Shown: positions 1-64,000 of the stretch, piece by piece
Layout: every line of letters begins with the position of its first letter
Numbering within the stretch: the stretch's first letter is position 1
Source of the DNA: Herpetosiphon giganteus
Lineage (GTDB): Bacteria; Chloroflexota; Chloroflexia; Chloroflexales; Herpetosiphonaceae
Length of the DNA: 64,000 nt
Direction of reading: 5' to 3'
Assembly: GCF_016907925.1 (NCBI RefSeq)
Contig: NZ_JAFBCZ010000001.1
Location: forward strand, 186,001-250,000
The notes under the pieces: generated by a model
What the model was told of the DNA's origin: nothing
The model's database searches: none
Seen by the model: the letters and a program-made list of their open reading frames with translations, nothing else
Program-made: the position numbers and the translations under genes

Positions 1-2364
1 CGCTTAGCCAGCGAACATGTGCGCTTGTTGACCTTGGTCGGCCCACCTGGCGTTGGCAAAACTCGTTTATCGTTGCAGGTTGCAGCCCAGCAGCTTGAAC
101 GCTTTCGTCATGGCGTGTTTGTGGTGGCCTTGGCTCCAGTGAGCAATCCCCAAGATGTGCTCAGTACAATCGCCCAAACCCTTGGGATCAAGGAAACTGG
201 CATACGGCGCAGCTTTGAAGATTTAAAGCAGTTTTTGTATGACCGTGAAATTTTATTGGTGCTCGATAATTTTGAGCAAGTGCTGCCCGCTGCTGGCTCA
301 ATCGATCAGTTGATTCAGGCATGTTATGGATTAAAAGTTTTGGTCACCAGCCGCGAGGCTTTGCGCTTACGCCGTGAACGGCGCTTTGCGGTGGCACCCT
401 TGGCACTGGCTACGCCCGCTGATGAGGCTACTCCTACCACCCACCCACCAGCAGTCGCCTTGTTTATCGAGCGTGCCCAAGCAGTCAATCCCGATTTTGA
501 GATTAATCAAACCACTCTTGGCGATATTAGCGCCGTTTGTCGTCAGCTCGATGGCTTGCCGTTGAGTATCGAATTGATTGCCGCGCGCAGTATGTTGCTC
601 TCGCCCAAAGCGATGCTGCGCCACCTTGAACATCAATTAACTGTCTTGACCAGCAGATCAGCCGACCATCCGCAACGCCAACGCACGCTGCGCGAAGCAA
701 TTCGCTGGAGCGTCGATCTGCTTGAGCCGAGCGATCAGCAGCTGTTTATGCATGTCGGGGTATTTCCACAAAGCTGTACGCTCGATGGCTTGGCCGCAGT
801 TGGAGCCGAACAGCCGTGGGCGCTCGATTTGCTTGACGGCCTCAATACCTTGGCCGATAAAAGCTTGCTCTACACCAAAGCCGAACAACAGGATGAAACT
901 CGCTTTGAGATGTTGAATGTCTTGCGCGAATATGCTCGTGAGATGTTGCAACAAGCTGGTTTGTTCATTCCAGCAGCGCAACGCCACGCCAATTATTATT
1001 TGCAATTGGCCCAAACCTTGCAGGCCGATTTGAGCCAACATAACCATCATGTCGTTGCTGGCGATCGCTTTGAGCGCGATTTGTTCAATTTTCGCGCTGC
1101 CTTGGAGTTTTTCTTTGGCCAGAAGCAGGTCGAACAGCTGGTGCAAATGGCCACGAATTTGGCAGATCTTTGGTATTTGCGCGGCTATACTGGCGAAGGT
1201 CGGCGTTGGCTGGCTCAAGCAATCGATCAAGCCCAAACTACCCAAATCACGCTTGAGCCAACTCTCTGGATCGAGACGCTCAACGCCGCAGGTTATTTGG
1301 CCTATCATCAAGGCGATTATGGCGCTGCGGCTCAAAGTTTCTCGCAAAGTCGCCAACTCATCGAAACCGCTAACGATCAAGTTGGCATGGCTCGGGTTTA
1401 CAATAATTTGGGCTTAATTGCTCATTGGCAAGGCCAATATGCGCAATCACAAGCCTTGCTCAACGATAGCCTCGAAATCTGGCGCACCCTCGATCTGCCA
1501 ATGGCAATCAGCAGTCTGATCTGCAATTTAGGCGCGTTGCAGCTCGATCGTGGTGAATTAAGCCAAGCTGCCAAATTGCTTGAGCAAAGCAAGGCGCTCT
1601 GTCAGGAACATCAGTACGAAAATCGCATTTCAATGGTCTTGCAACATCAAGGCAAATTGGCGCTCTATCGCGGCGATTACCCAACCGCTCAGCGCTGTTT
1701 TAGCGAGAGCTATAGCATTGCCGAGCAGATGAGCAACAAAACTGTGATTGGCTTTGCCCTGATGTACCAAGGCTATACGGCGCTAGCAGCAGGCGAATTG
1801 GAGCAAGCAAGCTGCTATCTCAGCAAGGCCGCGCAAATGAGCCAAGACCTTGGCAGCAAACATATGTTATGTATGGTGTTGGCGGTGCAAGCCCAATTGG
1901 CCGTTGAGCAGGCCCAATATCTGGTTGCCCGTCAATTATTTACCCAAGCGCTCGAATTAGGCCGCAGCATGCAATTTGGCGTGGGCATTGCCAATGCTTT
2001 GCGTGGTTTGGCCTTGGTTGATTGTATTCAAGGCCATTTTGCGCCAGCGATCGAGCAAATCAACCAAGCGATTCAGGGCTATCGCACCATTGGCAACCCC
2101 GAAGGCCTGACCCAAGCCCTCGAAAGTTTGGCGTTTTGCTTGGCAACCATGGGCTATGGCAGTGCAATCGGTCCAGTCGTTGAAACTGTCGAACAATTAC
2201 GCCGCGAATATGGCCTGCGCCGTTGGCTCAACCAACAAGCCCGTTGGCAATTTGTGCAGCAAGCCCTCAAGCAAGCAGCCCAAATGCCTGAGCAAACCGA
2301 ACCAATTATCGAACAGCTGCTCGCCCAAATGCCAGCCCTGCGATTGCATGAGCTACGCACATGA
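1..2364 (+). CDS. STAND (NB-ARC-like) ATPase with TPR repeats, 5' partial
   Basis: The frame is open from base 1 and the first in-window start (GTG at 19) lies directly before the P-loop, so the true start and any N-terminal DNA-binding domain are upstream of the window. The visible part begins with a Walker A motif (GPPGVGKTR) and has a Walker B-like LLVLDNFEQVL about residue 85, typical of the NB-ARC/AAA module of AfsR/LuxR-type STAND regulators. From about residue 380 to 720 the sequence is a run of alanine-rich helical pairs resembling tetratricopeptide repeats (for example NNLGLIAHWQGQYAQSQALL). Proteins of this family act as ATP-dependent signalling switches or transcription regulators; the ligand is unknown. 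The stop codon overlaps the next ATG (ATGA, 2361-2364), so it is translationally coupled to the LanM-like gene and probably serves the same pathway. Confidence 0.85.
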   Translation, partial: RLASEHVRLLTLVGPPGVGKTRLSLQVAAQQLERFRHGVFVVALAPVSNPQDVLSTIAQTLGIKETGIRRSFEDLKQFLYDREILLVLDNFEQVLPAAGSIDQLIQACYGLKVLVTSREALRLRRERRFAVAPLALATPADEATPTTHPPAVALFIERAQAVNPDFEINQTTLGDISAVCRQLDGLPLSIELIAARSMLLSPKAMLRHLEHQLTVLTSRSADHPQRQRTLREAIRWSVDLLEPSDQQLFMHVGVFPQSCTLDGLAAVGAEQPWALDLLDGLNTLADKSLLYTKAEQQDETRFEMLNVLREYAREMLQQAGLFIPAAQRHANYYLQLAQTLQADLSQHNHHVVAGDRFERDLFNFRAALEFFFGQKQVEQLVQMATNLADLWYLRGYTGEGRRWLAQAIDQAQTTQITLEPTLWIETLNAAGYLAYHQGDYGAAAQSFSQSRQLIETANDQVGMARVYNNLGLIAHWQGQYAQSQALLNDSLEIWRTLDLPMAISSLICNLGALQLDRGELSQAAKLLEQSKALCQEHQYENRISMVLQHQGKLALYRGDYPTAQRCFSESYSIAEQMSNKTVIGFALMYQGYTALAAGELEQASCYLSKAAQMSQDLGSKHMLCMVLAVQAQLAVEQAQYLVARQLFTQALELGRSMQFGVGIANALRGLALVDCIQGHFAPAIEQINQAIQGYRTIGNPEGLTQALESLAFCLATMGYGSAIGPVVETVEQLRREYGLRRWLNQQARWQFVQQALKQAAQMPEQTEPIIEQLLAQMPALRLHELRT

Positions 2365-4196
2365 ATTGGTTGGCAAGCCTGAATTTACGCCAACGCCAAC
2401 AACTTGGCCTGAGCGAGATCGGCCCGCGCGCAGCCCAACGTGCTCAACGCTGGCGCAAACAAGCTCCCTTCGAGCAAACGCAGTGGTGGCAGGCGCGGCT
2501 GGCGCTTGATGGATTAAATGAGCAGCAATTTCAAGCCCTGCTTGACCCCGCCATCACCCTTGCGCCCCCAAGCTGGGCCGCGCTGCTCACAACGTGGCGC
2601 GAATGGCAAGCCAGCCCACATCCGCGCTGGCTCAATCAGCCCAACTTGGGCTATCCGCTTTGGCCGCTGGTCGATTATTGTTTAGTGCAGATTGAACAAG
2701 CCTTGCAACAAGCCCAAGTTAAGCACAATTGGCCAACATTACATGCGGCGATTGGCAAGGCCTTGGCCCAACGTTTAGCCCAATTAACCGCCCAAACCAT
2801 GGTTTTAGAGCTGAATGTGGCGCGTTTGCGTGGCGAGTTGCACGGCGCAACCAGTCAAGATCGCTTTGAATATTTCATCAACCGCTATAGCAACATCAAC
2901 GATTTGCTCGATCTTTTCGCCAATTATCCAGTTTTGCTGCATAGTTTGGTTCATGAATGCCAAACAATTATTAATTTTGTCAGCCAAATTGCCCAACATC
3001 TCGCTCACGATTGGCAGCAACTGCAAGGCCATTTTGGGCTTGAGCTTGGCGAATGGACGGGCTTGGAAAGCTTGGGTGACCGCCACGCAGGCCAAAGCGT
3101 TTGCCGCCTCGATTTTGCTAGTGGCGCGCGTTTGGCCTACAAACCACGCTCGCTCAGCGCCGAAGCTGCCTTCAATCAGGTTTTGGCTTGGCACAACCAA
3201 CAGGCAGCAACCATTAAGCTGCGCGGCTTGCAGGTGCTCGATTGTGGCAGCTACGGCTGGACAGAATGGCTACAAGCCGCGCCATGTGCCGATTCGGCAG
3301 CTGTCCAGCGTTTTTATCACCGCCACGGAGCCTTGTTGGCCTTGCTTTTGGTGTTGCAAGCCTGCGATTTACACTATGAAAATGTCATTGCCGTGGGAGA
3401 AGATCCCGTTTTGATTGACCTCGAAGGCTTGTGCCACCCACTTTTATCAAGCAACAGCAACGCTTTGATCGAAGCCGAGCAAGTTGGCTTATTGCCCCGC
3501 CTGCATTTTTCCACCGCAGAGCATCCAGGCGTTGATCTCAGTGGCATCGCTGGCAACGCCGAACAAACCTTGCCCTTGCCGCAGCCAGTTTGGGATGAGA
3601 CGAATACTGATCATATGGCCTTGCGCTACGCCCCCATTCCCGTGCAGCCAGCCCACAACCTGCCAACCTGTAGCACACTGAAGATCGATCCCTTGGCCTA
3701 TGCAGCCGAGGTCGAGCAAGGTTTTCGCAACACCTATGCAGCGCTCCTGCGCTCAAAAGCCGAGTTATTGCGCGTTGGTTTGGCCGCCTGCGCCGATACC
3801 ACCATTCGGGTGATTGTGCGGCCATCGAATAGCTACGCCATTTTGCTGCGCCACGCCAGCCATCCCAATCGGCTACGCGATGCGCTTGATCGCGATTGTT
3901 TGTTTGATCATTTGTGGCTGAGCATTCCTGATCGGCCACAGCTCAAATATTTCTTGCAAGCAGAGCAAGCAGCGCTTTGGCAAGCCGATATTCCATGGTT
4001 TGGCACAACGCCGCGTTCGCAAACAATTTGGGATGCCCATGGTCAACCCATGGATTTTGAACTTGCCCAAAGCAGTTGGCAACGGGTTGAGCAAGCAGTC
4101 ACGGGCTTGAGCAACGAGCATTGCGAGCGCCAAATCGCCCAAATTCGCCACGCTTTTGGGACGAATGTTTCACCAAAACCGCCCCAGCAGCCATGA
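2361..4196 (+). CDS. LanM-type lanthipeptide dehydratase domain protein lacking the cyclase domain
   Basis: The 611-residue product matches the N-terminal dehydratase half (DUF4135) of class II lanthipeptide synthetases. Diagnostic segments are GDRHAGQSVCRLDF at about residue 239, the following LAYKPRSL, and DLHYENVIAVGEDPVLIDLE at about residue 336, which belong to the kinase-like phosphorylation/elimination site that dehydrates Ser and Thr of precursor peptides. Full LanM enzymes are about 1000 residues and end in a zinc-binding LanC cyclase; this protein stops at 611 and the next gene is an unrelated dehydrogenase, so no cyclase or precursor peptide is visible. The start overlaps the stop of the upstream STAND gene. 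It may be a stand-alone dehydratase, a partner of a cyclase encoded elsewhere, or a truncated relic. No frameshift is seen within the reading frame. Confidence 0.85.
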   Translation: MNWLASLNLRQRQQLGLSEIGPRAAQRAQRWRKQAPFEQTQWWQARLALDGLNEQQFQALLDPAITLAPPSWAALLTTWREWQASPHPRWLNQPNLGYPLWPLVDYCLVQIEQALQQAQVKHNWPTLHAAIGKALAQRLAQLTAQTMVLELNVARLRGELHGATSQDRFEYFINRYSNINDLLDLFANYPVLLHSLVHECQTIINFVSQIAQHLAHDWQQLQGHFGLELGEWTGLESLGDRHAGQSVCRLDFASGARLAYKPRSLSAEAAFNQVLAWHNQQAATIKLRGLQVLDCGSYGWTEWLQAAPCADSAAVQRFYHRHGALLALLLVLQACDLHYENVIAVGEDPVLIDLEGLCHPLLSSNSNALIEAEQVGLLPRLHFSTAEHPGVDLSGIAGNAEQTLPLPQPVWDETNTDHMALRYAPIPVQPAHNLPTCSTLKIDPLAYAAEVEQGFRNTYAALLRSKAELLRVGLAACADTTIRVIVRPSNSYAILLRHASHPNRLRDALDRDCLFDHLWLSIPDRPQLKYFLQAEQAALWQADIPWFGTTPRSQTIWDAHGQPMDFELAQSSWQRVEQAVTGLSNEHCERQIAQIRHAFGTNVSPKPPQQP

Positions 4197-4303
4197 TATA
4201 CTGAGCCTAGTAGCACTGCTACAGCTGAACAATTGAAAAAACGGATGTTGGCCTGCATCGCAGGTCAATGTTTTATGTAAATACACTCAAAGGATTAATC
4301 ATA

Positions 4304-5704
4304 ATGCTGCTCAATATTGCGAGCTTAGTGCTGCTAGCCCTGTGGGTTGGGGCGATTGTCGGTGGATTAGCGCTGCTGCGCCAAAAAGGCCGCTGGCGCT
4401 GGATCGGCCTCGCCATCGCCGTGCAAGGCTTGATCTTGCTGGTGTTTCAAGGCTTGCTTAGCACCTATCCAATTGGCATTGGCGACCCATTAATTCGGGT
4501 GAAATTTTGGGATTTGCTGCGCCAAGCGGCGGTCGTGATCGGTGCGCTGGCGGTTGTTGCAAGCGCTTTATGGTGGCTAGCACGCCAGATTCGCTATAGC
4601 ATCGACCAGCAACTGCGCCGCCGTGGTTTAGCCCTCTTTTTGCTCTTAGGTATGCCCTTAATCGCCACGCCAGCGTTTTATACGATGTGGCAAACCAGCA
4701 TTCCTGAGCGTGAGCGCCAACGCGATCCTAAACTGCGCGCGATCAATCTGCCCGAAGGCTTCGAGTGGAGCATCTACGCCAGCGGCACGATGGATAATCC
4801 GACCGCGATTGCCTTTGGCCCAGAAAATGAGCTATATATCGCCGATATTGCTGGCGATCTCTGGATTGGCCGCGACCAAAACAACGATCAGCAGATCGAT
4901 AGCTTGAGCAAATGGGCTGGCGATTTTGAATTATTGGTTGGCTTGGTTTGGCGCGATGGCGAATTGTATTGCGCTAGTTCGGGCAAAATCGAGGCCCTGC
5001 GTGATAGCGATGGCGATGGCGTGGCCGATAGCCGCCGGATTGTGGTTGATAATTTGCCTTCGATGGTCTTGCAGCCACACTCCAACAATGGCTTGGCGTT
5101 TGGCCCCGATGGACGCTTGTATTTTGGGGTTGGCAGCACAACCGATGGCAAATTTGAAGACAATGAATTAGCCGCCAGCATTTTATCGGTCAATCCCGAT
5201 GGCACCGATTTGCGCCCGTATGCTCGTGGTTTGGGCAACGTCTTCGATGTGGCCTTCAACGCCGACGGAGCACTATTTGGTGGCGATAACGGCCCAAGCT
5301 CGGTTGAGGGCGACGATCCACCAGATGAATTTAATTATTTGGTCGAAGGCCAGCACTATGGTTACCCCTATTATTTTGGCGATCCGCCCAGCGATGGCGG
5401 CACGCGCGGCGCGTTGATTAGCTTTCCCGCCCACTCGGTACCAACTGGCGTGACCTTCTATAGCGGCAACCAATACCCGCAAATCTACAGCGATAGCGCC
5501 TTTTTGACGCTCTGGCAGACGGGCGAGGTTGTGCATATCGAGGTTGGCAAAACCAGCAACGGCGATTATTTAGCCAAATCAACCACCTTTGCCGATGGCA
5601 TGCTCTACCCAATCGATGTGATTACTGGCCCCGATGGCAACATGTATATCGCCGATTTTGGCACGAGTGCAATCTACCGAATCACCTATAATGGAGCGCG
5701 TTAA
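4304..5704 (+). CDS. membrane-anchored PQQ-dependent sugar dehydrogenase-like protein
   Basis: The N-terminal part holds four predicted hydrophobic segments (roughly residues 1-150). A six-bladed beta-propeller of the soluble glucose/sorbosone dehydrogenase family follows. Supporting segments include LPEGFEWSIYASGTMDNP, HSNNGLAFGPDGRLYFGVGS, GGDNGPSSVEGDDPPDEFN and GPDGNMYIADFGTSAIYRI near the C-terminus. Such proteins oxidise sugars or related alcohols with PQQ and pass electrons to a cytochrome c, matching the cytochrome gene that starts on its stop codon. ATG 4304 was chosen because AAAGGA lies 11 bases upstream; an in-frame ATG at 4268 would add 12 residues. PQQ binding is inferred from the family, not from residues checked here. 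Confidence 0.8.
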   Translation: MLLNIASLVLLALWVGAIVGGLALLRQKGRWRWIGLAIAVQGLILLVFQGLLSTYPIGIGDPLIRVKFWDLLRQAAVVIGALAVVASALWWLARQIRYSIDQQLRRRGLALFLLLGMPLIATPAFYTMWQTSIPERERQRDPKLRAINLPEGFEWSIYASGTMDNPTAIAFGPENELYIADIAGDLWIGRDQNNDQQIDSLSKWAGDFELLVGLVWRDGELYCASSGKIEALRDSDGDGVADSRRIVVDNLPSMVLQPHSNNGLAFGPDGRLYFGVGSTTDGKFEDNELAASILSVNPDGTDLRPYARGLGNVFDVAFNADGALFGGDNGPSSVEGDDPPDEFNYLVEGQHYGYPYYFGDPPSDGGTRGALISFPAHSVPTGVTFYSGNQYPQIYSDSAFLTLWQTGEVVHIEVGKTSNGDYLAKSTTFADGMLYPIDVITGPDGNMYIADFGTSAIYRITYNGAR

Positions 5705-6114
5705 TGCGAACATTGTGCTATCTAGCGCTGGGCGTGGTGTTGCTCGGCTGTGGTGCTGCCAACGATAGCACCAGCGTCGGCAATGCCGAGCGTGGCAAAC
5801 GCATTTTTCAAGGAGCAGAGGTGCTTACGCTCGATCAGCTTGAAGCATGCATCGATTGCCATAGCGACGTTGTTGGCGAAGCAGGTCAGGGCATTGGCCA
5901 AAATCTCTCGAATATTGGCAATCGCGCCGCCCAACGCCCAGATGGCACCAGCGCCATCGATTATCTGCGGCTCTCGCTGACCGAGCCAGATAAAGAATTG
6001 GTTGGCGGTTTTCAAGAAGGCATTATGCCGCGCGATTATGCCCAAAAATTATCAACCCAAGATATTAACGATCTGATTGGTTATATGCTGACGCTGAAAA
6101 GTGGCATTGATTAA
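5704..6114 (+). CDS. lipoprotein c-type cytochrome
   Basis: The 136-residue protein has a lipoprotein signal (hydrophobic stretch ending in the lipobox LLGC), one haem-binding CIDCH motif near residue 50 and a likely axial methionine in the segment GIMPRDY towards the C-terminus, as in class I monohaem cytochromes. It should sit on the outer face of the cytoplasmic membrane. Its ATG shares one base with the stop codon of the upstream dehydrogenase gene (TAATG), so the two are an operon and this cytochrome is the probable electron acceptor. Confidence 0.85.
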   Translation: MRTLCYLALGVVLLGCGAANDSTSVGNAERGKRIFQGAEVLTLDQLEACIDCHSDVVGEAGQGIGQNLSNIGNRAAQRPDGTSAIDYLRLSLTEPDKELVGGFQEGIMPRDYAQKLSTQDINDLIGYMLTLKSGID

Positions 6115-6144
6115 GCGCGTTGGCCTTGAATAGGTAAAAGTGCT

Positions 6145-7212
6145 ATGCAGCAATTGCGAATTGCATTCTTAGATTCGTGGTTACAAACGGTGGTTGATGG
6201 CAGTGGCACGGCGGCGGCAATCGGCGGTTTAGCGCGCACCTTGCAAGCCCGTGGCCACATTGTTGATCGGATTGTGCCAACTGGTAATTGGCCGCGTAAC
6301 TTGACCCTGCGCCGTTTATATTACAACTGGCAATTGCCCCGCCGCCTTGCCAATCATCAATATGATTTAGTGGTTGGCTTCGATATTGATGGGGTGCGGG
6401 TTGCCCAACGTTTAAATGTGCCCTATATCTGTAGCATCAAAGGCGTGATTGCCGAAGAGCAGCGCCATGAACAGGGCTTTATTCGCGGCTTGCTGTGGTC
6501 GCTCTCGCGCATCGAAATGCTCAATGCACGGCGTGCGCCCAAGGTTATTTCAACCAGCGAATATTGCCGCCAGATGATTCATGCCCATTATGGCGTGCCA
6601 ACCAGCACAATTGGGATTGTGCCCGAAGGCATCGATTTGAGTTTGTGGCAGGAGCAGGCCCAGAGCAACCAGCGCGATCCATGGACGGTTTTATGTGTAG
6701 CGCGCCAGTATCCACGCAAACATGTGATCGATTTGATTCGGGCCTTTGCCAGCGTCGTTGAGCATGTACCGCAAGCCCAACTAGTAATTATTGGCGACGG
6801 CCCTGATCACGACATGCTGCGCGGCGTAGTGCGCGCCTACAACCTCGAAGGCTCGGTGCGCATGCTTGGCGCACTTGCCGACGATGCTGAAGTACGAGCG
6901 TGGTATGGTCGGAGCAGCATTTTTTGCTTGCCCAGCGTCCAAGAAGGCTTTGGGATTGTCTTTTTAGAGGCAATGGCTAGCGGCTTGCCGATTGTCAGCA
7001 CCAATGCGGCGGCGATTCCCGAAGTTGTGCCCCATGGCCAAGCAGGCACCTTGGTTGGGCCAAGCGACGTAGCGGCAATCGCCAAAGCCATTATCGAACT
7101 GCTGCAAAACCCTGAGCTACAACAACGCTATCGCGATTATGGCTTGCAGCATGTGCAACAATATAGCTGGGAGCATGTGACCGACCGCTTTTTAGCTGAA
7201 GTTTTAGCCTAA
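6145..7212 (+). CDS. GT4-family glycosyltransferase
   Basis: The 355-residue protein has the two Rossmann lobes of GT-B enzymes. The N-terminal lobe includes DGSGTAAAIGGLARTLQARGH. The C-terminal lobe has VLCVARQYPRKHV, the nucleotide-sugar region VIIGDGPDHDML and the E-x7-E element EGFGIVFLEAMASGLPIV that marks family GT4. It would transfer a sugar from an activated donor to a glycan or lipid; the acceptor cannot be read from sequence. It begins 30 bases after the cytochrome gene, behind AGGT. It is not evidently part of the dehydrogenase pathway, and no polysaccharide cluster surrounds it. Confidence 0.88.
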   Translation: MQQLRIAFLDSWLQTVVDGSGTAAAIGGLARTLQARGHIVDRIVPTGNWPRNLTLRRLYYNWQLPRRLANHQYDLVVGFDIDGVRVAQRLNVPYICSIKGVIAEEQRHEQGFIRGLLWSLSRIEMLNARRAPKVISTSEYCRQMIHAHYGVPTSTIGIVPEGIDLSLWQEQAQSNQRDPWTVLCVARQYPRKHVIDLIRAFASVVEHVPQAQLVIIGDGPDHDMLRGVVRAYNLEGSVRMLGALADDAEVRAWYGRSSIFCLPSVQEGFGIVFLEAMASGLPIVSTNAAAIPEVVPHGQAGTLVGPSDVAAIAKAIIELLQNPELQQRYRDYGLQHVQQYSWEHVTDRFLAEVLA

Positions 7213-7243
7213 GCGATTTACAATCTCCTACGAGCGGCAAATG

Positions 7244-7270
7244 TTGCGCCATGAGTGAGAGTGCTATAAT
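7244..7270 (+). promoter_or_regulatory. candidate sigma70-type promoter
   Basis: A perfect -10 hexamer TATAAT lies at 7265-7270 with a weak TTGCGC -35 at 7244-7249 (15-base spacer). It would start transcription about 30 bases before the gene at 7309. Confidence 0.4.
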
Positions 7271-7308
7271 GACCATGGACACAACAAGCCTCGCTGAAAG
7301 GAGCGAAG

Positions 7309-8013
7309 ATGTTAACGTATGAAGCAGTGGTTACGGTATTAATTAGCGAGGCGGAGCGAGCAGGGTTAGCGATTCAATTTTCGCAAGAACAGCTAGATCC
7401 GCACTCGTTGGCGCGGACGTTGAGTATCAGTTGCCAGCCGGCCAAGCAGCGCGACACCCAGATGGAACATGTGGTTGCGACCATTAGTTTTACTTGGGAT
7501 GCAGCGCTAACCGCGATTTCAGTTATGGGCAGCGATGCAATCTGTGCCTTGTATCACGATACTGATGAGCCATGTTTGCACGCGATTGAAGGCTGTGCCT
7601 ACAACGTTGATCTCGATTTTGATTTGAATTATGCAATTCCTCTGACTGAGGAGCAGCGCTTTAATGTGGTCAATATTCCACAATTGACCCAAGCGATTCA
7701 AGCAGCAACCAAAGATAAAACCTTCGATTATCAACCGCTTGATATTGATGTGCAATTGCATTTTACTGGCGAATATATGGCCTTTGTTGGCACAGTAACT
7801 GGCCGTCAATCGTGGCCATTTGGCGAAGCGCTACACGAAGAACACGAACTACGCCAAGAAATTCGCGATCTGATGCAGAACGTCAGCAAGGTGCTCGATG
7901 CGCTGCACAGCTTTCAAGCCCCAATGCCCGAGCTAGACGACGATGACGACACTGAAGAAACCGAGCTAGCCAACCTGCAAGATCGCACCTATCTTCGCCC
8001 GCCAACCGCCTAA
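7309..8013 (+). CDS. hypothetical acidic cytoplasmic protein (234 aa)
   Basis: I do not recognise the family. The start is well supported by AAAGGAG seven bases before ATG 7309. The protein has no signal peptide or membrane segment. It seems to be one alpha/beta domain (residues 1-200) followed by a charged tail with a run of acidic residues (ELDDDDDTEETE) near residue 210. It may be remotely related to two-layer YbjN-like folds, but this is not established. It is a single-gene unit: its own TATAAT lies upstream and a strong hairpin terminator follows 15 bases after the stop. Confidence 0.7.
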   Translation: MLTYEAVVTVLISEAERAGLAIQFSQEQLDPHSLARTLSISCQPAKQRDTQMEHVVATISFTWDAALTAISVMGSDAICALYHDTDEPCLHAIEGCAYNVDLDFDLNYAIPLTEEQRFNVVNIPQLTQAIQAATKDKTFDYQPLDIDVQLHFTGEYMAFVGTVTGRQSWPFGEALHEEHELRQEIRDLMQNVSKVLDALHSFQAPMPELDDDDDTEETELANLQDRTYLRPPTA

Positions 8014-8028
8014 TCGTAAACAAGTTTC

Positions 8029-8062
8029 AACTCCTTTGGTCGTACAACCAAAGGAGTTTTGT
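8029..8062 (+). terminator. Rho-independent terminator
   Basis: A perfect 12-bp stem (8029-8040 with 8047-8058) with a 6-base loop is followed by TTTTGTTT, 15 bases after the stop of the 234-aa gene. Confidence 0.9.
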
Positions 8063-8095
8063 TTATATCCAGTTGATGTGATGAATAACTAAACT

Positions 8096-8134
8096 CACCC
8101 TCAACTATTAATCGTAGATCAACAGTTGAGGGTG
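8096..8134 (-). terminator. hairpin, likely terminator of the leftward protease gene
   Basis: Ten-base perfect arms CACCCTCAAC (8096-8105) and GTTGAGGGTG (8125-8134) flank a 19-base loop, 20 bases beyond the stop of the leftward gene. The T-run on the minus strand is short. Confidence 0.6.
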
Positions 8135-8153
8135 GATAAGTGCCAATTGATTA

Positions 8154-10820
8154 CTATTGGATCTGAATAGAGGCTGTGGCAAACTTACCTAATACTGCGC
8201 TTTGAGGTGATGATAGATTTATGTAAAACACCTCATTTGGATCATTAATCAGGTCACCCTGAATTTGAATAGGAATAAACTGCTCGACCTGGCCTGGTTG
8301 GAAGGTGATAACGCCGCTGGTATGCACGAAATCGCCATCAGTGCCTACACATCGTGGTGAGGTACAGGGCAACAGTCCGGTAGCCGTACCATTGGTCGTA
8401 TTAAAGTTGACACTCACCATGCTAGTAACAGGTTTATCCAAAACAACCTTAACCAAGACGGTTACATTCTTTTCTTCTGTTGAATAAGAATCAGGGAAAA
8501 ATGCAACCTTAGGAGTAACCATTGTTTTAGTATAGCCATGAGCTTCAGCCGCTGTATAGGAATCATGCGTGCTTCGAACGATAATAGTTAGGTTATCAGT
8601 TTTAGAAACTAGGCCATTTGACACAATATCTTCGAAGACTGTTATTTGGGTTGATTGCCCAGGAGCCAAGCTAATAGTCTGCGGAGTATAGCTAACATTC
8701 CAACCCAAACTTGAAGTTGCCGAGATCGTATAGCTATCAGCCAATTGGCCAGCATTCGTAATCGTAAAGGTATGGCTTACCGTAGCAGTATTTGGCAGAA
8801 CATTTTTATACGAATCACCACTGATACTAAGCATATACGGCAGATCATCATGAATTAGCTCTTCAGCCGGTACTTCATCGACCCTCGATGTAACAATTTC
8901 ACCGCGATCAGAACCAGGTGCGCCAATCGCCCCACCATTATAGATTAAGTTATCCCAATCATTAAAACTTTTCAATGTTTCTAGGTTAGGATCACCATTG
9001 ATACTTTGTGGATAAGGAAAATTATCCATGAGGTCATTACAATTCCAATCAAGCCAGCCTGGTTGATTCAAAATGTTATCTGGCGTATCCACCGGTTGGT
9101 TGGTATTTATATCAAAACAAACTTTATAGGTGCGATATTTATTAATCGCTGGATCGCTACTGATCGTGCTCATTTCACTAAGATTATTCTCATTAATGTC
9201 TGGAATTCCATGAAATCGAGAATAATCTAGTCTACGTGAACCTTGTCGCGTTATCAAACCACTAAATTGAAAATAATAATTCATAACACTTAGGTAATTT
9301 GGTTTATTTTGGATATTATCTTGGCCACCGTGATCTAAGCCTAAATTATGGCCAAGTTCATGCATAAATGTTCCAGCTTCGATCATTTTGTGATCTGGAT
9401 GATTAATCAAATCTCCAATACTGATAATAAAATGATCGCCTTCGGGATCTCCAGCCTCAGAACCAGCAGATATACCACTAGGAAGATAATTAACATCAAT
9501 ATCGTGGGCAAAGATCGTATAGTGGAATATTGAATGACGCTCTTCATCAAAAAGCGAATCCATTAACAGATTGAATTGAGTCCAATCATACTGTGTATAT
9601 CCATAAATATCTGGATACATAAACCCTAGTTCATATTGATGAGAAACGCTGGTGGCTCGCGATAAACTACCCCAAAGCGTCCCATCAGCCTTCATTTTAC
9701 TATCAGGGCCGCTATCAATATGCAAATTGATGCCTTGAATCCCATCAGGGTTCGAAACTGGGGCGAGGGCAAATGCGGTAACCACCCAATCCATGCTCAT
9801 TTGGTCTGGTTTATGCGAATGGGGAACGTTCCCATTCGTCGTTAACATATAGTCGGCTTCGACAAAAATATCTTTATGATATGGATCTGCACCCATTGCT
9901 GGCAAATCAACACCATTGACCCCATTGATTTCCCATGAATCAAGCAAGCCGTCGCCATCAGTATCAATATCGGTTGGACCACCACAAGCAGTATTAGAGC
10001 TCCAGAAAAAGTTATCTAGAAATACGGCAGTATCGCCCACACTATCGAATAGATCCTGAACCGATAAGAAAATAGTTACAGTACTCCCAGGAGCAACAAC
10101 GGTTTCTGCTCGAAAAATAGAAGAAGCTCCATTATAGGTTGTTCCTGTATTTGGGCTAAATATATTTTCTGAATTAACCATAATCAATTGATTATTGGTA
10201 TCATAGACATAATTAAGTGGTGCAACTACAGTAGCAGCTTCAAAATCATCATCAGGGTCATCAGGGTTAGGATCAACAGTATAGAACGAGGTCGATAAGT
10301 TAGTCCCACCTAATTCTGCGGTAAATGCATCGTTATGGTCACTTCGAGTAAATTCAGGGTATTCTTCACTATAAAATATAAAATCAAATGAGGCACAATT
10401 TTTATCGGCGGGAACCTGAAGCTGCAAACGCAGTTGGGCCAAATCGAATCCCTGATCATTAGAAACGAGTTCATTTTGATGGTAACCTAATTCAACGTTC
10501 GGTGTATCCGGCAAGGTTGCATCGATAGCACGTCCAGTTGACATGATTGAGAAAGCATTTCCATGATTAGGGAAATACTCACCAAGCTGCGCATTGCTCA
10601 CCCCAAACGCCACAGGGTCGCTGCCAAGGAAACTTGCCGAAACAAGGTCAGCAGGATCAATCCCCATTGCCAATGCGACCTCGGTTGGAGTAGCTGGGTT
10701 AACTACATTGATCGCGGTTGGTTGGTTTTGATTTGCTGGTTGTTGGGCAAACGTAGGCGTAAGCCCCAAAATAAGGCTACAACCGACTAAGACGGATAAT
10801 GATCGGCGTACTATTCGCAT
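8154..10820 (-). CDS. secreted metzincin-like protease with choice-of-anchor L and Calx-beta domains
   Basis: The product (about 888 aa) has a twin-arginine-containing n-region and hydrophobic signal peptide ending near TPTFAQQ. Residues about 40-280 resemble the choice-of-anchor L domain (FDFIFYSEEYPEFTRSDHND). The zinc-protease signature HELGHNLGLDH lies at residues 487-497, followed by GG and the Met-turn-like SVMNY, typical of metzincins. A CARDB/NEW3-like beta domain comes next, and the last 110 residues are a Calx-beta domain (VSVNFNTTNGTA, PNEVFYINLSSP). It probably acts outside the cell as a calcium-stabilised protease, perhaps in predation or surface processing. ATG 10820 is preferred because GGAA lies five bases upstream; an in-frame ATG at 10835 would add five residues. 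Confidence 0.82.
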   Translation of the reverse strand: MRIVRRSLSVLVGCSLILGLTPTFAQQPANQNQPTAINVVNPATPTEVALAMGIDPADLVSASFLGSDPVAFGVSNAQLGEYFPNHGNAFSIMSTGRAIDATLPDTPNVELGYHQNELVSNDQGFDLAQLRLQLQVPADKNCASFDFIFYSEEYPEFTRSDHNDAFTAELGGTNLSTSFYTVDPNPDDPDDDFEAATVVAPLNYVYDTNNQLIMVNSENIFSPNTGTTYNGASSIFRAETVVAPGSTVTIFLSVQDLFDSVGDTAVFLDNFFWSSNTACGGPTDIDTDGDGLLDSWEINGVNGVDLPAMGADPYHKDIFVEADYMLTTNGNVPHSHKPDQMSMDWVVTAFALAPVSNPDGIQGINLHIDSGPDSKMKADGTLWGSLSRATSVSHQYELGFMYPDIYGYTQYDWTQFNLLMDSLFDEERHSIFHYTIFAHDIDVNYLPSGISAGSEAGDPEGDHFIISIGDLINHPDHKMIEAGTFMHELGHNLGLDHGGQDNIQNKPNYLSVMNYYFQFSGLITRQGSRRLDYSRFHGIPDINENNLSEMSTISSDPAINKYRTYKVCFDINTNQPVDTPDNILNQPGWLDWNCNDLMDNFPYPQSINGDPNLETLKSFNDWDNLIYNGGAIGAPGSDRGEIVTSRVDEVPAEELIHDDLPYMLSISGDSYKNVLPNTATVSHTFTITNAGQLADSYTISATSSLGWNVSYTPQTISLAPGQSTQITVFEDIVSNGLVSKTDNLTIIVRSTHDSYTAAEAHGYTKTMVTPKVAFFPDSYSTEEKNVTVLVKVVLDKPVTSMVSVNFNTTNGTATGLLPCTSPRCVGTDGDFVHTSGVITFQPGQVEQFIPIQIQGDLINDPNEVFYINLSSPQSAVLGKFATASIQIQ

Positions 10821-10835
10821 AAATATTCCATTCAT

Positions 10836-11341
10836 ATGCTAAATATTGCCACGTCAAATAAGTATTTCACCTACACTTGTATTTAACAAGCAAAAGAGAA
10901 TACTTAATCTTGCGATCAAGAGCTAAATGTATCATTTAGCCCCAAAATACATAGTTATGTAGTTTACAAAATTGGTTTAGCGTGAAAAAACTATTGCGGC
11001 ATAGAAAAACCTCTCGCTCATCTCATTGAGTGAGAACACTATAGCAGTCACGATGCTCTTTGTCAATCGCAGAAGGTATAGCTTTTTACTGTTATTTGAT
11101 AGCGATAATCTTGCCTATTCAAGCATAAACAATAGTTGTAATGATTTCTAGAATAAGTGAAGCTATCAAAGTAGGAAATAATAACGTTCATTTCTCATTA
11201 TTGAGATATAGTCTCCATAATCAGTTTTTTGATTTACACGAGGGTAAACTTGAGCTATGCACGTTTATTCTTCAAATAGTGCAACATTTTCGCGTTTAAG
11301 CTAGTATGATTAGCGCACCTCTAACTTGAGCAGGAGAGACT
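10836..11341. other. AT-rich divergent intergenic region
   Basis: This 506-base gap separates the divergent protease and beta-propeller genes and should hold both promoters. No ORF is convincing. The only clear structure is the hairpin at 11013-11034; the rest has no recognised site or repeat. Confidence 0.6.
11013..11034 (-). terminator. hairpin with T-run on the minus strand
   Basis: CTCGCTCA (11013-11020) pairs with TGAGTGAG (11027-11034) around a 6-base loop. Reading leftward the stem is followed by AGGTTTTTC. It lies about 190 bases before the protease start, where it could attenuate leader transcription or end leftward read-through. Confidence 0.4.
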
Positions 11342-12388
11342 ATGCAAATCCTTAAACCACTCAAATCACGTTGGCATACCCTATTGAGTTTTGGCATTTT
11401 ATTGGCCTTGCTGGCCAGTGCTGCTGGCTATTTCTATTGGGCCAATCGGCCATTTACGCTGGAGCAACTTGCGCCTGTGGATAAGCCGACGCTTGTGCAT
11501 TCGTTTAAATTACCAGCGAGTAGCAGCGAAGTGCTTGCTTGGAATGCCCGTGGTGATTTGTTGGCCATTGCCCATACAAGAGAATCTCTGTCAGCGAAAG
11601 GGATCGTTTCGATTTACTCGATTGATGGTAAGCTCCTTCAGCGGCTGGAGGCGAAAATTGATGGCTTCGCTTTTATTGATGATTTAGAATGGCATCCAAC
11701 GAAGGATATTTTAGCGGTATCCTATCTCCGAGCACTGATTTTATGGTCTGCAGATGGCACAATCATCAAACGCATCGATACTGGGATTGAGTCGATATAT
11801 CGCAATCTGAGTTGGAATCAACAGACCGATGAATTAGCCATTATGGAATATTATGCCTACAATAGCGACTATTACAATCAAATTGTATTGTTTGATGAAG
11901 AAGGCATGAAAATTAGACGATTTCCAACAAAATTTGGTTATTCTACGGAAATAAAATGGATTGATCGAGTTAATATTATTATTAATGTTACTAATATAAT
12001 TTATAGATTTAATACAATAACTGAAGAATGGATACGCTTATTTGAGGATGAACAAGCTGCGATTGATGTAGATTCAATTCATAATCTTATTATCGGAACT
12101 ACTAGAAATAATGTTAAAGAGCTTAAAATGTGGAATAATGGAATTGTAAAAACAATCCCATTAACAGAATTTGGTGGAATTACGCCTAAAATTAGCCCGC
12201 GTGGTGATTATACGATTTTATATCCAAGTGAAAGATTGAATTTGTTTAACCATCGTACTCAAGAGCTTGAGATCTATCCATTCCCCAATGTTGATTTGCA
12301 ATATGCCACGGTTGAGTGGCATCCGTCAAAGCCCATTTTGGCAATTTTGTTCCCCTATGAGATTCAATTGTGGCAGCTTCCAGAGTAA
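11342..12388 (+). CDS. membrane-anchored WD40-like beta-propeller protein
   Basis: This 348-aa protein has one N-terminal transmembrane segment (TLLSFGILLALLASAAGYFY, about residues 13-32). The rest is a run of beta-propeller-like repeats with WD40-type blade ends such as LAWNARGDLLAIAH, LEWHPTKDILAVSYL and VEWHPSKPILAILF. It would display a single propeller outside the cell or face it inward as a docking platform; no enzymatic motif is visible. A GCAGGAGAG ribosome site precedes ATG 11342. The gene is followed directly by a near-copy (12407-13459), so the two come from a tandem duplication. Confidence 0.75.
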   Translation: MQILKPLKSRWHTLLSFGILLALLASAAGYFYWANRPFTLEQLAPVDKPTLVHSFKLPASSSEVLAWNARGDLLAIAHTRESLSAKGIVSIYSIDGKLLQRLEAKIDGFAFIDDLEWHPTKDILAVSYLRALILWSADGTIIKRIDTGIESIYRNLSWNQQTDELAIMEYYAYNSDYYNQIVLFDEEGMKIRRFPTKFGYSTEIKWIDRVNIIINVTNIIYRFNTITEEWIRLFEDEQAAIDVDSIHNLIIGTTRNNVKELKMWNNGIVKTIPLTEFGGITPKISPRGDYTILYPSERLNLFNHRTQELEIYPFPNVDLQYATVEWHPSKPILAILFPYEIQLWQLPE

Positions 12389-12406
12389 TTGAGAGAGGAA
12401 TTAGCG

Positions 12407-13459
12407 ATGCAAACTCGCGTTCGTTGGCAAACCCTATTGAGTTTTGGCATTTTGCTGGCCTTACTGGCCAGTGTTGCTGGCTATTTCTATTGGGCCAATC
12501 GGCCATTTACCCTGGAGCAGCTTGCGCCTGTCGATAAGCCAACACTTGTGCATTCGTTTGAGCTACCAAAAGACGGGCTTGGCTTCCCTGAGAATGGCCG
12601 TGCAATGGCATGGAATGCCCGTGGTGATCGCTTGGCCGTTGCCCATACAAGAGAATCGTTGTTAGCGAAAGGGATCGTTTCGATTTACTCGATTGATGGT
12701 AAGCTGCTACAACGACTAGAGGCGAAAATTGACAGTTTCGATTTTATTGATGATCTATAATGGCATCCAACGAAGGATATTTTGGCGGTTTCGTATCGTG
12801 AAACATTGATTTTGTGGTCTGCAGATGGCACGATCATCAAACGGATTGATAATGACCTCGCAGCTACATTTAAGCGCCTCAGCTGGAATCAACAAACGCA
12901 GGAATTGGCTGTTGTCGATCATTATTACTATGACAAACAAATGTATGATCAAATTGTCCTGTTCGATGATCAGGGGATACGCCTCAGACGCTTTCCAATG
13001 AAGTTTGATATGGTTCGAGAAATGGAATGGATTAATCAGGTTAACATCATTATTAATGATTTTGATGGAGTTTACTCTTTTAATACAAGCAACGAAAAAC
13101 GGCAACGTTTATTTGAGGAAAAACAATATTCAATTGATGTAGATTTAAATCATAATCTTGTTATTGGAAACACTGAAAATAATTCCGAAGAATTGACAAT
13201 TTGGCAGAATGGCATAACAAAAACATTCGAAATACCCCAATTTAGTGGAAGATCACAAGCAATTAGCCCACGTGGCGACTATACTATTTCATATCCACCT
13301 TATGATATGTTTAGTGTGTTTAATCATCGCTCTCAACAAGTTGAGCTGTATCCTTCGATCAAATTTCAATATAATAAGTCTGTTGAGTGGCATCCTTCGA
13401 AACCAATATTGGCGATGTTAATGTATGATGACATTCAATTGTGGCAGTTTCCAGAGTAA
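12407..13459 (+). pseudogene. tandem paralogue of the beta-propeller gene, interrupted by one stop codon
   Basis: The start (ATG 12407, behind GAGAGGAA) and the first 115 codons repeat the upstream gene almost exactly, including the same membrane anchor and the phrase GYFYWANRPFTLEQLAPVDKP. At 12758-12760 the codon equivalent to the GAA (Glu) in LEWHPTKDILAV is TAA; after it the same frame continues intact to 13459 with the remaining blades. A single G-to-T change therefore separates it from an intact 350-aa protein. The middle of the two copies has diverged, so the duplication is not recent while the stop may be. It could also be a sequencing error or a recoded stop; no recoding signal is evident. 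Confidence 0.8.
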
Positions 13460-13480
13460 ATGGCGATTTGAGGTAGAGCA

Positions 13481-14011
13481 ATGCAACTAAATTATACGAT
13501 TCGGCGGCCAAGCCAAGCAGAATTAAGCTTGTTGCCAGCGATTGAGGTTGCTGCTGCCCAGCTGTTTTTGCCAACCCAGCACGCTTTTATTGCAGCATGG
13601 CCGCCAGCAACGCTTGAAGATTTGCAAGCTTATTTTGCTTGGGATGGAGTTTGGGTTGCAGTCGATGCTCACGATACACCAGTTGGCTTTGCCCTGGCCA
13701 AAATTGTCGATCATGAAGTCTATCTTAGTGAGCTTGATGTGCATCCAAGCCATGGCCAACGTGGCTTGGGCCGCGCACTGATCGCGGCAGTGGCGGTGTG
13801 GGGCAAGTCCCAAGGCTATCGCAGCATAAGCTTGCTCACCTTCAAGGATATTGCTTGGAATGCTGAATTTTATGCGCGCTTGGGGTTTCGCGCACTCGCA
13901 GCAACCGAATGTGGCCCTGAATTAACAACGATTGCTCAAGGCCATATCGCCGCTGGTTTGCCAGCCCAAGCGCGAGTAGCCATGCGCGCCGAGCTTGAGC
14001 AACTTCGGTAG
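13481..14011 (+). CDS. GNAT-family N-acetyltransferase
   Basis: The 176-residue protein shows the GNAT fold. The acetyl-CoA-binding motif A reads LDVHPSHGQRGLGRALI at about residues 86-102 (Q/R-x-x-G-x-G/A core), preceded by strand GFALAKIVDHEVYLSE and followed by a C-terminal FYARLGFRAL that closes the domain. It would move an acetyl group from acetyl-CoA to an amine on a small molecule or protein; the substrate is not predictable. ATG 13481 has GAGGTAGAG nearby upstream. It stands alone between the broken propeller gene and a palindromic repeat. Confidence 0.85.
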   Translation: MQLNYTIRRPSQAELSLLPAIEVAAAQLFLPTQHAFIAAWPPATLEDLQAYFAWDGVWVAVDAHDTPVGFALAKIVDHEVYLSELDVHPSHGQRGLGRALIAAVAVWGKSQGYRSISLLTFKDIAWNAEFYARLGFRALAATECGPELTTIAQGHIAAGLPAQARVAMRAELEQLR

Positions 14012-14020
14012 GATTTAAAT

Positions 14021-14075
14021 CCCCTCACCCCAACCCCTCTCCCGCGTCCAGTGGGAGAGGGGCTGGGGGTGAGGG
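14021..14075. repeat. GC-rich palindromic dispersed repeat (core of MITE-like family)
   Basis: The arms CCCTCACCCCAACCCCTCTC and its near reverse complement flank a short spacer. The same core recurs at 22309, 25302, 25389, 41279, 43912 and 43971. It lies between two convergent genes and may also act as a bidirectional terminator. Confidence 0.8.
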
Positions 14076-14078
14076 AAG

Positions 14079-14735
14079 CTAGGCCAAACTGGGAATAATC
14101 ATTTGAATAATCCGCTTCCAGCTGGAGGCTAGCTCCGGCACGGCCAACAACTCACGCCCAAAGGCTTCATTGCGATCGTGGTGCAAATGTTGGTTAACCT
14201 TATGCACCGTCATACTCGGGTGCGGACGCTCGATTAATTCCAATGAATCGCCAACTTGTACCTCGCCAGGCTGCAATACCCGCAGATAAAAGCCGCTGCG
14301 CAAGCTGGCGATTGTGCGTTGTTGCAAGCCATCAAGCCCTAGTTTGCGATCTTGTTTGGTGCACGGGTAGCGCGGCGCACAGACCTGCACCAGTGCGCTG
14401 CCAACCTTAAACACATCGCCAATACAAACATCATGTTCGGTGGCATTGCTCAGCGTCCAGTTTTCGCCGATGCCGCTTGGTTGCAACATCGGATGATCAT
14501 CTGCCAGCCCATATTCTGCTTGCCACAAGGGATAATGGCTGGCTGGCTGACAACACACAGCTTTATCCGGCCCGCCATGATTTTTGGTGTCGGCAACTGC
14601 ATCGCCAACATGGCCCAAGCTTTCGAGCCGCACAGGCGTAACAACGGCATGGCGGCCAATCGCCGACGACCAAGCGCCTTTTTCATCGTGGTAGGTTTGG
14701 GGCTGGCCGATGGCCAAGGTTTGAATCGTAATCAC
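14079..14735 (-). CDS. MOSC-domain protein (YiiM-like)
   Basis: The 218-residue protein matches the MOSC (molybdenum cofactor sulfurase C-terminal) family of stand-alone YiiM-like enzymes. Landmarks are NHGGPDKAVC near residue 53-62, the GIGENWTL segment, and the conserved cysteine in APRYPCTKQDRK near residue 120-131, which in this superfamily carries sulfur or contacts the molybdenum cofactor. YiiM-type proteins are linked to detoxifying N-hydroxylated bases. The length is normal for the subfamily. The upstream gene on the same strand (acyl-CoA synthetase) ends 9 bases before its start, so they may be cotranscribed. Confidence 0.85.
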   Translation of the reverse strand: MITIQTLAIGQPQTYHDEKGAWSSAIGRHAVVTPVRLESLGHVGDAVADTKNHGGPDKAVCCQPASHYPLWQAEYGLADDHPMLQPSGIGENWTLSNATEHDVCIGDVFKVGSALVQVCAPRYPCTKQDRKLGLDGLQQRTIASLRSGFYLRVLQPGEVQVGDSLELIERPHPSMTVHKVNQHLHHDRNEAFGRELLAVPELASSWKRIIQMIIPSLA

Positions 14736-14744
14736 AACAATCCT

Positions 14745-16529
14745 CTAGCGTTTGTACAATTGCTCAAAAGTCTTGGCAAAGCGATCGTAGATTTGACGGC
14801 GACGAATTTTGAGCGTTGGCGTAAGTAAATCGTTTTCAATTGTAAAATCTTCGGCCAAAATTTCATAGGCCTTAATTTGCTCGAACGAGGGCAAACTTGG
14901 ATTGATCGTTTGTACTTCGTGCTCAATCGCGGCCAGCAATTTGGGATGTTTATGTAAATTGGCATCAATCGGCACATGCTCGCGATTGGCCCAAGCGGTC
15001 ACTGCTTCCAGATCGAGGGTGAAGAGCGCCACCAAGTACGGTCGGCGGTCGCCAAACACTGCACATTGCGAGATGTAGGGGCTATTTTTGAAAGCAGCTT
15101 CGACTGCTTGCGGCGCAATATTTTTACCCGATGCAGTAATCAGCAAATCTTTTTTGCGATCAACAATGCTCAAAAAACCATCAGCATCAATGTTGCCGAT
15201 GTCGCCAGTGTGAAACCAACCATCAATCAGCGCTTCGGCAGTTTTTTGTGGGTTGTTGTAGTAACCACTCAGCACCAAATTGCCGCGCACCAACACCTCG
15301 CCATCGGCGGCAATTTTGAGTTCGTTGCCAGGAAACACCTTGCCAACCGTGCCAAGCCGATAATCGTCTGGGCGATTGGCGGTTACGGCGGCAGAGGTTT
15401 CGGTCAAGCCCCAGCCTTCGAGCAACAACACCCCAGCGCCATTAAAAAATTCCAAAATCTCGATGTCGAGCGGTGCGCCGCCAGTAATCGCATAGCGAAT
15501 ATTACCGCCAAGCAAACTACGAACCTTTTTAAACACCAAGCGATCAGCCAAGCCATATTTTAGCTTGAAACTGGCAGGCGCAATAGCTTTTTGGGCTTTG
15601 TAGCTACTTTGTTGGCGCGCAATTTTGATGGCCCAAGCAAAAATCCGCTTGCGAATTGGGCTGGCTTCGGCGCGCGCTTGGGCGGTGCTGAAAATCTTCT
15701 CATACATGCGGGGAACGCTGAAAAAGAAGGTTGGTTTGATTGCTTGCACATCGTCGAGCACTTGTTTAATCGATTCGATAATTGCCGTGTTGAGGCCGTT
15801 ATCGACCCCGCACATATGCTGCAAGCGGCCAAAAATATGCGCTGCTGGCAAAAACAACACATCATCCTCGCCGACCTTCATGCCCATGGTGGTGCGAATG
15901 GCATTTAACTCGCCCAGCAAGGCGCGATGCGCCAACATTGCACCCTTGGGATTGCCAGTCGTGCCCGAGGTATAAACGATCGTCGCCAGATCTTCAGGCT
16001 CGATCTGTTGGGCGCAGGTGGCAGCAAAAACCTCTTGGGCTGTTGAATCGTTGGTTGCCATACGGCGCAAACTGGTGAGCGATAAAATCCAAGGGTCGTC
16101 GCTGGGCAAGTCGCGGCCATCAAAAATAATGACTCGCTCGATATGCTCAAGTTGCGAGCGTACTGCTTGCAATTTATCGTATTGTTCGCGATTTTCAATC
16201 AGCAGGAATTTAAGTTCAGCATCTTTGGCAATAAAAGCCACGGTATCGGCCAGCAGCGAGGGATAAATTGAAACTGGCACAGCCCCAGAACAAACAAGTG
16301 CCCAATCGGATTCAAGCCAATCGACACTGGTGTTGGCCATAATCCCCACCCGATCGCCTTTTTGCAGCCCCAGCTCTTGAAAACCAGCCATGAGTTGATA
16401 GACATGGCGTTGATGTTCGGCGTTGGTGCAAGTCAACCATTCGCCATTGCGCCTAGTTCGCCAGCGATTGAGGTGGGCAAAGGTTTGGGAACGCTCGCGA
16501 AACAACTCACCAAGGTTACGAAACGACAT
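14745..16529 (-). CDS. long-chain fatty-acid--CoA ligase (AMP-forming)
   Basis: This 594-residue protein belongs to the ANL superfamily. The ATP-binding P-loop reads TIVYTSGTTGNPKGAML at about residue 183, the adenine motif is GWGLTETSAAV, the ribose-binding Asp is in WFHTGDIGNID, and the hinge region is DRKKDLLITASGKNIAPQ. It closely follows the FadD15/long-chain type, with the variant NIAPQAVE. It activates fatty acids to acyl-CoA, at the membrane or in the cytoplasm. A downstream MOSC gene is 9 bases away. A wax-synthase-like gene 1.2 kb away on the other strand could use its product, but this is only proximity. Confidence 0.92.
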   Translation of the reverse strand: MSFRNLGELFRERSQTFAHLNRWRTRRNGEWLTCTNAEHQRHVYQLMAGFQELGLQKGDRVGIMANTSVDWLESDWALVCSGAVPVSIYPSLLADTVAFIAKDAELKFLLIENREQYDKLQAVRSQLEHIERVIIFDGRDLPSDDPWILSLTSLRRMATNDSTAQEVFAATCAQQIEPEDLATIVYTSGTTGNPKGAMLAHRALLGELNAIRTTMGMKVGEDDVLFLPAAHIFGRLQHMCGVDNGLNTAIIESIKQVLDDVQAIKPTFFFSVPRMYEKIFSTAQARAEASPIRKRIFAWAIKIARQQSSYKAQKAIAPASFKLKYGLADRLVFKKVRSLLGGNIRYAITGGAPLDIEILEFFNGAGVLLLEGWGLTETSAAVTANRPDDYRLGTVGKVFPGNELKIAADGEVLVRGNLVLSGYYNNPQKTAEALIDGWFHTGDIGNIDADGFLSIVDRKKDLLITASGKNIAPQAVEAAFKNSPYISQCAVFGDRRPYLVALFTLDLEAVTAWANREHVPIDANLHKHPKLLAAIEHEVQTINPSLPSFEQIKAYEILAEDFTIENDLLTPTLKIRRRQIYDRFAKTFEQLYKR

Positions 16530-16681
16530 GGGCTACCTCCATAGACCTTTGCAACAATTCAACGGCGAACGACAACGTCTGTGGTTAGCAAGTATATTGG
16601 GGCTATACAGCTGATGTTAAATCATTGCCAGCTGGCAACGGCCATTGACGATCGGTGGCTAGAACGCAGGATCAGCGTGTT

Positions 16682-16882
16682 TTACTGATCTTCTGGTGTT
16701 TGATCGAGATCATGGGCGAGTTCGGCGAGTAACTCTTTGGCGGCGCGTTCACTGACTTTGGTGCGCCCAACCTCGGCTTCAGGCGTGATGCCTTCCATCT
16801 CCAAAAAATCAACGATATGGCGTTGATGTTGTTGCAGCAAGGCTGGTGTTAATAACTCATCGAGGTGGACAAAAACCTGCAT
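16682..16882 (-). CDS. small hypothetical protein (66 aa)
   Basis: I do not recognise this protein. ATG 16882 was chosen because GGGAG lies seven bases before it; the frame extends to 16969, which would add 29 residues without a clear ribosome site. It is predicted helical and charged (for example LLQQHQRHIVDFLEMEG and KVSERAAKELLAELAHDLDQ), soluble and without a signal. It is a separate leftward gene just upstream of the acyl-CoA ligase gene, 153 bases away. Confidence 0.5.
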   Translation of the reverse strand: MQVFVHLDELLTPALLQQHQRHIVDFLEMEGITPEAEVGRTKVSERAAKELLAELAHDLDQTPEDQ

Positions 16883-17233
16883 GAAGGCTCCCATAAATGC
16901 ACTGTAGTGGAATCTAGGCGTATGATACAGTTTTTTAAGCTGCGCGGCAAGTAGTTTCAGCGAAGTCATTCGGTCAGATCAAGAAACTATCCAAGCACAA
17001 TGGTTGGTTCAATTGAAGCGCAATAACAGTCCACGAAGAAACATTTGGGGGTATAGGGGCTGAAAACCCCCTGTGTCTCCCGCCGGTGGCGGGACGGAAG
17101 GGTGGCGAAAAGATTCAAGTCGCTCTAAACATTCAAAACGAACCAGCATAATCATCCAAATCCGCTACCTAATAGCAACTCTTTGCTATACTTAGCAGTG
17201 CATGTCGATTGCCAATTAAGGGGATATTTGATC
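16883..17233. other. intergenic region with GC-rich hairpins
   Basis: No supported gene. Two short palindromes stand next to each other: a G4/C4 stem around 17055-17071 and CCCGCC-GGT-GGCGGG at 17079-17093. The divergent promoters of the flanking genes should also be here, but no good hexamers were found. Confidence 0.5.
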
Positions 17234-17749
17234 ATGGCACATTCCGATGTTTACGATCCAGTTCATAACGAACTCTGGGCTTTATCAGTGATGGCCAGCA
17301 CGCTCGATAACGTGCGCTTGCGGGTTTTTGGCTTACAGCCTGATGTTCAACAAGAACGACCTCAAGGTTTTGCGCGTTCATTAGCCCAAGTCCTTTCTAG
17401 CCTACGCCGCGGCGAAGTCGAATTAATCGCCGTGGTTGAGCAAGCCCTGAAAACTGAAAATCCCACGCTGAATACGATTTTCAATCGCTATCCCAAGGCG
17501 TTTGTGCTCAACCCAGCCGAGGAGCTTGGCAGTTTTATGGATATTCGCGAAACCAGCTTGGGCTTGTTGCGTAGCCTGACCAGTGCCCAATGGGAGCGCA
17601 AAGTCAACGATCCTGAGCGCGGCTTGGTGAGCTTAATCCAATTGGCGGTCGAACGCGCCAACCTCGACCTTGAAGAAATGGATTATATGGCCCAATTGCG
17701 CCACGCCATCGTTCAGCTTGAGCCACTACAAGGCAACGACGCTCGATGA
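17234..17749 (+). CDS. DinB-like four-helix protein
   Basis: ATG 17234 is preferred (AAGGGGATA upstream); the open frame begins at 17183. The 171-residue product is soluble. Its C-terminal half resembles the DinB/DUF664 four-helix bundle: LGLLRSLTSAQWERKVNDPE, then GLVSLIQLAVERANLDLEEM and a final helix with the LRHAIVQLEP segment. The metal-binding histidines typical of DinB are not clearly kept, so no enzymatic claim is made. The stop overlaps the start of the membrane acyltransferase gene (ATGA at 17746), showing translational coupling, though why the two should work together is not obvious. Confidence 0.6.
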   Translation: MAHSDVYDPVHNELWALSVMASTLDNVRLRVFGLQPDVQQERPQGFARSLAQVLSSLRRGEVELIAVVEQALKTENPTLNTIFNRYPKAFVLNPAEELGSFMDIRETSLGLLRSLTSAQWERKVNDPERGLVSLIQLAVERANLDLEEMDYMAQLRHAIVQLEPLQGNDAR

Positions 17750-18690
17750 GGGTTGTGTGGTTAATTAGCCTTTTGATTAGCACTGGTTTGGCACTTTTGA
17801 GCCTGCCCCAGTATCTCCGAGATGCTCAGCAACGACGCTGGGCAGCTTGGTTTTTAGCCCTCTTGGCCATTGGTAATGGGCTTTGGCTCAGCCAGCCTTG
17901 GCCGATTTGGGGCCGAATTATTGCGATTTGGGTTCCAACCTATCTGGCGTTTAAAGGCTGGCGCTTGCTCTATAGCCCGCATTCGCAAACCAGGCAACTC
18001 GGCTTTTGGCGCAACTTGGGGTTTATTTTTTGGCTGGGCATGCAGCTTGAGCCATGGTTCTTGCCACGCCAGCCTGATCTTGCTTGGCGCAAAAATGTGG
18101 CCCACGGCGCATTGTGGTTGGGGTTTGGCGGGGTGATTGGGTTGGTTGCTTGGTTTTGGCCAACGCCAACGGTTGGCTTATGGCTGTTATGGCGCTGTTG
18201 GCTGGCCTTGGTTGGCGTAGTCATCAGCTTATTTTTTGGGGTTACACGGCTCTATTTGGCTATTTGGCAAGCCTTTGGCTGGCAGATGCAGCCCTTATTT
18301 CTAGCCCCAATTTATGCGCGCTCGGTAAGCGAGTGGTGGGGCAAGCGCTGGAATATGGCAGTCCACGAGGTGCTGAGTGTAGTGGTTTGGCAGCCATTAA
18401 AGCCAATCATTGGCTCACGCTGGGCGGCAGCAATGGTTTTTATTGTTTCGGGCCTATTGCATGAATTGCTGTTAAGCTATCCGGCGGCTGGTGGTTGGGG
18501 CTGGCCAACTGGCTATTTTGTGGTTCAAATTGCGGCTACCAGTTTGGAGCGTCGGCGCAGTTTGCGGGCTTGGTTGCGGCGTTCAAGCTATCGTCAAATT
18601 ATCTGGACCCTGAGTTGGACGATTATTCCGGCTCCGCTATTATTTCGGCCAGAACTGGTTTTAGGCTTGTTTGCAGCCTATTTGCCCTAA
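17746..18690 (+). CDS. wax-synthase-like MBOAT membrane acyltransferase
   Basis: The 314-residue protein has about seven hydrophobic segments. It contains the two hallmarks of the wax synthase/MBOAT group: SVSEWWGKRWNMAVHEVL near residue 195-212 and VSGLLHELLLSYP near residue 228-240, the latter holding the catalytic-site histidine. Such enzymes join an acyl-CoA to an alcohol or other hydroxyl in the membrane. The size is near that of plant-type wax synthases (about 350 aa). It overlaps the upstream DinB-like gene by 4 bases. The real acceptor is unknown. Its 3' end overlaps the stop region of the convergent YfiH-like gene by four bases. Confidence 0.75.
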   Translation: MRVVWLISLLISTGLALLSLPQYLRDAQQRRWAAWFLALLAIGNGLWLSQPWPIWGRIIAIWVPTYLAFKGWRLLYSPHSQTRQLGFWRNLGFIFWLGMQLEPWFLPRQPDLAWRKNVAHGALWLGFGGVIGLVAWFWPTPTVGLWLLWRCWLALVGVVISLFFGVTRLYLAIWQAFGWQMQPLFLAPIYARSVSEWWGKRWNMAVHEVLSVVVWQPLKPIIGSRWAAAMVFIVSGLLHELLLSYPAAGGWGWPTGYFVVQIAATSLERRRSLRAWLRRSSYRQIIWTLSWTIIPAPLLFRPELVLGLFAAYLP

Positions 18691-19571
18691 CGCAAAGCGA
18701 CTAAAGCTCCAAAGCGCCCAGCTACACCAGCATAATGGCCAAAAAAAGCCGTATCAGGGCAGGCAGTGCAACGATCAATTGAGTGAATATTAGCGCTGTG
18801 CACGCCCTCTTGCTCAACTAAAAAGCCAATCATGCGCGGCAAATCGAAGAAATATTGCTCATCGCGAATGATGATTCCCGGGGCGTTGGGGCCGTGTTGT
18901 TGAAAAAAGGCAGGCGATACAACTTGCGCCCAAGTGAGCGATTGGGCCAAAGCATAGCAGCACGGGCCAACAGTAGGGCCGATGCCAACAATTAAATCGC
19001 TTGGCTGACAAGCCACCAAATGGCACAACGCCTCAATTGTGTGGGCTAAAATATTGTTAACTGTGCCAACCAAACCCACGTTGACCAGCGCCACCGCTTT
19101 GCCTTGGCGCGTGGTAATAATCACCGGCGCTGCATCGCCAACCACCATAAACAAGGCCAAATTGCGCGTCGTCGTAATTAGGCTATCGACCCCTTGTTGA
19201 TTGGGAATTCCCTGTGCATTGATAAAACTAAGGTCACGCGGCGAGGCATCGGCCAACAAACCACGCACCGAGATGCGATGCGGCGTGCTATCGATCGCCA
19301 TGCAATCGGGATCGCTAACTAAGCCAACCCGTGAGCTATGGGTTAGCGCAAAGTGAGCCACGCGGCTGGCATCAATCCCAGCAACTCGCGCAAACGTCCG
19401 CCGTGCTGCGCCAACTTCTGCAGGTGGGCCATAACGAGTTGCCAAATTTCCACAGGTTCGGGTAGAAAAACCATGCTGTAAAAAAGGCAGCCCAACTAAA
19501 CCGGGCACGCGAACAATCGGTGGAGAAACTTCAGGATCAAGCGATGATGCAACAGACGGCGCATTCAGCAT
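18687..19571 (-). CDS. YfiH/laccase-domain (DUF152) protein without the active-site residues
   Basis: The 294-residue protein follows the YfiH (purine nucleoside phosphorylase/laccase-like) fold: GFSTRTCGNLATRYG at residue 34, THSSRVGLV at 77 (first metal-site His78 kept) and GIGPTVGPCCYAL at 196. But the usual ADC is GDA at 145-147 (Cys to Ala), and the HAGWRG motif reads NVGLVG at 164-169, so both the second metal ligand and the catalytic-site histidine are gone. Enzymatic phosphorolysis is therefore unlikely, though the whole fold is intact without frameshifts. It may be a structural or regulatory paralogue. It converges with and slightly overlaps the MBOAT gene. Confidence 0.85.
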   Translation of the reverse strand: MLNAPSVASSLDPEVSPPIVRVPGLVGLPFLQHGFSTRTCGNLATRYGPPAEVGAARRTFARVAGIDASRVAHFALTHSSRVGLVSDPDCMAIDSTPHRISVRGLLADASPRDLSFINAQGIPNQQGVDSLITTTRNLALFMVVGDAAPVIITTRQGKAVALVNVGLVGTVNNILAHTIEALCHLVACQPSDLIVGIGPTVGPCCYALAQSLTWAQVVSPAFFQQHGPNAPGIIIRDEQYFFDLPRMIGFLVEQEGVHSANIHSIDRCTACPDTAFFGHYAGVAGRFGALVALR

Positions 19572-19791
19572 GGAATAGTCCCTGCGCAGGTATACGATTC
19601 TGATTAGTATACCGTATTGCTAAAATCAATGTAAAGAGCTTCGGTTACAGCTTGCAAACTGCAAGAATGTGTGGCTTAGCTGCTCGTTATGCATACATAT
19701 AATATCCAGCTAGCTAGCTGTGACTTTATTAAGCATGAACACGTAACAACAGTACTGGTCTTATTAGTACTTTTTGATTATGGAGGTATGT

Positions 19792-20160
19792 ATGCAGAAC
19801 GTGGTTAGTGAGAGCATAAACTCGACCATAATGTGGATGATTGGCAGTTTCGTGTTTGCAATTGTGTTGTTTGCGATCCTCCGACGGGTTTATGGCCCAA
19901 ATAAAAAATTATTACAACAAGGGTTGCCTGGCCAAGCAAGGATTATTAATGTCTATGAAACTGGTCTGCGAATCAATCGCAACCCCCAAATTGGCTTAGT
20001 CTTGGAAATCAGTGGGCCTTTAGGCCAATATCAGACCGAAACCAAGGCCGTTATTCCGATGATTTCAATTCCTCAGTTTCAACCTGGTGCAGTCTTGCCA
20101 ATCAAAATTGATCCCAGCAATCGAAATAATATTGCGCTTGATATTTACGGCCCGCAATAG
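19792..20160 (+). CDS. small membrane protein (122 aa), DUF3592-like
   Basis: ATG 19792 has a perfect GGAGG six bases upstream; an in-frame ATG at 19774 is less likely. One N-terminal transmembrane segment (MWMIGSFVFAIVLFAILRRV) is followed by a cytoplasmic or extracellular beta-rich domain with GLPGQARIINVYETGLRINRN and a closing VLPIKIDPSNRNNIAL. This pattern recurs in small bacterial membrane proteins of unknown function (DUF3592-like). A terminator follows inside the end of the next, convergent gene. Confidence 0.65.
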   Translation: MQNVVSESINSTIMWMIGSFVFAIVLFAILRRVYGPNKKLLQQGLPGQARIINVYETGLRINRNPQIGLVLEISGPLGQYQTETKAVIPMISIPQFQPGAVLPIKIDPSNRNNIALDIYGPQ

Positions 20161-20176
20161 GCCAATCGCCACGAGA

Positions 20177-20965
20177 TCACCTATCCATCATGCCTGCCTC
20201 ACCTGTTGGGTGGAGCAGGTTTTTATTGTGCCATAGCTCGCTGGTAAGTTGGCGAATCTGCTGCCGAGCTAGGCTTGGGTCGGGCACAGCTGCGGCCATA
20301 ATCACCAAACTATCCCATGTGTCAGCGCTATAGATCAAGGCTGCATCATGTTCAACATCGTCAAGCTCCCCCGATTTGTGGGCACAAACGACGCTTGGGG
20401 GGAGGCCTGCTACTATTTTATCGTCACTTGCTGAGTTAACGAGGCTCTTTACGAGGGTACTAGCCATTAATCCCCCTTTGCCCACCGTAGTGGTCATGGT
20501 ATGCAACAGCCGAGTTACCTCTTGGGCACTAGTATAGTTGTCAAAACCATGTTGACGAGCTTGAAAATCGAGCATCATGCGGCCCCAGCTCGTTGCCTGA
20601 TAGCCATGTTGCTGTAACCACATGTTTGCAGCATTAATCCCACCAAGCTGTTCCAAAATGAGATTGGTGGCGTTATTTTCTGATTGATTGAGCATGCGCT
20701 GGATGAGCTGATCGCTGGCAAGCATTATGCCAAGATCATGGGCCAGCGACCCATCCCAATCAACAATCATTGGCTCACTAATCAATACGTTGCAAACAGG
20801 CTGATTGGTTGTATACCATTGCCACGCCAAGAATAATTTAATCAAACTAGCCGAAGGCAGTTGCAGCGTTGCTTGATAGTGATAATACAGCGCGCCCGTG
20901 CTGCTGCGAAAATCAACCGACCAACGCCCAGCAAAGCCAGCAATTAAGCGATTAATTGAATCCAT
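20177..20965 (-). CDS. class A beta-lactamase-like serine hydrolase, no signal peptide
   Basis: The 262-residue product has the three active-site motifs of the class A beta-lactamase/penicillin-binding fold: SASLIKL (S-x-x-K) near residue 38, SENNATN (SDN variant) near 95 and HKSG (KTG equivalent) near 200. A WGRMMLDFQARQ segment sits where the omega loop is expected. Size is normal for class A enzymes. No signal sequence is visible at ATG 20965 or at the earlier in-frame ATG (20992), which is unusual for a beta-lactamase and hints at a cytoplasmic esterase-like or peptidase role. Resistance function should not be assumed. Confidence 0.75.
   Translation of the reverse strand: MDSINRLIAGFAGRWSVDFRSSTGALYYHYQATLQLPSASLIKLFLAWQWYTTNQPVCNVLISEPMIVDWDGSLAHDLGIMLASDQLIQRMLNQSENNATNLILEQLGGINAANMWLQQHGYQATSWGRMMLDFQARQHGFDNYTSAQEVTRLLHTMTTTVGKGGLMASTLVKSLVNSASDDKIVAGLPPSVVCAHKSGELDDVEHDAALIYSADTWDSLVIMAAAVPDPSLARQQIRQLTSELWHNKNLLHPTGEAGMMDR
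20193..20225 (+). terminator. terminator of the small membrane protein gene
   Basis: CCTGCCTCACC and GGGTGGAGCAGG form an imperfect stem around TGTT, followed by TTTTTAT. It lies within the 3' end of the convergent hydrolase gene. Confidence 0.6.
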
Positions 20966-21067
20966 TGCGCATCCTTGCCCTACAAAGCCCATATTTGACT
21001 TTTTATTAATCAGGTTTGGGTTTAAAATAGCTCTATTGTTTGCATTTTAGCGTTTGAGTGACCGTGT

Positions 21068-22225
21068 ATGTATGTTTCACGCCTGCAGCTTCAAGACTTT
21101 CGAATTTATCGTAGCCTCATTTTAGCCTTACCACCTGGTGTATGCTTGTTTTATGGGGCCAATGCAGCGGGCAAAACCACAATTCTCGAAGCATTATACT
21201 ATTTGGCCACAACTCGCTCACTCCGCGCCTCCGCCGAACGCGAATTGATTGCGCTTGAAGCAACCGGCGACCTTGGTTTAGCGCCATTTGCTCGTTTGGC
21301 AGCCAGCTTGCAACCCCAACCAGAGGCCGAAATGCAAACCATTGAGATTGTGCTGCAACGCAAATTTGGCGCAGATGGCGATTTATTGCCAACCACCAGC
21401 AAAACAATTCGCATCAACAAAATTGCCCGTCGCGCACTCGATTTAATCGGTCAACTGCGGGTGGTGATGTTCGCACCCCAAGATTTAGAGCTGGTCACTG
21501 GTGCGCCTGCCGAACGGCGGCGCTACCTTGATGTCACGCTTTCGCAGATTGATGGGCGTTATGTGCGCGCGCTTTCGCGCTACAACCAAGTGTTGACCCA
21601 GCGCAATGGCTTGTTACGTTCCAGCCGCGAGCGTGGCCGCGCCGCCAGCGAACAAGATTTGGCATTTTGGGATGAGGAGCTGGCCAAAGCAGGCGTGTAT
21701 GTGTTACGCGAACGCCGCCGCGCCGTTACCGAGCTGGATAATCTAGCGCAACGCTTGTATGCAGACATTAGCGGCAGCGATTTGGCCTTACGCTTGACCT
21801 ATTTGGATACCACGCCAGCCCACGATTTACCAAGTTTTCTGGCAGCGTTGAAGGAATTACGCCGCGAGGAGCGTGAGCGCGGCGTGACCTTGATCGGCCC
21901 GCATCGCGATGATCTCTCGATTCAATTGGCCGAGCGCGAAGTTGGCAGTTTTGGCTCGCGTGGCCAGCAACGGGCCTCGACCTTGGCCTTACGCCTAGCC
22001 GAAGCCGAGTTGATGCATGCTCGAACTGGCGATCGACCAGTGCTACTGCTTGATGATTTGCTCTCGGAGCTTGATCAAAAGCGGCGCGAGCATTTATTGA
22101 CCACGATTGTGCGGCCTCAGCAACAAATTTTAATCACAGCAACCGATCTTGATGATTTTTCGCCCAGCTTTTTGAGCCAAATCACCCGCATGAACGTCGA
22201 TCAAGGCCAAATTTTCCCTGCATGA
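21068..22225 (+). CDS. recF: DNA replication and repair protein RecF
   Basis: The 385-residue protein is a full-length RecF. The N-terminus MYVSRLQLQDFRIY leads into Walker A GANAAGKTT at about residue 30-38. VVMFAPQDLELVTGAPAERR at about 137 is the family hallmark, the ABC signature region is FGSRGQQRASTLALRLAEAEL near 298, and Walker B is VLLLDDLLSELD near 330. RecF binds ATP and ssDNA/dsDNA junctions at gaps and, with RecO and RecR, loads RecA. Here it stands alone rather than in the dnaA-dnaN-recF-gyrB cluster. The sequence downstream is repeat-rich. Confidence 0.95.
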   Translation: MYVSRLQLQDFRIYRSLILALPPGVCLFYGANAAGKTTILEALYYLATTRSLRASAERELIALEATGDLGLAPFARLAASLQPQPEAEMQTIEIVLQRKFGADGDLLPTTSKTIRINKIARRALDLIGQLRVVMFAPQDLELVTGAPAERRRYLDVTLSQIDGRYVRALSRYNQVLTQRNGLLRSSRERGRAASEQDLAFWDEELAKAGVYVLRERRRAVTELDNLAQRLYADISGSDLALRLTYLDTTPAHDLPSFLAALKELRREERERGVTLIGPHRDDLSIQLAEREVGSFGSRGQQRASTLALRLAEAELMHARTGDRPVLLLDDLLSELDQKRREHLLTTIVRPQQQILITATDLDDFSPSFLSQITRMNVDQGQIFPA

Positions 22226-22685
22226 TGTTAAACCGCGAAGAACGCGAAGAGCATGAAGGTGCTATAGGCTGTTGGCTATGGGAGATTGGATTGGCCACCG
22301 GTGGCATTCCCTCACCCCCAGCCCCTCTCCCACTGAACGCGGGCGAGGGGAGCACGGACTGGTTGGTTCCAACATCTATTGGCTTCTGCTTTTTGATTTT
22401 ATTCTGACTGTTCATCATTTGCTCTGCGCCTCTGCGTTAAAAAATAGACTATTTTTTAGCCGCGAATTGCACGAAGCATGAGGCTGTTGGCTATTGACTG
22501 TTGGCTTTCGGAGCAACTGTTGGTATTGCCAATGAATCACCGATAGCCAATAGCCTATAGCCGCATCCCTTTTTTGCCTTCTGCCTTCATAATTCATCCT
22601 TCATACTTACACCATTGTGACACTCATTGACACAACCACCAGCTATACTTTCGATCGTCACGCAAATTGTGTTGAAGGATGTGTT
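22226..22685. repeat. repeat-rich intergenic region after recF
   Basis: It holds several short dispersed repeat units: a CGCGAAGAACGCGAAGAG unit (22235-22252), a degenerate copy of the GC-rich MITE-like family (about 22280-22375, core CCCTCACCCC at 22309), and a CTCTGCGCCTCTGCGTTAA unit at about 22420. Matching units occur at 25499 and 43650-44108. No gene is supported here. Confidence 0.7.
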
Positions 22686-23057
22686 ATGAGTACGAACTGT
22701 GTCGCAGTGACCACCCACCTACTGGGCCTTGGCAATGAGCTTCGCACCCCGCCAAGCCTGATTTCCCTGCCCCAAGGCCAAATTTCAGCGCGCCAATTGC
22801 TGCAAGAGCATGTGCACAATGAACTTAATCAAAGCCATCAAGCCAATCTCCCAAGCCTTGCACTCAATTATTTGATTGCCAAACCAAGCCATAGCAGCAT
22901 GATTGCCGCCGAGCAGGTTCGCAGCCAAGCTGAAGCAGCGTTTCGCGCTGGCGATTGTTGGCTGATGCTTGATGGCGTAGCAGTCCATAATTTAGATACA
23001 CCATTACAGCTCCAACCCCAAAGTCGGGTTGGTTTTATGCGTTTATATCAACGCTAA
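22686..23057 (+). CDS. small hypothetical protein (123 aa)
   Basis: The start ATG 22686 has GAAGGA eight bases upstream (the open frame extends to 22617). I do not recognise the family. The fold may be beta-grasp-like: the product has QGQISARQLLQEHVHNELN, a helix with AEQVRSQAEAAFRAGDCWLM and a closing DGVAVHNLDTPLQL segment that resembles the end of MoaD/ThiS-type ubiquitin-like domains, but no C-terminal GG is present (it ends in LYQR). No signal or membrane segment. A strong bidirectional terminator lies 70 bases downstream. Confidence 0.6.
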   Translation: MSTNCVAVTTHLLGLGNELRTPPSLISLPQGQISARQLLQEHVHNELNQSHQANLPSLALNYLIAKPSHSSMIAAEQVRSQAEAAFRAGDCWLMLDGVAVHNLDTPLQLQPQSRVGFMRLYQR

Positions 23058-23128
23058 AGGAACACCACCATGCAACAAAGGCCAGGAATCGCAACGCTTG
23101 TGGGATTGAAGGATTGAGCAGAAGGTGA

Positions 23129-23164
23129 GCCGTCCTCAATTAGGAGGAAGAAATTGAGGACGGC
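23129..23164. terminator. bidirectional hairpin between convergent genes
   Basis: A perfect 13-bp stem, GCCGTCCTCAATT (23129-23141) with AATTGAGGACGGC (23152-23164), separates the convergent genes ending at 23057 and 23173. Confidence 0.75.
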
Positions 23165-23172
23165 AGGTTTGC

Positions 23173-25113
23173 TTAGAAGATCAAAACCCCAACGACCGCA
23201 ATCAACAGCAATACCCCAATCACGCTATACAGCATAATTCGCTCGCGATCAAACAAGGTAAAATTGCCACGCACAATCGTTGGCTCAAAGCCAATCATAT
23301 ACAAGGTATGGGCTTGATTGCGCTCGCTATAATCAACCTCGGTAACTGGCGTGCCATGAATCGTCAATTCGGCGTGCAACAGGCGAGTTTGTTGCTCTGC
23401 ATCAACATTCTCGGCAGCTTGCAATAGCTCGTGCAATGGCGCAATCGCATGCCACTTGGTATCACGAACGTCAATGTGCGCGGTATACACTTGCTGGGCT
23501 TTTTCGCGAATATCGGCCAATGGCAAGCCCGCCTCATCGTCGGTATTTTCCCAGAGCTTGCCCCAACGCGACCAATAAAATACATCTTCGGTCAGTACTT
23601 GGCCCGAACCTTGGCAACGCCCACAATCCGATTGGCCTTCGCCTTCGCATTCGGGGCAATCGACGGTGATCGTGCGCCGCTCTTTGCTGCCATCAGGATT
23701 GGTCTGGACGCGCTTGGTTTCGAGCAAGCCACGACCATGGCATTTGGTGCAGTGCAAATCGCCCTTACCGCCGCAATAAATACACATTTCAACCCGCTCG
23801 GAGTTGGGAATAACCATCTCGGTCGGGCGAACCTCATCGAATGGCTGAGGATCGGGCAAGATCACTTGCCAAACTCCAGGCGGATTTTGGCTGGTGCTGA
23901 TGCGACTGCCTTGATAGGGCTTTTCGCGCGGCTCTGGTGTTGTGCGGGTTTCGTAATAAGCGCGCAGTTCGTAGGTATAGAAGTTGTAGCTGACCACGCG
24001 CTCAGGCATAATTGCATTGCCCAAATCGCGCCGCCGCACCATATTTTGGCTGCTCCAGCGATTGAGCACCGCCCGCAAATTGCTTGGCTCGTGCAACTGC
24101 CGACCCCAATCACGGCCTCGCTGCACAAAATCGCCATCGAGAATTCCCACCAACACCGTTTCAACCGGATTTTCTAGCCATTCGCTTTCAACATTGCTAG
24201 CGGCAACTGGCGCTAAACTGGTGCTGGCTTCAGCAGGCAAGGCTTCGCGCAACGCTTGGCGCAAGGCCGCCGCCGCTTGATTTGCCGAACTATAACGCAC
24301 TGAGGCTTGGGGCGAGAGCAAGCGCCGCAACACCCGATCAGCAGGCGCAAGCGCTTCATTGAAATCGGCCAACGATTTGGGGGTTTGGCCCGGGGCGGGG
24401 GGCACTTCGCCAGTCAGCATATGGTAGAGCACCGCGCCCAAAGCATAAATATCAAGGCTTGGCTCGGTGGCATTTTGCTTAAAATCTTGCTCAGGCGCAG
24501 CATAGGCCGTCAAATAATCGGCCTCTTCCAGCTGCGAGAGATCGGGGCCGTCGCTGCTCCACGCCAAGCTAAAGTTGGTCAAAAAACCATGACGGCTCAC
24601 TGCTTGATCATGCACAGTTTCGGTGACGACAATCGTGCCGGGCTGAATATCGCGATGCACAATGTTTTCGGCGTGGATGGTATCGAGAGCTTTGGCAATA
24701 TCGCTGAAAATTCGCACCGCATCGCTGACCGAGAGCGCGCCATCTTCGAGCACTTCTTGCAACAAGCGCCCACCAAGCGGCGGCGTGACCAAATAGTAGC
24801 CAAAGCGATCATCGTGGCCAGCATCGACGACAGGCACAATCGTTGGATGTTTGAGCCGAGCAGCCAAACGGGCGGCCTGCCCAAACCTGCTAACCGAAAC
24901 CCAATCCGAACGGCGTAACACATGCACCTCAACCGGGCGATCAAGGGTTAGGTGGCGAGCGCGATAGATGGTCGTCAATTCTTCCTGGCCAATTCGCTCT
25001 TCCAAGCGATAATTGCGCAGTTCATGATCATCTTCGCGGCGCGGTGTCGCATTTGTTTTAGCCCGAGATGCAGGGGCAGTCATTGCGGTCGCTCCTCTAG
25101 TTGCACGTTTCAT
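23173..25113 (-). CDS. pseudokinase with DnaJ-like zinc-binding domain and C-terminal membrane anchor
   Basis: Residues 35-260 of this 646-aa protein follow the Ser/Thr kinase fold, but key residues are changed. The glycine loop reads IGQEELTTIY, the VAIK lysine is His64, the catalytic loop is HRDIQPGT (153-160; Lys to Gln, Asn to Thr) and DFG is NFS (180-182). The APE motif (AAPEQ) is kept. Phosphotransfer is therefore unlikely. Residues 445-505 hold four C-x-x-C-x-G-x-G modules (C445, C456, C487, C498), as in the DnaJ zinc domain, and the last 25 residues are a transmembrane helix, so the main part faces the cytoplasm. It may bind unfolded proteins or act as a scaffold for other kinases. 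Nearby genes give no partner. Confidence 0.85.
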   Translation of the reverse strand: MKRATRGATAMTAPASRAKTNATPRREDDHELRNYRLEERIGQEELTTIYRARHLTLDRPVEVHVLRRSDWVSVSRFGQAARLAARLKHPTIVPVVDAGHDDRFGYYLVTPPLGGRLLQEVLEDGALSVSDAVRIFSDIAKALDTIHAENIVHRDIQPGTIVVTETVHDQAVSRHGFLTNFSLAWSSDGPDLSQLEEADYLTAYAAPEQDFKQNATEPSLDIYALGAVLYHMLTGEVPPAPGQTPKSLADFNEALAPADRVLRRLLSPQASVRYSSANQAAAALRQALREALPAEASTSLAPVAASNVESEWLENPVETVLVGILDGDFVQRGRDWGRQLHEPSNLRAVLNRWSSQNMVRRRDLGNAIMPERVVSYNFYTYELRAYYETRTTPEPREKPYQGSRISTSQNPPGVWQVILPDPQPFDEVRPTEMVIPNSERVEMCIYCGGKGDLHCTKCHGRGLLETKRVQTNPDGSKERRTITVDCPECEGEGQSDCGRCQGSGQVLTEDVFYWSRWGKLWENTDDEAGLPLADIREKAQQVYTAHIDVRDTKWHAIAPLHELLQAAENVDAEQQTRLLHAELTIHGTPVTEVDYSERNQAHTLYMIGFEPTIVRGNFTLFDRERIMLYSVIGVLLLIAVVGVLIF

Positions 25114-25771
25114 CGGCAGTATAGCACATCGGCTCCCCTGCGATGACGCGAATTAATTCATTTTAGCACATTTGTTTCGAAATTGTAAGTATTGGAGATC
25201 GATAGTAAAGGATGAAGGTACAAGTCAAAAATCAAAAGTCAGAAAGATGAAAAGCCAATAGCCACTAGCTGTACTGGGTACATTGTGTTAACTAGCGATT
25301 GCCCCTCACCCCAACCCCGCTCTCGTCAAACGAGCGAGGAGCTTCAACACCGTGGTTCTTGCGCAATGTATCGGTAAAAACGGGTGCACCCCTCGCCCGC
25401 GTCCAGTGGGAGAGGGGCTGGGGGTGAGGGCATGTCCATGGTTGCCAATCCAATGAACTATTACAAATAGCCACCAGCCCAAAGCCCAGAGCCTTGCTTA
25501 ACACAGAGGCGCAGAGCATTTATGGCGAGTGGCTATCGCAAGATCAAGCACTGAAATTTAGGTGGTTGGTATCTAAGAACTTCAGCTAAAAATCCATTTT
25601 CTTCGAGCTTATTGATAATATACTCATCAAAATTCATACAATTAACCTTTCTTGCTTTAGAAAATCACGGATTACCTATAAGCCATTTATTTGTTCTGCA
25701 GCAGAATATTTATCAATTTAATACCACCAATCTATCAAATAGAATTTATTATGCTTCATCATGCATCAAAA
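25114..25771. other. repeat-rich intergenic region
   Basis: It contains the MITE-like element at 25270-25465 and a CAGAGGCGCAGAG unit near 25504. The stretch 25530-25771 is AT-rich with nothing recognisable; a short plus-strand frame at 25612-25866 overlaps the real gene on the other strand and is not supported. Confidence 0.6.
25270..25465 (-). repeat. MITE-like element, copy 1 (degenerate ends)
   Basis: The left end TGTACTGGGTACATTG and the right end, reading TGTAATAGTTCATTGG on the minus strand, match the two terminal inverted repeats of the copy at 43877-44029, in opposite orientation. Inside are two GC-rich palindromes. Confidence 0.65.
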
Positions 25772-26143
25772 TCATTTTTTCAAGCGAAATGGCGGCCCTT
25801 GCCAATTCATTTGATGATCAACAATACAGGCAAACGCTGCTTCGAAGCTATCAAATGGTGTTATAAAATCACCTAGCCCTAAACCACCTTCATGATAAAC
25901 GGCGGCTGCATACCAATGCTCTTCTTCGGTAGCCAGATAGATTTTGATTGGCCAAGTCTCGCAGATTCTTTCACCATCATTTGTGAATCGAATCTCATAA
26001 TCAGAAAGCGTATTTTGCTCAACAAGAGTTAGCCTTCTCCAAAAGGTATAGCGATATGCTAAGCCAACAATATCAGCCTTATGTTGATAATCTAGGCCTA
26101 ATTCCTCACAGCGCGAACGAATAATTGTATGATAATCGAGCAT
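25772..26143 (-). CDS. small hypothetical protein (123 aa), last gene of a six-gene operon
   Basis: I do not recognise the family. The protein is soluble, has no cysteines arranged for metal binding, and contains the aromatic segments YRYTFWRRLTL and TEEEHWYAAAVYHEGGLGLG. Size, composition and organisation resemble bacterial immunity or SUKH/Imm-like proteins. It is the last of six leftward genes separated by 12-63 bases. The start ATG 26143 lies 26 bases after the preceding stop. Confidence 0.6.
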   Translation of the reverse strand: MLDYHTIIRSRCEELGLDYQHKADIVGLAYRYTFWRRLTLVEQNTLSDYEIRFTNDGERICETWPIKIYLATEEEHWYAAAVYHEGGLGLGDFITPFDSFEAAFACIVDHQMNWQGPPFRLKK

Positions 26144-26169
26144 TTCCAGCTTAATCTCCTCAGATTGGT

Positions 26170-26577
26170 TTATAGCTCAAAGCCAAACCAGCAATGAATC
26201 GTTGGCTTCGCTTGGAGATAACAATTCAATGGATCTTGCCATAATTGAGCTGTTGAAAGATTTCCAGCGCTATCATACATCCAAAAACGGTTCCGGGTAA
26301 TGATGCAATCGTGGAAGCAAAGTAACGAGTTTTTGCCTTGACGGATTAATTGAATTGATTGGCGAATATACAGGCCAAACGTGATAATTTGGTTGGTCGA
26401 ATCAGTTTGTTGGAGTTCGACTAACGCGGTTGCTTCCAAGGGCCAAAGATCGAGCGTTCCAGTTAGGCCTAAGCGCTCAAAGCTAAAACGATAATGCGTT
26501 TGATAATCGTCTTCTTCGGGCAAGACTTCCAGTGCATCGATTAAATCAATCACATCCCATTTCAAGTCTGGCATCAA
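26170..26577 (-). CDS. small hypothetical protein (135 aa)
   Basis: An unrecognised soluble protein, rich in acidic and aromatic residues, with WDVIDLIDALEVLPEEDDYQ at the N-terminus and a beta-rich middle (LTGTLDLWPLEATALVELQQ). The frame is preceded by GGAGAATTG at the start. It is in the same tightly spaced leftward operon as its neighbours, and no close paralogue is present in the window. It might be an immunity protein, by analogy only. Confidence 0.6.
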   Translation of the reverse strand: MMPDLKWDVIDLIDALEVLPEEDDYQTHYRFSFERLGLTGTLDLWPLEATALVELQQTDSTNQIITFGLYIRQSIQLIRQGKNSLLCFHDCIITRNRFWMYDSAGNLSTAQLWQDPLNCYLQAKPTIHCWFGFEL

Positions 26578-26604
26578 TTCTCCCTCTTTGGAGTCAAACC
26601 CAAA

Positions 26605-27036
26605 TTAACGTTCTTCATTATCTGCAGGCGTAGATTGCTCAGCGTCAGCCCGTGGATCACCCAAAAAATCGCGCGGAGTTTGCTCGGGCAAATCAGGTTT
26701 AAATGCAAAATAACCTTCAGCATGCGGATGACTAATCCATAAACGCTGACAGCGATCACATTCATAAAGAAATAATGATTGATCATCATTCCACGCAGCA
26801 TAGGTAACAAGCACTTCATGGTGTGAGATAGGAAGGTGTTCAGGCGGATAGTGATTGGCGATCCATTCCGTTTTGCGACCTTGCTCTACAGCCTCAACAT
26901 AATCAACAGCGATAGGCAGATAAGCTTCATCAAACTCCAATGCTGAATAATGTGGTAGCACCCAACCCTTGTTATAAAATAAATCGGTAGTACTGCTATC
27001 AACCAATGTAGTACCACATAAACAATACAATCGCAT
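26605..27036 (-). CDS. CxC/CxxC zinc-ribbon-like small protein, paralogue A1
   Basis: The 143-residue protein begins with YCLCGTTL and later has a C-x-x-C (CDRCQRLWISHPHAEGYFAF), giving four cysteines that could bind one zinc. It shares with the following gene (27100-27495) the N-terminal C-x-C, the middle YVEAVEQGR, and the nearly identical CQRLWISHPHAEGYFAFKP segment. The pair clearly arose by tandem duplication. Function is unknown. The tail (residues 120-143) is charged and differs from the paralogue. Confidence 0.7.
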   Translation of the reverse strand: MRLYCLCGTTLVDSSTTDLFYNKGWVLPHYSALEFDEAYLPIAVDYVEAVEQGRKTEWIANHYPPEHLPISHHEVLVTYAAWNDDQSLFLYECDRCQRLWISHPHAEGYFAFKPDLPEQTPRDFLGDPRADAEQSTPADNEER

Positions 27037-27099
27037 TCTTCCTCCGAAGCATTGCTCAATCGCTTCTATAGATTACGTTTATTCCCCAGCAGATGTAGA

Positions 27100-27495
27100 T
27101 TACTCAGTTTCAGCCTGTGGGCCACGCAAAAAATTGCGGGGCGTGGTTTCCGGAAACTCTGGTTTAAATGCAAAATAGCCTTCAGCATGCGGATGGCTAA
27201 TCCATAAACGCTGACATTGCGAGCATTCGTAGATTTTGGGCATTGGATCAACATTCCAAGCAATCTGCCGCACCATATCTTCCATCGATAATTCCATCGT
27301 AGAAAGCTGCTGCTCTTTAATCCATGCAGTACCGCGCCCTTGTTCAACAGCTTCGACATAGCGGGTAAACAGCGGTAAATAGATTTCATTCAGCGCCCAA
27401 TACGCATAGTAAGGCAAAAGCCAGCCTTTTGTATCAAACGAATCTTCATCACTAATATCATAAATAACATTATCGCAAAGGCAGCGAAATTTCAT
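27100..27495 (-). CDS. CxC/CxxC zinc-ribbon-like small protein, paralogue A2
   Basis: A 131-residue paralogue of the gene at 26605-27036, with the same layout: C-x-C start (RCLCDNVI), YVEAVEQGRGTAW in the middle, and ECSQCQRLWISHPHAEGYFA towards the end. The middle of the two proteins has diverged, as expected if they recognise different partners. It is 36 bases downstream of the paralogue B pair and 63 bases before A1 in the leftward operon. Confidence 0.7.
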   Translation of the reverse strand: MKFRCLCDNVIYDISDEDSFDTKGWLLPYYAYWALNEIYLPLFTRYVEAVEQGRGTAWIKEQQLSTMELSMEDMVRQIAWNVDPMPKIYECSQCQRLWISHPHAEGYFAFKPEFPETTPRNFLRGPQAETE

Positions 27496-27531
27496 AATTC
27501 AAGTCCTTCTTATCCCATTCACCAGAACTGC

Positions 27532-27933
27532 TCAAGCGTGCTCCCAGCCAGTCATTGCGTCTGCAACCCCTTCAATCGTATCCATTAGCGCTGCTGGCGC
27601 TGGCAGCCACTCGCCGATAGCCCGTCGATACAACACCAGCAACATTTGAATCGGCAAATTGAACATAAGTGGTGTCAGTGGATATGCTGAACCCCAATAT
27701 GCAAGCATTGCTTCGATTAAAGCCTTTAAGTTGGCAGGCTCGGTCAAAAGAATTATATCGGCCTTCGTATCATAAAAGCCGCTTGCTTGGCGAAAAATCT
27801 TTTCAAACGCTTCAATTTGGGCATAAAAGAGTTTGCCTGGATTTTGGGTTACTTGCCATAGCACAATCGCGGCATTGCGTTGCTTGGTTTCAGCAAAGTA
27901 CCATGGATCATATTCATAGTGCATTCCCATCAT
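27532..27933 (-). CDS. small hypothetical protein (133 aa), paralogue B2
   Basis: The protein begins MMGMHYEYDPW, has a FYAQIEAFEKIFRQASGFY helix segment and ends with EWLPAPAALMDTIEGVADAM. All three are shared with the gene at 27946-28359, which differs in the middle. It is helical and soluble. GGAGCAG lies directly before the first ATG, with further in-frame ATGs 3 and 9 bases on, so the exact start is uncertain by up to three residues. Same operon as the A pair. Confidence 0.7.
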   Translation of the reverse strand: MMGMHYEYDPWYFAETKQRNAAIVLWQVTQNPGKLFYAQIEAFEKIFRQASGFYDTKADIILLTEPANLKALIEAMLAYWGSAYPLTPLMFNLPIQMLLVLYRRAIGEWLPAPAALMDTIEGVADAMTGWEHA

Positions 27934-27945
27934 CTGCTCCTTCGA

Positions 27946-28359
27946 TTAATTATTGCGCTTGAGATAACCTCGACCCATAGCGATCTCAATCTGTTCAATC
28001 GTAGCCATTAGCGCTGCTGGCGCTGGCAACCACTCGCCCATAGCCCGTTGATACAACACCAATAAAATCTGAATTGACGAATCAAATAAGATGGGCCGCA
28101 AGGGATGGCGGGTTGCGTTGTAATAATCGAGCATTGCTTCAATCAAAGCTTTTAGGTAGGCTGGTTGGTGGAGAATAACATCACCCGATAAATAGGTATA
28201 AAAGCCGCTGGGTTGATTAAAAATCTTTTCAAACGCTTCAATTTGGGCAAAGAAAAGTTGGCCAGCATTCAGCCCGACTTCCCAAAGGAGAATATTGCAG
28301 CCTTCTTTGCCTGTTTGATCTAAAAACCACGGATCATATTCATAGTCCATTCCCATCAT
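27946..28359 (-). CDS. small hypothetical protein (137 aa), paralogue B1 (first gene of operon)
   Basis: First gene of the leftward six-gene array and paralogue of 27532-27933. Shared elements are the N-terminus MMGMDYEYDPW, the helix FFAQIEAFEKIFNQPSGFY, and EWLPAPAALMATIEQIE near the C-terminus. The ribosome site GGAGCAG is identical in both copies. The function is unknown; immunity proteins of contact-dependent toxins often occur as such duplicated arrays, but no toxin gene is seen here. The promoter should lie in 28360-28450, where no strong hexamers were found. Confidence 0.7.
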   Translation of the reverse strand: MMGMDYEYDPWFLDQTGKEGCNILLWEVGLNAGQLFFAQIEAFEKIFNQPSGFYTYLSGDVILHQPAYLKALIEAMLDYYNATRHPLRPILFDSSIQILLVLYQRAMGEWLPAPAALMATIEQIEIAMGRGYLKRNN

Positions 28360-28499
28360 CTGCTCCTTAAATGGTTATTTGTTATGAGGATGTGTAGCTC
28401 TCGCGCCTATGGTAGCCGATGTTTGTGCCGAAACCACTCCATCAATAGTTGGATTTTAGCGCCGAATCGCAAGCTGACAGCAACCTGATAAATTGCTGA

Positions 28500-28527
28500 T
28501 TTACATCTGAAAAAGCTATGATATAAT
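28500..28527 (+). promoter_or_regulatory. strong sigma70-type promoter
   Basis: TTTACA (28500-28505), a 16-base spacer and a perfect TATAAT (28522-28527). Transcription should begin at about 28534, leaving a leader near 195 bases. Confidence 0.75.
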
Positions 28528-28533
28528 CCTGAC

Positions 28534-28727
28534 GCTGTGTTAAATGCTGGAAACTCAGCTCTAGCGCAGTCCTCACGCCACGAAGGCGGGTTGTATCAAG
28601 AGAGTCGGTGTGGAATGCCGATGCCGCCGTTGTGGCATCTCTCCCTGAAGCGTAGCAGTGTTGCTACCACCAAGCTGCATTCCTGATGCCATGTTTTGCA
28701 TCCACCGCGTACCTCCGGAGGTTTGTG
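28534..28727 (+). ncRNA. long structured 5' leader (candidate riboswitch or cis-regulator)
   Basis: Between the promoter and the coding start are several stable hairpins: GCTG/CAGC near 28552-28570, GCC/GGC around 28577-28587, GATGCC/GGCATC at about 28619-28638, and GTAGCA/TGCTAC at about 28653-28668, plus a longer-range GAGAG/CTCTC pairing that encloses one of them. The density of structure and the GGAGG just before the start suggest control of translation. It was compared by eye with the ydaO (c-di-AMP), c-di-GMP, cobalamin and TPP consensus cores and did not match. The family is unknown. Confidence 0.45.
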
Positions 28728-30164
28728 TTGCGACACATTGCCCGTTTATTGGCGCTTGGCTGTCTGCTGACTGTCAGCATGACCCCACTCCGAGCGCAGG
28801 CTACCCCAACCGCATCCTTGTGGGCTGCTGCTGCATCAACCGATACCCTCATTCTCGATTCTGGGCAACTGACCCTCGCCCCGACTGCAAGCCAAGCGGC
28901 AGCTGTGTATGGTTCGTTTGCGCGCTTTGGTATGTTCGATAGCGCACCGCAACAGATTGCTCCCGCCAATCAAGTTACCGTCAATTGGGCCGCAACTATG
29001 CCAGCAAATGCTGCTGTACGGCTTGATCTGCGTGGCTTCAATGGCGAGCGCTGGAGCGATTGGACGCTCGATGTGCAAGCAGGCCAAACTGTAGGCTTTG
29101 CCACGATTGCCCGCCAAATTCAATATCGCTTGGTGTTGCTGGCCAATGATGCAGCGCCAGTGGTCGATTTTGTGCAACTTGCGCCCAACATGCTTGCCGA
29201 AAGCGAAGCAATCAGCATTATGGATGCTGAGCCGCTGGCCCCAACTTATCACATTCGGGCAACGCGCATGGGCTTGGTCGGCGATCGCACCGCCAACGGC
29301 CATATTATTCAGCCCAATGATTGGTTTGTTTCATTGCCATCGTTCCGCTCGCTTTCATCACGCGGCGGCGGCGAATATATGGCGCGCTTATCCTATAAAG
29401 GCACTTCGATTGTCGTGCCAGTTTGGGAAGTAGGGCCATGGAATATTCACGATGATTACTGGAATGTTGAGCGTGAAAAGTTTAGTGATCTGCCTGTGGG
29501 CATGCCGCAAGACCATGCCGCCTATTTCGATGGCTACAACGGTGGCTGGGCCGAAAAAGGCCGCGTGCGCTTCCCAACCGCTGCCGATGTTGGCGATGGA
29601 GCCTGGACTGCCTTAGGCATTCCATTTAATGATGAACAAGAAGAATTAGATATTACCTTCCTGTGGCTGGGCCGCGATCCAGGCGATAACCCTGCGCCAA
29701 TGCCAGTTGGCAGCGTCACACCAGAGCCAGCCCCAGTTGAAGAATTGCCAGCAGGCACAATTCAGGTCGATAACCAAGGCGAACAATTCAGCCGCTCAGA
29801 TGTTAAGTGGTATGAATTTTCGTGTGGCAAAAACCGCCATTCCTTCTGGACGTTCTCGACCAATGATCCAGCCAAAGCTGTTAACAATGCGCGCTGGACA
29901 ACGCCGCTGGAAGCTGGCGAATATAGCGTCAGCGTGTTTGTGCCCTATTGCCCCAACGGCAAGAGCGACACAACCTCAGCCCGCTATGTTGTGCAGCACG
30001 CCGATGGCGAAAGCTTGGTTGTGATCAATCAAGCTGAGCACGCTGGCAATTGGGCTGAACTCGGGCGCTATCGCTTCGATGGCACAGGCTCAGTGAGCCT
30101 CTCCGATTTAGCCGACGATAGCATGAAGGCGATTTGGTTTGATAGCGTGCGCTGGACCAAATAA
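28728..30164 (+). CDS. secreted protein with C-terminal golvesin-like domain
   Basis: A signal peptide (ARLLALGCLLTVSMTPLRAQ) is followed by a region resembling a beta-sandwich (residues 40-160), a middle domain with HIIQPNDWFVSLPSFRSLSS and VWEVGPWNIHDDYWN, a Pro/Glu linker at about 340 and a C-terminal golvesin/Xly-type domain (residues 360-478; PLEAGEYSVSVFVPYCP, VVINQAEHAGNWAELGRYRF). Golvesin-type domains are linked to polysaccharide or wall binding. The start is uncertain: GGAGG at 28717-28721 fits TTG 28728 or GTG 28725, while ATG 28686 is in frame but lies inside the structured leader. It probably works at the cell surface. Confidence 0.75.
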   Translation: MRHIARLLALGCLLTVSMTPLRAQATPTASLWAAAASTDTLILDSGQLTLAPTASQAAAVYGSFARFGMFDSAPQQIAPANQVTVNWAATMPANAAVRLDLRGFNGERWSDWTLDVQAGQTVGFATIARQIQYRLVLLANDAAPVVDFVQLAPNMLAESEAISIMDAEPLAPTYHIRATRMGLVGDRTANGHIIQPNDWFVSLPSFRSLSSRGGGEYMARLSYKGTSIVVPVWEVGPWNIHDDYWNVEREKFSDLPVGMPQDHAAYFDGYNGGWAEKGRVRFPTAADVGDGAWTALGIPFNDEQEELDITFLWLGRDPGDNPAPMPVGSVTPEPAPVEELPAGTIQVDNQGEQFSRSDVKWYEFSCGKNRHSFWTFSTNDPAKAVNNARWTTPLEAGEYSVSVFVPYCPNGKSDTTSARYVVQHADGESLVVINQAEHAGNWAELGRYRFDGTGSVSLSDLADDSMKAIWFDSVRWTK

Positions 30165-30186
30165 GTTCAAGCGCTAGCTAAACAAA

Positions 30187-30221
30187 AAAGCAGGGATTGG
30201 GCTAAGCCCAATCCCTGCTTT
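30187..30221. terminator. bidirectional terminator
   Basis: A perfect 16-bp stem (30187-30202 with 30206-30221) and a TAA loop. It ends both the golvesin gene and the convergent kelch gene. Confidence 0.92.
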
Positions 30222-30234
30222 AACGTTAAGTGGC

Positions 30235-32628
30235 TTATGGTGTTGGCGTATTGGCGAAGTTGACCCCAACAACTGGTAAGCGAATCGTGCTTCCAACAAC
30301 AGTTGAGGTAACATTGAACGAATAGATATTATCAAACTCGCGGGTGCCAGCAGGCGTTTCAGCTTCGGTAACATTATTACCGCTATCAACAACCAGATAG
30401 ACTTTCCATACGCCAGCTTGGTTGAACAGCGCTTGCCAAACGACTAATGGACAATCAACGGTTGCCAGCGTACAGCTTCTGCGCCAAAGCGTATTATCAG
30501 AAAAGCCATCAAGCGTAAAGCTACCGTCCTGCGGCAAGTTTGCCCGATTGACCTCGGTAAAGACTACGCCATAGGGATAAATCCCCTCAGCATTGCGGCT
30601 TGGTGGTACATCAGCCGAGCCAGGCGGCAAGATGTACATATCGACATAGAACGTACCAGAACTTTCAATATCGGCATCGAGCACATTTTCGGTATCGTTT
30701 GAGCCAGGCTTAATCCCATTTTTCAAGGTCATGTTGAATGCGGTAATGCCTGCTGGGGTAACCGTAGACATTGAAGCGTTATCAACATACAAGCTTGGGT
30801 GGCCATCAACTTTATATTTGATGCGCACATGGCGTAAAATTGGGGTAGCTTTCACCAACGAAGGGTCTTGGGTTGTCATCAAGGCCTGATATTGGAACCA
30901 CTGACCTTGGACGACCGCTGAGCCAGTTGCCGTATTTGGGCCATTAACTGAATATTTATCAGTGCTTGGTGAACCATCGACAATTTGCCATGGAGCCGAC
31001 TCTAGGCCTGCGCGGGTTGTTGCCAGCCGATATTGCATTTGAATATCGGTATTAATCGCTGGTTCTGGTGGCGCTGTTTCAATCGTTGCATCCCAAAGCA
31101 TTTGTTCAATAATTGCAGGTGCGCGTAATTGAACCGCTGGTGAGCGATAGATGCCAGGTGATGGGTAGCCACCAGAATTAAAATCAAAGTCATCGGCAGT
31201 CCCAACCCTACCAAAAATTACGTCATCCTGATAGGTTGTTCCAAGCCGAATACCACCGTACATATAGGCAATTGGGCGATTTTCAATCCTAATTAATTCA
31301 AGCCCATGCGATGCTCGCGCTTGCTCAGGTTCAAGGGCATTTTCCGAAACCCGGAAGTTGCTCTGGCCGAATACTGGTAGGCTAAAGGCATTAATATTAA
31401 TGTAGGAGGTATAGATCCGATTCGTTGGAGCGCCAATCGTTCCTTGGCGACCACCAACGACATAGATTTTTTGGTTAACCCCAATCACCCGTGGGCCTGA
31501 AAGTGGCTCGGGCAAAACATAGCGCTGCGATTCCCAAGTCAGCATGCCTGTATTACGGTTAAGCCGCCCAAGGAAAGCTTGGGCTGAGCCTTCGCGGGTG
31601 ATCGAACAGCCATTGGCTTGATCGCCGCTTCCTAATTCGAAGGTTCCACCAACAACTATCAAGGCGCGATAGGTGCTTTCGACCGTTCGCGTAATACCTC
31701 CAGTTTGCGTAATACTTTCAGTTGTAACTGCATCAAAGTTGGTAGCATCCATGGTGTGCAAGCCAACCTTGCTATCACAGCCACTGGTAGGGGTAAACAT
31801 ATCGGGCGTAATTGGCAGGTCAGGCATCGATTGCCATGGCCCAAGCACCCCATTTGGCCCTACCAAGGTTCGACGCACCGAGCGCCGCGCAAAAACTGGT
31901 GCAAATAAAATCGAGGTATCGATGGTTCGACCACCAATCAGGTAAATATAGGTCTGACCAGATTCGGTAGTATAGGCAGTTGCAGTCGTATTAATCAATT
32001 TTTCGCCAACGGTTAGGGCTTGGGTTTGCCAGGGGCCTAAGTTGCCGTTAGCATCAATCACGCTTGAGTAAATCGTATCAACATACTGGCTATCAAAATC
32101 CGCTGCGTTTTGACCACCAAAGGTATAGATAATGCCTTTGGTAGGGTCACTCGTGTGGGTGATAGCCACTGTACTCATCCGGGCTAAAGCCAGCGGCAAA
32201 GGTTGGGGGCTTTGCGTCCACGCGGTTGTTTCACCGCCAAGGCTCAAAACCGATGTTTGGCAAACATCTCGGACTGGAGCAATTACCCCTGACGAAGCAG
32301 TAAGTCCACCGATGGTATAGAGATGATTCTTAAAGCTAGCAGTCCCCATATCAGCTAGCCGACGGCAGATGGTATTATTCGCCTCGCTCCATTGTGCCAA
32401 TGCACCTTGTGGAATAAGCTGAACCCCGCCATAGTTAACCCCACCAATGACTGTATCCTGTTGGGTTAGACCGGTCAAGCCAAAATAGCCACTAGCAAAA
32501 TCACCAGCATTCAGCGAAATGGTAGAACTTAGCGAGATTGCTGAAACTGAAGAAACTAAAGTAACTACGAGGGTAACAATAATAAGAAATGAGGATAGTA
32601 CTCGTTTACCCTGCCTATTGCGAACCAT
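30235..32628 (-). CDS. secreted kelch-type beta-propeller protein
   Basis: The 797-residue protein has a signal peptide (FLIIVTLVVTLVSSVSA) and a set of kelch-like repeats in the first 430 residues, with the expected GG doublets (HLYTIGGLTASSG, IIYTFGGQNAADF, IYLIGGRTIDTS, IYVVGGRQGT, IAYMYGGIRLG). The C-terminal half is beta-rich and resembles fibronectin/CARDB-like extracellular domains. It ends near RLPVVGVNFANTPTP. It could bind a surface ligand or polysaccharide. It lies directly downstream of the Tad minor-pilin cluster on the same strand (82 bases after the VWA gene), so it may be part of the same surface apparatus. Confidence 0.8.
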   Translation of the reverse strand: MVRNRQGKRVLSSFLIIVTLVVTLVSSVSAISLSSTISLNAGDFASGYFGLTGLTQQDTVIGGVNYGGVQLIPQGALAQWSEANNTICRRLADMGTASFKNHLYTIGGLTASSGVIAPVRDVCQTSVLSLGGETTAWTQSPQPLPLALARMSTVAITHTSDPTKGIIYTFGGQNAADFDSQYVDTIYSSVIDANGNLGPWQTQALTVGEKLINTTATAYTTESGQTYIYLIGGRTIDTSILFAPVFARRSVRRTLVGPNGVLGPWQSMPDLPITPDMFTPTSGCDSKVGLHTMDATNFDAVTTESITQTGGITRTVESTYRALIVVGGTFELGSGDQANGCSITREGSAQAFLGRLNRNTGMLTWESQRYVLPEPLSGPRVIGVNQKIYVVGGRQGTIGAPTNRIYTSYININAFSLPVFGQSNFRVSENALEPEQARASHGLELIRIENRPIAYMYGGIRLGTTYQDDVIFGRVGTADDFDFNSGGYPSPGIYRSPAVQLRAPAIIEQMLWDATIETAPPEPAINTDIQMQYRLATTRAGLESAPWQIVDGSPSTDKYSVNGPNTATGSAVVQGQWFQYQALMTTQDPSLVKATPILRHVRIKYKVDGHPSLYVDNASMSTVTPAGITAFNMTLKNGIKPGSNDTENVLDADIESSGTFYVDMYILPPGSADVPPSRNAEGIYPYGVVFTEVNRANLPQDGSFTLDGFSDNTLWRRSCTLATVDCPLVVWQALFNQAGVWKVYLVVDSGNNVTEAETPAGTREFDNIYSFNVTSTVVGSTIRLPVVGVNFANTPTP

Positions 32629-32710
32629 AGTAAACTCCTTAGTATTGAATACGCACAGCCATTGGCTGTGCGTATTCCATGACCTCTCAATAATTGTACT
32701 AGAACTTAGC

Positions 32711-35236
32711 CTATTGTGGGCAGATACCTTTGAAGGCTTCGTTCTCAGCGATAATCATCGTATATTTGCCCAAATCAATCGTGCCTTCAGCATTTTCAGG
32801 GATACTGAATGGAATTGCATTGCGGTACACAATATCCTCTGGTGCTTGCAGACGATTGTACAGTTGTGGCAAGTAGGTTGTGCCCTCTAAGCGTATGTCG
32901 CGGGGAGCCTTATACAGCTCTGGATCAATGACTTCGTTTGCACCCAATGGGAATTCACTCCAAGCCGTTACCTTGCGCTCAGCGATGAAGCTATAGTTGC
33001 CTGGCTCGGGGATGGTAAAGATCAACGTACCATCAGTTGCGGCTCGCATATTGTCCATCCCAGCAACAACTGCGCCAGTGCTATCGCGAACGGTAACCTT
33101 GGCGGAAGCTGCTGGAATGAGTGCATCACGCGGATTACACGGTATGGCTAAGCTTACAAGAATTGCCCGCAGTGCACTGTTCAGCGAATTTGGATCTTTG
33201 GCATAGAATGCCCCACCAGCTGAAGCAATCCGATCGATCCGTAAGTCTGCAAGCCCAAATCGCTCTTGGTCACCCACCAAGATGGCAATAATGCTAATTG
33301 GCCGCTTGGGTGCTACGCGAGTCCGTGCGCGATCAGCGACTTGGATCAACGAGGCAATCGGTGCCCTTGCATAACCCCCACTCGGGCCCTCACCATTCCA
33401 TGGACAGTTGGCTTGCACATCAGGCAAGTCGGTAACTGGATAATCGCGATGGCCTGGGGTTCCCTTACTACCAGCGGTTGGGTCGTTCGGATCTTTACAA
33501 TACTTAGATGCACCGCCACCCGAAGGTTTGTGCTCGATATACTGGGTATTTTGGCTATACTTTTTATTGCCTTCGAACATCACGTTGGTCAAACCGTCGG
33601 TCAACATCATTATAACTAGTTTGATTGGGCGACCCAATGCATCTTTGCGCACATCAGCATTTACATTATCAAAGTAGCGAATACCGCTATCCAACCCTGC
33701 TGCACCAGCAGTACTACCACCCATGTTACCAGAGGTGATCCAGTTGATAAAGGTTTCCATCTTGGGTTTCATCAGGTCGGTACGAGCTTTAACACTATTT
33801 GGATCAGTGCCAGTCGGTGAATTGACGAAGCCAAATGAAGGGCTATCAGTGTTAACATTGTCGCTGAAGCGGACAACCGAAATCCGATTATCGCCACCTT
33901 GACCGATTAATTCTTCGCCTGGGAATAATTGTTCATTGTTCATGGGCGTGCCTGCTGGGGCATTCCAAACATTAAGCATCTTATACGAGAACTTCTTCAA
34001 GAACTCTTTAACCAGATACCAGCGAGCGTTGGAGTTTGTGCCACAGGTTGTTTTGGTATTCCAGCACCATTTCATCGAACCAGAAACGTCAACCACCAAG
34101 TTAATATCATAGCTTGTCGTATTAATACTTGGCAGATACCAAATCAGCTTTTGATCAAGCGCTAGCTTGACTTCTGATACTGGTGGTGTTGGTACATCGA
34201 CACATGGGCAGTTGGCATTTGCATCAACGTAGCGCAGCTCAATGGTGTCTATAGGGTTATTAACTTTTGTCACGATTACCCGCACAAAGCCACCTACACT
34301 GAAGCTGGTATATTTGGGGTTTGTGCTACCTGTATAATTGAGTTTGGTAAAGGTTGGCAGCAAAATTGGCTTGCCAGTCTTAAGCGCATTCAACAACGAG
34401 GTTAATTCTCCCGAATTTGGCGTTAGCGTACTATCCGAAATCTTAACCCAGTCCTTATTGTTGATGATCCCATTATTGCTGGTATTGCTATAGCCAGATG
34501 GGGGGGTCGTTTCGGTAAACCCTTTGATTAAATCACCGGTACCGCCCAAGGAATCCTTCAAGCGCTGATTGACATTGGTACCAGTTGTCCATTCAGCCCA
34601 TACGAAGTGATTCTTTTCGTCAGCAGGATTGATAAGTTTGTCTTTTCTCCATGTCAGGGTAACAGTGGAACCTGGCAAGGTTCCCAGCATTCTATCGGTC
34701 GAAACCGCGATTGGGAAGACATAGGTCGCACATTGGCACCAAGTTGCTTTATTATTGGCTGAAACTTCGAGGGTATCAACGCCTAAAGCCTGGGCAAAAA
34801 TCGTGTTCCGTGCCGAGCGAACTTCAACCCGAATTCCATTGAATTCCGGTGGAACACTACCAGTGAACGAGCCAACCGGATATTCAACCCGTGAGCCGCG
34901 TTGGGTATAGTAGGCTCGATAGTAATTTACAGTTGGGTCGAGGAGCGGCCAATCACCGACGATTGGCTCAGCATTGGTAATCCCATTTGAGGCCAAGGCG
35001 GCTTTGATTGCAGCCACAACGTCTTTATCCTCGCCACCAACACCCATCGTTTCCAAACCACTGATGCTCGCAGCAGTCGAGGCTGCTTGTTGTTGGCGTT
35101 GGCGACTAAACGCCTCGCCTGTATCAATGGCTAGTGCAGCGAAACCAACCAAGACGAAGAACAAAATAGCAGAGAATACTAATGATTGTCCTGCGACTGG
35201 TTGGGCTACACGTCGCATGATGCGACTTAAGTTCAT
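32711..35236 (-). CDS. TadG-like protein with VWA domain
   Basis: Residues 1-50 hold a Flp/TadG-type N-terminal membrane segment (AGQSLVFSAILFFVLVGFAALAIDTGEAF is typical). The C-terminal half contains a von Willebrand A domain with the metal-ion motif DVSGS near residue 385 and a partner TDG segment (MLTDGLTN). The 841-aa length is typical of TadG proteins carrying VWA. These help assemble the tight-adherence (Tad) pilus and adhere to surfaces. It is third in a row with two TadE-like genes, spaced 53 and 16 bases, all leftward. The genes for TadA/B/C and CpaE are not in the window. Confidence 0.85.
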   Translation of the reverse strand: MNLSRIMRRVAQPVAGQSLVFSAILFFVLVGFAALAIDTGEAFSRQRQQQAASTAASISGLETMGVGGEDKDVVAAIKAALASNGITNAEPIVGDWPLLDPTVNYYRAYYTQRGSRVEYPVGSFTGSVPPEFNGIRVEVRSARNTIFAQALGVDTLEVSANNKATWCQCATYVFPIAVSTDRMLGTLPGSTVTLTWRKDKLINPADEKNHFVWAEWTTGTNVNQRLKDSLGGTGDLIKGFTETTPPSGYSNTSNNGIINNKDWVKISDSTLTPNSGELTSLLNALKTGKPILLPTFTKLNYTGSTNPKYTSFSVGGFVRVIVTKVNNPIDTIELRYVDANANCPCVDVPTPPVSEVKLALDQKLIWYLPSINTTSYDINLVVDVSGSMKWCWNTKTTCGTNSNARWYLVKEFLKKFSYKMLNVWNAPAGTPMNNEQLFPGEELIGQGGDNRISVVRFSDNVNTDSPSFGFVNSPTGTDPNSVKARTDLMKPKMETFINWITSGNMGGSTAGAAGLDSGIRYFDNVNADVRKDALGRPIKLVIMMLTDGLTNVMFEGNKKYSQNTQYIEHKPSGGGASKYCKDPNDPTAGSKGTPGHRDYPVTDLPDVQANCPWNGEGPSGGYARAPIASLIQVADRARTRVAPKRPISIIAILVGDQERFGLADLRIDRIASAGGAFYAKDPNSLNSALRAILVSLAIPCNPRDALIPAASAKVTVRDSTGAVVAGMDNMRAATDGTLIFTIPEPGNYSFIAERKVTAWSEFPLGANEVIDPELYKAPRDIRLEGTTYLPQLYNRLQAPEDIVYRNAIPFSIPENAEGTIDLGKYTMIIAENEAFKGICPQ

Positions 35237-35289
35237 AGCCTATCCTCCGTAAAAATAAAGTTCAATACCACTGTCGTGATAGATATCAG

Positions 35290-35835
35290 CTAGGGTAAGG
35301 TATGTTGTTGGGTCGCGGTCAAGTTGATTGTCTCTGAACCCAACAACCAAGCAAAGGAAAAAAATGGGTCGTAGGTATAGGTTACCGAAACCCGAATATC
35401 GCAAAACTGGCGCATCATCGTTGCTGGGTTCGCACAATCAATCGGTACAGAATTCGGAATTGGGCTTCTAACAAAGCTAATGATAATCCGCTCTGCTTGA
35501 ACACTTTCTGGATCATCGCCATTCTTATTATCAAGATCAAATAAGTTGACAAAACGCAACCCATTTGCGCCTGAAGTATCGGCGCGAGCACCACTTTCAT
35601 AGCGGAGGCGGTCGCGAATTTCTTGGGTATTGATCGTTCCATCGCTTCGAAGTGGGAACAACGCCCCATACGAAACGGCCTCGTAGGCGGCACCCTTCAA
35701 GCCCTGATGAGCAAAAAAGGCTAAGCCAAAATCAATAATTGCTGAAAGAAAGAAGAATAAGACTGTCACAGTTAGCGCAAATTCAACTAAGGCTTGGCCT
35801 GCTTGTTTGCGCTTTGATTTAAGCTTGAACATCAT
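35290..35835 (-). CDS. TadE-like minor pseudopilin
   Basis: The 181-residue protein has the TadE signature at its N-terminus: a short basic lead (KLKSKRKQ) followed by AGQALVEFALTVTVLFFFLS, where the conserved Glu five residues into the hydrophobic helix marks TadE pseudopilins processed by TadV-type peptidases. The rest is a periplasmic/extracellular beta-rich domain with the two cysteines of CANPATMMRQFCD. It is between the second TadE-like gene and the VWA gene and should be cotranscribed with them. Confidence 0.88.
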   Translation of the reverse strand: MMFKLKSKRKQAGQALVEFALTVTVLFFFLSAIIDFGLAFFAHQGLKGAAYEAVSYGALFPLRSDGTINTQEIRDRLRYESGARADTSGANGLRFVNLFDLDNKNGDDPESVQAERIIISFVRSPIPNSVPIDCANPATMMRQFCDIRVSVTYTYDPFFSFAWLLGSETINLTATQQHTLP

Positions 35836-35851
35836 CAGGTATCCTCATTGA

Positions 35852-36355
35852 TTAGTGGCAAACCGAGAGTGGGTCGATACTCGAAAAATCATAGCGGACA
35901 ATCGTGCGGCGCGAGGTTGCATCAATAGTCCGTCCTGATAAGAAAAAATCGCCAACTGGGGTAAGAGGTTCATAGTCATAGATAACCTGCACCTGCATAA
36001 TATTGCCAGCTTTGCGATGGATCGTTGGATCATTTGCATCAGTAATAATCCGAGTATCATTAGCTTGAAGCTTATAGCCCATCTTAACGTCCGAGGCTCT
36101 GATGCCAATTGTGGTGCGGATAGCTGCTGCCCGAATCAAGCTCACACATGGATCATCATCTAAATGATAATCAGCACGTGCTCTTACTGGTGGGCCTGAT
36201 GAAGCTTGTTCAGCTCCACGGCGCGCAGCATAGTTGGCCTGCGACCAAGAATAAACGTAAAAACCCAGCTCAATTGATGCGAATAAGAACGTCATAATAA
36301 GGGGAAAAACCAAGGCAAACTCAACAAGGGCTTGCCCTCGCGACTTTCGTTTCAT
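35852..36355 (-). CDS. TadE-like minor pseudopilin
   Basis: The 167-residue protein starts with KRKSRGQALVEFALVFPLIM, the same TadE-type hydrophobic helix with the buried Glu as in the adjacent gene, and ends in a beta-rich domain with two cysteines. It is the first gene of the three-gene TadE-TadE-TadG operon. The stop lies 16 bases before the next ATG. GGAGG occurs eight bases before ATG 36355. Confidence 0.88.
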   Translation of the reverse strand: MKRKSRGQALVEFALVFPLIMTFLFASIELGFYVYSWSQANYAARRGAEQASSGPPVRARADYHLDDDPCVSLIRAAAIRTTIGIRASDVKMGYKLQANDTRIITDANDPTIHRKAGNIMQVQVIYDYEPLTPVGDFFLSGRTIDATSRRTIVRYDFSSIDPLSVCH

Positions 36356-36482
36356 ACGTACCTCCCGTGTTGGTTATGCGCATACGTTCCACGTTTGGGT
36401 CTCAGGTCAGTATACACAGCTCAATACCGATTCGCCTATAGTGCGATAGTACCAATTTTTGTTTAAGAATTCGCTTACGCTA

Positions 36483-39299
36483 TTATTGATCAATCTGCCA
36501 GACTATGCCACTCCATTGAATCCCAAGGCTGCGGGCATCGTTCGGCGGGCTTGGGTATTCGGCAGCATAATCGTTGGGTGTCCAGGTGCGGCTTAGGCTA
36601 AGTTGCAATAACCAATCGTGCTCTGGAAGCGCAGGCAGCTCCCAAGTTAGGATGGTTGGCTCACTACTGCTCAAACGTTGGCAGCCTAATGCTTGGCTCA
36701 TTGGCTGCTTAACTAAATAGCTGGCGCTTAAACAAAGCTCAACTGGTTGGTTTACGAGTGATGGTGGTACTAACCCTAATCCTACACTAAAGCTGAGATT
36801 TGAGCTAGTCTTGATTGCGGGCATAATCCAGCGCGCAGTCCCCTCAGTCCATGTAAAGCGCTGGCCGGTTTTGGGGTTCGTTTCGACTGGGTTAATGCCG
36901 CTATGCTGCCAGCGATAATCATCAATCGCAATCGTTTGCTGGCCAGTAAGCGGCTGCGCATCAGGCACAAGCCGATAGATGCGGTAGGTGAAGCGAATAT
37001 CGCCAGCAGTAAAGGGCTTTTGTAGTTGCAATTGTTGCCATTCTTTTAATGGTAGGTCGAAGATCTCGACAGTTTCATAGCGAAAACCTGGCAAATTGAG
37101 CATGCCACCACGCGAGCCAAGCATCAAATAAACCGGTCGGCCTTGGGCTTGCCAATTGCGCACTTGCTGGGCCAACAAATCGCGGTAGGGCGTGGGATCG
37201 TCGCTGTAGGCCACCAAATAATCACGATCAAATAGATAGTGCATGGGCGTGGCAATATTAGTTGAGGAATCGCGATCGCCGCCGCGCATGAGCACAATGG
37301 CATTGGGCTCGGTTTTGCTAGCCAGCTCAGTTAGTGCCGCCAAGGCCCCTTTATATTCAATATGGGCAATCGTGCGCCAACCAGTTGCGATAAAAAATAG
37401 CAGCATTGCCGCCGCCGCCAGCCCACTTGCTACCTGCCAAAGCTTGTTTGAGCGCACCAAGCCTTTAGCCACGAGCCATGCAATGCCCAAGCTGAGCATC
37501 GGCACAGCCCCAGGCAAAAAGCGCCGCGCAATATAGATATAGGCTTGTTCAGCAGTGCCATACGAATCATTAACGCTAAATGCGCCATACAAAATGCCAA
37601 GCAGCAAAATCATCCACGAGCGCCGATTCATGCCGCGCCAAATCCAGAGCGCCAAGCCAGCAATGCCCAAGCCAATGCCCAAGGGCGAAAAATACCAGCC
37701 CAAGCGCACCATATTACCATAAGCAATCGCCGTTTGACGGGGCTTAACATCAGGAATCGGCAAAATGCCACCAATATAGCTATTCCATGTGCTGGCATGC
37801 TCAATCGGGTGCAACAGGGCGGCGCTTGAAAGATGCTGTGGCCGGATAAAATAGGCATAGCCAGCCAGCAGCACGAGGCCAATTGCCAGCGCACCCAATA
37901 GCCAGTGTTGCCAGCGTTGGGCTTGGGCTTCAACCCAATTCAACAAACGGGGAAAACGCCACAAGGCCCAAAGCGCCACTAAACCAATGGCGACAATCGC
38001 TAATTCTAGGGCTAAACGGCTGTTGCTCTCTAAAATCCAGGCTTTTGAGTTGTTGCTACGAATATCTTGCAAAATTGGCGGATAAAAAGGGTGGGCCAAG
38101 CGCGAGATAATCGCAAAATCTTGAAACTTGCCCCATGTATTATTCATAAAATAGAGCCAGCCAATGGTGCTGATGTGAATTGCAGCGTGCACCAACATCG
38201 TGCCCAAGCCCAAGGCCATGGCTATTTCGCCTTGCCCCCAGCGTCGCCGAATCAGGGCCGCGCCCAAATACAAAACAACCGGAAAGACTCCAAAATAGAA
38301 TTCGAGCCGCATCAAAGCCAATTGGCCAAGCGCAATGCCGCAGAGGGCTGCATACCAGAGGCCACGACGACTGCTGCGCTGGGCTGGCTCGATTTGACTA
38401 TAGGCGGCCCACATTGCCAAGCCGCTCCAAACCGTCCATTGCGCGCCTGCTTCAGCAGTTGAATAGCGGCTAAACCAAATTTGCAAGCTGTTGAGGCTGA
38501 TTAGGGCCAGCGCTAGAACCCCCATCCAAGCACTGGCCTTGCCTTGCACCACCCTCCGCCCGACCATGGCTACGCTCCACGCGCCCAACCAGCCCAAATA
38601 GCCAGTTGCCAACAAACCGCCATACAAGCCAAATAAGCTCGTCCAAATCGCGATCCATGTCGGGTAAAGGTGAAAGTTATTGGGATACGATTTACCAGCC
38701 GCCGCCGATTCCTCGGTCATAAAAAAGCTAGGTTGATGAAAGCGGGTGCTCAAAAATCGTTGCGGCTCTTGTTTGCCAAGCAGGTTGGTATAGGCTTGTT
38801 TGGCTGGCTCAGAGAGATCGCGATTGCTATAGTTCATTGTTCGCACGATCTCGGCAACCAAGGCTTCGTCTTGCACAATACTGCCAGTGCGCTCGATGGC
38901 AAAACCAGTAACTGTGTAAATGCCTGCATCGCGGCCACCCAAAACGGTTTCAAAAGGTCGGGCGACGATTGCAGCAAAAATTACCAACAGAATAATAAAA
39001 ACCCACCGCTCCCAGCGTGGGCGAGCTTTGCTTAGTTCTAGCGGAGCAAGGCCAAATTTGCGGCTAAGCCACCAACCAAGCCCACAAAAAACGGCTGTAC
39101 CAAGCACTAAATGCAGCAAACTATACCAACCAAGGCTTGCCAGAACCAAGCCCCACCAGCCAGTCCATAGCGCACTGACCAACATGCGCTCAAATTGGCG
39201 ATCAAGCCAATCGCTCGGGCGATGGCCAAAGCGCGCCCAAACGAAGCCTGGCAGATAAAGCAAAACTGGGGCTAACAGCAAACCAAGAATCAACTGCAT
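36483..39299 (-). CDS. large GT-C-like polytopic membrane protein
   Basis: The 938-residue protein has about twelve hydrophobic segments in the first 650 residues and a soluble C-terminal beta-rich domain. After the first helices it carries GGRDAGIYTVTGFAIERTGS, the acidic motif in the first external loop expected of GT-C (PMT/ArnT-like) glycosyltransferases that use polyprenyl-phosphate sugars. The fold and the loop Asp fit a membrane glycosyltransferase, but the precise family and substrate are not known. It is a monocistronic leftward gene; its position between pilin and kinase genes suggests only a surface role. Confidence 0.65.
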   Translation of the reverse strand: MQLILGLLLAPVLLYLPGFVWARFGHRPSDWLDRQFERMLVSALWTGWWGLVLASLGWYSLLHLVLGTAVFCGLGWWLSRKFGLAPLELSKARPRWERWVFIILLVIFAAIVARPFETVLGGRDAGIYTVTGFAIERTGSIVQDEALVAEIVRTMNYSNRDLSEPAKQAYTNLLGKQEPQRFLSTRFHQPSFFMTEESAAAGKSYPNNFHLYPTWIAIWTSLFGLYGGLLATGYLGWLGAWSVAMVGRRVVQGKASAWMGVLALALISLNSLQIWFSRYSTAEAGAQWTVWSGLAMWAAYSQIEPAQRSSRRGLWYAALCGIALGQLALMRLEFYFGVFPVVLYLGAALIRRRWGQGEIAMALGLGTMLVHAAIHISTIGWLYFMNNTWGKFQDFAIISRLAHPFYPPILQDIRSNNSKAWILESNSRLALELAIVAIGLVALWALWRFPRLLNWVEAQAQRWQHWLLGALAIGLVLLAGYAYFIRPQHLSSAALLHPIEHASTWNSYIGGILPIPDVKPRQTAIAYGNMVRLGWYFSPLGIGLGIAGLALWIWRGMNRRSWMILLLGILYGAFSVNDSYGTAEQAYIYIARRFLPGAVPMLSLGIAWLVAKGLVRSNKLWQVASGLAAAAMLLFFIATGWRTIAHIEYKGALAALTELASKTEPNAIVLMRGGDRDSSTNIATPMHYLFDRDYLVAYSDDPTPYRDLLAQQVRNWQAQGRPVYLMLGSRGGMLNLPGFRYETVEIFDLPLKEWQQLQLQKPFTAGDIRFTYRIYRLVPDAQPLTGQQTIAIDDYRWQHSGINPVETNPKTGQRFTWTEGTARWIMPAIKTSSNLSFSVGLGLVPPSLVNQPVELCLSASYLVKQPMSQALGCQRLSSSEPTILTWELPALPEHDWLLQLSLSRTWTPNDYAAEYPSPPNDARSLGIQWSGIVWQIDQ

Positions 39300-39422
39300 A
39301 GTGCTTCCTTCACAACCGAATAAGCCACATGGCCAAGCAACCAGCAGCGATTATACTTGATTCTGCTCCTTGCATGCAGCAAAAAGCCCAATAATCTATT
39401 TAAATTACTGGGCTTATGTCAA

Positions 39423-41240
39423 TTATGGAATAAGTGGTGGCGGTGGTGGTGGCGGTGGTGGTCTGGTTGGCTCCGATTGAACAGTTGGCGGAACTCTCGT
39501 AGGTTGCACTGGTGCATCTGTTGGGCGTGGTGGATTGGTTGGCTGCTCAGCCGGCTTCGGGCAGCCATTCCGCGAGGGATCACCAGGCTCGTTCGGGCAG
39601 GCATCGCGATCATCGGGAATCGTATCGCCATCGCGATCAGTTACTGCTGGTGGTTGGGTTGGCTCAATTGGAGCTGGGCAGCCATTATTTGGCCCCGCCA
39701 CATCGGGACAGCCATCAAGATCATCATTAAATCCGTCGCCATCGCGATCGCTTGGAGCTGGAGGATTGGTTGGCTGCACAATCGGCTCATTAGTTGGCTG
39801 GATCACCACTGGTGGGTTAGTTGGTTGCAGCGCTGGCGGATTGGTCGGCGCAGGGCGGGCCGTCGCAGGCCGATTGGTTGGCTGCACCACAGGACGGGCC
39901 GTTGCTGGCTCGTTAGTTGGCTGCACCGCAGCAGTGGTTAGCTGCGCAGGCTCGGTTGCGGTTGCCACATCTTCTGCAAGGCTGGTTGTCGCGCTTGTGG
40001 CCACGCCCAACGTGATAGTTGGCTGATCAGCAACATTTATGCCGGTTGTTGTGGTGGCCAGACTTTGGCTTGGTTGGGCTGCCACAACCGTGTTGGTAGC
40101 CTGACTAACCGTAACGATTGGCGTTTGCTCATCACGGCTCAGCCACCAGCCGCCGCCAGCCGCCACCAACAGTAATCCCAACAGCAATGGCAGAAAGCGT
40201 TTAGCGCTCGCTTTTGGCTGGGCTTGCACACTTGGCTCAAGTGCTGGTTGGGCTGGATAGTTGCTTTTTGGCGTGCTGATTGGTGCTTGCGGCTGGCTAC
40301 TTTCGCGAATTGACGCTTGTTTAGGCGGCCCAGTGATTGCTCGTGAGCCAATAGTGGTTGGCAAAATTTGGGTTTGGGCAGGGTTGATTGGCGTATAAGG
40401 TTGGGCCAAGATTTGGCGAAATTCCTCGGCAGAAGCAAACCGATCATCAGCATCAATTTCCAGCGAGCGCATAATTGCCTGATTGACATGCGCAGGAATC
40501 GCAGGATTAAGCAATTTTGGCGCAATTATTGGGTCGGGCTTGCGTTTGGCAAGCGCCAAGGTTCGCGCCAAAGCATCGGCGGTTTTGCCATCGCCATCGG
40601 TTGGCGTGCGCCCTGTTAATAAATGATACAGCGTTGCGCCCAACGAATATAAATCGCTACGTGGGTCAGTTCCTTCTTGATTAATCTGCTCAGGCGGCGC
40701 GTAGGTCAAGGTATAGCCATGAACGCTATGCATCGCACTGCGCATATTGGTAAAAATTTCGGCCTTTGCCAAGCCAAAATCCAACAATTTCAATTCGCCA
40801 CGGGTTGTAATTTTAATATTGGCTGGCTTAATATCGCGGTGGACAATTGGCTGGCGATAGTAGCTATGCAGATAGGTCAAAACACTCAACAGTTGATCAG
40901 CCCAGCCAAGTACTTGATCGACCGGCAGCGGGCCGCCTTGGCGCTCAAGCAAGGTGCTTAAATCGTTGCCATCAATCAAATCCATCACCAAAAATTGGCC
41001 ATCGTTGGTGCTAAAGTGCAAATAGACCTTGGGCAAGCTGGGGTGATGCAAATTGGCCAGTAAACTGGCTTCGTGGCCAAACGCCTTGATCGCATGGTCG
41101 CCCTCAAGGTGCAGATATTTAATCGCGACCAATTTGCGCAACTTAATATCATAGGCGGCATAGACCGCGCCACCGCCGCCATGGCCAATCCGCTCACGAA
41201 TTTCATAGGTTTCATTTAGCATCATGCCATTTGGAAACAT
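39423..41240 (-). CDS. membrane Ser/Thr protein kinase with extracellular thrombospondin-3 repeats
   Basis: The kinase domain (residues 10-270) is complete: glycine loop RIGHGGGGAVY, lysine in LVAIKYL, HRDIKPANIK catalytic loop, DFGLAKA and an APPEQ motif. One transmembrane helix (LPLLLGLLLVAAGGGWWL) lies near residue 350. The extracellular part begins with Thr/Pro linkers made of PTNxPA repeats and carries thrombospondin type 3 calcium-binding repeats such as DRDGDGFNDDLDGCPD and DRDGDTIPDDRDACPNEPGD. The C-terminus is a polyproline run. It probably senses an extracellular signal or calcium. A paralogue follows upstream (41430-43307). Confidence 0.9.
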   Translation of the reverse strand: MFPNGMMLNETYEIRERIGHGGGGAVYAAYDIKLRKLVAIKYLHLEGDHAIKAFGHEASLLANLHHPSLPKVYLHFSTNDGQFLVMDLIDGNDLSTLLERQGGPLPVDQVLGWADQLLSVLTYLHSYYRQPIVHRDIKPANIKITTRGELKLLDFGLAKAEIFTNMRSAMHSVHGYTLTYAPPEQINQEGTDPRSDLYSLGATLYHLLTGRTPTDGDGKTADALARTLALAKRKPDPIIAPKLLNPAIPAHVNQAIMRSLEIDADDRFASAEEFRQILAQPYTPINPAQTQILPTTIGSRAITGPPKQASIRESSQPQAPISTPKSNYPAQPALEPSVQAQPKASAKRFLPLLLGLLLVAAGGGWWLSRDEQTPIVTVSQATNTVVAAQPSQSLATTTTGINVADQPTITLGVATSATTSLAEDVATATEPAQLTTAAVQPTNEPATARPVVQPTNRPATARPAPTNPPALQPTNPPVVIQPTNEPIVQPTNPPAPSDRDGDGFNDDLDGCPDVAGPNNGCPAPIEPTQPPAVTDRDGDTIPDDRDACPNEPGDPSRNGCPKPAEQPTNPPRPTDAPVQPTRVPPTVQSEPTRPPPPPPPPPLIP

Positions 41241-41278
41241 AGCTTGCCTCGTTGTTTTTAATTGGGATATTTAAGCGC

Positions 41279-41322
41279 TCCTCACCCCGATCCCTCTTCT
41301 ATCAACGAGCGAGGGCGGTGGG
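41279..41322. repeat. partial copy of the GC-rich palindromic repeat
   Basis: CCTCACCCCGATCCCTCTTC with a following GAGCGAGGG resembles one half of the repeat core seen at 14021 and 25302. It lies in the 189-base gap between the two kinase genes, which otherwise holds only the downstream kinase's promoter region. Confidence 0.6.
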
Positions 41323-41429
41323 AGATCTGACTTCAGGATTATAGCAAAGCGTAATCTTGGCGCGTAGCACGAGGTGGGTTGAAGTTGCGAAACGCTACGC
41401 GCACGATTATACCGTATTTTGCCTCTTGT

Positions 41430-43307
41430 TTATGGAGCCGTTACAGGTGGCTTTACAGTTGGTTTTGGTGTTTCAACAATCTTGGTTGGCTTCGGCACAT
41501 CGGTGGGCCTCTCGGTTGGCCGTGGCGTATTGGTTGGTGGTGCTTCCACTGGCTTTGGACAACCATTGCGCGAGGGATCGCCTGGCTCATTCGGGCAGGC
41601 ATCACGATCATCGGGAATTGTATCGCCATCGCTATCAGCGACTGCTGGTGGTGCAGTTGGTTCGACTGGCGCAGGGCAGCCATTATTCGGGCCATTGGTA
41701 TCAGGGCAAGGATCGTTGACATCGACCACGCCATCACCATCGCGATCAGGTGGTGGCGGCGGGCAGCCATTGTTCGGGCCATTGGTATCAGGGCAGGGAT
41801 CGTTGGCATCGGCCACGCCATCGCCATCACGGTCAGATGCTGGCGGTGGTGGTTTGGTTGGCTGAGGTGCAGGCCGTTGGGTTGGTTGGGCGGCTGGGCG
41901 CGCGGTTGCTGGGCGAGCAGTTGGCTGAACAACCACTGCAATCGTCGGCTCAGATGTTACGATTGCACTTGGCTCCAACGTGGCGGTTGCGCTCGGCTCT
42001 AGCGTCGCGGTTGCGTGGCTCAAGGTTGTGGTTGGTTGTGCAGCACTGCCATTGCTGCTCGAAGGCAGCGTTGCCGCTGGATTCGACACTGCATTATAGA
42101 CAATTGGTTGGTTATTTTGATTGGGCAACGTGGTTGAATCGCTGCTAGGATTGGCGTTAACCCACCACCAGCCACCGCCACCCATGCCTAGTAACAGCAA
42201 GGCCAGTAATGGAACAAAGCGCTTGATCGATTTGGGCTTTGGATTGGGCACAGGGGGAATTGGTGGTTCGAAATGATCGCTTGCTGGGCGCGAAATGGGT
42301 GGGGTTGAGCTTGGTTGAGCTGGTTGGCTACGTTGGCCGGTTGAGTTTGCAGCTTGCTTAGACGATTGGGTTGATTTGCTAGCGGCAGGCTGCGCTTTAG
42401 GCCGAGCACTTAGCAAACCAGCAAAACCTGAGCTAAATTTGGAAACCGGCGAAGGATTTAATGCTTGGCGAAATTCTGCTGCTGAGCCAAAACGATCAGA
42501 TTTATTGATCGCAATTGCCTGCATAATCGCTGCATCAACATACTCAGGAATCGCCGGATTGAGCTGTTTTGGGTGCAGAATTGGGTCGGGCTTTGACTGA
42601 ATGACCATTGCATAGCGATTGGTCGCATCAATCTGCTTTTTGTTGGCATCGATTGGCACGCTACCAGTGAGCAAATGATAGAGCGTTATGCCGAAGGCAT
42701 ACACATCGCTGCGCTGATCGGTGCGTTCATCATCTTTGGGTACCAATTGCTCTAAGGGCGCGTAGGTCGAGGTATAGCCCCGAACACTCATATAGACATT
42801 ATTGATTTGGGTTGATAAATCACTTTTTGCCAAGCCAAAATCAATCAATTTCAATTGGCCAGTTGTGCTCAATTTAATATTTGCTGGCTTAATGTCGCGG
42901 TGAATAACTGGCTCTTTCGGGGCGGTATGCAGATACTCAAGCAATTTCAGCAGCTCATCGGCCCACGCTAAAACCGTGGTTAAGGCCAAAGGGCCAGCCT
43001 GATCGCGCAGATATTGATCAAGGTCAGTGCCTTCGATATATTCCATGACCAAAAAATGGCCTGGGCCTTCCTCGAACTGATTATAGACTTGCGGCAAATT
43101 TGGGTGTTCAAGGCTGGCTAATAAACGGGCTTCTTTTTTAAAATGTTTGATTGCATCATTGCTTGGCAGAATTAAATGCTTGACTGCAACGCGGCGGGCC
43201 AAGTTTTGGTCGACGGCTTCGTAGACGTTGCCTCCGCCGCCACCGCCAATTTTTTTAATAATTTCGTATTGGTTGTTGAGCACAACACCTGATTGAAGAA
43301 CACTCAT
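41430..43307 (-). CDS. membrane Ser/Thr protein kinase with extracellular thrombospondin-3 repeats (paralogue)
   Basis: Same architecture as the gene at 39423-41240: intact kinase domain (KKIGGGGGGNVYEAV, VAVKHLI, HRDIKPANIKL, DFGLAKSD, PLEQ), one transmembrane segment (FVPLLALLLLGMGGGGWWW) and an extracellular Pro/Thr linker with three thrombospondin type 3 repeats (DRDGDGVADANDPCPDTNGP and relatives). It ends with a KPTV-rich tail instead of polyproline. The start ATG 43307 (MSVLQSG) was chosen over 43370 because GAGAGGG lies just upstream. The pair arose by duplication; the C-terminal sensor differs, so the inputs may differ too. Confidence 0.9.
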   Translation of the reverse strand: MSVLQSGVVLNNQYEIIKKIGGGGGGNVYEAVDQNLARRVAVKHLILPSNDAIKHFKKEARLLASLEHPNLPQVYNQFEEGPGHFLVMEYIEGTDLDQYLRDQAGPLALTTVLAWADELLKLLEYLHTAPKEPVIHRDIKPANIKLSTTGQLKLIDFGLAKSDLSTQINNVYMSVRGYTSTYAPLEQLVPKDDERTDQRSDVYAFGITLYHLLTGSVPIDANKKQIDATNRYAMVIQSKPDPILHPKQLNPAIPEYVDAAIMQAIAINKSDRFGSAAEFRQALNPSPVSKFSSGFAGLLSARPKAQPAASKSTQSSKQAANSTGQRSQPAQPSSTPPISRPASDHFEPPIPPVPNPKPKSIKRFVPLLALLLLGMGGGGWWWVNANPSSDSTTLPNQNNQPIVYNAVSNPAATLPSSSNGSAAQPTTTLSHATATLEPSATATLEPSAIVTSEPTIAVVVQPTARPATARPAAQPTQRPAPQPTKPPPPASDRDGDGVADANDPCPDTNGPNNGCPPPPPDRDGDGVVDVNDPCPDTNGPNNGCPAPVEPTAPPAVADSDGDTIPDDRDACPNEPGDPSRNGCPKPVEAPPTNTPRPTERPTDVPKPTKIVETPKPTVKPPVTAP

Positions 43308-43419
43308 CGTTGCCCTCTCACGAAGAAAAATAGCTTGATGCGCTAGTGTACCATATTTAGTTAGATACATTTAACAGTATCTGTTTGTTGGGCAGCGCTT
43401 TTTAATAATTAGCCAATGG

Positions 43420-43448
43420 TTGACAGCTTGACTGCTTTTGAGTATACT
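43420..43448 (+). promoter_or_regulatory. promoter of tRNA-Gly
   Basis: Perfect TTGACA (43420-43425), a 17-base spacer and TATACT (43443-43448), 15 bases before the mature tRNA. Confidence 0.88.
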
Positions 43449-43463
43449 CACAGAGCTTGATGA

Positions 43464-43539
43464 GCGGGAATGGCGCAATTGGCAGCGCATCTGTTTCCCA
43501 AACAGAAGGTTGCGGGTTCGAACCCCGTTTCCCGCTCCA
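43464..43539 (+). tRNA. tRNA-Gly (anticodon CCC)
   Basis: The 76-base gene, with CCA encoded, folds as a cloverleaf: acceptor GCGGGAA/TTCCCGC, a 5-bp anticodon stem TCTGT/ACAGA with the loop TTCCCAA (anticodon CCC, reads GGG), and the T arm GCGGG-TTCGAAC-CCCGT. It is followed by a hairpin terminator with a long T run. Confidence 0.95.
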
Positions 43540-43546
43540 TCCACAA

Positions 43547-43576
43547 ACATCCCATGCCAATGGGGTGTTTTTTTTT
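43547..43576 (+). terminator. tRNA-Gly terminator
   Basis: ACATCCCAT (43547-43555) pairs with ATGGGGTGT (43560-43568) around GCCA, followed by a T run. Confidence 0.88.
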
Positions 43577-44136
43577 GTTTAGAGCAAAGAGCATAGAACA
43601 TCGAGCATAGAGCAAGTCAGAAATCAAAAGTCAAAAAAGTAGCAATATTTTAAGGCAGAGGCACAGAGGAAAAATAAAGGATGAATGATGAGGGATGAAA
43701 ATAAGAACATAGAACATAGAACATAGAGCATAGGAGTTGGGGTGAGGGTTCAGGGGCTAGGTGTCAGAGATTAGGCTGTTTAATCTAAGCTATAGGCTAG
43801 CGGAAGATTGTTCGTGGAATTCGTGCAATTCGTGGCGAAAAAAAAATCCCCAATAGCCAATAGCCTTCAGCCTATATGTACTGGTTCATTAGGTTGGCAA
43901 CCAGGTGCATGCCCTCACCCCCAACCCCTCTCCCACTGAACGCGGGCGAGGGGAGCCCTGATTCAGCGGTTCCCCCTCGCCTGTTCGACGGGAGAGGGGG
44001 AATCGTCGCTAACGCAATGAACCAGTACACCTATAGCCTATAGCCCTTACTGCAATCTGTGGCTAAAAATCGTACTTCGTGTCCTTCGCGCTCTTCGCGG
44101 TTTCACTCCTTCGGATGCTTTGTGGATGGCAAACAC
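43577..44136. repeat. repeat-rich intergenic region between tRNA-Gly and glmS promoter
   Basis: About 560 bases hold no gene. There are short simple repeats (ACATAGA units at about 43705-43735), a GGCAGAGGCACAGAGG unit near 43653, a TTCGTGCAATTCGTGG unit near 43818, the MITE-like element at 43877-44029 and CTTCGCGCTCTTCGCGG near 44085. All are decayed dispersed repeats like those after recF. Confidence 0.7.
43877..44029 (+). repeat. MITE-like element, copy 2, 14-bp terminal inverted repeats
   Basis: The 153-base element has perfect 14-bp ends TGTACTGGTTCATT (43877-43890) and AATGAACCAGTACA (44016-44029). CCTATA occurs directly outside both ends (43871-43876 and 44030-44035) and could be a 6-bp target duplication, although the surrounding CCTATAGCC repeats weaken this. 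It carries no gene. Confidence 0.7.
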
Positions 44137-44164
44137 TTTGCAAAATAGCAATATGCAGTATAAT
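44137..44164 (+). promoter_or_regulatory. glmS promoter
   Basis: TTTGCA (44137-44142), 16-base spacer, perfect TATAAT (44159-44164). Transcription would begin at about 44171, some 55 bases before the ribozyme cleavage site. Confidence 0.7.
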
Positions 44165-44225
44165 GCCCCAAGCGTGGCATATGGCCAGGCATTGGATAAG
44201 GAGCAATCACAGCTACTCAATTTAA

Positions 44226-44495
44226 GCGCAACGGTCTGAATCAACGTACGCTGCGATTCAGAAAACGAGGTAGAGGTTCCTCGCCGCAGGGCGAGTGCTA
44301 ACCTAGCAACTCCAAGTTGGTGCGTGAGGCTGGCGGCTCGAATAGCCTTCCCGCTGCTGCCCACGGAAACAGGCTTGGCTCGGTTGCTGGGGAAAAGCGA
44401 ATAATCAGCGGATGCCTCTTGGGTACACCACAGCCCAAAAGGGTGTTGCAAAACTTGCTGGCAACAGCAAGCACAATCAGCACCTTGTGGCCAGT
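44226..44495 (+). ncRNA. glmS ribozyme (glucosamine-6-phosphate activated)
   Basis: The leader holds the conserved core of the glmS ribozyme. The cleavage site is A44225/G44226, followed by GCGC; P2 is CTGAATC (44236-44242) with GATTCAG (44255-44261); then ACGAGG (44265-44270) and AGAGG (44272-44276), which pairs with CCTCT in GCGGATGCCTC (44408-44418), the most conserved ribozyme segment. P3 is TTGGG/CCCAA shortly after, and a GTTGC/GCAAC plus CTTGCT/AGCAAG interlaced pairing around 44450-44475 fits the P4 region. An unusual insertion of about 120 bases lies between the two core halves. In this family glucosamine-6-phosphate binds, the RNA cuts itself and the downstream mRNA is degraded, giving feedback on glmS. 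The 3' boundary is approximate. Confidence 0.85.
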
Positions 44496-44599
44496 TACAT
44501 AGCAGCATGCCCCACCCCCGTTCATTGACGACACGGGTTGGTGCGGTGTGGTGCTATGTTGTGTTTTAGCTTACTTTTAATTGTTGGAGTATAGATTTT

Positions 44600-46444
44600 A
44601 TGTGTGGTATTGTTGGATACGTTGGCCCACGCGAAGCAACCGATGTAATTGTGCGGGGCTTGGAGTTATTGGAATATCGCGGCTACGATTCGGCTGGCAT
44701 CGCCATTTTAGAGGATGCTGAGTTTCAAATGCGCCGCTCGGTTGGCAAGCTGGTCAATTTGCGCCGCCGTTTAAATACAGAACCAACCGCTGGTCATCAG
44801 GGCATTGGCCACACCCGCTGGGCAACTCACGGCGCTGTCACCGAAGCCAATGCCCACCCGCACCGCGATAATAGTGGCCGCGTGGTGGTGATTCAAAATG
44901 GGATTGTTGAGAATTATCTCGAACTCAAAAACCGTTTGATTGCGCAGGGCATTCGCTTTCATTCGCAAACCGATACCGAAGTTATTGCCCAAATGCTGGG
45001 CTTGTATACTGCCGAATATGGCGATTTTCAACGTGCCTTTGGCCAAGTGATGAGTGAATTACGCGGTGGTAACGCTGTGGTGGCAATGGATCAACAGCAA
45101 CCTGATTTGATTTTGGCAGCACGGATTGGCAATGCTGGCGCAGTGGTCATTGGCCATGGCGATGATGAAAATTTCGTTGCCTCGGATTTGCCAGCGATTG
45201 TCGATTACACCCAACAAATGATTTTCTTGGAAGATGGCGAGATGGCATTGGTGCGCTCGACTGGCGTGGAATACATCAAACTTGATGGCACGCCGATCAG
45301 CAAAACCACCACCACCGTTGCTTGGGACCCAGTTTCAGCAGCCAAAGGTGGCTACAAGCACTTTATGCACAAGGAGATTTTCGAGCAACCACGCACGACC
45401 GCTGATACTCTGCGCGGTCGCGTTGACATTGATACTGGGCGGATTGATTTGGACGGCTTGACCTTGAGCGATGCAGAAATGCAAAAGCTTGATTGCATCT
45501 ATGCAGTTGCCTGTGGTACTGCCTGGCATGCCTGTTTGATCAACAAATATTTTATCGAAACCTTGGCTCGGGTGCGGGTGGAAGTCGATTATGGCTCAGA
45601 ATTTCGCTATCGTAACCCAGTAATGAACGAGCGCACCTTATTATTGGCCTTAACCCAATCGGGCGAGACCGTTGATACCTTGGCGGCAATGGCCGAAGCG
45701 CTCGAACAAGGCGTAAAAAGTGTAGCCATTTTGAACGCCATTGGCTCGCAGGCTGGGCGCTTAGCCGATGGTGGCGCAATCTACATTCACTCAGGGCCGG
45801 AAATTTCGGTGGCCTCGACCAAAGTCTTTACCGGAATGTTGATGGCCGGCTATCTCTTTGCCTTACGTTTGGCCCAAGCCCGTGGCACGCTCACCAGCGC
45901 CGAAATTCGCGAGCATATCCAAGCGCTGATCGAAATTCCAGCCAAGATCGATACCATGCTCAAAGATACAACCCAGTATGATCAACTGGCCGATTTGTAT
46001 CATCACTCAACCGATATGCTCTACCTTGGGCGTTGGGTCAATGCTCCGATTGCGCTCGAAGGTGCGCTGAAGATGAAGGAAATTAGCTATATTCATGCTG
46101 AAGGCTACCCAGCTGGCGAGATGAAGCATGGCCCAATTGCCTTGATCGACGAGCGTATGCCAGTAATTTGTATTGCAACCAAAGATCATGTCTACGAAAA
46201 GATGCTCTCGAATGTTGAGCAAGTACTGGCCCGTGGAGGCAAAGTGATTGCCTTGGTCAATCCAAACGATGAACTGGTGCGCTCAAAAGCCCATCATGTG
46301 ATCGAAGTACCCGAAACCACACCCTTGCTGGCCGCAGTCTTAAACGTGATTCCAATGCAACTCTTCTCGTATGCCATGGCCGTCCGCCGTGGCGCAGACG
46401 TTGACCAACCACGCAACCTCGCCAAATCGGTAACGGTTGAGTAG
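44600..46444 (+). CDS. glmS: glutamine--fructose-6-phosphate aminotransferase (isomerising)
   Basis: The 614-residue protein is a complete GlmS. The N-terminal nucleophile follows the initiator Met (MCGIVGYVG), the glutaminase domain covers residues 1-240 and two SIS domains follow (LALTQSGETVDTLAAM and the second near LGRWVNAPIALEGALKMKEI). It makes glucosamine-6-phosphate, the first step of amino-sugar supply for the wall. The C-terminus NLAKSVTVE is identical to that of E. coli GlmS as I recall it, which is the region that TnsD reads at attTn7. The stop codon is at 46442-46444. It is controlled by the ribozyme upstream. The mobile element starts 26 bases after the stop and leaves the gene intact. 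Confidence 0.97.
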   Translation: MCGIVGYVGPREATDVIVRGLELLEYRGYDSAGIAILEDAEFQMRRSVGKLVNLRRRLNTEPTAGHQGIGHTRWATHGAVTEANAHPHRDNSGRVVVIQNGIVENYLELKNRLIAQGIRFHSQTDTEVIAQMLGLYTAEYGDFQRAFGQVMSELRGGNAVVAMDQQQPDLILAARIGNAGAVVIGHGDDENFVASDLPAIVDYTQQMIFLEDGEMALVRSTGVEYIKLDGTPISKTTTTVAWDPVSAAKGGYKHFMHKEIFEQPRTTADTLRGRVDIDTGRIDLDGLTLSDAEMQKLDCIYAVACGTAWHACLINKYFIETLARVRVEVDYGSEFRYRNPVMNERTLLLALTQSGETVDTLAAMAEALEQGVKSVAILNAIGSQAGRLADGGAIYIHSGPEISVASTKVFTGMLMAGYLFALRLAQARGTLTSAEIREHIQALIEIPAKIDTMLKDTTQYDQLADLYHHSTDMLYLGRWVNAPIALEGALKMKEISYIHAEGYPAGEMKHGPIALIDERMPVICIATKDHVYEKMLSNVEQVLARGGKVIALVNPNDELVRSKAHHVIEVPETTPLLAAVLNVIPMQLFSYAMAVRRGADVDQPRNLAKSVTVE

Positions 46445-46465
46445 GAAGTAAGCTCTAGCACCAAA

Positions 46466-46470
46466 TTTAC
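46466..46470. other. predicted 5-bp target site (attTn7) beside the element
   Basis: TTTAC directly precedes the TGT end of the element, 22-26 bases after the glmS stop codon, the position used by Tn7. If insertion was by the Tn7 mechanism, a second TTTAC should follow the unseen far end. Confidence 0.7.
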
Positions 46471-46560
46471 TGTGGAATGGGAATAAAGTTGGAAACTCGA
46501 AAATAAAGTTGGATACTACGAAAATAAAGTTGGAAACTCGAAAATAAAGTTGGAAACTAG
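46471..46560 (+). repeat. glmS-proximal transposon end with four TnsB-type binding sites
   Basis: After the terminal TGTGGAATGG come four abutting copies of AATAAAGTTGGAAACT-type repeats, beginning at 46481, 46501, 46522 and 46542 (period 20-21 bases). They resemble the TnsB sites of Tn7 (AAATAGTTGGGAACT). Four near-contiguous sites in 90 bases is the arrangement of the Tn7 right end. Confidence 0.92.
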
Positions 46561-46600
46561 TATACCTCATTGATCCAAATATTTCAGGGTTCCAACCACA

Positions 46601-46640
46601 AACATCCTGACCATGAGCAGTCATGGTCAGGATGTTTTTA
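46601..46640 (+). terminator. strong terminator just inside the transposon end
   Basis: A perfect 16-bp stem (46601-46616 with 46621-46636), GCAG loop, and TTTTTA. It can end glmS transcripts that run into the element. Confidence 0.88.
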
Positions 46641-46786
46641 TGAGCAAGGATTGAACTTTTATCTGGCCTTTGTTGGATGTCTATAAAGATGGTGTTCTGA
46701 AGTCATGTTCTTTCATCTGTATTTAAAATAGTGATACAACACTTCGCATCTATCAGCTTATGCTTTCATTCAGAGATGCCAGTTGC

Positions 46787-47104
46787 TTAAGAACTCGTCA
46801 TTGGTACTATCCCATCCACGTAGAGAATACATTCTACAAGATCTCCAGAGTGGATAAATACTCTATGGACGCGTCGAGCTTCACACTGAGGAAATATAGA
46901 TAATACCGAAATCTCTAACAGCTTACATAATAGCTCTAGTTCGACGACGGATAACTTGCTCTTTCCTGCCTCGATCTCCACATATCGGCGACGCGTAGTC
47001 CTCAGTAAAGCCGCACATTTCGATACCGATATGCGACGCTCAACACGAGCTGCATTCAAGAGCTTACCGATTTCTTTACTCCGTTCATCTTGATCATATT
47101 TCAT
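46787..47104 (-). CDS. Xre-family HTH regulator divergent from tnsABC
   Basis: The 105-residue protein (from ATG 47104, with GGAG nine bases upstream; an ATG at 47119 is the alternative) contains a helix-turn-helix of the Xre type: IGKLLNAARVERRISVSKCA, LLRTTRRRYVEIEAGKSKLS. The C-terminal part is a small beta domain. It is transcribed away from tnsA across a 260-base AT-rich gap that contains both candidate promoters, so it is probably an autoregulator that limits transposase expression, which is an inference from position. It is the first gene inside the transposon end. Confidence 0.75.
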   Translation of the reverse strand: MKYDQDERSKEIGKLLNAARVERRISVSKCAALLRTTRRRYVEIEAGKSKLSVVELELLCKLLEISVLSIFPQCEARRVHRVFIHSGDLVECILYVDGIVPMTSS

Positions 47105-47129
47105 AGGCAAATGCTCCATATAGGGCTTA

Positions 47130-47157
47130 ATTATATATGGAATAACAAAGGCGGCAA
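47130..47157 (-). promoter_or_regulatory. candidate promoter of the Xre regulator
   Basis: On the minus strand TTGCCG (47157-47152), a 16-base spacer and TATAAT (47135-47130), just before the coding start. Confidence 0.45.
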
Positions 47158-47289
47158 GATTGGATTTATACCGGTAATAATCCGATATGTGTCTATATAT
47201 TTAATATTCTTAGTCAGGAATCTTGTCAACTATTATATATTACCAAATATTGAAATATTTTCGCTTAAATACACAAAAACATTCAATTA

Positions 47290-47318
47290 TTGACTCATAT
47301 TGGATCATGATGTATTTT
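47290..47318 (+). promoter_or_regulatory. candidate promoter of the tnsABCD operon
   Basis: TTGACT (47290-47295), a 17-base spacer and TATTTT (47313-47318), 47 bases before tnsA. Confidence 0.4.
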
Positions 47319-47364
47319 TTAGGCGCAATAATTTACATTTATTAAAAAAAATGAAAGGAAATCT

Positions 47365-48195
47365 ATGGCCAAAAGGCGAAGAGCCACAACACCTGAATCC
47401 ATCCAGAAGTTCATTGCAGCAGGCCGTGGGCAAAACGAAGGACGGAAATATAAGCCGTGGTTGACTATTCAGGATGTACCGTCTACTGGTCTAGTCCATC
47501 GAATCAAAGGAAGTAAACATGGACGTGTGCATCATTTAATGAGCAATTTGGAGCGTGACTACTTTTACTTACTTGATTGGGCTGACGATGTCATTGATAT
47601 TCGCGAACAGTATCCCCTTCTGCCTATCGAGGAAACACAGAATATTGCAAAAACGTGCAGGATAAAGCATCCACGCGATCCTGCAACGAAACATGACATT
47701 GTGATGACTTCCGACTTTGTTATCACCATGGAGAGAGATGGAAAACGCTGGATTCAAGTCCGAACCGTAAAACCATCAGAGAAGCTACGTTCCCAGCGAG
47801 TTCTCGAGAAGTTTGAGATCGAACGGAAATATTGGGAAACACGAGGAATTAACTGGGGAATTGTCACCGAGTTGGATATTCCATCCGTCGCAGTTCGCAA
47901 TATCGATGTGTTGCGACTTTATCGGACGATAACTGATCGTGGTCTTTCAGGCACGGAAATTCAGTCTATTGCCGATTACTTACGACGCAACTTGCGGAAT
48001 GCATTGTTTACATTGGCACAAATTACTACTGAATGTGATGCGGCGATGAGAGTTCGCACAGGGAGCAGCCTCGTCGTTGCTTATCATTTGATTGCAACGC
48101 GTCAATGGATAATTGATCTCCACCGTCCGTTTAATCCCACAGAACTTTTTGTACTCCAAGAACGAAAGGACTCCCATGGATCTCTGCCTAAATAG
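47365..48195 (+). CDS. tnsA: TnsA endonuclease of Tn7-like transposon
   Basis: This 276-residue protein has the expected TnsA length and active site: E63 in SNLERDYFYLLDW, D117 in MTSDFVI and K136 in VRTVKPSEKL, corresponding to the restriction-like Glu, Asp and Lys of Tn7 TnsA. The C-terminal DNA/TnsC-interaction segment FEIERKYWETRGINWGIVTE is also typical. TnsA cuts the 5' strand ends of the element, so with TnsB it gives cut-and-paste rather than replicative movement. AAAGGAAATCT precedes ATG 47365. Its 3' end overlaps tnsB by 20 bases. Confidence 0.95.
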   Translation: MAKRRRATTPESIQKFIAAGRGQNEGRKYKPWLTIQDVPSTGLVHRIKGSKHGRVHHLMSNLERDYFYLLDWADDVIDIREQYPLLPIEETQNIAKTCRIKHPRDPATKHDIVMTSDFVITMERDGKRWIQVRTVKPSEKLRSQRVLEKFEIERKYWETRGINWGIVTELDIPSVAVRNIDVLRLYRTITDRGLSGTEIQSIADYLRRNLRNALFTLAQITTECDAAMRVRTGSSLVVAYHLIATRQWIIDLHRPFNPTELFVLQERKDSHGSLPK

Positions 48196-50422
48196 TCTAC
48201 TTTCTTGGCATGACGAAGATAAAAAACCAAGAATTGAACGGGTTCTCTATATTAACCCTGTCCATGATCTTATCTATACAATCGATATACATAGTCATGA
48301 GGCGCTCCCGATAGCCTATCGCTATGCTGATATTAAAGCAACCCTTCAACGTCATGATATTACAACAATTCAAGAAGAAGCCAACCACCATTCCCTTCTA
48401 CCAGATCCTCCTACCTCTGATCAAAGCATTAGAGATTACCAAATATGGGAATTACGCACTAAAAAAGTGCTAGCTCGAAGAGATCAACGTTGGAATCTTA
48501 TTGAGCCGCTTGTTCAATCCCTCGATATATATGATTATACAAAACGAGGAGAACTCATCCGAAAACGCGCAGAAGAAACCAAAACGACCAAAAAAACAAT
48601 TTATCTCTACTTACGACGGTATTGGCAGGGTGGAATGGTTAAGAATTCCCTGCTTCCCTCTTATGCGAATAGCGGAGGGAAAGGTAAACAGCGTGAACCT
48701 GGTTCGGCAAAACGTGGAAGACCAAATAGCCTTACTGCGACCACTGGTATATCCTTGGGTGTTAATATCGATACGCAAACTGGAATTCTTTTCTTTAAAG
48801 GTATTCAGAAATATTACAATATACCCGAGAAACCTTCACTCAAACAGGCTTTCGCAAAAATAACAAGCGAGTATTTTAGTAAAGCCACAGGCAGTGGCGA
48901 ATTCGGTAAAGTCGAACTTCTTGACCCTGCAAAGCGCCCCACCTTTGACCAATTTCGTTATTGGTACAACAAGTATGGTGATCCCCTTAAGGCATGGTCG
49001 AGGAGGGTTCGTCCTTCACGGTATGAGCGTATGCTCCACCCCGCGATCCATGATGTGACCGCAGTAGCATTTGGACCTGGCTCATGTTTTGAGGTTGATG
49101 CGACAATTGCCGATGTTTATCTTGTCAGTTCGCTTAACCCTCGGCGGATTGTGGGTCGACCCGTCATTTATATTGTCAAAGATGTATTCAGTCGAATGGT
49201 TGTGGGATTCTCAATCCTACTTGAAGGGCCGAGCTGGTTAGGCGCTATGTTTGCTCTCGAGAATGCAACCGCAAACAAAGTGGACTTCTGCAAAGAATAT
49301 GCCATAGAAATCAAGGAAGAAGATTGGCCTTGTCAGCACTTGTGCGATAAGTTACGTGCTGATCGGGGAGAATTCGAAGGCTATAATGCTGATAACCTCA
49401 CCGAAGGACTGAAGATTGAGGTAGAAAATACCGCTCCCTATCGTGCTGATTGGAAAGCAATTATCGAACGCGATTTTGGACTGTGTAATGAGCGGTTTAT
49501 CCACTTTCTTCCAGGTGCAGTACGCGTGCGTGAACGTGGCGAGAAAGACTACCGACTTGATGCTCGCCTGACCCTCCGTGACATGCGGCAACTGATGATT
49601 TTTCGAATCTTAGAATACAACCATACACATCGCCTAACGAACTATGAGTTTGATGAGGCCATGATGCATGCTCAAGTTGAGCCATATCCAATAGATTTAT
49701 GGTATTGGGGCATTCAAAATCGGGTAGGGGCGTTGCGAGTTCTTCCACAGAACACTATCAGGCAAAATCTTCTCTACCGAACGGAAGGGTCGATTACCAG
49801 CAAAGGTATTCGATTTCAAGGGTTGCGATATACATGTTCGACCGCCCACAAAGAGTTTTGGTTTGCGACTGCAAATCGAAAGGGGAGTTGGAAAACAACG
49901 ATCTTTTTTGACCCACGATGTTTAGATACGATCTTTATCCGACATTCAAATGGTGAGATGGAGCCATGTATCTTACTTGAACGCAAAAAGGCGTTCAAAC
50001 GACGAGACTTGTATGAAATTTTGGATTTTTCCATTAGCCGGCAGCAGTCTCAATATAAACGACGTGGGAGGGATGAACAGACAAGGGCTGATTTTGATCA
50101 GGAAATTGAGCGCATCAAATCAAGGGCGCAAAAACGACAAGAAGCGATAGCGAAGAACCGAGATAATGAAAGTGATCGACGACGGATAAAAGGCATACGT
50201 ACCGACCGGCAAGCCGAACGAGAATTGGATCGACAAAATAATTTATGGACTTTTTCCGATCAATCTCCCGCCGAAATTACTGAGGCGATTCCATCATCCG
50301 ATGCGCCGTTGACTGTTACCCCCATCCAAAAACCTCCACGAACAAGGTTCACAGAGTCCAGTACCGATTATGCATTTCTCCGCTCAGTCAGGGAAGATGT
50401 ACGCGAGGCAAACAATGAATAA
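48176..50422 (+). CDS. tnsB: TnsB DDE transposase
   Basis: ATG 48176 (AAAGGA upstream) gives 748 residues. The catalytic triad is D308 (FEVDATIADVY), D396 (LRADRGEF) and E431 (DWKAIIERDF), spaced 87 and 34 residues apart as in TnsB/Mu-type integrases. N-terminal HTH regions before residue 200 should read the AATAAAGTTGG sites at the transposon end. A lysine/arginine-rich C-terminal tail (residues 620-700) fits the TnsC-contact tail. TnsB cuts and joins the 3' ends. The gene overlaps tnsA at the start and tnsC by 8 bases at the end. Confidence 0.95.
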   Translation: MDLCLNSLLSWHDEDKKPRIERVLYINPVHDLIYTIDIHSHEALPIAYRYADIKATLQRHDITTIQEEANHHSLLPDPPTSDQSIRDYQIWELRTKKVLARRDQRWNLIEPLVQSLDIYDYTKRGELIRKRAEETKTTKKTIYLYLRRYWQGGMVKNSLLPSYANSGGKGKQREPGSAKRGRPNSLTATTGISLGVNIDTQTGILFFKGIQKYYNIPEKPSLKQAFAKITSEYFSKATGSGEFGKVELLDPAKRPTFDQFRYWYNKYGDPLKAWSRRVRPSRYERMLHPAIHDVTAVAFGPGSCFEVDATIADVYLVSSLNPRRIVGRPVIYIVKDVFSRMVVGFSILLEGPSWLGAMFALENATANKVDFCKEYAIEIKEEDWPCQHLCDKLRADRGEFEGYNADNLTEGLKIEVENTAPYRADWKAIIERDFGLCNERFIHFLPGAVRVRERGEKDYRLDARLTLRDMRQLMIFRILEYNHTHRLTNYEFDEAMMHAQVEPYPIDLWYWGIQNRVGALRVLPQNTIRQNLLYRTEGSITSKGIRFQGLRYTCSTAHKEFWFATANRKGSWKTTIFFDPRCLDTIFIRHSNGEMEPCILLERKKAFKRRDLYEILDFSISRQQSQYKRRGRDEQTRADFDQEIERIKSRAQKRQEAIAKNRDNESDRRRIKGIRTDRQAERELDRQNNLWTFSDQSPAEITEAIPSSDAPLTVTPIQKPPRTRFTESSTDYAFLRSVREDVREANNE

Positions 50423-51917
50423 GATCTATCATAATCCTTTTGGATGGAGTGGAGATGAAGAAGATGCTATTTATCATGAACAAATCCTGCCGATGTATCA
50501 GGATAATCCCTTGATCGAAGCCTTACCACCAATCCGGCCTTCAGTTGAAGTATTCCGTAATCTTACCAAATTTCCACCAATGAAGTCAGAATATCGGTTG
50601 TTGCCAGCGGAAGAACGTTTGCACTTGATCAGATGCATCGATCAGTTTTTTCAGCCATTGCCACGACATGGACGCTTATTTAGCGATATATGTGGAATGA
50701 TTTATAAAGGGTATATTGCTAGAAACCCTCTTTCAAAAGGATTTTGGAAAACACTAGATGGTAATGTTGATAAGCTCGTTGTCAACTTACGACAGAAAAA
50801 TCATATCGCATATAGAAAAAGTGCGACAACGATGAGCCTCATTGGAATCAGTGGTATTGGTAAATCTCGTAGTCTAGAAGAAGTCCTTAGCTTGTTCCCT
50901 CAAATAATTAATCACCATACCTATCGCGGAGTTCCATTTCCTTGGAAACAGCTTGTGTGGTTAAAGTTGGAATGCCCCCATAATGGTTCAACTCGTTCCC
51001 TCGGACTAGCTTTTTTTGAACAAATAGACTGGATTCTTGGAACAAACTATATGCATGGTTATGCACGTAATGGCCGAGCTACAGAGATGGAGTTGTTGAA
51101 GAATATGGCCAGAGTTGGGGCGATTCATTCATTAGGTGTATTAGTGATTGATGAAATCCAAGCCCTTAGTCAAGCCAAAAGTGGTGGAGCTGAGGAGATG
51201 CTTAATTTTTTTGTAGAGTTAGTTAATACTCTCGGCCTGCCAATTATCTTAATAGGCACATATAAGGCACAAAAACTATTCAGTCAAGCCTTCCGCCAAG
51301 CTCGACGAGCCAATTCCTATGGTGGGGATTCGTGGGATCGCATGAAAGTTGATGAAGATTGGAAACTATTTTTAGAAACCATTTGGCAATTTCAATATAC
51401 AAAACACCCAGTTAAGCTCACGGATCGGCTTGCCGAGACCTTGTACGATCTATCCCAAGGTATCACTGATATTGCAATCAAAGTATTCATTCTTGGGCAA
51501 ACACTAGCCATTAGAACTGGTGAAGAAAGGCTGTCACCAGAATTGCTTATCACAGCATCAGAAAGAGCGCTATCGATGGTACAACCATTCCTAACAGCTC
51601 TGAGAACAAATAATATGGATCAATTTATGCTGATGGAAGATATTCAACCAATTAATCTAGAAATAGCACTCAATGACCTCAATTCAATTTATACCAATCA
51701 ACAATCCTTGGAGCCTCATCTTGATAGTAATGAATCCCTATCTAAGAGGGCATTAGGAATCGATTTAGCAATTGATAGCTCGTCAGTTGATGCCTATGAT
51801 CAACTCAAGCAACAAAATCTTATTAGTGATATAGCCAGCGATCTTAGCTTTCTCTCTAGAAATGGGATGGAGGAATCAAATGAGGCATCAACTGAAAAAG
51901 AGGAGTCAGAAAAATGA
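50415..51917 (+). CDS. tnsC: TnsC AAA+ regulator
   Basis: The 500-residue protein from ATG 50415 has Walker A GISGIGKS at about residue 143-150 and Walker B VLVIDEIQAL near 242-251, with sensor-like IILIGTYKA downstream. TnsC forms ATP-dependent rings or filaments on target DNA, links TnsD/TniQ to TnsAB and sets target immunity. It resembles other Tn7-like TnsC proteins in length and order. The C-terminal 100 residues are low-complexity and acidic and likely bind TnsAB. Start and stop overlap the neighbouring genes (8 and 4 bases), consistent with one operon. Confidence 0.94.
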   Translation: MNKIYHNPFGWSGDEEDAIYHEQILPMYQDNPLIEALPPIRPSVEVFRNLTKFPPMKSEYRLLPAEERLHLIRCIDQFFQPLPRHGRLFSDICGMIYKGYIARNPLSKGFWKTLDGNVDKLVVNLRQKNHIAYRKSATTMSLIGISGIGKSRSLEEVLSLFPQIINHHTYRGVPFPWKQLVWLKLECPHNGSTRSLGLAFFEQIDWILGTNYMHGYARNGRATEMELLKNMARVGAIHSLGVLVIDEIQALSQAKSGGAEEMLNFFVELVNTLGLPIILIGTYKAQKLFSQAFRQARRANSYGGDSWDRMKVDEDWKLFLETIWQFQYTKHPVKLTDRLAETLYDLSQGITDIAIKVFILGQTLAIRTGEERLSPELLITASERALSMVQPFLTALRTNNMDQFMLMEDIQPINLEIALNDLNSIYTNQQSLEPHLDSNESLSKRALGIDLAIDSSSVDAYDQLKQQNLISDIASDLSFLSRNGMEESNEASTEKEESEK

Positions 51918-53782
51918 TGCTTACTCAATTTCCTATACCCTATCCGGATGAACTACTCTATAGTATTTGCGCGAGGTATACCGCACATATGCGCTTCGCC
52001 TCGGCTAACATTGCTGTTGAAGAACTTTTTGGCACACGAAATATTGTAGCTGTTGTTGATCTTCCTAGTCGGCTAGATACTTTAGCCAATAGGCTACCCA
52101 AGTCATTAGGTCTTAATTCGGAACTACTTATCAGCAACCACACGTCATTGCCTTTGTTTGCACCTTTTTTACCTGGTGATGCTCTCCACAGAGTCCGAGG
52201 TTCAATGTTCGGCAATAAGGGGGGAACAGTCCATTCTCGCATTGGTATTATGGCTAGCGGGGTTAAGAGCCTCAGAAAGCTGCGTTTTTGTCCAATGTGT
52301 GTCAATGAAGATCGTTCAAAATATGGGGAATGTTATTGGCATCGGGTTCATAATATCGCAGGAATCAATGTTTGTGCCCATCACGGATGCATTTTACAAG
52401 ATAGCATTCTTTCATTTCAACGACAGAGCACCTATTACGCCTACAACGCAGCAGAAGATTACATACCTGAGATAGAGTTTGCAGATCCGACTCCAGCAAA
52501 TCTGCATCTCTATGCTCTTGCCAAGCAAGCCTATTGGCTCTTAAACAATACATCTAATGCTGATCTGAATGATATGTACACTGTCTATCGAAGATGCCTT
52601 GATTTAAGAGGGTTTACGACGGCATCCAATAGCATTCGTCAGCAGCAACTTCAATCCACATTCATAGATTTCTACACGCCTGAATTGCTTGATACTATAT
52701 CTTGCTCTTTGGAAGATGTTCATCAAACATGGTTATCCCGTCTAGTTGGCGGAGATTACGTAGCACATCATCCTCTTCGTCATCTTCTGGTACTTCATTT
52801 CTTTGGCCACACGCCGGAGAGCGCATTGAAGAGTCTTGATGAACCTACGCCCGATCCATTCGGTCACGGCCCTTGGCCATGTCTTAATCGAGTTTGTCCA
52901 CATTCACACAAAGATGTTATTGAAACATGTAATGTAAGGCGTAGTCGGTATACCCGTGATCGGCCAATTGGGACATTTGCTTGTCCATTTTGTGGATTCA
53001 GCTATATACGGACAGGGCCGGATCAATCTCAGAACTCGCGATATCATATTAGTAAAATCCAGGCATTTGGCTTCATATGGGAAAAGAGACTAGTTGAACT
53101 TTTCGCTCAACAAATCCTGAGCCTACGTGCTATAAGTAAGATCTTGGGTGTTGATCCGAAGACCGTCAAACGTCATGCACAACGACTTATCTATACTGGT
53201 AATAAAACCTTAAATAAAGACCTATCGAACACTAATGCTAGCCGAGATGCGACTGATCTTCTAATATCACATCGACACACATGGCTTAAAGCGATTAAAG
53301 TTTTCCCTCAATTCGGCGTATCCCAGTTGAGAAAACGCTTTAGCGCGTCCTATGCTTGGCTTTACCGAAATGACAAAGCTTGGCTTGTTCTCCATACCCC
53401 AGCCAGATCTAGTCGAATTATCCGTACCAATCGAGTATCATGGCCAGCCCGAGACAAATTGCTAGCACAAGCAGTTCAAGAGGCAGCAACCAGAATTTTA
53501 AGCCAGGAACAATGGCCCAATCAAATGACCTTAGGTGCTATTGGAAGAGAGGCAGCCTGTCTCCCGATCCTACAGCAACATTTGGATAAGCTACCGCAAA
53601 CGGCAGATCGTCTGAAAAGTTTGGTGGAAACGAGAGAGGAGTGGGCTGTAAGGCGGCTCCAATGGACTATTAACCAAGCACAAAATCAAGGACTCATTCT
53701 CAAGGGCTGGGAAATTGTTCAACGCTCAGGCTTAGGTCGTTTCCCCAAGAAATGGTTTGAACATCACGGTATCCCGTTTTAA
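51914..53782 (+). CDS. tnsD: TnsD-type TniQ target selector
   Basis: The 622-residue protein has the TniQ N-terminus (PYPDELLYSICARYTAHM) and a zinc-binding site with C126-x-x-C129 (RFCPMCVNED) and C154-x-H-H157 (NVCAHHG), followed by an extended C-terminal region with further C-x(n)-C pairs (CNVRR, ACPFCGFSY at about 330-360) and predicted helix-turn-helix segments such as LRAISKILGVDPKTVKRHAQ. This is the layout of TnsD proteins that read the glmS coding end and place the element next to it. It is longer than Tn7 TnsD (508 aa). The start ATG overlaps tnsC by 4 bases. Confidence 0.92.
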   Translation: MMLTQFPIPYPDELLYSICARYTAHMRFASANIAVEELFGTRNIVAVVDLPSRLDTLANRLPKSLGLNSELLISNHTSLPLFAPFLPGDALHRVRGSMFGNKGGTVHSRIGIMASGVKSLRKLRFCPMCVNEDRSKYGECYWHRVHNIAGINVCAHHGCILQDSILSFQRQSTYYAYNAAEDYIPEIEFADPTPANLHLYALAKQAYWLLNNTSNADLNDMYTVYRRCLDLRGFTTASNSIRQQQLQSTFIDFYTPELLDTISCSLEDVHQTWLSRLVGGDYVAHHPLRHLLVLHFFGHTPESALKSLDEPTPDPFGHGPWPCLNRVCPHSHKDVIETCNVRRSRYTRDRPIGTFACPFCGFSYIRTGPDQSQNSRYHISKIQAFGFIWEKRLVELFAQQILSLRAISKILGVDPKTVKRHAQRLIYTGNKTLNKDLSNTNASRDATDLLISHRHTWLKAIKVFPQFGVSQLRKRFSASYAWLYRNDKAWLVLHTPARSSRIIRTNRVSWPARDKLLAQAVQEAATRILSQEQWPNQMTLGAIGREAACLPILQQHLDKLPQTADRLKSLVETREEWAVRRLQWTINQAQNQGLILKGWEIVQRSGLGRFPKKWFEHHGIPF

Positions 53783-53804
53783 ATCTTCAAACTGCTAGAC
53801 GGCA

Positions 53805-53863
53805 TGTTCAGGTAATCTTATTGGCAATGTCTATGTTCATCTGCTAGTAAGATTACCTGAACA
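53805..53863. repeat. 16-bp perfect inverted repeat after tnsD
   Basis: TGTTCAGGTAATCTTA (53805-53820) and TAAGATTACCTGAACA (53848-53863) flank 27 bases, 22 bases after the tnsD stop. There is no T run, so it may be a protein-binding site, a recombination site or a terminator of another kind; it sits between convergent genes. Confidence 0.8.
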
Positions 53864-53997
53864 CATTAGTTCACCATCACGATGCATTATGGATATAAGA
53901 TTGAGGAATGAGAGAATGCAAGAACACACCGAGCTAATACAACTGTGTCTCATGCTATACCATATCAACCCAATAATAAATGAGCCATTTTATTCAA

Positions 53998-55227
53998 TTA
54001 AATTGGTTGTGGAATACTGCTTCCATGAGGTTCCTGAGTTGTAGTTAAGGTTTGCAAATCTTTTGATTGCGAGATCATCCAATCTTTCTGGGCCTCGGGA
54101 GAAATATAAACGGTTCGCAGGGTTACTGCACAACCGTGAGCATCAACCGCAGTAAATACACCAGGATACTCGTTGGGCAGTTGCGTTGGTGAAATAGCAC
54201 TATTGTTGAATATAGTGCGTATAGGCATTCGCTTACCATTCTGCTGAAAAATGGGATCTTTTTCCATCGGGCCGAGGAGTCGATCTGAGAAAAAATGATT
54301 GTAACAGGGCGCAAGATCTGACATATTGCGACTTTCAATGATAATCCGAAACCCTAATACAGGGCCATACATCATCAGTAGCATAAGGGCCTTATCAACA
54401 AGTTTCTTACCAATCGCGCTACTTATGGCAGCAGGGTCGGCAATATAGACAACGATCAAAGGTAAATCGTCACCGTTATAGGCATTCCATGTGAGAACAT
54501 GATGCGCTGCCAGTACCTCAGCCCGACGTTTTGCTTCAGCATGTAATTGTTTGATAGAGTCCAGTATTCCCTCAATACTCTGGGCGAACAAAAATGTATA
54601 GGCAGAGTTTTTCATTAAGGTAATATCCGCATCCTTAGTATTAAAAATGGCAAATTGAAGTTCACGAGGTGTTCGTTGGAGCGTCAGTGCTATCATTCCT
54701 GCCCACATCCATGCTGTTTTACCATAGCCTTCTGGACTAATAATAGCTACGTTATAGGTATCGGCACCAAGATCAGCATATGCCGCATCTGGTATCTGCT
54801 CTTGGGTAGACGGAATATACCATCCATAGGGGAAGAGATAACGTGCTTGTGGATCAATCGCTTGAAGATAGTCAATAGTCTCGATCAGTGTGGGTGGATT
54901 TAATAAGGCCATTCCCGTTTCGGGAATAGTTTTTAAATGCGTAAATGTTGGTTTGATAAGGCATGCTTGTGTTGGTTGAGAATGAATGCTGGAATTATTT
55001 TCTTGAGGATTGTGAGTCTGAGGAGGCGTTTTCCATACTGTTTCGATTTGAGGTGGTATGGTTCGAAGGAATTGGTATACGCGCAACACTTGTGGCCAGT
55101 GCCGATGCACGAGCATACACCCAATCATGCTCCAGAGAAAGAGAAGCGGCGCAATATTATCCCAAATAAATCCAAGCACGAGGCCTCCTACACCGTGTTT
55201 GAACCTCATCGATTCTAGCATTATCAT
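53998..55227 (-). CDS. FtsK/TraB-like P-loop ATPase with N-terminal membrane segment
   Basis: The protein (409 aa from ATG 55227; in-frame ATGs at 55221 and 55209 and a TTG at 55293 are alternatives) begins with one or two hydrophobic segments (GLVLGFIWDNIAPLLFLWSM) and then a P-loop ATPase domain. Walker A is SPEGYGKTAW, with Ser in place of the first Gly, and Walker B is LPLIVVYIAD. The layout agrees with conjugative FtsK/TraB/TcpA-like motors, but only one domain is present and the gamma DNA-reading domain is not recognised. It faces the tnsD gene and is divergent from the Xre gene at 55280. A role in DNA transfer or targeting is a guess. Confidence 0.6.
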   Translation of the reverse strand: MIMLESMRFKHGVGGLVLGFIWDNIAPLLFLWSMIGCMLVHRHWPQVLRVYQFLRTIPPQIETVWKTPPQTHNPQENNSSIHSQPTQACLIKPTFTHLKTIPETGMALLNPPTLIETIDYLQAIDPQARYLFPYGWYIPSTQEQIPDAAYADLGADTYNVAIISPEGYGKTAWMWAGMIALTLQRTPRELQFAIFNTKDADITLMKNSAYTFLFAQSIEGILDSIKQLHAEAKRRAEVLAAHHVLTWNAYNGDDLPLIVVYIADPAAISSAIGKKLVDKALMLLMMYGPVLGFRIIIESRNMSDLAPCYNHFFSDRLLGPMEKDPIFQQNGKRMPIRTIFNNSAISPTQLPNEYPGVFTAVDAHGCAVTLRTVYISPEAQKDWMISQSKDLQTLTTTQEPHGSSIPQPI

Positions 55228-55279
55228 AGCATAATTAATCCATTTTGGATTAAGAATATGGGCTGCATATGATAGCTTT

Positions 55280-55534
55280 ATGTCAGTCCTCAAACTCGAC
55301 TATCAAGATGCCTATCAACTCCTCGCTCGTCGGCTCAAAGAGGCGCGTGAATTAGCTGGTTTAACCCAAATCCAAGTGGCAGCCATTATGCACAAGTCAC
55401 AATCCTATGTAACCAAGTGCGAAACTGGTGAAAAGCGGGTTGATGTGATTGAGCTACTCATTTTCTCAAAGATCTATCATCGTGACCCCAGCTTTTTTAT
55501 TGATGATATTCTTCCCCTCGTACAGCCTTTTTAG
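55280..55534 (+). CDS. Xre-family HTH regulator
   Basis: This 84-residue protein is nearly all an Xre-type helix-turn-helix: ARRLKEARELAGLTQIQVAA, IMHKSQSYVTKCETGEKRVD, IELLIFSKIYHRDPSFFIDD. No Shine-Dalgarno sequence is visible before ATG 55280. It is divergent from the FtsK-like gene and 200 bases before the second TniQ gene, so it may control both. It is a different protein from the Xre at 46787. Confidence 0.82.
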   Translation: MSVLKLDYQDAYQLLARRLKEARELAGLTQIQVAAIMHKSQSYVTKCETGEKRVDVIELLIFSKIYHRDPSFFIDDILPLVQPF

Positions 55535-55737
55535 ATAACAATCACCACCATATACATTCAAGAATCCGCTATCCCAAGCCGAGAAGAATGGGGAAAGCAC
55601 AAGTTAACTAGGGGCATTCAGGAACTCAGGAGCTAGAGTATACGGCTTACTTAGATGATAAATCGCACGATTTAACGGCCTTAATTTGCCAAGAAGCGTT
55701 TAACATAGAATGATCTTTCAGTTCAGGAGTACACATT

Positions 55738-56643
55738 ATGGGGCACTACTTCCCATCTCTTTATCCTGGTGAAATATTCTATAGTGTCTGCGCAAGATAC
55801 TTAAGCCATCTGAGATATACCGATAAGAAATTTGCAAAATTAGAATTACTCCAACCATATACTATTTCTATCTATTTTCCAAGGAATATTACAGCTTTAT
55901 GTAATAAATATCAGATCGAGACACCATCGATAGAAGAAATAATCAATAAACATACTATATTTCCACTATTAAGAATTTTCCTCAGTAAGGAACACGCCTA
56001 TCTTAATGATTATAAAGATCCAAGTAAAATCTGGTCTATTCCGGCTTTAAAAAGGTATATCGATACCCATAAAAATGATCGATTAAGGTTTTGCAAAGAT
56101 TGTGTTATAGATGACAGGAAGACTTATGGAGAAGGATACTGGCATATTTTACATCAGGTACCTTGGATAAATATATGTTATAAACATTCCATCTTTTTAC
56201 ATACCCCTATATATCCTCGGAAAAACCTCATCAATAATTTTATTTCACTAGAAGATACTCTATCTAAATACAAAATAAAATATCTGTATAAAGTAAGGTC
56301 TATTCTCTATATGCTTTCAGATACTTTATTTATTTTCAATGAGCAACCAACTATAAGCTTTGATAAAATCTCAAATTCGATAAGAAGTATTATCTTAGAT
56401 AGAGGGTATACTCGAACAGGTATAAGTATCAGTCATAAAGCTTTATACAATAAAATTATAGATTCTTATCCAAAACAAACGATAGATTTTTTATATTCTT
56501 CAAAAACCATATCCAAGAAAAATTTTTCTATCATGATTATCCAAGATAATATCACCAGATCGCGTGTTGTTGCTTACCTCGTACTGTCCCACCTCCTTGG
56601 TTGTACACTACAGGATATCATCAAAAATTGTATGAATACATAA
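55738..56643 (+). CDS. short second TniQ-family protein (301 aa)
   Basis: The N-terminus (SLYPGEIFYSVCARYLSHLR) and the zinc site C119-x-x-C122 with C147 and H150 (RFCKDCVIDD, INICYKHS) are clear TniQ family features, similar to those of the TnsD above, but the protein ends after the TniQ core at residue 301 and lacks the long TnsD C-terminal DNA-binding region. Short TniQ proteins in other elements pair with a partner that finds the target (Cascade in CAST systems); no Cas gene or CRISPR repeat is seen here. The gene is much AT-richer than tnsABCD, so it may have a separate origin. AGGAG precedes the start. Confidence 0.8.
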   Translation: MGHYFPSLYPGEIFYSVCARYLSHLRYTDKKFAKLELLQPYTISIYFPRNITALCNKYQIETPSIEEIINKHTIFPLLRIFLSKEHAYLNDYKDPSKIWSIPALKRYIDTHKNDRLRFCKDCVIDDRKTYGEGYWHILHQVPWINICYKHSIFLHTPIYPRKNLINNFISLEDTLSKYKIKYLYKVRSILYMLSDTLFIFNEQPTISFDKISNSIRSIILDRGYTRTGISISHKALYNKIIDSYPKQTIDFLYSSKTISKKNFSIMIIQDNITRSRVVAYLVLSHLLGCTLQDIIKNCMNT

Positions 56644-56817
56644 CTAACCTTATTAATGCTTAAGCTATCCTGTCATTTTTGTCGACTGCTTGCGAAATGA
56701 ATCATAAAATCAAAGATAGTAGAACATTTTACATCAAATAATTCTTTATCATAGCTCTGGGAAAGAAGACCTATCTAGTACAACATACACCACTGATCAT
56801 AGGCTCTGTCTGATAGT
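56644..56817. other. short AT-rich spacer with IS end
   Basis: It holds the end of the IS5-family remnant (inverted repeat from 56802); the rest shows nothing recognisable. Confidence 0.5.
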
Positions 56818-57262
56818 TCAGGATATCGGTGTGGATGATGCAAGGATACGAACCAATCGTTGAATCATGGCCAGATGGACGAATCCGAGATAGTTCAGCG
56901 CCAGTTTCTCAAACCTCGTGGCCACCGAACGGCATCCTTGAGCCACCCAATGGTGCGTTCGATGCCATTGCAGGCACAATACGCCTGTGCGTCATAGCTA
57001 ATCGGACAACCGTCTTGCGCACCCCACGGCGGTGGCGTGGCGGAATCACTGACCGAGTCCCATGCTGCTGAAACCACTGACGGATACGGCGGGCATCGGA
57101 GCCGCAATCATCGGCCAGTTGGCGTGGTCGGCTGCGCGGTAATCCGCGCCGCTGGGGCACGATGACCTGCCGAATCAGGGTTTCGAACGCAGTGCTTTCA
57201 TGGGTCTGCCCATGTGTGAGGCAGGCGACCAAATAGGTGGTCACAACCATCAATGAACTCAT
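56818..57262 (-). pseudogene. IS5-family transposase remnant, truncated and frameshifted
   Basis: Three reading frames must be joined to follow the C-terminal end of an IS5/IS427-type transposase: VACLTHGQTHESTAFETLIR with IRQWFQQHGTRSVIPPRHRR, then CNGIERTIGWLKDA, then CRSVATRFEKLALNYLGFVH to the TGA at 56818-56820. The N-terminal half is missing. Outside the stop, GGCTCTGTCTGATAGTTCAG (from 56802) looks like the terminal inverted repeat, while no match is found at the other side. The high GC of this piece contrasts with its surroundings. Confidence 0.85.
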
Positions 57263-57566
57263 GATAAGGGTTTATCCATTAAATCGTGACAGTATCCATA
57301 CTGGTAGAGTTATTTCACCTCCTAGTCATAGCAATGACTAAAGGGTTATAGGATTTATAGAGCTACATGTTATACTGGATACCATGAAGAGTATTGACAG
57401 CCACGCATCTTATTGCACTTATATTGCTTACAGCAGTTTATAGCCATCAAGCTTTCTAGAGTGCGATAATGCTATTTCTCCCTTTTGATTCTTTTATATG
57501 ATCGATAATAGGTCAATCTATCCTTATAAACGCCGATGGTTCCTTTCTATACAATGAGAATACCAG
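57263..57566. other. intergenic region upstream of the defence-like operon
   Basis: About 300 AT-rich bases without a gene. A TATACA at about 57549 could be the -10 element of the operon, but no clear -35 or Shine-Dalgarno sequence was found. A promoter must lie here unless transcription comes from tniQ. Confidence 0.45.
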
Positions 57567-58550
57567 ATGCGATTAGCCTCACTATACTATCAAGATAATC
57601 GACACTGGCATCCACTTCCAGGATGGGGACAATTTTTTCTTCGTCTTGGCCAAGCTCTCGGTGCTAAGAAGTCCAACCATACTCGTACCGTAGTCGGACT
57701 TGTGCTTCCAACCCGTGCATATGCAGCTCCTTTGATTGCAAGCGGCATTGTTTTCGGTAAAATAAACACGCTTTTGCCTACAAAAAATAGCCACCAGCAC
57801 TTCACAATGCTCTGTCAACTGCCCTTTGGAACAAGTGTTATTTATCGAAACAACAACAATAGATTAAAAGGATTTATTGAGGATGTTTCTGAGATAGATG
57901 GCGAAATACGTATCAAAATTCGCGTGGGATCTCAAAAAAGTGGGAGTTTATCTCACTGGCTAAACCAAGAGCTTGCACAATCAGTTGATGTTAGTACCCG
58001 TGAGTTTGAACGGTTGCCGAACTCCCCGATGGGAAAGAAATTACCTACAGAATCGCGTTTTCTTGAGACATTTCTAGAACTCCAAAATACTCGCCAATTT
58101 TTTCATTACTCTCAAATGAATTGCACTATTATTGGCTCATTAAAAGATTTAGAAAATGAGCTTACCACAAACCAGTTTGGTGTTAAAACTCCAGCAGGAG
58201 ATATTATTGAAGGGAATCTTCAGCATATTATCCGTGTACGACGTTGGTTGACTAATGGAGAAGCTTATAGAAGTGAAATTTATCCAACGAGTCATCCTGT
58301 TGAATCATTAACAGATAATCCCGATACCGTTATATTCGATACCGCCAATAGTTTTCTTCGTTGGCGTAATCACTTCCGATCTTCTAATCAGGTTGTGATA
58401 CTTGATAAGACTGACCTTTATGTTGAGGATGCTATAAATGTATTTAATCAAGGTTATATTGATCATCGAACAATGATTGGTGGACTTGGACATTTTCCAC
58501 CTTTACCAAAAGGTTGTGAATATGTTATCTATCAGGAAAAACCTCTATGA
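57567..58550 (+). CDS. unrecognised protein at the head of the DISARM-like operon (327 aa)
   Basis: I do not recognise this family. The protein is soluble, starts MRLASLYYQDNRHWHPLPGW, and has a basic N-terminal half and a beta-rich middle with GFIEDVSEIDGEIRIKIRVG. The C-terminal third resembles an alpha/beta fold ending in a beta hairpin (LPKGCEYVIYQEKPL). Its stop overlaps the next ATG (58547), so it is cotranslated with the 528-aa protein. Together the two are 855 residues, roughly the size of DrmE, which lies upstream of drmA in class 2 DISARM; a split DrmE is one hypothesis. No Zn or nuclease motifs are seen. Confidence 0.6.
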   Translation: MRLASLYYQDNRHWHPLPGWGQFFLRLGQALGAKKSNHTRTVVGLVLPTRAYAAPLIASGIVFGKINTLLPTKNSHQHFTMLCQLPFGTSVIYRNNNNRLKGFIEDVSEIDGEIRIKIRVGSQKSGSLSHWLNQELAQSVDVSTREFERLPNSPMGKKLPTESRFLETFLELQNTRQFFHYSQMNCTIIGSLKDLENELTTNQFGVKTPAGDIIEGNLQHIIRVRRWLTNGEAYRSEIYPTSHPVESLTDNPDTVIFDTANSFLRWRNHFRSSNQVVILDKTDLYVEDAINVFNQGYIDHRTMIGGLGHFPPLPKGCEYVIYQEKPL

Positions 58551-60133
58551 TATCTAGGTCATTTGCTTCGATCAAACAACTATATTCCATAAATGCAAAT
58601 TGTAGTGTGAACTATTTCCAAGTTTATCAACAAGAACTTCACTCCATTTATAAACAAATACGTTCATTACAGTTTGCTCTTGGTTCGCTTGTAGAGGAGG
58701 AATTTTGGATAAAATTTTTATGGCGAATTAAGCGTTATTGCTTTGATGTGGCATCTACACCGCTTTCTTTTAGCCATTTATCAAATCTTTTTTTTGAAAA
58801 TCAGCATAAAACTATGCGATACTGTCGCACCATATACCCACATTTTGTAGCGGATGTAGAAGCAATATACAATACCCTTTTTTCGATATTTATGATTAAA
58901 GAAAATCCAATATTCATTACCATACAATCTTTATTACAAAATGATAATCATACAGCTATCCTTATTAAAGAACCTCGCTTAGTTAATTATGTAAATGATT
59001 TTTTTGTTTCGCAGAATAATTCCGCTCATATAGAAGTTATGCCTCCTGCAAAGCTTAAAGGAACAATATTCTATGAGAAAATAATCTGTATTGGTCCTAC
59101 AAGGTGGTTTCCTCGATATATTTTTTCTGCGGCACGATCACGAAAAATTGATGTTATTCAGTACGCATGGATGACGGATGTATTTAAATCTCAGCCATTA
59201 TTGGTAGGAACTATTTCTCCATCTAGGATTGAAGATAATGATGAAGACCACTTTACATCTGATCCCAGATACATAAATATATCTAATTCAGTGCAGACGA
59301 TTACTCCCTCCGAATCAAATATGGATCCGCCCGATGAAGATATGGTTCATCTTCTGACAAAAAAAACTCCTTTAAATGCTTCTGTAAAATCTTATGATGA
59401 TACAGTTGATGCACAGCTTTTTATCTTGGCAGACCGGACTGCTGTATTTCTAGAGGCTTCTGATACAACAAAAGTTCTTGTACTTGATGTTGGGAGTTCG
59501 TATGAAGATAGTTATACTAGCGAACAAACATTAATAACTCGCGTGCCTGTAAAGTTACTCCGTACTGGTATCTTTGTATTACTCAGAACTGGTGAGAGCG
59601 GAGATTATATAATTACCATTGCTGACCAAATTTTAGGTGTACGTGCAAGCCATCTACGATACTTACAAGAAGATTGGAAGGATAAACTCCGCCGACACGT
59701 ACAACGATCAGATCTTTTTCAAGTCAGCATAGCGTTACTTGACCATGGTTCTCTACTTGCACAAGAATCCAATGTGAGAAATTGGATGTCAAGTCGGACT
59801 ATTCGACCTCAAAAAGACTCAGATTTCAAAGCCATTATGCGTTTAATAGGTTATGAATCACAGTTTGATAAATATCAGAATGCAGCAAATGAAATCCGTA
59901 ATGCTCATCGGCAGGCAGGAAAAATGATTCGTCAGATGTTACTTAATCAAGTCCATTCTATTGATTACCATCAATTACATACACATGGACGGTTTGATTT
60001 TGTGTTACCGGATGTACCAGATATGACCTTATCAGCCTTCCGAATCAATCAGTGTATTAGCACCATTTCTCGGGTAACAGCAACCCGTATAGGACAAGTG
60101 TTTAATCTGGAGCATGAACTATGGCGCGAATGA
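58547..60133 (+). CDS. unrecognised protein, possible DrmE-like C-terminal part (528 aa)
   Basis: The protein is soluble. The N-terminal 220 residues are helical. An acidic, low-complexity linker (residues 225-280) and a beta-rich domain follow (TAVFLEASDTTKVLVLDVGS, GIFVLLRTGESGDYIITIAD). The C-terminal 150 residues are helical with a terminal FRINQCISTISRVTATRIGQ. I cannot name it with certainty; by position (just upstream of a helicase/drmA pair) and length it could be the second part of DrmE. AGGAAA precedes ATG 58547, and the stop overlaps the next gene. Confidence 0.6.
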   Translation: MISRSFASIKQLYSINANCSVNYFQVYQQELHSIYKQIRSLQFALGSLVEEEFWIKFLWRIKRYCFDVASTPLSFSHLSNLFFENQHKTMRYCRTIYPHFVADVEAIYNTLFSIFMIKENPIFITIQSLLQNDNHTAILIKEPRLVNYVNDFFVSQNNSAHIEVMPPAKLKGTIFYEKIICIGPTRWFPRYIFSAARSRKIDVIQYAWMTDVFKSQPLLVGTISPSRIEDNDEDHFTSDPRYINISNSVQTITPSESNMDPPDEDMVHLLTKKTPLNASVKSYDDTVDAQLFILADRTAVFLEASDTTKVLVLDVGSSYEDSYTSEQTLITRVPVKLLRTGIFVLLRTGESGDYIITIADQILGVRASHLRYLQEDWKDKLRRHVQRSDLFQVSIALLDHGSLLAQESNVRNWMSSRTIRPQKDSDFKAIMRLIGYESQFDKYQNAANEIRNAHRQAGKMIRQMLLNQVHSIDYHQLHTHGRFDFVLPDVPDMTLSAFRINQCISTISRVTATRIGQVFNLEHELWRE

Positions 60134-61845
60134 TCCCTCCCTATTTTGCTGAACAGACCGCAAGTCCAGGAGAGCGCGAGATTTTTATACGATTGAGAGA
60201 TGATCCATTGACGCATGATTGGACTATTCTCCATTCCCTAGACATTGTTCATCATCGGGAACAGATTAGCGGAGAAATTGATTTTGTTCTGATTATTCCG
60301 GAAAAAGGAGTACTTTGTGTAGAAGTTAAAGCATGTCGTTCGTTAAGCAGAAGCAATGGGTTATGGTTTTATGGAACGCAACCCCACGGTGATGCACGAG
60401 GCCCATTTAAGCAAGCATCATCTGCTATGCACAGTCTTCGCAAGGTACTTATCGATAAACATCCTGAGTTGAGAGGTCTTCTATTCTGGTCAGCTGTTAT
60501 TTTTCCATATTTGCGTTTCACCAATACATCGCCAGAATGGCATCAATGGCAGGTAATTGATAGTAGTGGTTTTACACGATCACTTAGTCAATCATTACTA
60601 GCCGTTATGAATAATGCTAAAACATTCTTCCAATCTCATCCTCGTACAGCTCATTTATACCAAGGACACGAACCTTCTCCCACATCACTACAAACAGATC
60701 AAATCATTGCATCGTTACGTTCTCACTTTGAGTTTTTTGAAAGCCCACAGTCACGTCGAAATCGGCTCGAATGCGATTTGAAGCGGTATACGATAGAGCA
60801 GTCAGTAGCCCTTGATGCTATGGCAACAAATCCACGAGTTATCTTTGCTGGGCCAGCAGGTACAGGCAAGACCATCCTAGCTATTGAATCAGTCCGACAA
60901 AGCGTAGCTTCTGGCCGTCGTGTACTTTTTCTCTGTTTTAATCGATCGCTGAGTCAGCATCTAATCGAACAAGTACAAGATCTCGGGACTCAGGTTAAGT
61001 GTGCAACTATACATAGTTATATGCTCCAATTAGTGAATATTTCAGCTGATCTCAATAATCCAACGTTCTGGAAAGAATCTCTTCCTAATGCAGCGATTGA
61101 ACACCTTCTAGATCAGTCGGAAGTGGCATTTGATGAGATTGTAATAGATGAAGCACAGGATATCTTGCGAGATAATTACCTTGATGTACTTGATTTGAGT
61201 GTAATTGGTGGCCTTGCAGCTGGACGATGGCGTTTTTTTGGAGATTTCGAAAAACAAGCAATCTATGACGCAGCAGACGTATCGCTCGACTCATTTATCA
61301 AGAACCGAGTTCCAAATGTTCCTGTGTTTCGGCTCCGCATAAATTGCCGGAATACCCCACGAATTGTGGAACACGTACATTTACTGAGTGGTTTAACGCC
61401 GAAATATAGCCGGACTCTTCGACCTGATGATCAAAGAGAACCAGAAATACATTATTACCAAGATGATATTACCCAAAAAAATCTATTGATTTCAATTATG
61501 GAACGACTATATAGTGAAGGATTTGCAGGCCGCGATATAGTAATTCTCTCTCCAATAAGTGGGAAAAATAGTCTTGCTTATAAGATACATCAGCATCCTT
61601 GGAAAGAGAGATTAACACCTTTTCGAGTTCGAGATCAACCAGGAGGTTATATCCAACACACATCTATTGCTGCATTTAAAGGAATGGAATCCGCTGTTGT
61701 AATTGTCACAGATATCGAAACAATCCTTGGCCTACACGCAAGTTCACTACTCTATATTGCTGTAACTCGAGCACTTCAACATCTAATCTTGCTTATGCAT
61801 ACAAGTACAAAGAAGGAAATTCAGCAGGTTCTCTCACTCCAATAA
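60121..61845 (+). CDS. NERD-domain SF1 (UvrD-like) helicase
   Basis: The 574-residue protein begins with a NERD nuclease-related domain (SGEIDFVLIIPEKGVLCVEV with the catalytic-type E-x-K, about residues 50-75). It continues with an SF1 helicase: Walker A AGPAGTGKT at about 242-250, Walker B VIDEAQDIL near 341-349, motif III-like INCRNTPRI, motif V-like TSIAAFKGMESAVVIV and motif VI YIAVTRALQHLIL. NERD-SF1 proteins recur in defence islands and are thought to process DNA, with the NERD domain cutting. It overlaps the preceding gene by 13 bases and lies 38 bases before drmA, so it belongs to this operon. It is not among the DISARM genes I know. Confidence 0.85.
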   Translation: MARMIPPYFAEQTASPGEREIFIRLRDDPLTHDWTILHSLDIVHHREQISGEIDFVLIIPEKGVLCVEVKACRSLSRSNGLWFYGTQPHGDARGPFKQASSAMHSLRKVLIDKHPELRGLLFWSAVIFPYLRFTNTSPEWHQWQVIDSSGFTRSLSQSLLAVMNNAKTFFQSHPRTAHLYQGHEPSPTSLQTDQIIASLRSHFEFFESPQSRRNRLECDLKRYTIEQSVALDAMATNPRVIFAGPAGTGKTILAIESVRQSVASGRRVLFLCFNRSLSQHLIEQVQDLGTQVKCATIHSYMLQLVNISADLNNPTFWKESLPNAAIEHLLDQSEVAFDEIVIDEAQDILRDNYLDVLDLSVIGGLAAGRWRFFGDFEKQAIYDAADVSLDSFIKNRVPNVPVFRLRINCRNTPRIVEHVHLLSGLTPKYSRTLRPDDQREPEIHYYQDDITQKNLLISIMERLYSEGFAGRDIVILSPISGKNSLAYKIHQHPWKERLTPFRVRDQPGGYIQHTSIAAFKGMESAVVIVTDIETILGLHASSLLYIAVTRALQHLILLMHTSTKKEIQQVLSLQ

Positions 61846-61883
61846 ATGTAATGGAGCTACTTCAATTTGAAAAGGAGGGATTG

Positions 61884-64000
61884 ATGGATAATCACCACCA
61901 GAACCGCAAGTATATTGTTGATCATCTGCGTGCAGAATTGGTTGGACCGATGCCAGAAGGAAGAGAGATTGATACAACCAAACCAGTTCGGTTTGATGAC
62001 CAGAAACAGGCATATGGACCTTGGAAGCAGGCCGAATCGGGTGAAGAGATCTTGATTCGTGATGTACCCCACAAGCGATATGGTATAGGAGTTTTATATC
62101 CCTTTGGTACCTTGCAAGAGCCAGAATTATCTAAAAATGACTTAGATATCGTCAATGATCCAATCATTAACAACACAACCCAGGAACACTTTGCTATTTT
62201 AACTGAAGATGCCTACAAAGCAGCTGAAACAATTGCTGCACGTATCGATGTTGCTGAAACTGAGGAGATGGATCTTTCAACTGCAAATTCCTACAAACCA
62301 AGTAGTATGGGAGTAAGTTTCTTAGCAGATCTGCCAAATAACAGTATGTTGGTAGTACATGTGACGGGGGGACGGTACCGACAACAGGCAGTGAGTGTGC
62401 AAGAGCGAGAACAAACATGGTGGTGTAGATCTTCTATTTCTGGTACGGCGATATTTACATCCGATGAATTAAAACTCTATCCATACAGATTTTTATGTTC
62501 CAAGCCGGTTGAAGGAACAAACCTCGAAAACTTCAAATTGAATATAGAAGTCTATTCTCGTCCTACTCGTAACCTAGGGGAACGTTTACTTACCATCAGT
62601 TTGGTAAATCGCAATATCGGTACCGAGAATAATGATCAATCGATGCTATTTCAAAGTCACTTTAAGGTAACACTTACATCAGACTCATTATCAGAACACG
62701 ACGGATGGATTCATCCCTATCCTAGTTACCTGACTATTGCTCCTGATGCGGAAGAGCAGTCTCTATCGTTATTATATCGTCATGCTGAAATATTTGCTAC
62801 TGGACATGGGTGTGCAGCAGATTGGGGTATTGCTAGTACATCTTTAGAAAAATCTAAAGGATATGTAGGGTGGGTGAGTGCAGAATGTTTACCGTGTGTA
62901 GAAACACCTAGTATTACACCAGATATTTTAGATTCAAGTGGGGAAAAGATTATTGTTCCAATGGCACCACTAGCAGGATTGATTGCAACCGATGATGGAT
63001 TTCAGTCACTTGATAGGGTGATTGAAGGGTATGAGACTTGGATTAAACAAAAACAGTCTGAGCTTGAGCAACTTGCACCCCAATACCAAGCAGCCGCACA
63101 AGATCATCTTAATCAATGCCGCACATGTGCCAATCGTATGCGTGATGGAGTTCAATATCTCCGCACAAATTCAAATGCTGAAAAGGCTTTTCGCCTAGCG
63201 AATCACGCAATGCTGCTTCAGCAGGTTCGTGCAAATCCCAAAATTCGGTATTACCAATACGATAGTATTACTCAAACCAGTTCCTTTTCAGAACCTTTTA
63301 GTGAACCTGATTTACTTTTGGGTAACAAACGTGGAAACTGGCGTCCATTTCAAATCGCGTTTCTTTTGATGTCACTTCAATCTACAGCCGATGGAAATAT
63401 AGAAGATCGACGTATGGTCGAGTTGATTTGGTTTCCGACGGGGGGTGGCAAAACCGAAGCCTATTTAGGTCTCGCTGCGTTTTCGATATTCTTCCGTCGG
63501 CTTATAGATCCTAGGGATACTGGTGTGCAAGTATTGATGAGATATACTCTTCGATTACTTACCGCGCAGCAGTTCCAACGTGCGGCAGGTTTAATATGTG
63601 CTATGGAATATTTACGCCGACAAAACCAATCTGTTTTAGGTGTTGACCCTCTTACAATTGGTATTTGGCTTGGATCTTCAATTACTCCCAATACCCGTAA
63701 AGATGCACGGAATATATTAGCTGAACTACGAAGAGAACAAGGTGAAAATAAATTTATTCTTACTCGATGTCCTTGGTGTAGAGCCCAAATTGGACCTATA
63801 AAATCATCCGCTCAGACTACAAGAACACGATCAAAACGGAAACGTGATAGTAGTCCTACTGTTGTGGGATATGAAACCGATACACAATCAGTAATATTCA
63901 GATGCTCTGACGAAAAGTGTCCATTTCACATACAGCTTCCAGTATATGTAATTGATGAGGATGTGTATCTCAAGCGACCTTCACTTGTTATAGGGACAGT
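61884..64000 (+). CDS. drmA: DrmA-type DISARM helicase, 3' partial
   Basis: ATG 61884 follows AAAGGAGGG; an in-frame ATG at 61851 is also possible. The frame is open to the window end (at least 705 residues). The N-terminus YIVDHLRAELVGPMPEGREI and RYGIGVLYPFG resemble DrmA proteins. The SF2 motif I is WFPTGGGKTEAYLGL at about residue 514-528, motif Ia is VQVLMRYTLRLLTAQQ, and a zinc-ribbon-like CPWC is followed by C-x(4)-C and the typical LPVYVIDEDVYLKRPSLVIGT that precedes the DEAD-like box in DrmA. DrmA is the core helicase of DISARM anti-phage systems and acts with DrmB and a PLD nuclease, DrmC. These and any methylase would be expected beyond the window. Confidence 0.85.
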   Translation, partial: MDNHHQNRKYIVDHLRAELVGPMPEGREIDTTKPVRFDDQKQAYGPWKQAESGEEILIRDVPHKRYGIGVLYPFGTLQEPELSKNDLDIVNDPIINNTTQEHFAILTEDAYKAAETIAARIDVAETEEMDLSTANSYKPSSMGVSFLADLPNNSMLVVHVTGGRYRQQAVSVQEREQTWWCRSSISGTAIFTSDELKLYPYRFLCSKPVEGTNLENFKLNIEVYSRPTRNLGERLLTISLVNRNIGTENNDQSMLFQSHFKVTLTSDSLSEHDGWIHPYPSYLTIAPDAEEQSLSLLYRHAEIFATGHGCAADWGIASTSLEKSKGYVGWVSAECLPCVETPSITPDILDSSGEKIIVPMAPLAGLIATDDGFQSLDRVIEGYETWIKQKQSELEQLAPQYQAAAQDHLNQCRTCANRMRDGVQYLRTNSNAEKAFRLANHAMLLQQVRANPKIRYYQYDSITQTSSFSEPFSEPDLLLGNKRGNWRPFQIAFLLMSLQSTADGNIEDRRMVELIWFPTGGGKTEAYLGLAAFSIFFRRLIDPRDTGVQVLMRYTLRLLTAQQFQRAAGLICAMEYLRRQNQSVLGVDPLTIGIWLGSSITPNTRKDARNILAELRREQGENKFILTRCPWCRAQIGPIKSSAQTTRTRSKRKRDSSPTVVGYETDTQSVIFRCSDEKCPFHIQLPVYVIDEDVYLKRPSLVIGT

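What the first reader, a model, noticed from the sequence alone, without database searches (positions are those of the whole stretch)
53998..56643. Second, short TniQ with FtsK-like ATPase and Xre protein: possible new target-selection module
In a Tn7-like element with its own TnsD, a 301-aa TniQ has kept the zinc site but lacks the C-terminal DNA-binding region. Such short TniQ proteins usually need a partner that finds DNA, and in I-B CAST elements that partner is Cascade. Here no Cas gene is visible; its neighbours are a membrane FtsK/TraB-like motor and an Xre regulator. A module that directs insertion toward conjugating or replicating DNA, in the manner of TnsE, is a possible reading. It could also be a decaying remnant.
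Basis: inference. Interest (0 to 1): 0.85.

Follow-up and report, generated by a model that had tools for sequence, protein, structure and literature searches.

The report
Tn7-like transposon with second short TniQ
A complete Tn7-type jumping element in a soil bacterium carries, besides its normal address-finder, a second stripped-down copy that selection has kept intact although no CRISPR or TnsE partner was found, so it may serve an insertion route that is not yet known.

Summary
The window carries a complete 22,965-bp Tn7-type element of Herpetosiphon, 22-26 bp after glmS, with a 5-bp target duplication. It encodes Xre, TnsABC, TnsD, an FtsK-like ATPase, Xre2, the 301-aa TniQ and DISARM-like cargo. 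No cas gene, CRISPR-like array or tnsE was found in it; two Cas7 profiles and a TnsE profile find nothing in the genome. The short TniQ matches the TnsC-binding part of TnsD. It is not decaying: against H. aurantiacus dN/dS is 0.13 (9 nonsynonymous, 17 synonymous changes). The core was exchanged between the two species (dS 0.01-0.12, xre_up 0.31; glmS 0.80), with different cargo. FtsK is not a dedicated partner of the short TniQ: a second, very different Tn7-like element in the same genome has an FtsK (31% identity) in the same place, convergent after tniQ, without short TniQ or Xre2. FtsK follows tnsD/tniQ in 3 of 3 Herpetosiphon elements and 0 of 4 others in the order. Dual TniQ-TnsD loci are a known class; this one, with no known selector and with a Tn7-linked FtsK, is a new variant.

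The parts
46466..46470 (.). 5-bp target-site duplication TTTAC, 22-26 bp after the glmS stop; the second copy lies beyond the window at L004:8436-8440 (window-equivalent 69436-69440)
46471..46558 (+). Left end of the element (TGTGG...) with four TnsB-site-like repeats AATAAAGTTGGAWACT; three inverted copies at the right end, window-equivalent 69286-69424; element 46471-69435 = 22,965 bp
46787..47119 (-). Xre-family regulator divergent from tnsA; relatives in the same place in the C3 element and in L070
47365..48195 (+). TnsA
   Evidence: Pfam PF08722, PF08721
48113..50422 (+). TnsB
   Evidence: PF09299; PADLOC TnsB
50370..51917 (+). TnsC, AAA/TniB
51914..53782 (+). TnsD, full length, TniQ plus TnsD domain
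   Evidence: tree
53805..53863 (.). 22-nt inverted repeat between tnsD and ftsK; possibly a terminator, but the terminator scan did not list it
53998..55209 (-). FtsK-like ATPase with an N-terminal hydrophobic segment (the TTG ORF extends to 55293); groups with the other Tn7-linked FtsKs
55280..55534 (+). Xre2, 84-aa HTH protein divergent from ftsK
55738..56643 (+). TniQ2, 301-aa core-only TniQ (corresponds to the TnsC-recruiting region of TnsD)
56909..57262 (-). probable fragment of a DDE transposase (insertion-sequence remnant)
   Evidence: PF01609 E=0.017, below cut-off
57567..64000 (+). Cargo: DISARM-like genes (unnamed 327 aa, DrmE_C, NERD-helicase, DrmA; DrmB and a C5 methylase follow beyond the window)

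Best explanation
This is a dual TniQ-TnsD Tn7-type transposon. TnsD presumably sends it to the chromosomal glmS site (position and target duplication are shown; the role of TnsD follows from Tn7). The second TniQ is a TnsD-related protein reduced to the TnsC-binding core. Most likely it is an adaptor that brings TnsC and the transposase to a second kind of target through another DNA-finding factor, taking the place of the tnsE pathway (inferred). The factor is not identified; no Cascade was found. The neighbouring FtsK-like ATPase is an accessory of Herpetosiphon Tn7-like cores in general rather than the dedicated partner of the short TniQ, and Xre2 most likely regulates ftsK and/or tniQ2 (inferred).
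For: Complete element with TSD at attTn7. A profile of TniQ2 and eight relatives aligns with residues 3-294 of the 318-residue Tn7 TnsD chain 8glu (E=3e-51); TniQ2 alone matches it over residues 5-153 (E=9e-8). In Tn7 the TnsC-interaction region is TnsD 1-309, and C-terminally truncated TnsD keeps TnsC binding but loses DNA binding (PMC2918618, passages). Purifying selection on TniQ2, P=8e-7. The block from the left end to just past tniQ2 is shared at 94-96% DNA by two species whose glmS dS is 0.80, with different cargo. No Cas7 (PF01905, PF05107) and no TnsE_C in the genome, no CRISPR-like array in the element. A short TniQ is proposed as a hallmark of elements with an additional selector (PMC10293859, section 11). 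FtsK adjoins tnsD/tniQ in 3 of 3 Herpetosiphon elements, one of which has no short TniQ.
Against: No partner protein is identified. TniQ2 is known from only two genomes (2 of 400 in the phylum sample), so dN/dS rests on one pair of sequences. A core-only TniQ could instead modulate TnsD. AlphaFold models failed (mean pLDDT 35 and 36), so no fold or complex supports the adaptor role. In H. aurantiacus the element has a deletion in tnsB and a disrupted tnsD start. Cas families other than Cas7, and TnsF, were not searched genome-wide.
Confidence: 0.5

Rival explanations
1. TniQ2 is a regulator, not a selector: a TnsD-like fragment that binds TnsC without finding DNA and so limits or tunes TnsD-directed transposition.
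For: Truncated TnsD binds TnsC but not DNA (PMC2918618, passages). Only two TniQ2 sequences known and no partner found.
Against: In other dual TniQ-TnsD loci the short protein works with an extra selector (PMC10293859). TniQ2 is strongly diverged from its TnsD (25-26% identity), which a simple competitor need not be.
Confidence: 0.18
2. The FtsK-like ATPase is itself the second selector (a TnsE substitute), working with TniQ2 or directly with TnsC to send the element to plasmids or other replicating or segregating DNA.
For: The three Tn7-linked FtsKs form one side of a branch at 100/100 and have the same place and orientation in two very different elements; relatives sit on plasmids, in a cassette with ParM- or partition-like proteins where this was tested; no TnsE in the genome.
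Against: No binding data; the C3 element has FtsK but no short TniQ; Walker B is degenerate; FtsK is on the opposite strand and under weaker constraint (dN/dS 0.33); not found with Tn7-like elements outside the genus.
Confidence: 0.12
3. FtsK and Xre2 are ordinary cargo or stability genes and TniQ2 works with a host factor.
For: FtsK-family proteins are common in this genus (8 profile matches in this genome, the two Tn7-linked ones and ordinary FtsK-type proteins included); FtsK was not found in 19 stretches around other Chloroflexota TniQ genes.
Against: Presence at the same place in both elements is not expected by chance (crude estimate 4e-8), although exchange between elements could explain it; cargo differs between the two species but ftsK, xre2 and tniQ2 stay.
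Confidence: 0.2
4. A former I-B1 CAST that lost its Cas genes.
For: I-B1 CASTs also pair a glmS TnsD with a TniQ that seems to come from a truncated TnsD (PMC11406308, passages).
Against: The TniQ_IB profile scores TniQ2 (35 bits) below its own TnsD (69) and a staphylococcal TnsD (57); no Cas7 in the genome; I-B1 is reported only from cyanobacteria; TniQ2 shows purifying selection. No I-B1 TniQ sequence could be compared directly.
Confidence: 0.06
5. Decaying remnant of a second TnsD.
For: Low G+C of 30.5% against 40-46% in the other core genes; an insertion-sequence fragment lies 266 bp downstream.
Against: dN/dS 0.13, identical stop in two species, and the H. aurantiacus tniQ2 is intact although its tnsB and tnsD are damaged.
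Confidence: 0.04

Closest known systems
Dual TniQ-TnsD Tn7-like transposons (Faure et al. 2023, PMC10293859)
   Same: Long TnsD-type protein plus a short core-only TniQ with tnsABC; 998 dual loci of all kinds counted there
   Different: Here no cas or tnsE gene was found (TnsF was not searched for specifically), and an FtsK-like ATPase and an Xre gene lie between tnsD and tniQ; 'FtsK' and 'Xre' do not occur in that paper's main text
CAST I-B1 (AvCAST)
   Same: glmS-homing TnsD plus a short TniQ thought to derive from a truncated TnsD
   Different: No Cascade gene or array found; TniQ2 is not I-B-like by profile; host is Chloroflexota
Canonical Tn7 (TnsABCDE)
   Same: Gene order tnsABCD, glmS site, 5-bp TSD, TnsB-site-like repeats at both ends
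   Different: No tnsE; ftsK-xre2-tniQ2 follow tnsD, where tnsE follows it in pLEW6932 and, as recalled, in Tn7
Tn6022 (TniQ plus TnsF, tnsE on the opposite strand; PMC10293859)
   Same: Short TniQ, and an accessory gene on the opposite strand
   Different: Pfam names no tyrosine-recombinase-like protein among the ORFs scanned (TnsF itself not searched); target is glmS, not comM
FtsK/SpoIIIE proteins of Herpetosiphon plasmids pHAU01 and pHAU02
   Same: Homologous ATPase domain, about 27% identity
   Different: Plasmid forms sit in a partition-like cassette and have a C-terminal extension; the Tn7-linked ones lack both and differ in Walker A and B

Membership tests
Tn7-type (glmS) transposon | tnsA, tnsB, tnsC and tnsD in order | tested here: met
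Tn7-type (glmS) transposon | Insertion about 25 bp after glmS with a 5-bp TSD and repeats at both ends | tested here: met
   TTTAC at both ends, 22-26 bp after the stop
Tn7-type (glmS) transposon | tnsE present (almost universal in glmS elements per PMC11406308; not strictly defining) | tested here: not met
   PF18623 absent from the genome at E<=1; positive control: staphylococcal TnsE E=1e-17. A divergent TnsE could be missed
Dual TniQ-TnsD element | A second, smaller TniQ with core and zinc finger and no long C-terminal region | tested here: met
   301 aa, CCCH ligands, ends before the second TnsD segment
Dual TniQ-TnsD element | A separate selector that works with the short TniQ | not testable with these tools
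   needs binding or transposition assays
CAST I-B1 | Cas5/6/7/8 genes and CRISPR array in the element | tested here: not met
   Cas7 absent from the genome
CAST I-B1 | TniQ sequence of the I-B group | tested here: inconclusive
   profile score below those of TnsDs; no I-B1 sequence compared directly
FtsK/SpoIIIE motor | Pfam FtsK_SpoIIIE above cut-off | tested here: not met
   20 bits against a cut-off of 24; its C3 sister 29.9 bits, above
FtsK/SpoIIIE motor | Intact Walker A and Walker B | tested here: inconclusive
   Walker A GKT present; Walker B acidic pair degenerate

The most novel reading that the evidence does not exclude
In Herpetosiphon the tnsE pathway of Tn7-like elements has been replaced by a transposon-adapted FtsK-family ATPase, related to those of plasmid partition-like cassettes, that guides TnsC (in the glmS element through the core-only TniQ2) to plasmids carrying related FtsK proteins: a motor-family-based kind of Tn7 target selection.
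Probability: 0.09. Interest if true: 0.85.

Novelty: new variant of a known kind. Interest (0 to 1): 0.45.

Why it matters
The Tn7 selectors described in the papers seen are TnsD/TniQ proteins, TnsE, TnsF and CRISPR effectors. A selected core-only TniQ with none of these partners found suggests one more way of finding targets, and within the element the candidates are few (a host factor remains possible). A new TniQ partner would also bear on how TniQ was repeatedly recruited by CRISPR systems. The FtsK found in two very different Tn7-like elements is a second, testable accessory factor.

Tried and rejected
Cas genes further along the element: rejected, both ends found. Cascade in trans: Cas7 profiles PF01905 and PF05107 find nothing in the genome; other Cas families were not searched genome-wide. 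Damage by the neighbouring insertion sequence as cause of the short TniQ: rejected, H. aurantiacus has the same stop, and its homology ends at window 56764, before the IS fragment. FtsK adjacency in other Chloroflexota: none in 19 stretches holding 22 of the 29 TniQ matches outside G000 and G102 (1,540 ORFs, L086 included; the profile recovers its own members; several contigs are short). The other 7 matches were not fetched; one search lists no FtsK hit on their contigs. FtsK elsewhere: plasmids gave only the two Herpetosiphon plasmids, the genome contigs pattern scan only H. aurantiacus, viral contigs none. Short TniQ in viral contigs: none; an alignment search found one TnsD-type protein of 484 aa. 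AlphaFold2 on TniQ2 twice, with 3 and 5 sequences: unusable, so no fold search was made. Ends of the C3 element: not found in the 35 kb examined. Promoter- and terminator-like sites around the three genes are no more than in shuffles (14 against 12.2, 2 against 1.6). Tree of TniQ2 with its own TnsD as sister: unresolved (29/0); two fragments of one Stenotrophomonas TnsD (L097) were dropped before that tree. The FtsK tree holds the 3 Tn7-linked and 20 other sequences; homologues first listed (in G411, G424, G430, G402, G401, G000 contig C40, G070 contig C29 and others) were not put in. A protein of 210-218 aa after cyanobacterial TniQs (L093, L094), alike by eye, was not pursued.

Full report
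Where it is. The window lies on contig C1 of a 6.16-Mb genome. Its sibling G102 is Herpetosiphon aurantiacus DSM 785: its contig lengths 6,346,587, 339,639 and 99,204 equal those of CP000875, CP000876 and CP000877. So the host is a Herpetosiphon species (same genus as G102).

The element. Four TnsB-site-like repeats start 38 bp after glmS; three inverted copies lie 22.8 kb further on, beyond the window. The left end TGTGGAATGGG and the right end CCCGTGCACA are flanked by TTTAC on both sides, 22-26 bp after the glmS stop. No Cas or TnsE is among them and no CRISPR-like array was seen. Genome-wide, PF01905, PF05107 and PF18623 find nothing. In the 14 control genomes the two Cas7 profiles ring in 2 and 3, TnsE_C in 3 but in none over its cut-off; a staphylococcal TnsE is recognised.

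The short TniQ. It has the CCCH zinc ligands and ends where most TnsDs go on to a second segment. By sequence its best solved relative is the 318-residue Tn7 TnsD chain 8glu: E=9e-8 over residues 5-153 for TniQ2 alone, E=3e-51 over chain residues 3-294 for the profile of nine sequences. In Tn7 the TnsC-binding region is TnsD 1-309, and C-terminal deletions keep TnsC binding but not DNA binding (PMC2918618, passages). In a tree of 31 TniQ/TnsD cores TniQ2 falls in an 11-row group with Tn7-type TnsDs (100/100), away from the other Chloroflexota TniQs; its sister is unresolved. 'Tn7-type' is my label; the insertion sites of those other elements were not checked. The H. aurantiacus copy has a weak match, below cut-off, to the first third of the TnsD domain (E=0.0065).

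Selection and movement. Between the two species TniQ2 differs by 17 synonymous and 9 nonsynonymous changes (dN/dS 0.128, P=8.3e-7 against neutrality); ftsK by 30 and 36 (0.33, P=3e-5); xre2 by 3 and 5 (0.48, not significant). glmS has dS 0.80, while the element's genes have 0.01-0.12, except xre_up at 0.31. The block from the left end to window 56764 was therefore probably exchanged after the species split, with different cargo. The uneven dS (tnsC 0.01, tnsD 0.12) hints at recombination within it. The H. aurantiacus copy has a 46-nt deletion in tnsB and a disrupted tnsD start, so it is probably immobile now, and its flanks show no matching TSD.

FtsK belongs to the core, not to TniQ2. A second Tn7-like element in the same genome (contig C3) has Xre, tnsA, tnsB, tnsC, a 712-aa TniQ with HTH repeats, and then, 74 bp on and convergent, an FtsK 31% identical to that of the window. 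The two transposition cores are very different (best TnsB segment 27%, TnsA 20%). The three Tn7-linked FtsKs are one side of a branch at 100/100 among 23 sequences, though the C3 one is a long branch and odd in composition, and not all homologues were in the tree. PF06527 finds only three genes in the genome, so no short TniQ goes with C3. In 82 genomes of the order 6 have TniQ genes, in 7 elements; by contig position FtsK adjoins 3 of 7, all three in Herpetosiphon; two of the three are copies of one element. In the wider phylum none of 19 fetched stretches around TniQ genes had one. A crude placement estimate gives 2e-4 per element, but exchange between elements would also explain it.

What FtsK may be. 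Relatives on plasmids and chromosomes often stand in a cassette: a protein of about 400 aa, one of about 140 aa, a hydrophobic protein of 170-240 aa and FtsK. The 400-aa protein was tested at four loci: two match the ParM model NF010498 weakly, far below its cut-off (E=1.5e-5, 1.3e-4), one matches phrog_691, partition protein (E=1e-8), one matches neither NCBIfam model. The Tn7-linked forms lack these neighbours and the C-terminal extension, and have an N-terminal hydrophobic segment (further hydrophobic windows lie inside the ATPase domain), a GKT Walker A instead of GKD, and a degenerate Walker B. Whether they hydrolyse ATP is open.

Literature. Faure et al. 2023 (PMC10293859; abstract, sections 8, 10, 11, 28 and passages read) count 998 dual TniQ-TnsD loci and propose a small TniQ as a hallmark of an additional selector. 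The review PMC11406308 (passages) says tnsE is almost universal in glmS and comM elements and that I-B1 TniQ seems to come from a truncated TnsD. PMC8649781 (passages) does not contain the words FtsK or DISARM in its main text. Searches for Tn7-like/FtsK/TniQ and Tn7/FtsK/transposition/target selection found no paper; Tn7/TnsD/FtsK found one, on Pseudomonas resistance elements (listing only); Herpetosiphon/Tn7 found one, on metabolic engineering (listing only). This library lacks most subscription papers.

Judgement. A known class (dual TniQ-TnsD) with an unusual gap: none of the known partners was found. The short TniQ is real and kept by selection; its partner is unknown. FtsK is a separate and rather unexpected find whose role is open.

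Noticed in passing
L043:3396 to L101:384 (G102:C1:4953396-5080184): In H. aurantiacus DSM 785 the left and right end repeats of the sister element lie about 126.8 kb apart and enclose very large ORFs (up to 6,684 aa); the ones translated (L044) look like polyketide synthases by eye. No matching TSD (CTTCT / TTAGC).
   Followed up: partly
window 57567-64000 and L004:1-7718: DISARM-like cargo (DrmE_C, NERD-helicase, DrmA, DrmB, C5 methylase) inside the Tn7-type element.
   Followed up: partly
window 46787-47119, L007:6446-6775, L070:14580-14963: A related Xre regulator (32-49% identity) lies divergent from tnsA in three different Tn7-like elements, possibly a conserved regulator of tnsABC.
   Followed up: partly
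L048, L050, L051, L060, L061, L064: A recurring cassette in Herpetosiphon plasmids and chromosomes: protein of about 400 aa (ParM- or partition-like where tested), protein of about 140 aa, hydrophobic protein, FtsK-like ATPase.
   Followed up: partly
L007:1932-6255: Upstream of the C3 element an AAA ATPase, small proteins and a nucleotidyltransferase-like protein look like a CBASS-type defence locus (by eye only).
   Followed up: no
L093:12001-13802, L094:12001-14238: Cyanobacterial plasmid Tn7-like elements with a 318-aa or 445-aa TniQ/TnsD followed by a protein of 210-218 aa, alike by eye and of unknown function; a possible partner.
   Followed up: no
window 55738-56643 and L007:13165-14232: tniQ2 (30.5% G+C) and the C3 ftsK (32.3%) are much more AT-rich than the other core genes of their elements (40-50%), suggesting separate acquisition.
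   Followed up: no

What the first reader, a model, noticed from the sequence alone, without database searches (positions are those of the whole stretch)
57567..60133. Two unknown genes in front of drmA: split DrmE or new components
The 327- and 528-aa genes overlap by four bases and add up to about 855 residues, near the size of class 2 DrmE as I recall it, and are placed like drmE. If they do not match DrmE they are unrecognised defence proteins.
Basis: inference. Interest (0 to 1): 0.65.

Follow-up and report, generated by a model that had tools for sequence, protein, structure and literature searches.

The report
DrmE of DISARM in two genes
The two unknown genes are the front and back halves of DrmE, a protein of the bacterial anti-phage system DISARM, kept as two genes in a lineage found in about a dozen bacterial phyla and predicted to form the two lobes of a dead DNA helicase; here the whole system rides on a Tn7-like jumping element.

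Summary
The ORFs are at the stated coordinates (327 and 528 aa, ATGA overlap). ORF2 is the C-terminal part of DrmE (Pfam DrmE_C above its cut-off; NCBIfam DrmE_fam E 9e-21, profile 415-791). ORF1 matches no library, but a profile of its 42 relatives aligns collinearly with the N-terminal half of single-gene DrmE (hhalign 94%, E 1e-7; six control profiles under 1%). It is not an accidental split: I found 41 other loci with the same tandem pair in about 12 phyla, and on both a DrmA tree and a DrmE-C tree one- versus two-gene DrmE needs a single change. AlphaFold models (pLDDT 90 and 82) make ORF1 a RecA-like lobe 1 with a Tudor-like barrel, and ORF2 a RecA-like lobe 2 with a Hef/XPF/RIG-I-type helical insertion. 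No ORF1 relative has a Walker A lysine, so DrmE is probably a dead SF2 helicase core cut between its lobes. The operon continues with an intact NERD-nuclease/UvrD-helicase, DrmA, DrmB and a C5-methyltransferase; no DrmC. All is cargo of a 23-kb Tn7-like element at glmS. New variant of DISARM; biochemical function is inferred.

The parts
57567..58550 (+). drmE-N (ORF1, 327 aa): DrmE N-terminal half; RecA-like lobe 1 with degenerate Walker A (PTRAYAA at residues 48-54)
   Evidence: hhalign to fused DrmE N-half prob 94%, controls under 1%; AF2 model pLDDT 89.7, RecA-like matches Z 7-8.5; no K at the P-loop in 37 aligned sequences and no P-loop in 42
57798..58007 (+). residues ~78-147 of ORF1: Tudor/SH3-like beta barrel inserted in the RecA lobe
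   Evidence: fold matches to Tudor domains, Z 6.5-7.5 over 52-65 residues; Foldseek prob up to 0.99
58547..60133 (+). drmE-C (ORF2, 528 aa): DrmE C-terminal half
   Evidence: Pfam DrmE_C 2.8e-9 above gathering score; NF038316 9.1e-21 residues 98-471 to profile 415-791/838
58595..59191 (+). residues ~17-215 of ORF2: RecA-like lobe 2 with helical insertion (Hef/XPF/RIG-I type)
   Evidence: AF2 model; VIA-align Z 10.8 to Hef 1wp9 (183 residues, 3.2 A), Z 10-11.3 to RIG-I/MDA5/Dicer/XPF
59651..59950 (+). DrmE_C Pfam match in ORF2 (residues 369-468), helical C-terminal domain
58547..58550 (+). ATGA stop/start overlap of the two halves
   Evidence: 25 of 40 adjacent pairs elsewhere carry the same kind of 4-base overlap in frame
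60121..61845 (+). NERD nuclease / UvrD-like SF1 helicase (574 aa), candidate effector; E18, D54, E68-x-K70, GPAGTGKT and DEAQ intact
   Evidence: Pfam NERD 5.9e-12, PADLOC RTasNERD-Hel 3.4e-31, catalytic columns conserved in 53-56 of 56
61851..63998 (+). drmA (1182 aa; continues past the window to 65399 in window numbering)
   Evidence: NF038325 6.3e-266 for the complete gene from the genome; GGGKT and DELH intact. drmB (65386-67287) and the C5 methyltransferase (67552-68718, minus) follow outside the window
46471..64000 (.). Tn7-like element carrying the system as cargo: left end TGTGG at 46471, duplication TTTAC at 46466-46470, right end outside the window at 69435 followed by TTTAC
   Evidence: ends and duplication read; glmS 44600-46444; sibling genome with glmS joined to the right flank
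46484..46558 (-). four TnsB-site-like repeats AGTTTCCAACTTTA at the left end (three more at the right end, 69286-69422)
   Evidence: 6 in window against 0.38 expected
47365..53782 (+). TnsA (47365-48195), TnsB (48113-50422), TnsC (50370-51917), TnsD (51914-53782)
   Evidence: Pfam, PADLOC

Best explanation
The two genes encode one protein, DrmE, as two subunits. Shown: ORF2 is the C-half of DrmE; ORF1 is homologous to its N-half; the two-gene state is conserved and arose once on the trees. Predicted by models: ORF1 is RecA-like lobe 1 (with an inserted Tudor-like barrel) and ORF2 is RecA-like lobe 2 with a helical insertion plus a C-terminal domain, so the gene break falls between the two lobes of an SF2-type helicase core whose ATP site has decayed. 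Inferred: the subunits are made together by stop/start coupling, reassemble into a dead helicase fold like that of XPF, and serve as a non-hydrolysing DNA-recognition and assembly subunit that places DrmAB and the NERD nuclease-helicase on unmethylated phage DNA ends or forks, while the C5-methyltransferase marks host DNA. NERD/UvrD would be the cutting effector in place of DrmC.
For: DrmE_C and DrmE_fam hits of ORF2 with the arithmetic offset that leaves exactly room for ORF1. EN profile vs fused N-half 94%, E 1.4e-7 over 255 columns; vs fused C-half, EC, NERD, DrmA, DrmB, MTase profiles all at most 0.5%. 41 loci with strictly paired EN+EC. Single change of one- vs two-gene state on the DrmA tree (SH-aLRT 100) and on the independent EC tree (98). 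Fold models. No Walker A lysine in any EN. Conserved gene order E-NERD-DrmA-DrmB with MTase. NERD catalytic residues conserved. DrmAB prefers 5'-overhang DNA and is damped by methylation, and DrmC is dispensable and often missing (PMC9142583).
Against: No experiment. Foldseek gave no hit with E under 1e-3 for either model; the helicase call rests on VIA-align Z 7-8.5 for ORF1, which is in the range of common arrangements, and 10-11 for ORF2, where a helical portion can inflate Z. pTM of ORF2 is 0.51 (flexible link 220-283). No complex of ORF1 with ORF2 could be modelled. ORF2 is below the NCBIfam curated cut-off (73.8 vs 80). DNA binding by DrmE has not been shown here.
Confidence: 0.6

Rival explanations
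1. A local frameshift or assembly error broke one drmE into two pieces, so the system is decaying.
For: In Priestia megaterium (L013) the C-half is itself in two pieces, and in Nostoc HK-01 plasmid1 a transposase sits between the halves, so decay does occur in some copies.
Against: The same tandem pair occurs in 41 independently sequenced loci in about 12 phyla, with a clean start codon at the break and a 4-base overlap in 25 of 40 adjacent pairs; it is one clade on two trees.
Confidence: 0.02
2. Only ORF2 derives from DrmE; ORF1 is an unrelated defence protein that replaced the N-half (non-homologous displacement).
For: ORF1 has no hit in Pfam, NCBIfam or PADLOC, and its sequence similarity to fused N-halves is weak (hmmsearch best full-sequence E 0.0015).
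Against: Collinear profile-profile match over 255 columns with clean negative controls; the fold is the RecA lobe that ORF2 lacks.
Confidence: 0.06
3. DrmE-N/C is an inert scaffold or a regulator that contacts DrmAB or the methyltransferase and never touches DNA.
For: The ATP site is lost and sequence is weakly conserved (18-22% mean column identity).
Against: The fold relatives of lobe 2 (Hef, FANCM, XPF, RIG-I) are nucleic-acid binders (established knowledge); no direct test.
Confidence: 0.25
4. The two genes are unrecognised new defence proteins unrelated to DrmE.
For: PADLOC finds nothing in either.
Against: Family hits of ORF2 and the profile match of ORF1.
Confidence: 0.01

Closest known systems
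DISARM class 2 DrmE (NCBIfam NF038323/NF038316, Pfam PF24957, PADLOC DrmE)
   Same: Homologous over both halves; same place upstream of drmA; system has DrmA, DrmB and a C5 methyltransferase.
   Different: Two genes instead of one; a NERD/UvrD helicase lies between drmE and drmA; no DrmC; PADLOC 2.0 detects neither half.
Single-gene DrmE with NERD helicase (e.g. L016/G189, L043, L053, L055, L070)
   Same: Same operon order E-NERD-DrmA-DrmB; the closest fused counterpart.
   Different: DrmE is one gene of about 835-930 aa; forms the other side of the branch on both trees.
XPF, Hef, FANCM, RIG-I/MDA5/Dicer helicase cores
   Same: Predicted two RecA-like lobes with a helical insertion at lobe 2; XPF also lacks ATPase motifs (established knowledge).
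   Different: No sequence similarity detectable; two polypeptides; Tudor-like barrel in lobe 1. This is what it may work like, not membership.
ARMADA, BRIGADE, TALON, Druantia (YprA-helicase systems, PMC12458937)
   Same: Centre on a YprA/DrmA-type helicase; TALON also has a NERD nuclease; the paper notes many uncharacterised DISARM-like classes.
   Different: Helicase here is of DISARM DrmA type with separate DrmB; the paper does not mention DrmE.
DRT-associated NERD helicase (PADLOC RTasNERD-Hel) and Mokosh NERD
   Same: NERD plus SF1 helicase domain order as in the third gene.
   Different: Here fixed in a DISARM operon without reverse transcriptase.

Membership tests
DISARM | DrmA helicase | tested here: met
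   NF038325 6.3e-266 (885 bits, cut-off 950, so just below the equivalog cut-off); PADLOC DrmA 3.5e-210
DISARM | DrmB (DUF1998/MZB) next to DrmA | tested here: met
   NF038324 447 bits, cut-off 240
DISARM | DNA methyltransferase (class 2: C5, DrmMII) | tested here: met
   PF00145 5.3e-51; PADLOC DrmMII 3.3e-33 though DruM2 and type II models score higher; PPCP and ENV motifs present
DISARM | DrmC PLD nuclease (usual but dispensable) | tested here: not met
   No PLD gene in the element downstream of drmB; DrmC is reported as dispensable and often missing (PMC9142583), so not treated as defining
DrmE | DrmE C-terminal domain | tested here: met
   PF24957 37.4 bits, gathering 27
DrmE | NCBIfam curated cut-off of DrmE_fam (80 bits) by ORF2 alone or joined | tested here: not met
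   73.8 and 71.6 bits; a distant member, not a failed homology
DrmE | N-terminal half homologous to single-gene DrmE | tested here: met
   hhalign 94%, controls at most 0.5%
DrmE | one polypeptide | tested here: not met
   two ORFs in 42 loci including this one; hence 'variant'
SF2 helicase (active) | Walker A GxGK[ST] | tested here: not met
   none in 42 ORF1 relatives
SF2 helicase fold | two RecA-like lobes | tested here: inconclusive
   supported by models only: lobe 1 Z 7-8.5, lobe 2 Z 10-11; no Foldseek hit under 1e-3
Tn7-like element at attTn7 | TnsABCD, repeats at both ends, 5-bp duplication, site just after glmS | tested here: met
DISARM | protects against phage | not testable with these tools
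   needs an infection assay

The most novel reading that the evidence does not exclude
A distinct, widespread DISARM class whose DrmE is a dead helicase of Hef/XPF/RIG-I build, divided by a single ancient fission into two subunits at the boundary of its RecA lobes, and whose effector is a NERD nuclease-helicase instead of DrmC; DrmE in all DISARM class 2 systems would then be an inactive SF2 helicase acting as sensor or loader.
Probability: 0.5. Interest if true: 0.68.

Novelty: new variant of a known kind. Interest (0 to 1): 0.55.

Why it matters
DrmE is the least understood DISARM subunit; the papers held here give it no fold or function. If it is a dead helicase core, its role (recognition and assembly, not catalysis) becomes directly testable, and the two-gene form offers a natural way to express, mix and dissect its lobes. 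Current detection (PADLOC 2.0) sees neither half here, so systems of this lineage are probably under-counted or called incomplete. The NERD nuclease-helicase offers an answer to the published question of which nuclease acts when DrmC is absent. Host range across about a dozen phyla and carriage on plasmids and a Tn7-like element explain how it spreads.

Tried and rejected
Library scans of ORF1 in Pfam, NCBIfam and PADLOC: nothing. Joining ORF1+ORF2 did not extend the DrmE match into ORF1, so profile-profile comparison was needed. A genome scan with ORF2 alone found nothing beyond patterns; the DrmA alignment did the job. Sequence search of both profiles against solved structures: only chance hits. 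Strict mutual exclusion of NERD and DrmC: not claimed. A DrmC directly after drmB was seen only in three loci without NERD (L015, L018, L019), but L077 has NERD and a weak PLD-like gene just after drmB, and the sample is biased to DrmA near the window's. Other PLD hits lie kilobases away and were discarded. Root and direction: the trees are unrooted; that fused is ancestral rests on the fused, DrmC-bearing systems lying on the other side in outgroup position, which is an inference.

Full report
Observation. A third gene, a 574-aa NERD/UvrD helicase, sits between them and drmA. The genome (6.16 Mb, 85 contigs) holds the region on contig C1; the operon runs past the window: drmA 1182 aa, drmB 633 aa, then a C5 methyltransferase on the other strand.

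ORF2 is DrmE-C. Pfam DrmE_C is above its gathering score (37.4 vs 27) and NCBIfam DrmE_fam gives E 9.1e-21 with residues 98-471 on profile positions 415-791 of 838. It stays just under the curated 80 bits. In that profile 414 positions precede the match; 327+97 = 424 residues precede it here, so ORF1 has the size and place of the missing N-part.

ORF1 is DrmE-N. tblastn of each half against plasmids found both, adjacent, in Nostoc HK-01 and Deinococcus, and C-halves with a gene in front in Rhodococcus opacus and Priestia. A genome scan with a DrmA alignment gave 80 DISARM-type loci. Profiles built from the pairs found 42 N-genes and 43 C-pieces below 620 aa, plus 25 longer single-gene DrmE (789-1725 aa, mostly 835-930) whose C-part matches ORF2 and which leave an N-part of about 320-400 aa in the usual case. 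The N-gene profile aligns with the N-part of 14 fused proteins at 94% probability, E 1.4e-7, 255 columns, collinear; against the fused C-part and the profiles of EC, NERD, DrmA, DrmB and MTase it gives at most 0.5%. EC against the fused C-part gives E 6e-38.

The split is old and conserved. N- and C-genes always occur together and in this order. In 25 of 40 adjacent pairs a start codon overlaps the N-gene's stop by four bases in the right frame. On a tree of 87 DrmA (quick search, SH-aLRT only) the labels one-gene and two-gene need one change, with the two-gene side at 100; on a tree of 63 DrmE-C regions the same holds at 98. The two-gene side includes Actinomycetota, Acidobacteriota, Myxococcota, Nitrospirota, Thermodesulfobacteriota, Rhodothermota, Cyanobacteriota, Chloroflexota, Bacillota, Pseudomonadota, Verrucomicrobiota and Dormiibacterota, plus a Deinococcus plasmid. 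The trees are unrooted; fission of a fused ancestor is the simplest reading because fused forms, including those with DrmC, surround the two-gene branch.

Fold. With 37-row alignments AlphaFold2 gave mean pLDDT 89.7 (ORF1) and 82.4 (ORF2, low in 220-283). Foldseek against PDB had no hit under 1e-3. VIA-align on its candidates gave for ORF1 DEAD/NS3/SNF2/NAT10 RecA-like domains (Z 6.5-8.5, up to 161 residues) and, for residues about 78-147, Tudor domains (Z 6.5-7.5). For ORF2 residues about 17-215 the top rows are Dicer, DRH1, RIG-I, LGP2/MDA5, Hef and XPF (Z 10-11.3; Hef 183 residues at 3.2 A), i.e. lobe 2 with its helical insertion. Z values of this size can reflect common arrangements, but the two halves giving complementary lobes of one helicase core in the right order is a consistency that neither alone would give. 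At the site of motif I (strand 40-47, helix 53-69) the sequence is PTRAYAA where SF2 enzymes have PTGxGKT; P48 is invariant and no sequence has lysine there; the motif II aspartate (D258) survives in 26 of 37 but is followed by G, not E. Hence a dead ATPase, as in XPF.

The rest of the system. The NERD/UvrD protein keeps its nuclease residues (E18, D54, E68, K70) and helicase motifs in 53-56 of 56 relatives. It is fixed between drmE and drmA in 30 of 40 two-gene and 16 of 25 one-gene loci on the tree. DrmC follows drmB in three one-gene loci without NERD. Two-gene Bacillota loci lack NERD; some have McrBC-like AAA plus LlaJI or PD-(D/E)XK genes, or an HNH gene, next to drmB. This suggests exchangeable effectors around a DrmE-DrmA-DrmB core, which is inference.

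Mechanism. DrmAB loads on 5'-overhang DNA and is damped by methylation (PMC9142583). I propose that the two DrmE subunits re-form a non-hydrolysing helicase fold which recognises or holds such DNA and brings in DrmAB and the NERD nuclease. Re-assembly is likely; DNA recognition is a guess from the fold relatives; NERD as effector is supported by conservation only.

Vehicle. glmS (44600-46444) is followed, 26 bases after its stop, by TTTAC and a TGTGG end at 46471 with four AGTTTCCAACTTTA repeats; TnsA, B, C, D follow; the right end with three repeats lies at 69435, followed by TTTAC. In a sibling genome glmS is followed within about 25 bases by the right flank. The DISARM operon is thus cargo of a 23-kb Tn7-like element in attTn7.

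Novelty. In the held papers DrmE appears only as an unexplained auxiliary, the recent YprA-helicase survey does not name it, and no paper found couples NERD with DISARM as an operon member. The original DISARM paper is not held, so prior mention there or in subscription journals cannot be excluded. Verdict: new variant of a known kind.

Noticed in passing
60121-61845: NERD/UvrD nuclease-helicase between drmE and drmA, present in most DISARM-type loci near this one with or without split DrmE; not named as a DISARM component in the papers found.
   Followed up: partly
46471 to beyond the window (69435): Complete Tn7-like element in attTn7 behind glmS, TSD TTTAC, carrying DISARM as cargo; a same-genus genome shows the empty site.
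   Followed up: yes
55738-56643: A second, short TniQ-family gene (301 aa) in the element besides TnsD, of the kind that gives Tn7-like elements a second targeting route.
   Followed up: no
53998-55293 (minus): 431-aa ORF with weak FtsK/SpoIIIE and T7SS EssC similarity (E 7e-10 to EssC model) inside the element.
   Followed up: no
L013:10066-12537 (Priestia megaterium plasmid): DrmE in three ORFs: the C-half is itself in two pieces (206 and 278 aa) in different frames, break between lobe 2 and the C-terminal domain; decay or further fission.
   Followed up: no
L011:12902-13843 (Nostoc HK-01 plasmid1): A transposase gene on the other strand sits between the two DrmE halves, separating them.
   Followed up: no
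L036, L049, L083 downstream of drmB: Two-gene DrmE loci of Bacillota without NERD have McrBC-like AAA plus LlaJI or PD-(D/E)XK nuclease genes, or an HNH gene, next to drmB.
   Followed up: partly
L056:3038-8215, L068, L072, L073, L077, L085: DrmE fused to about 250-850 extra N-terminal residues; the L056 extension starts with a P-loop (DGADGTGKST).
   Followed up: no
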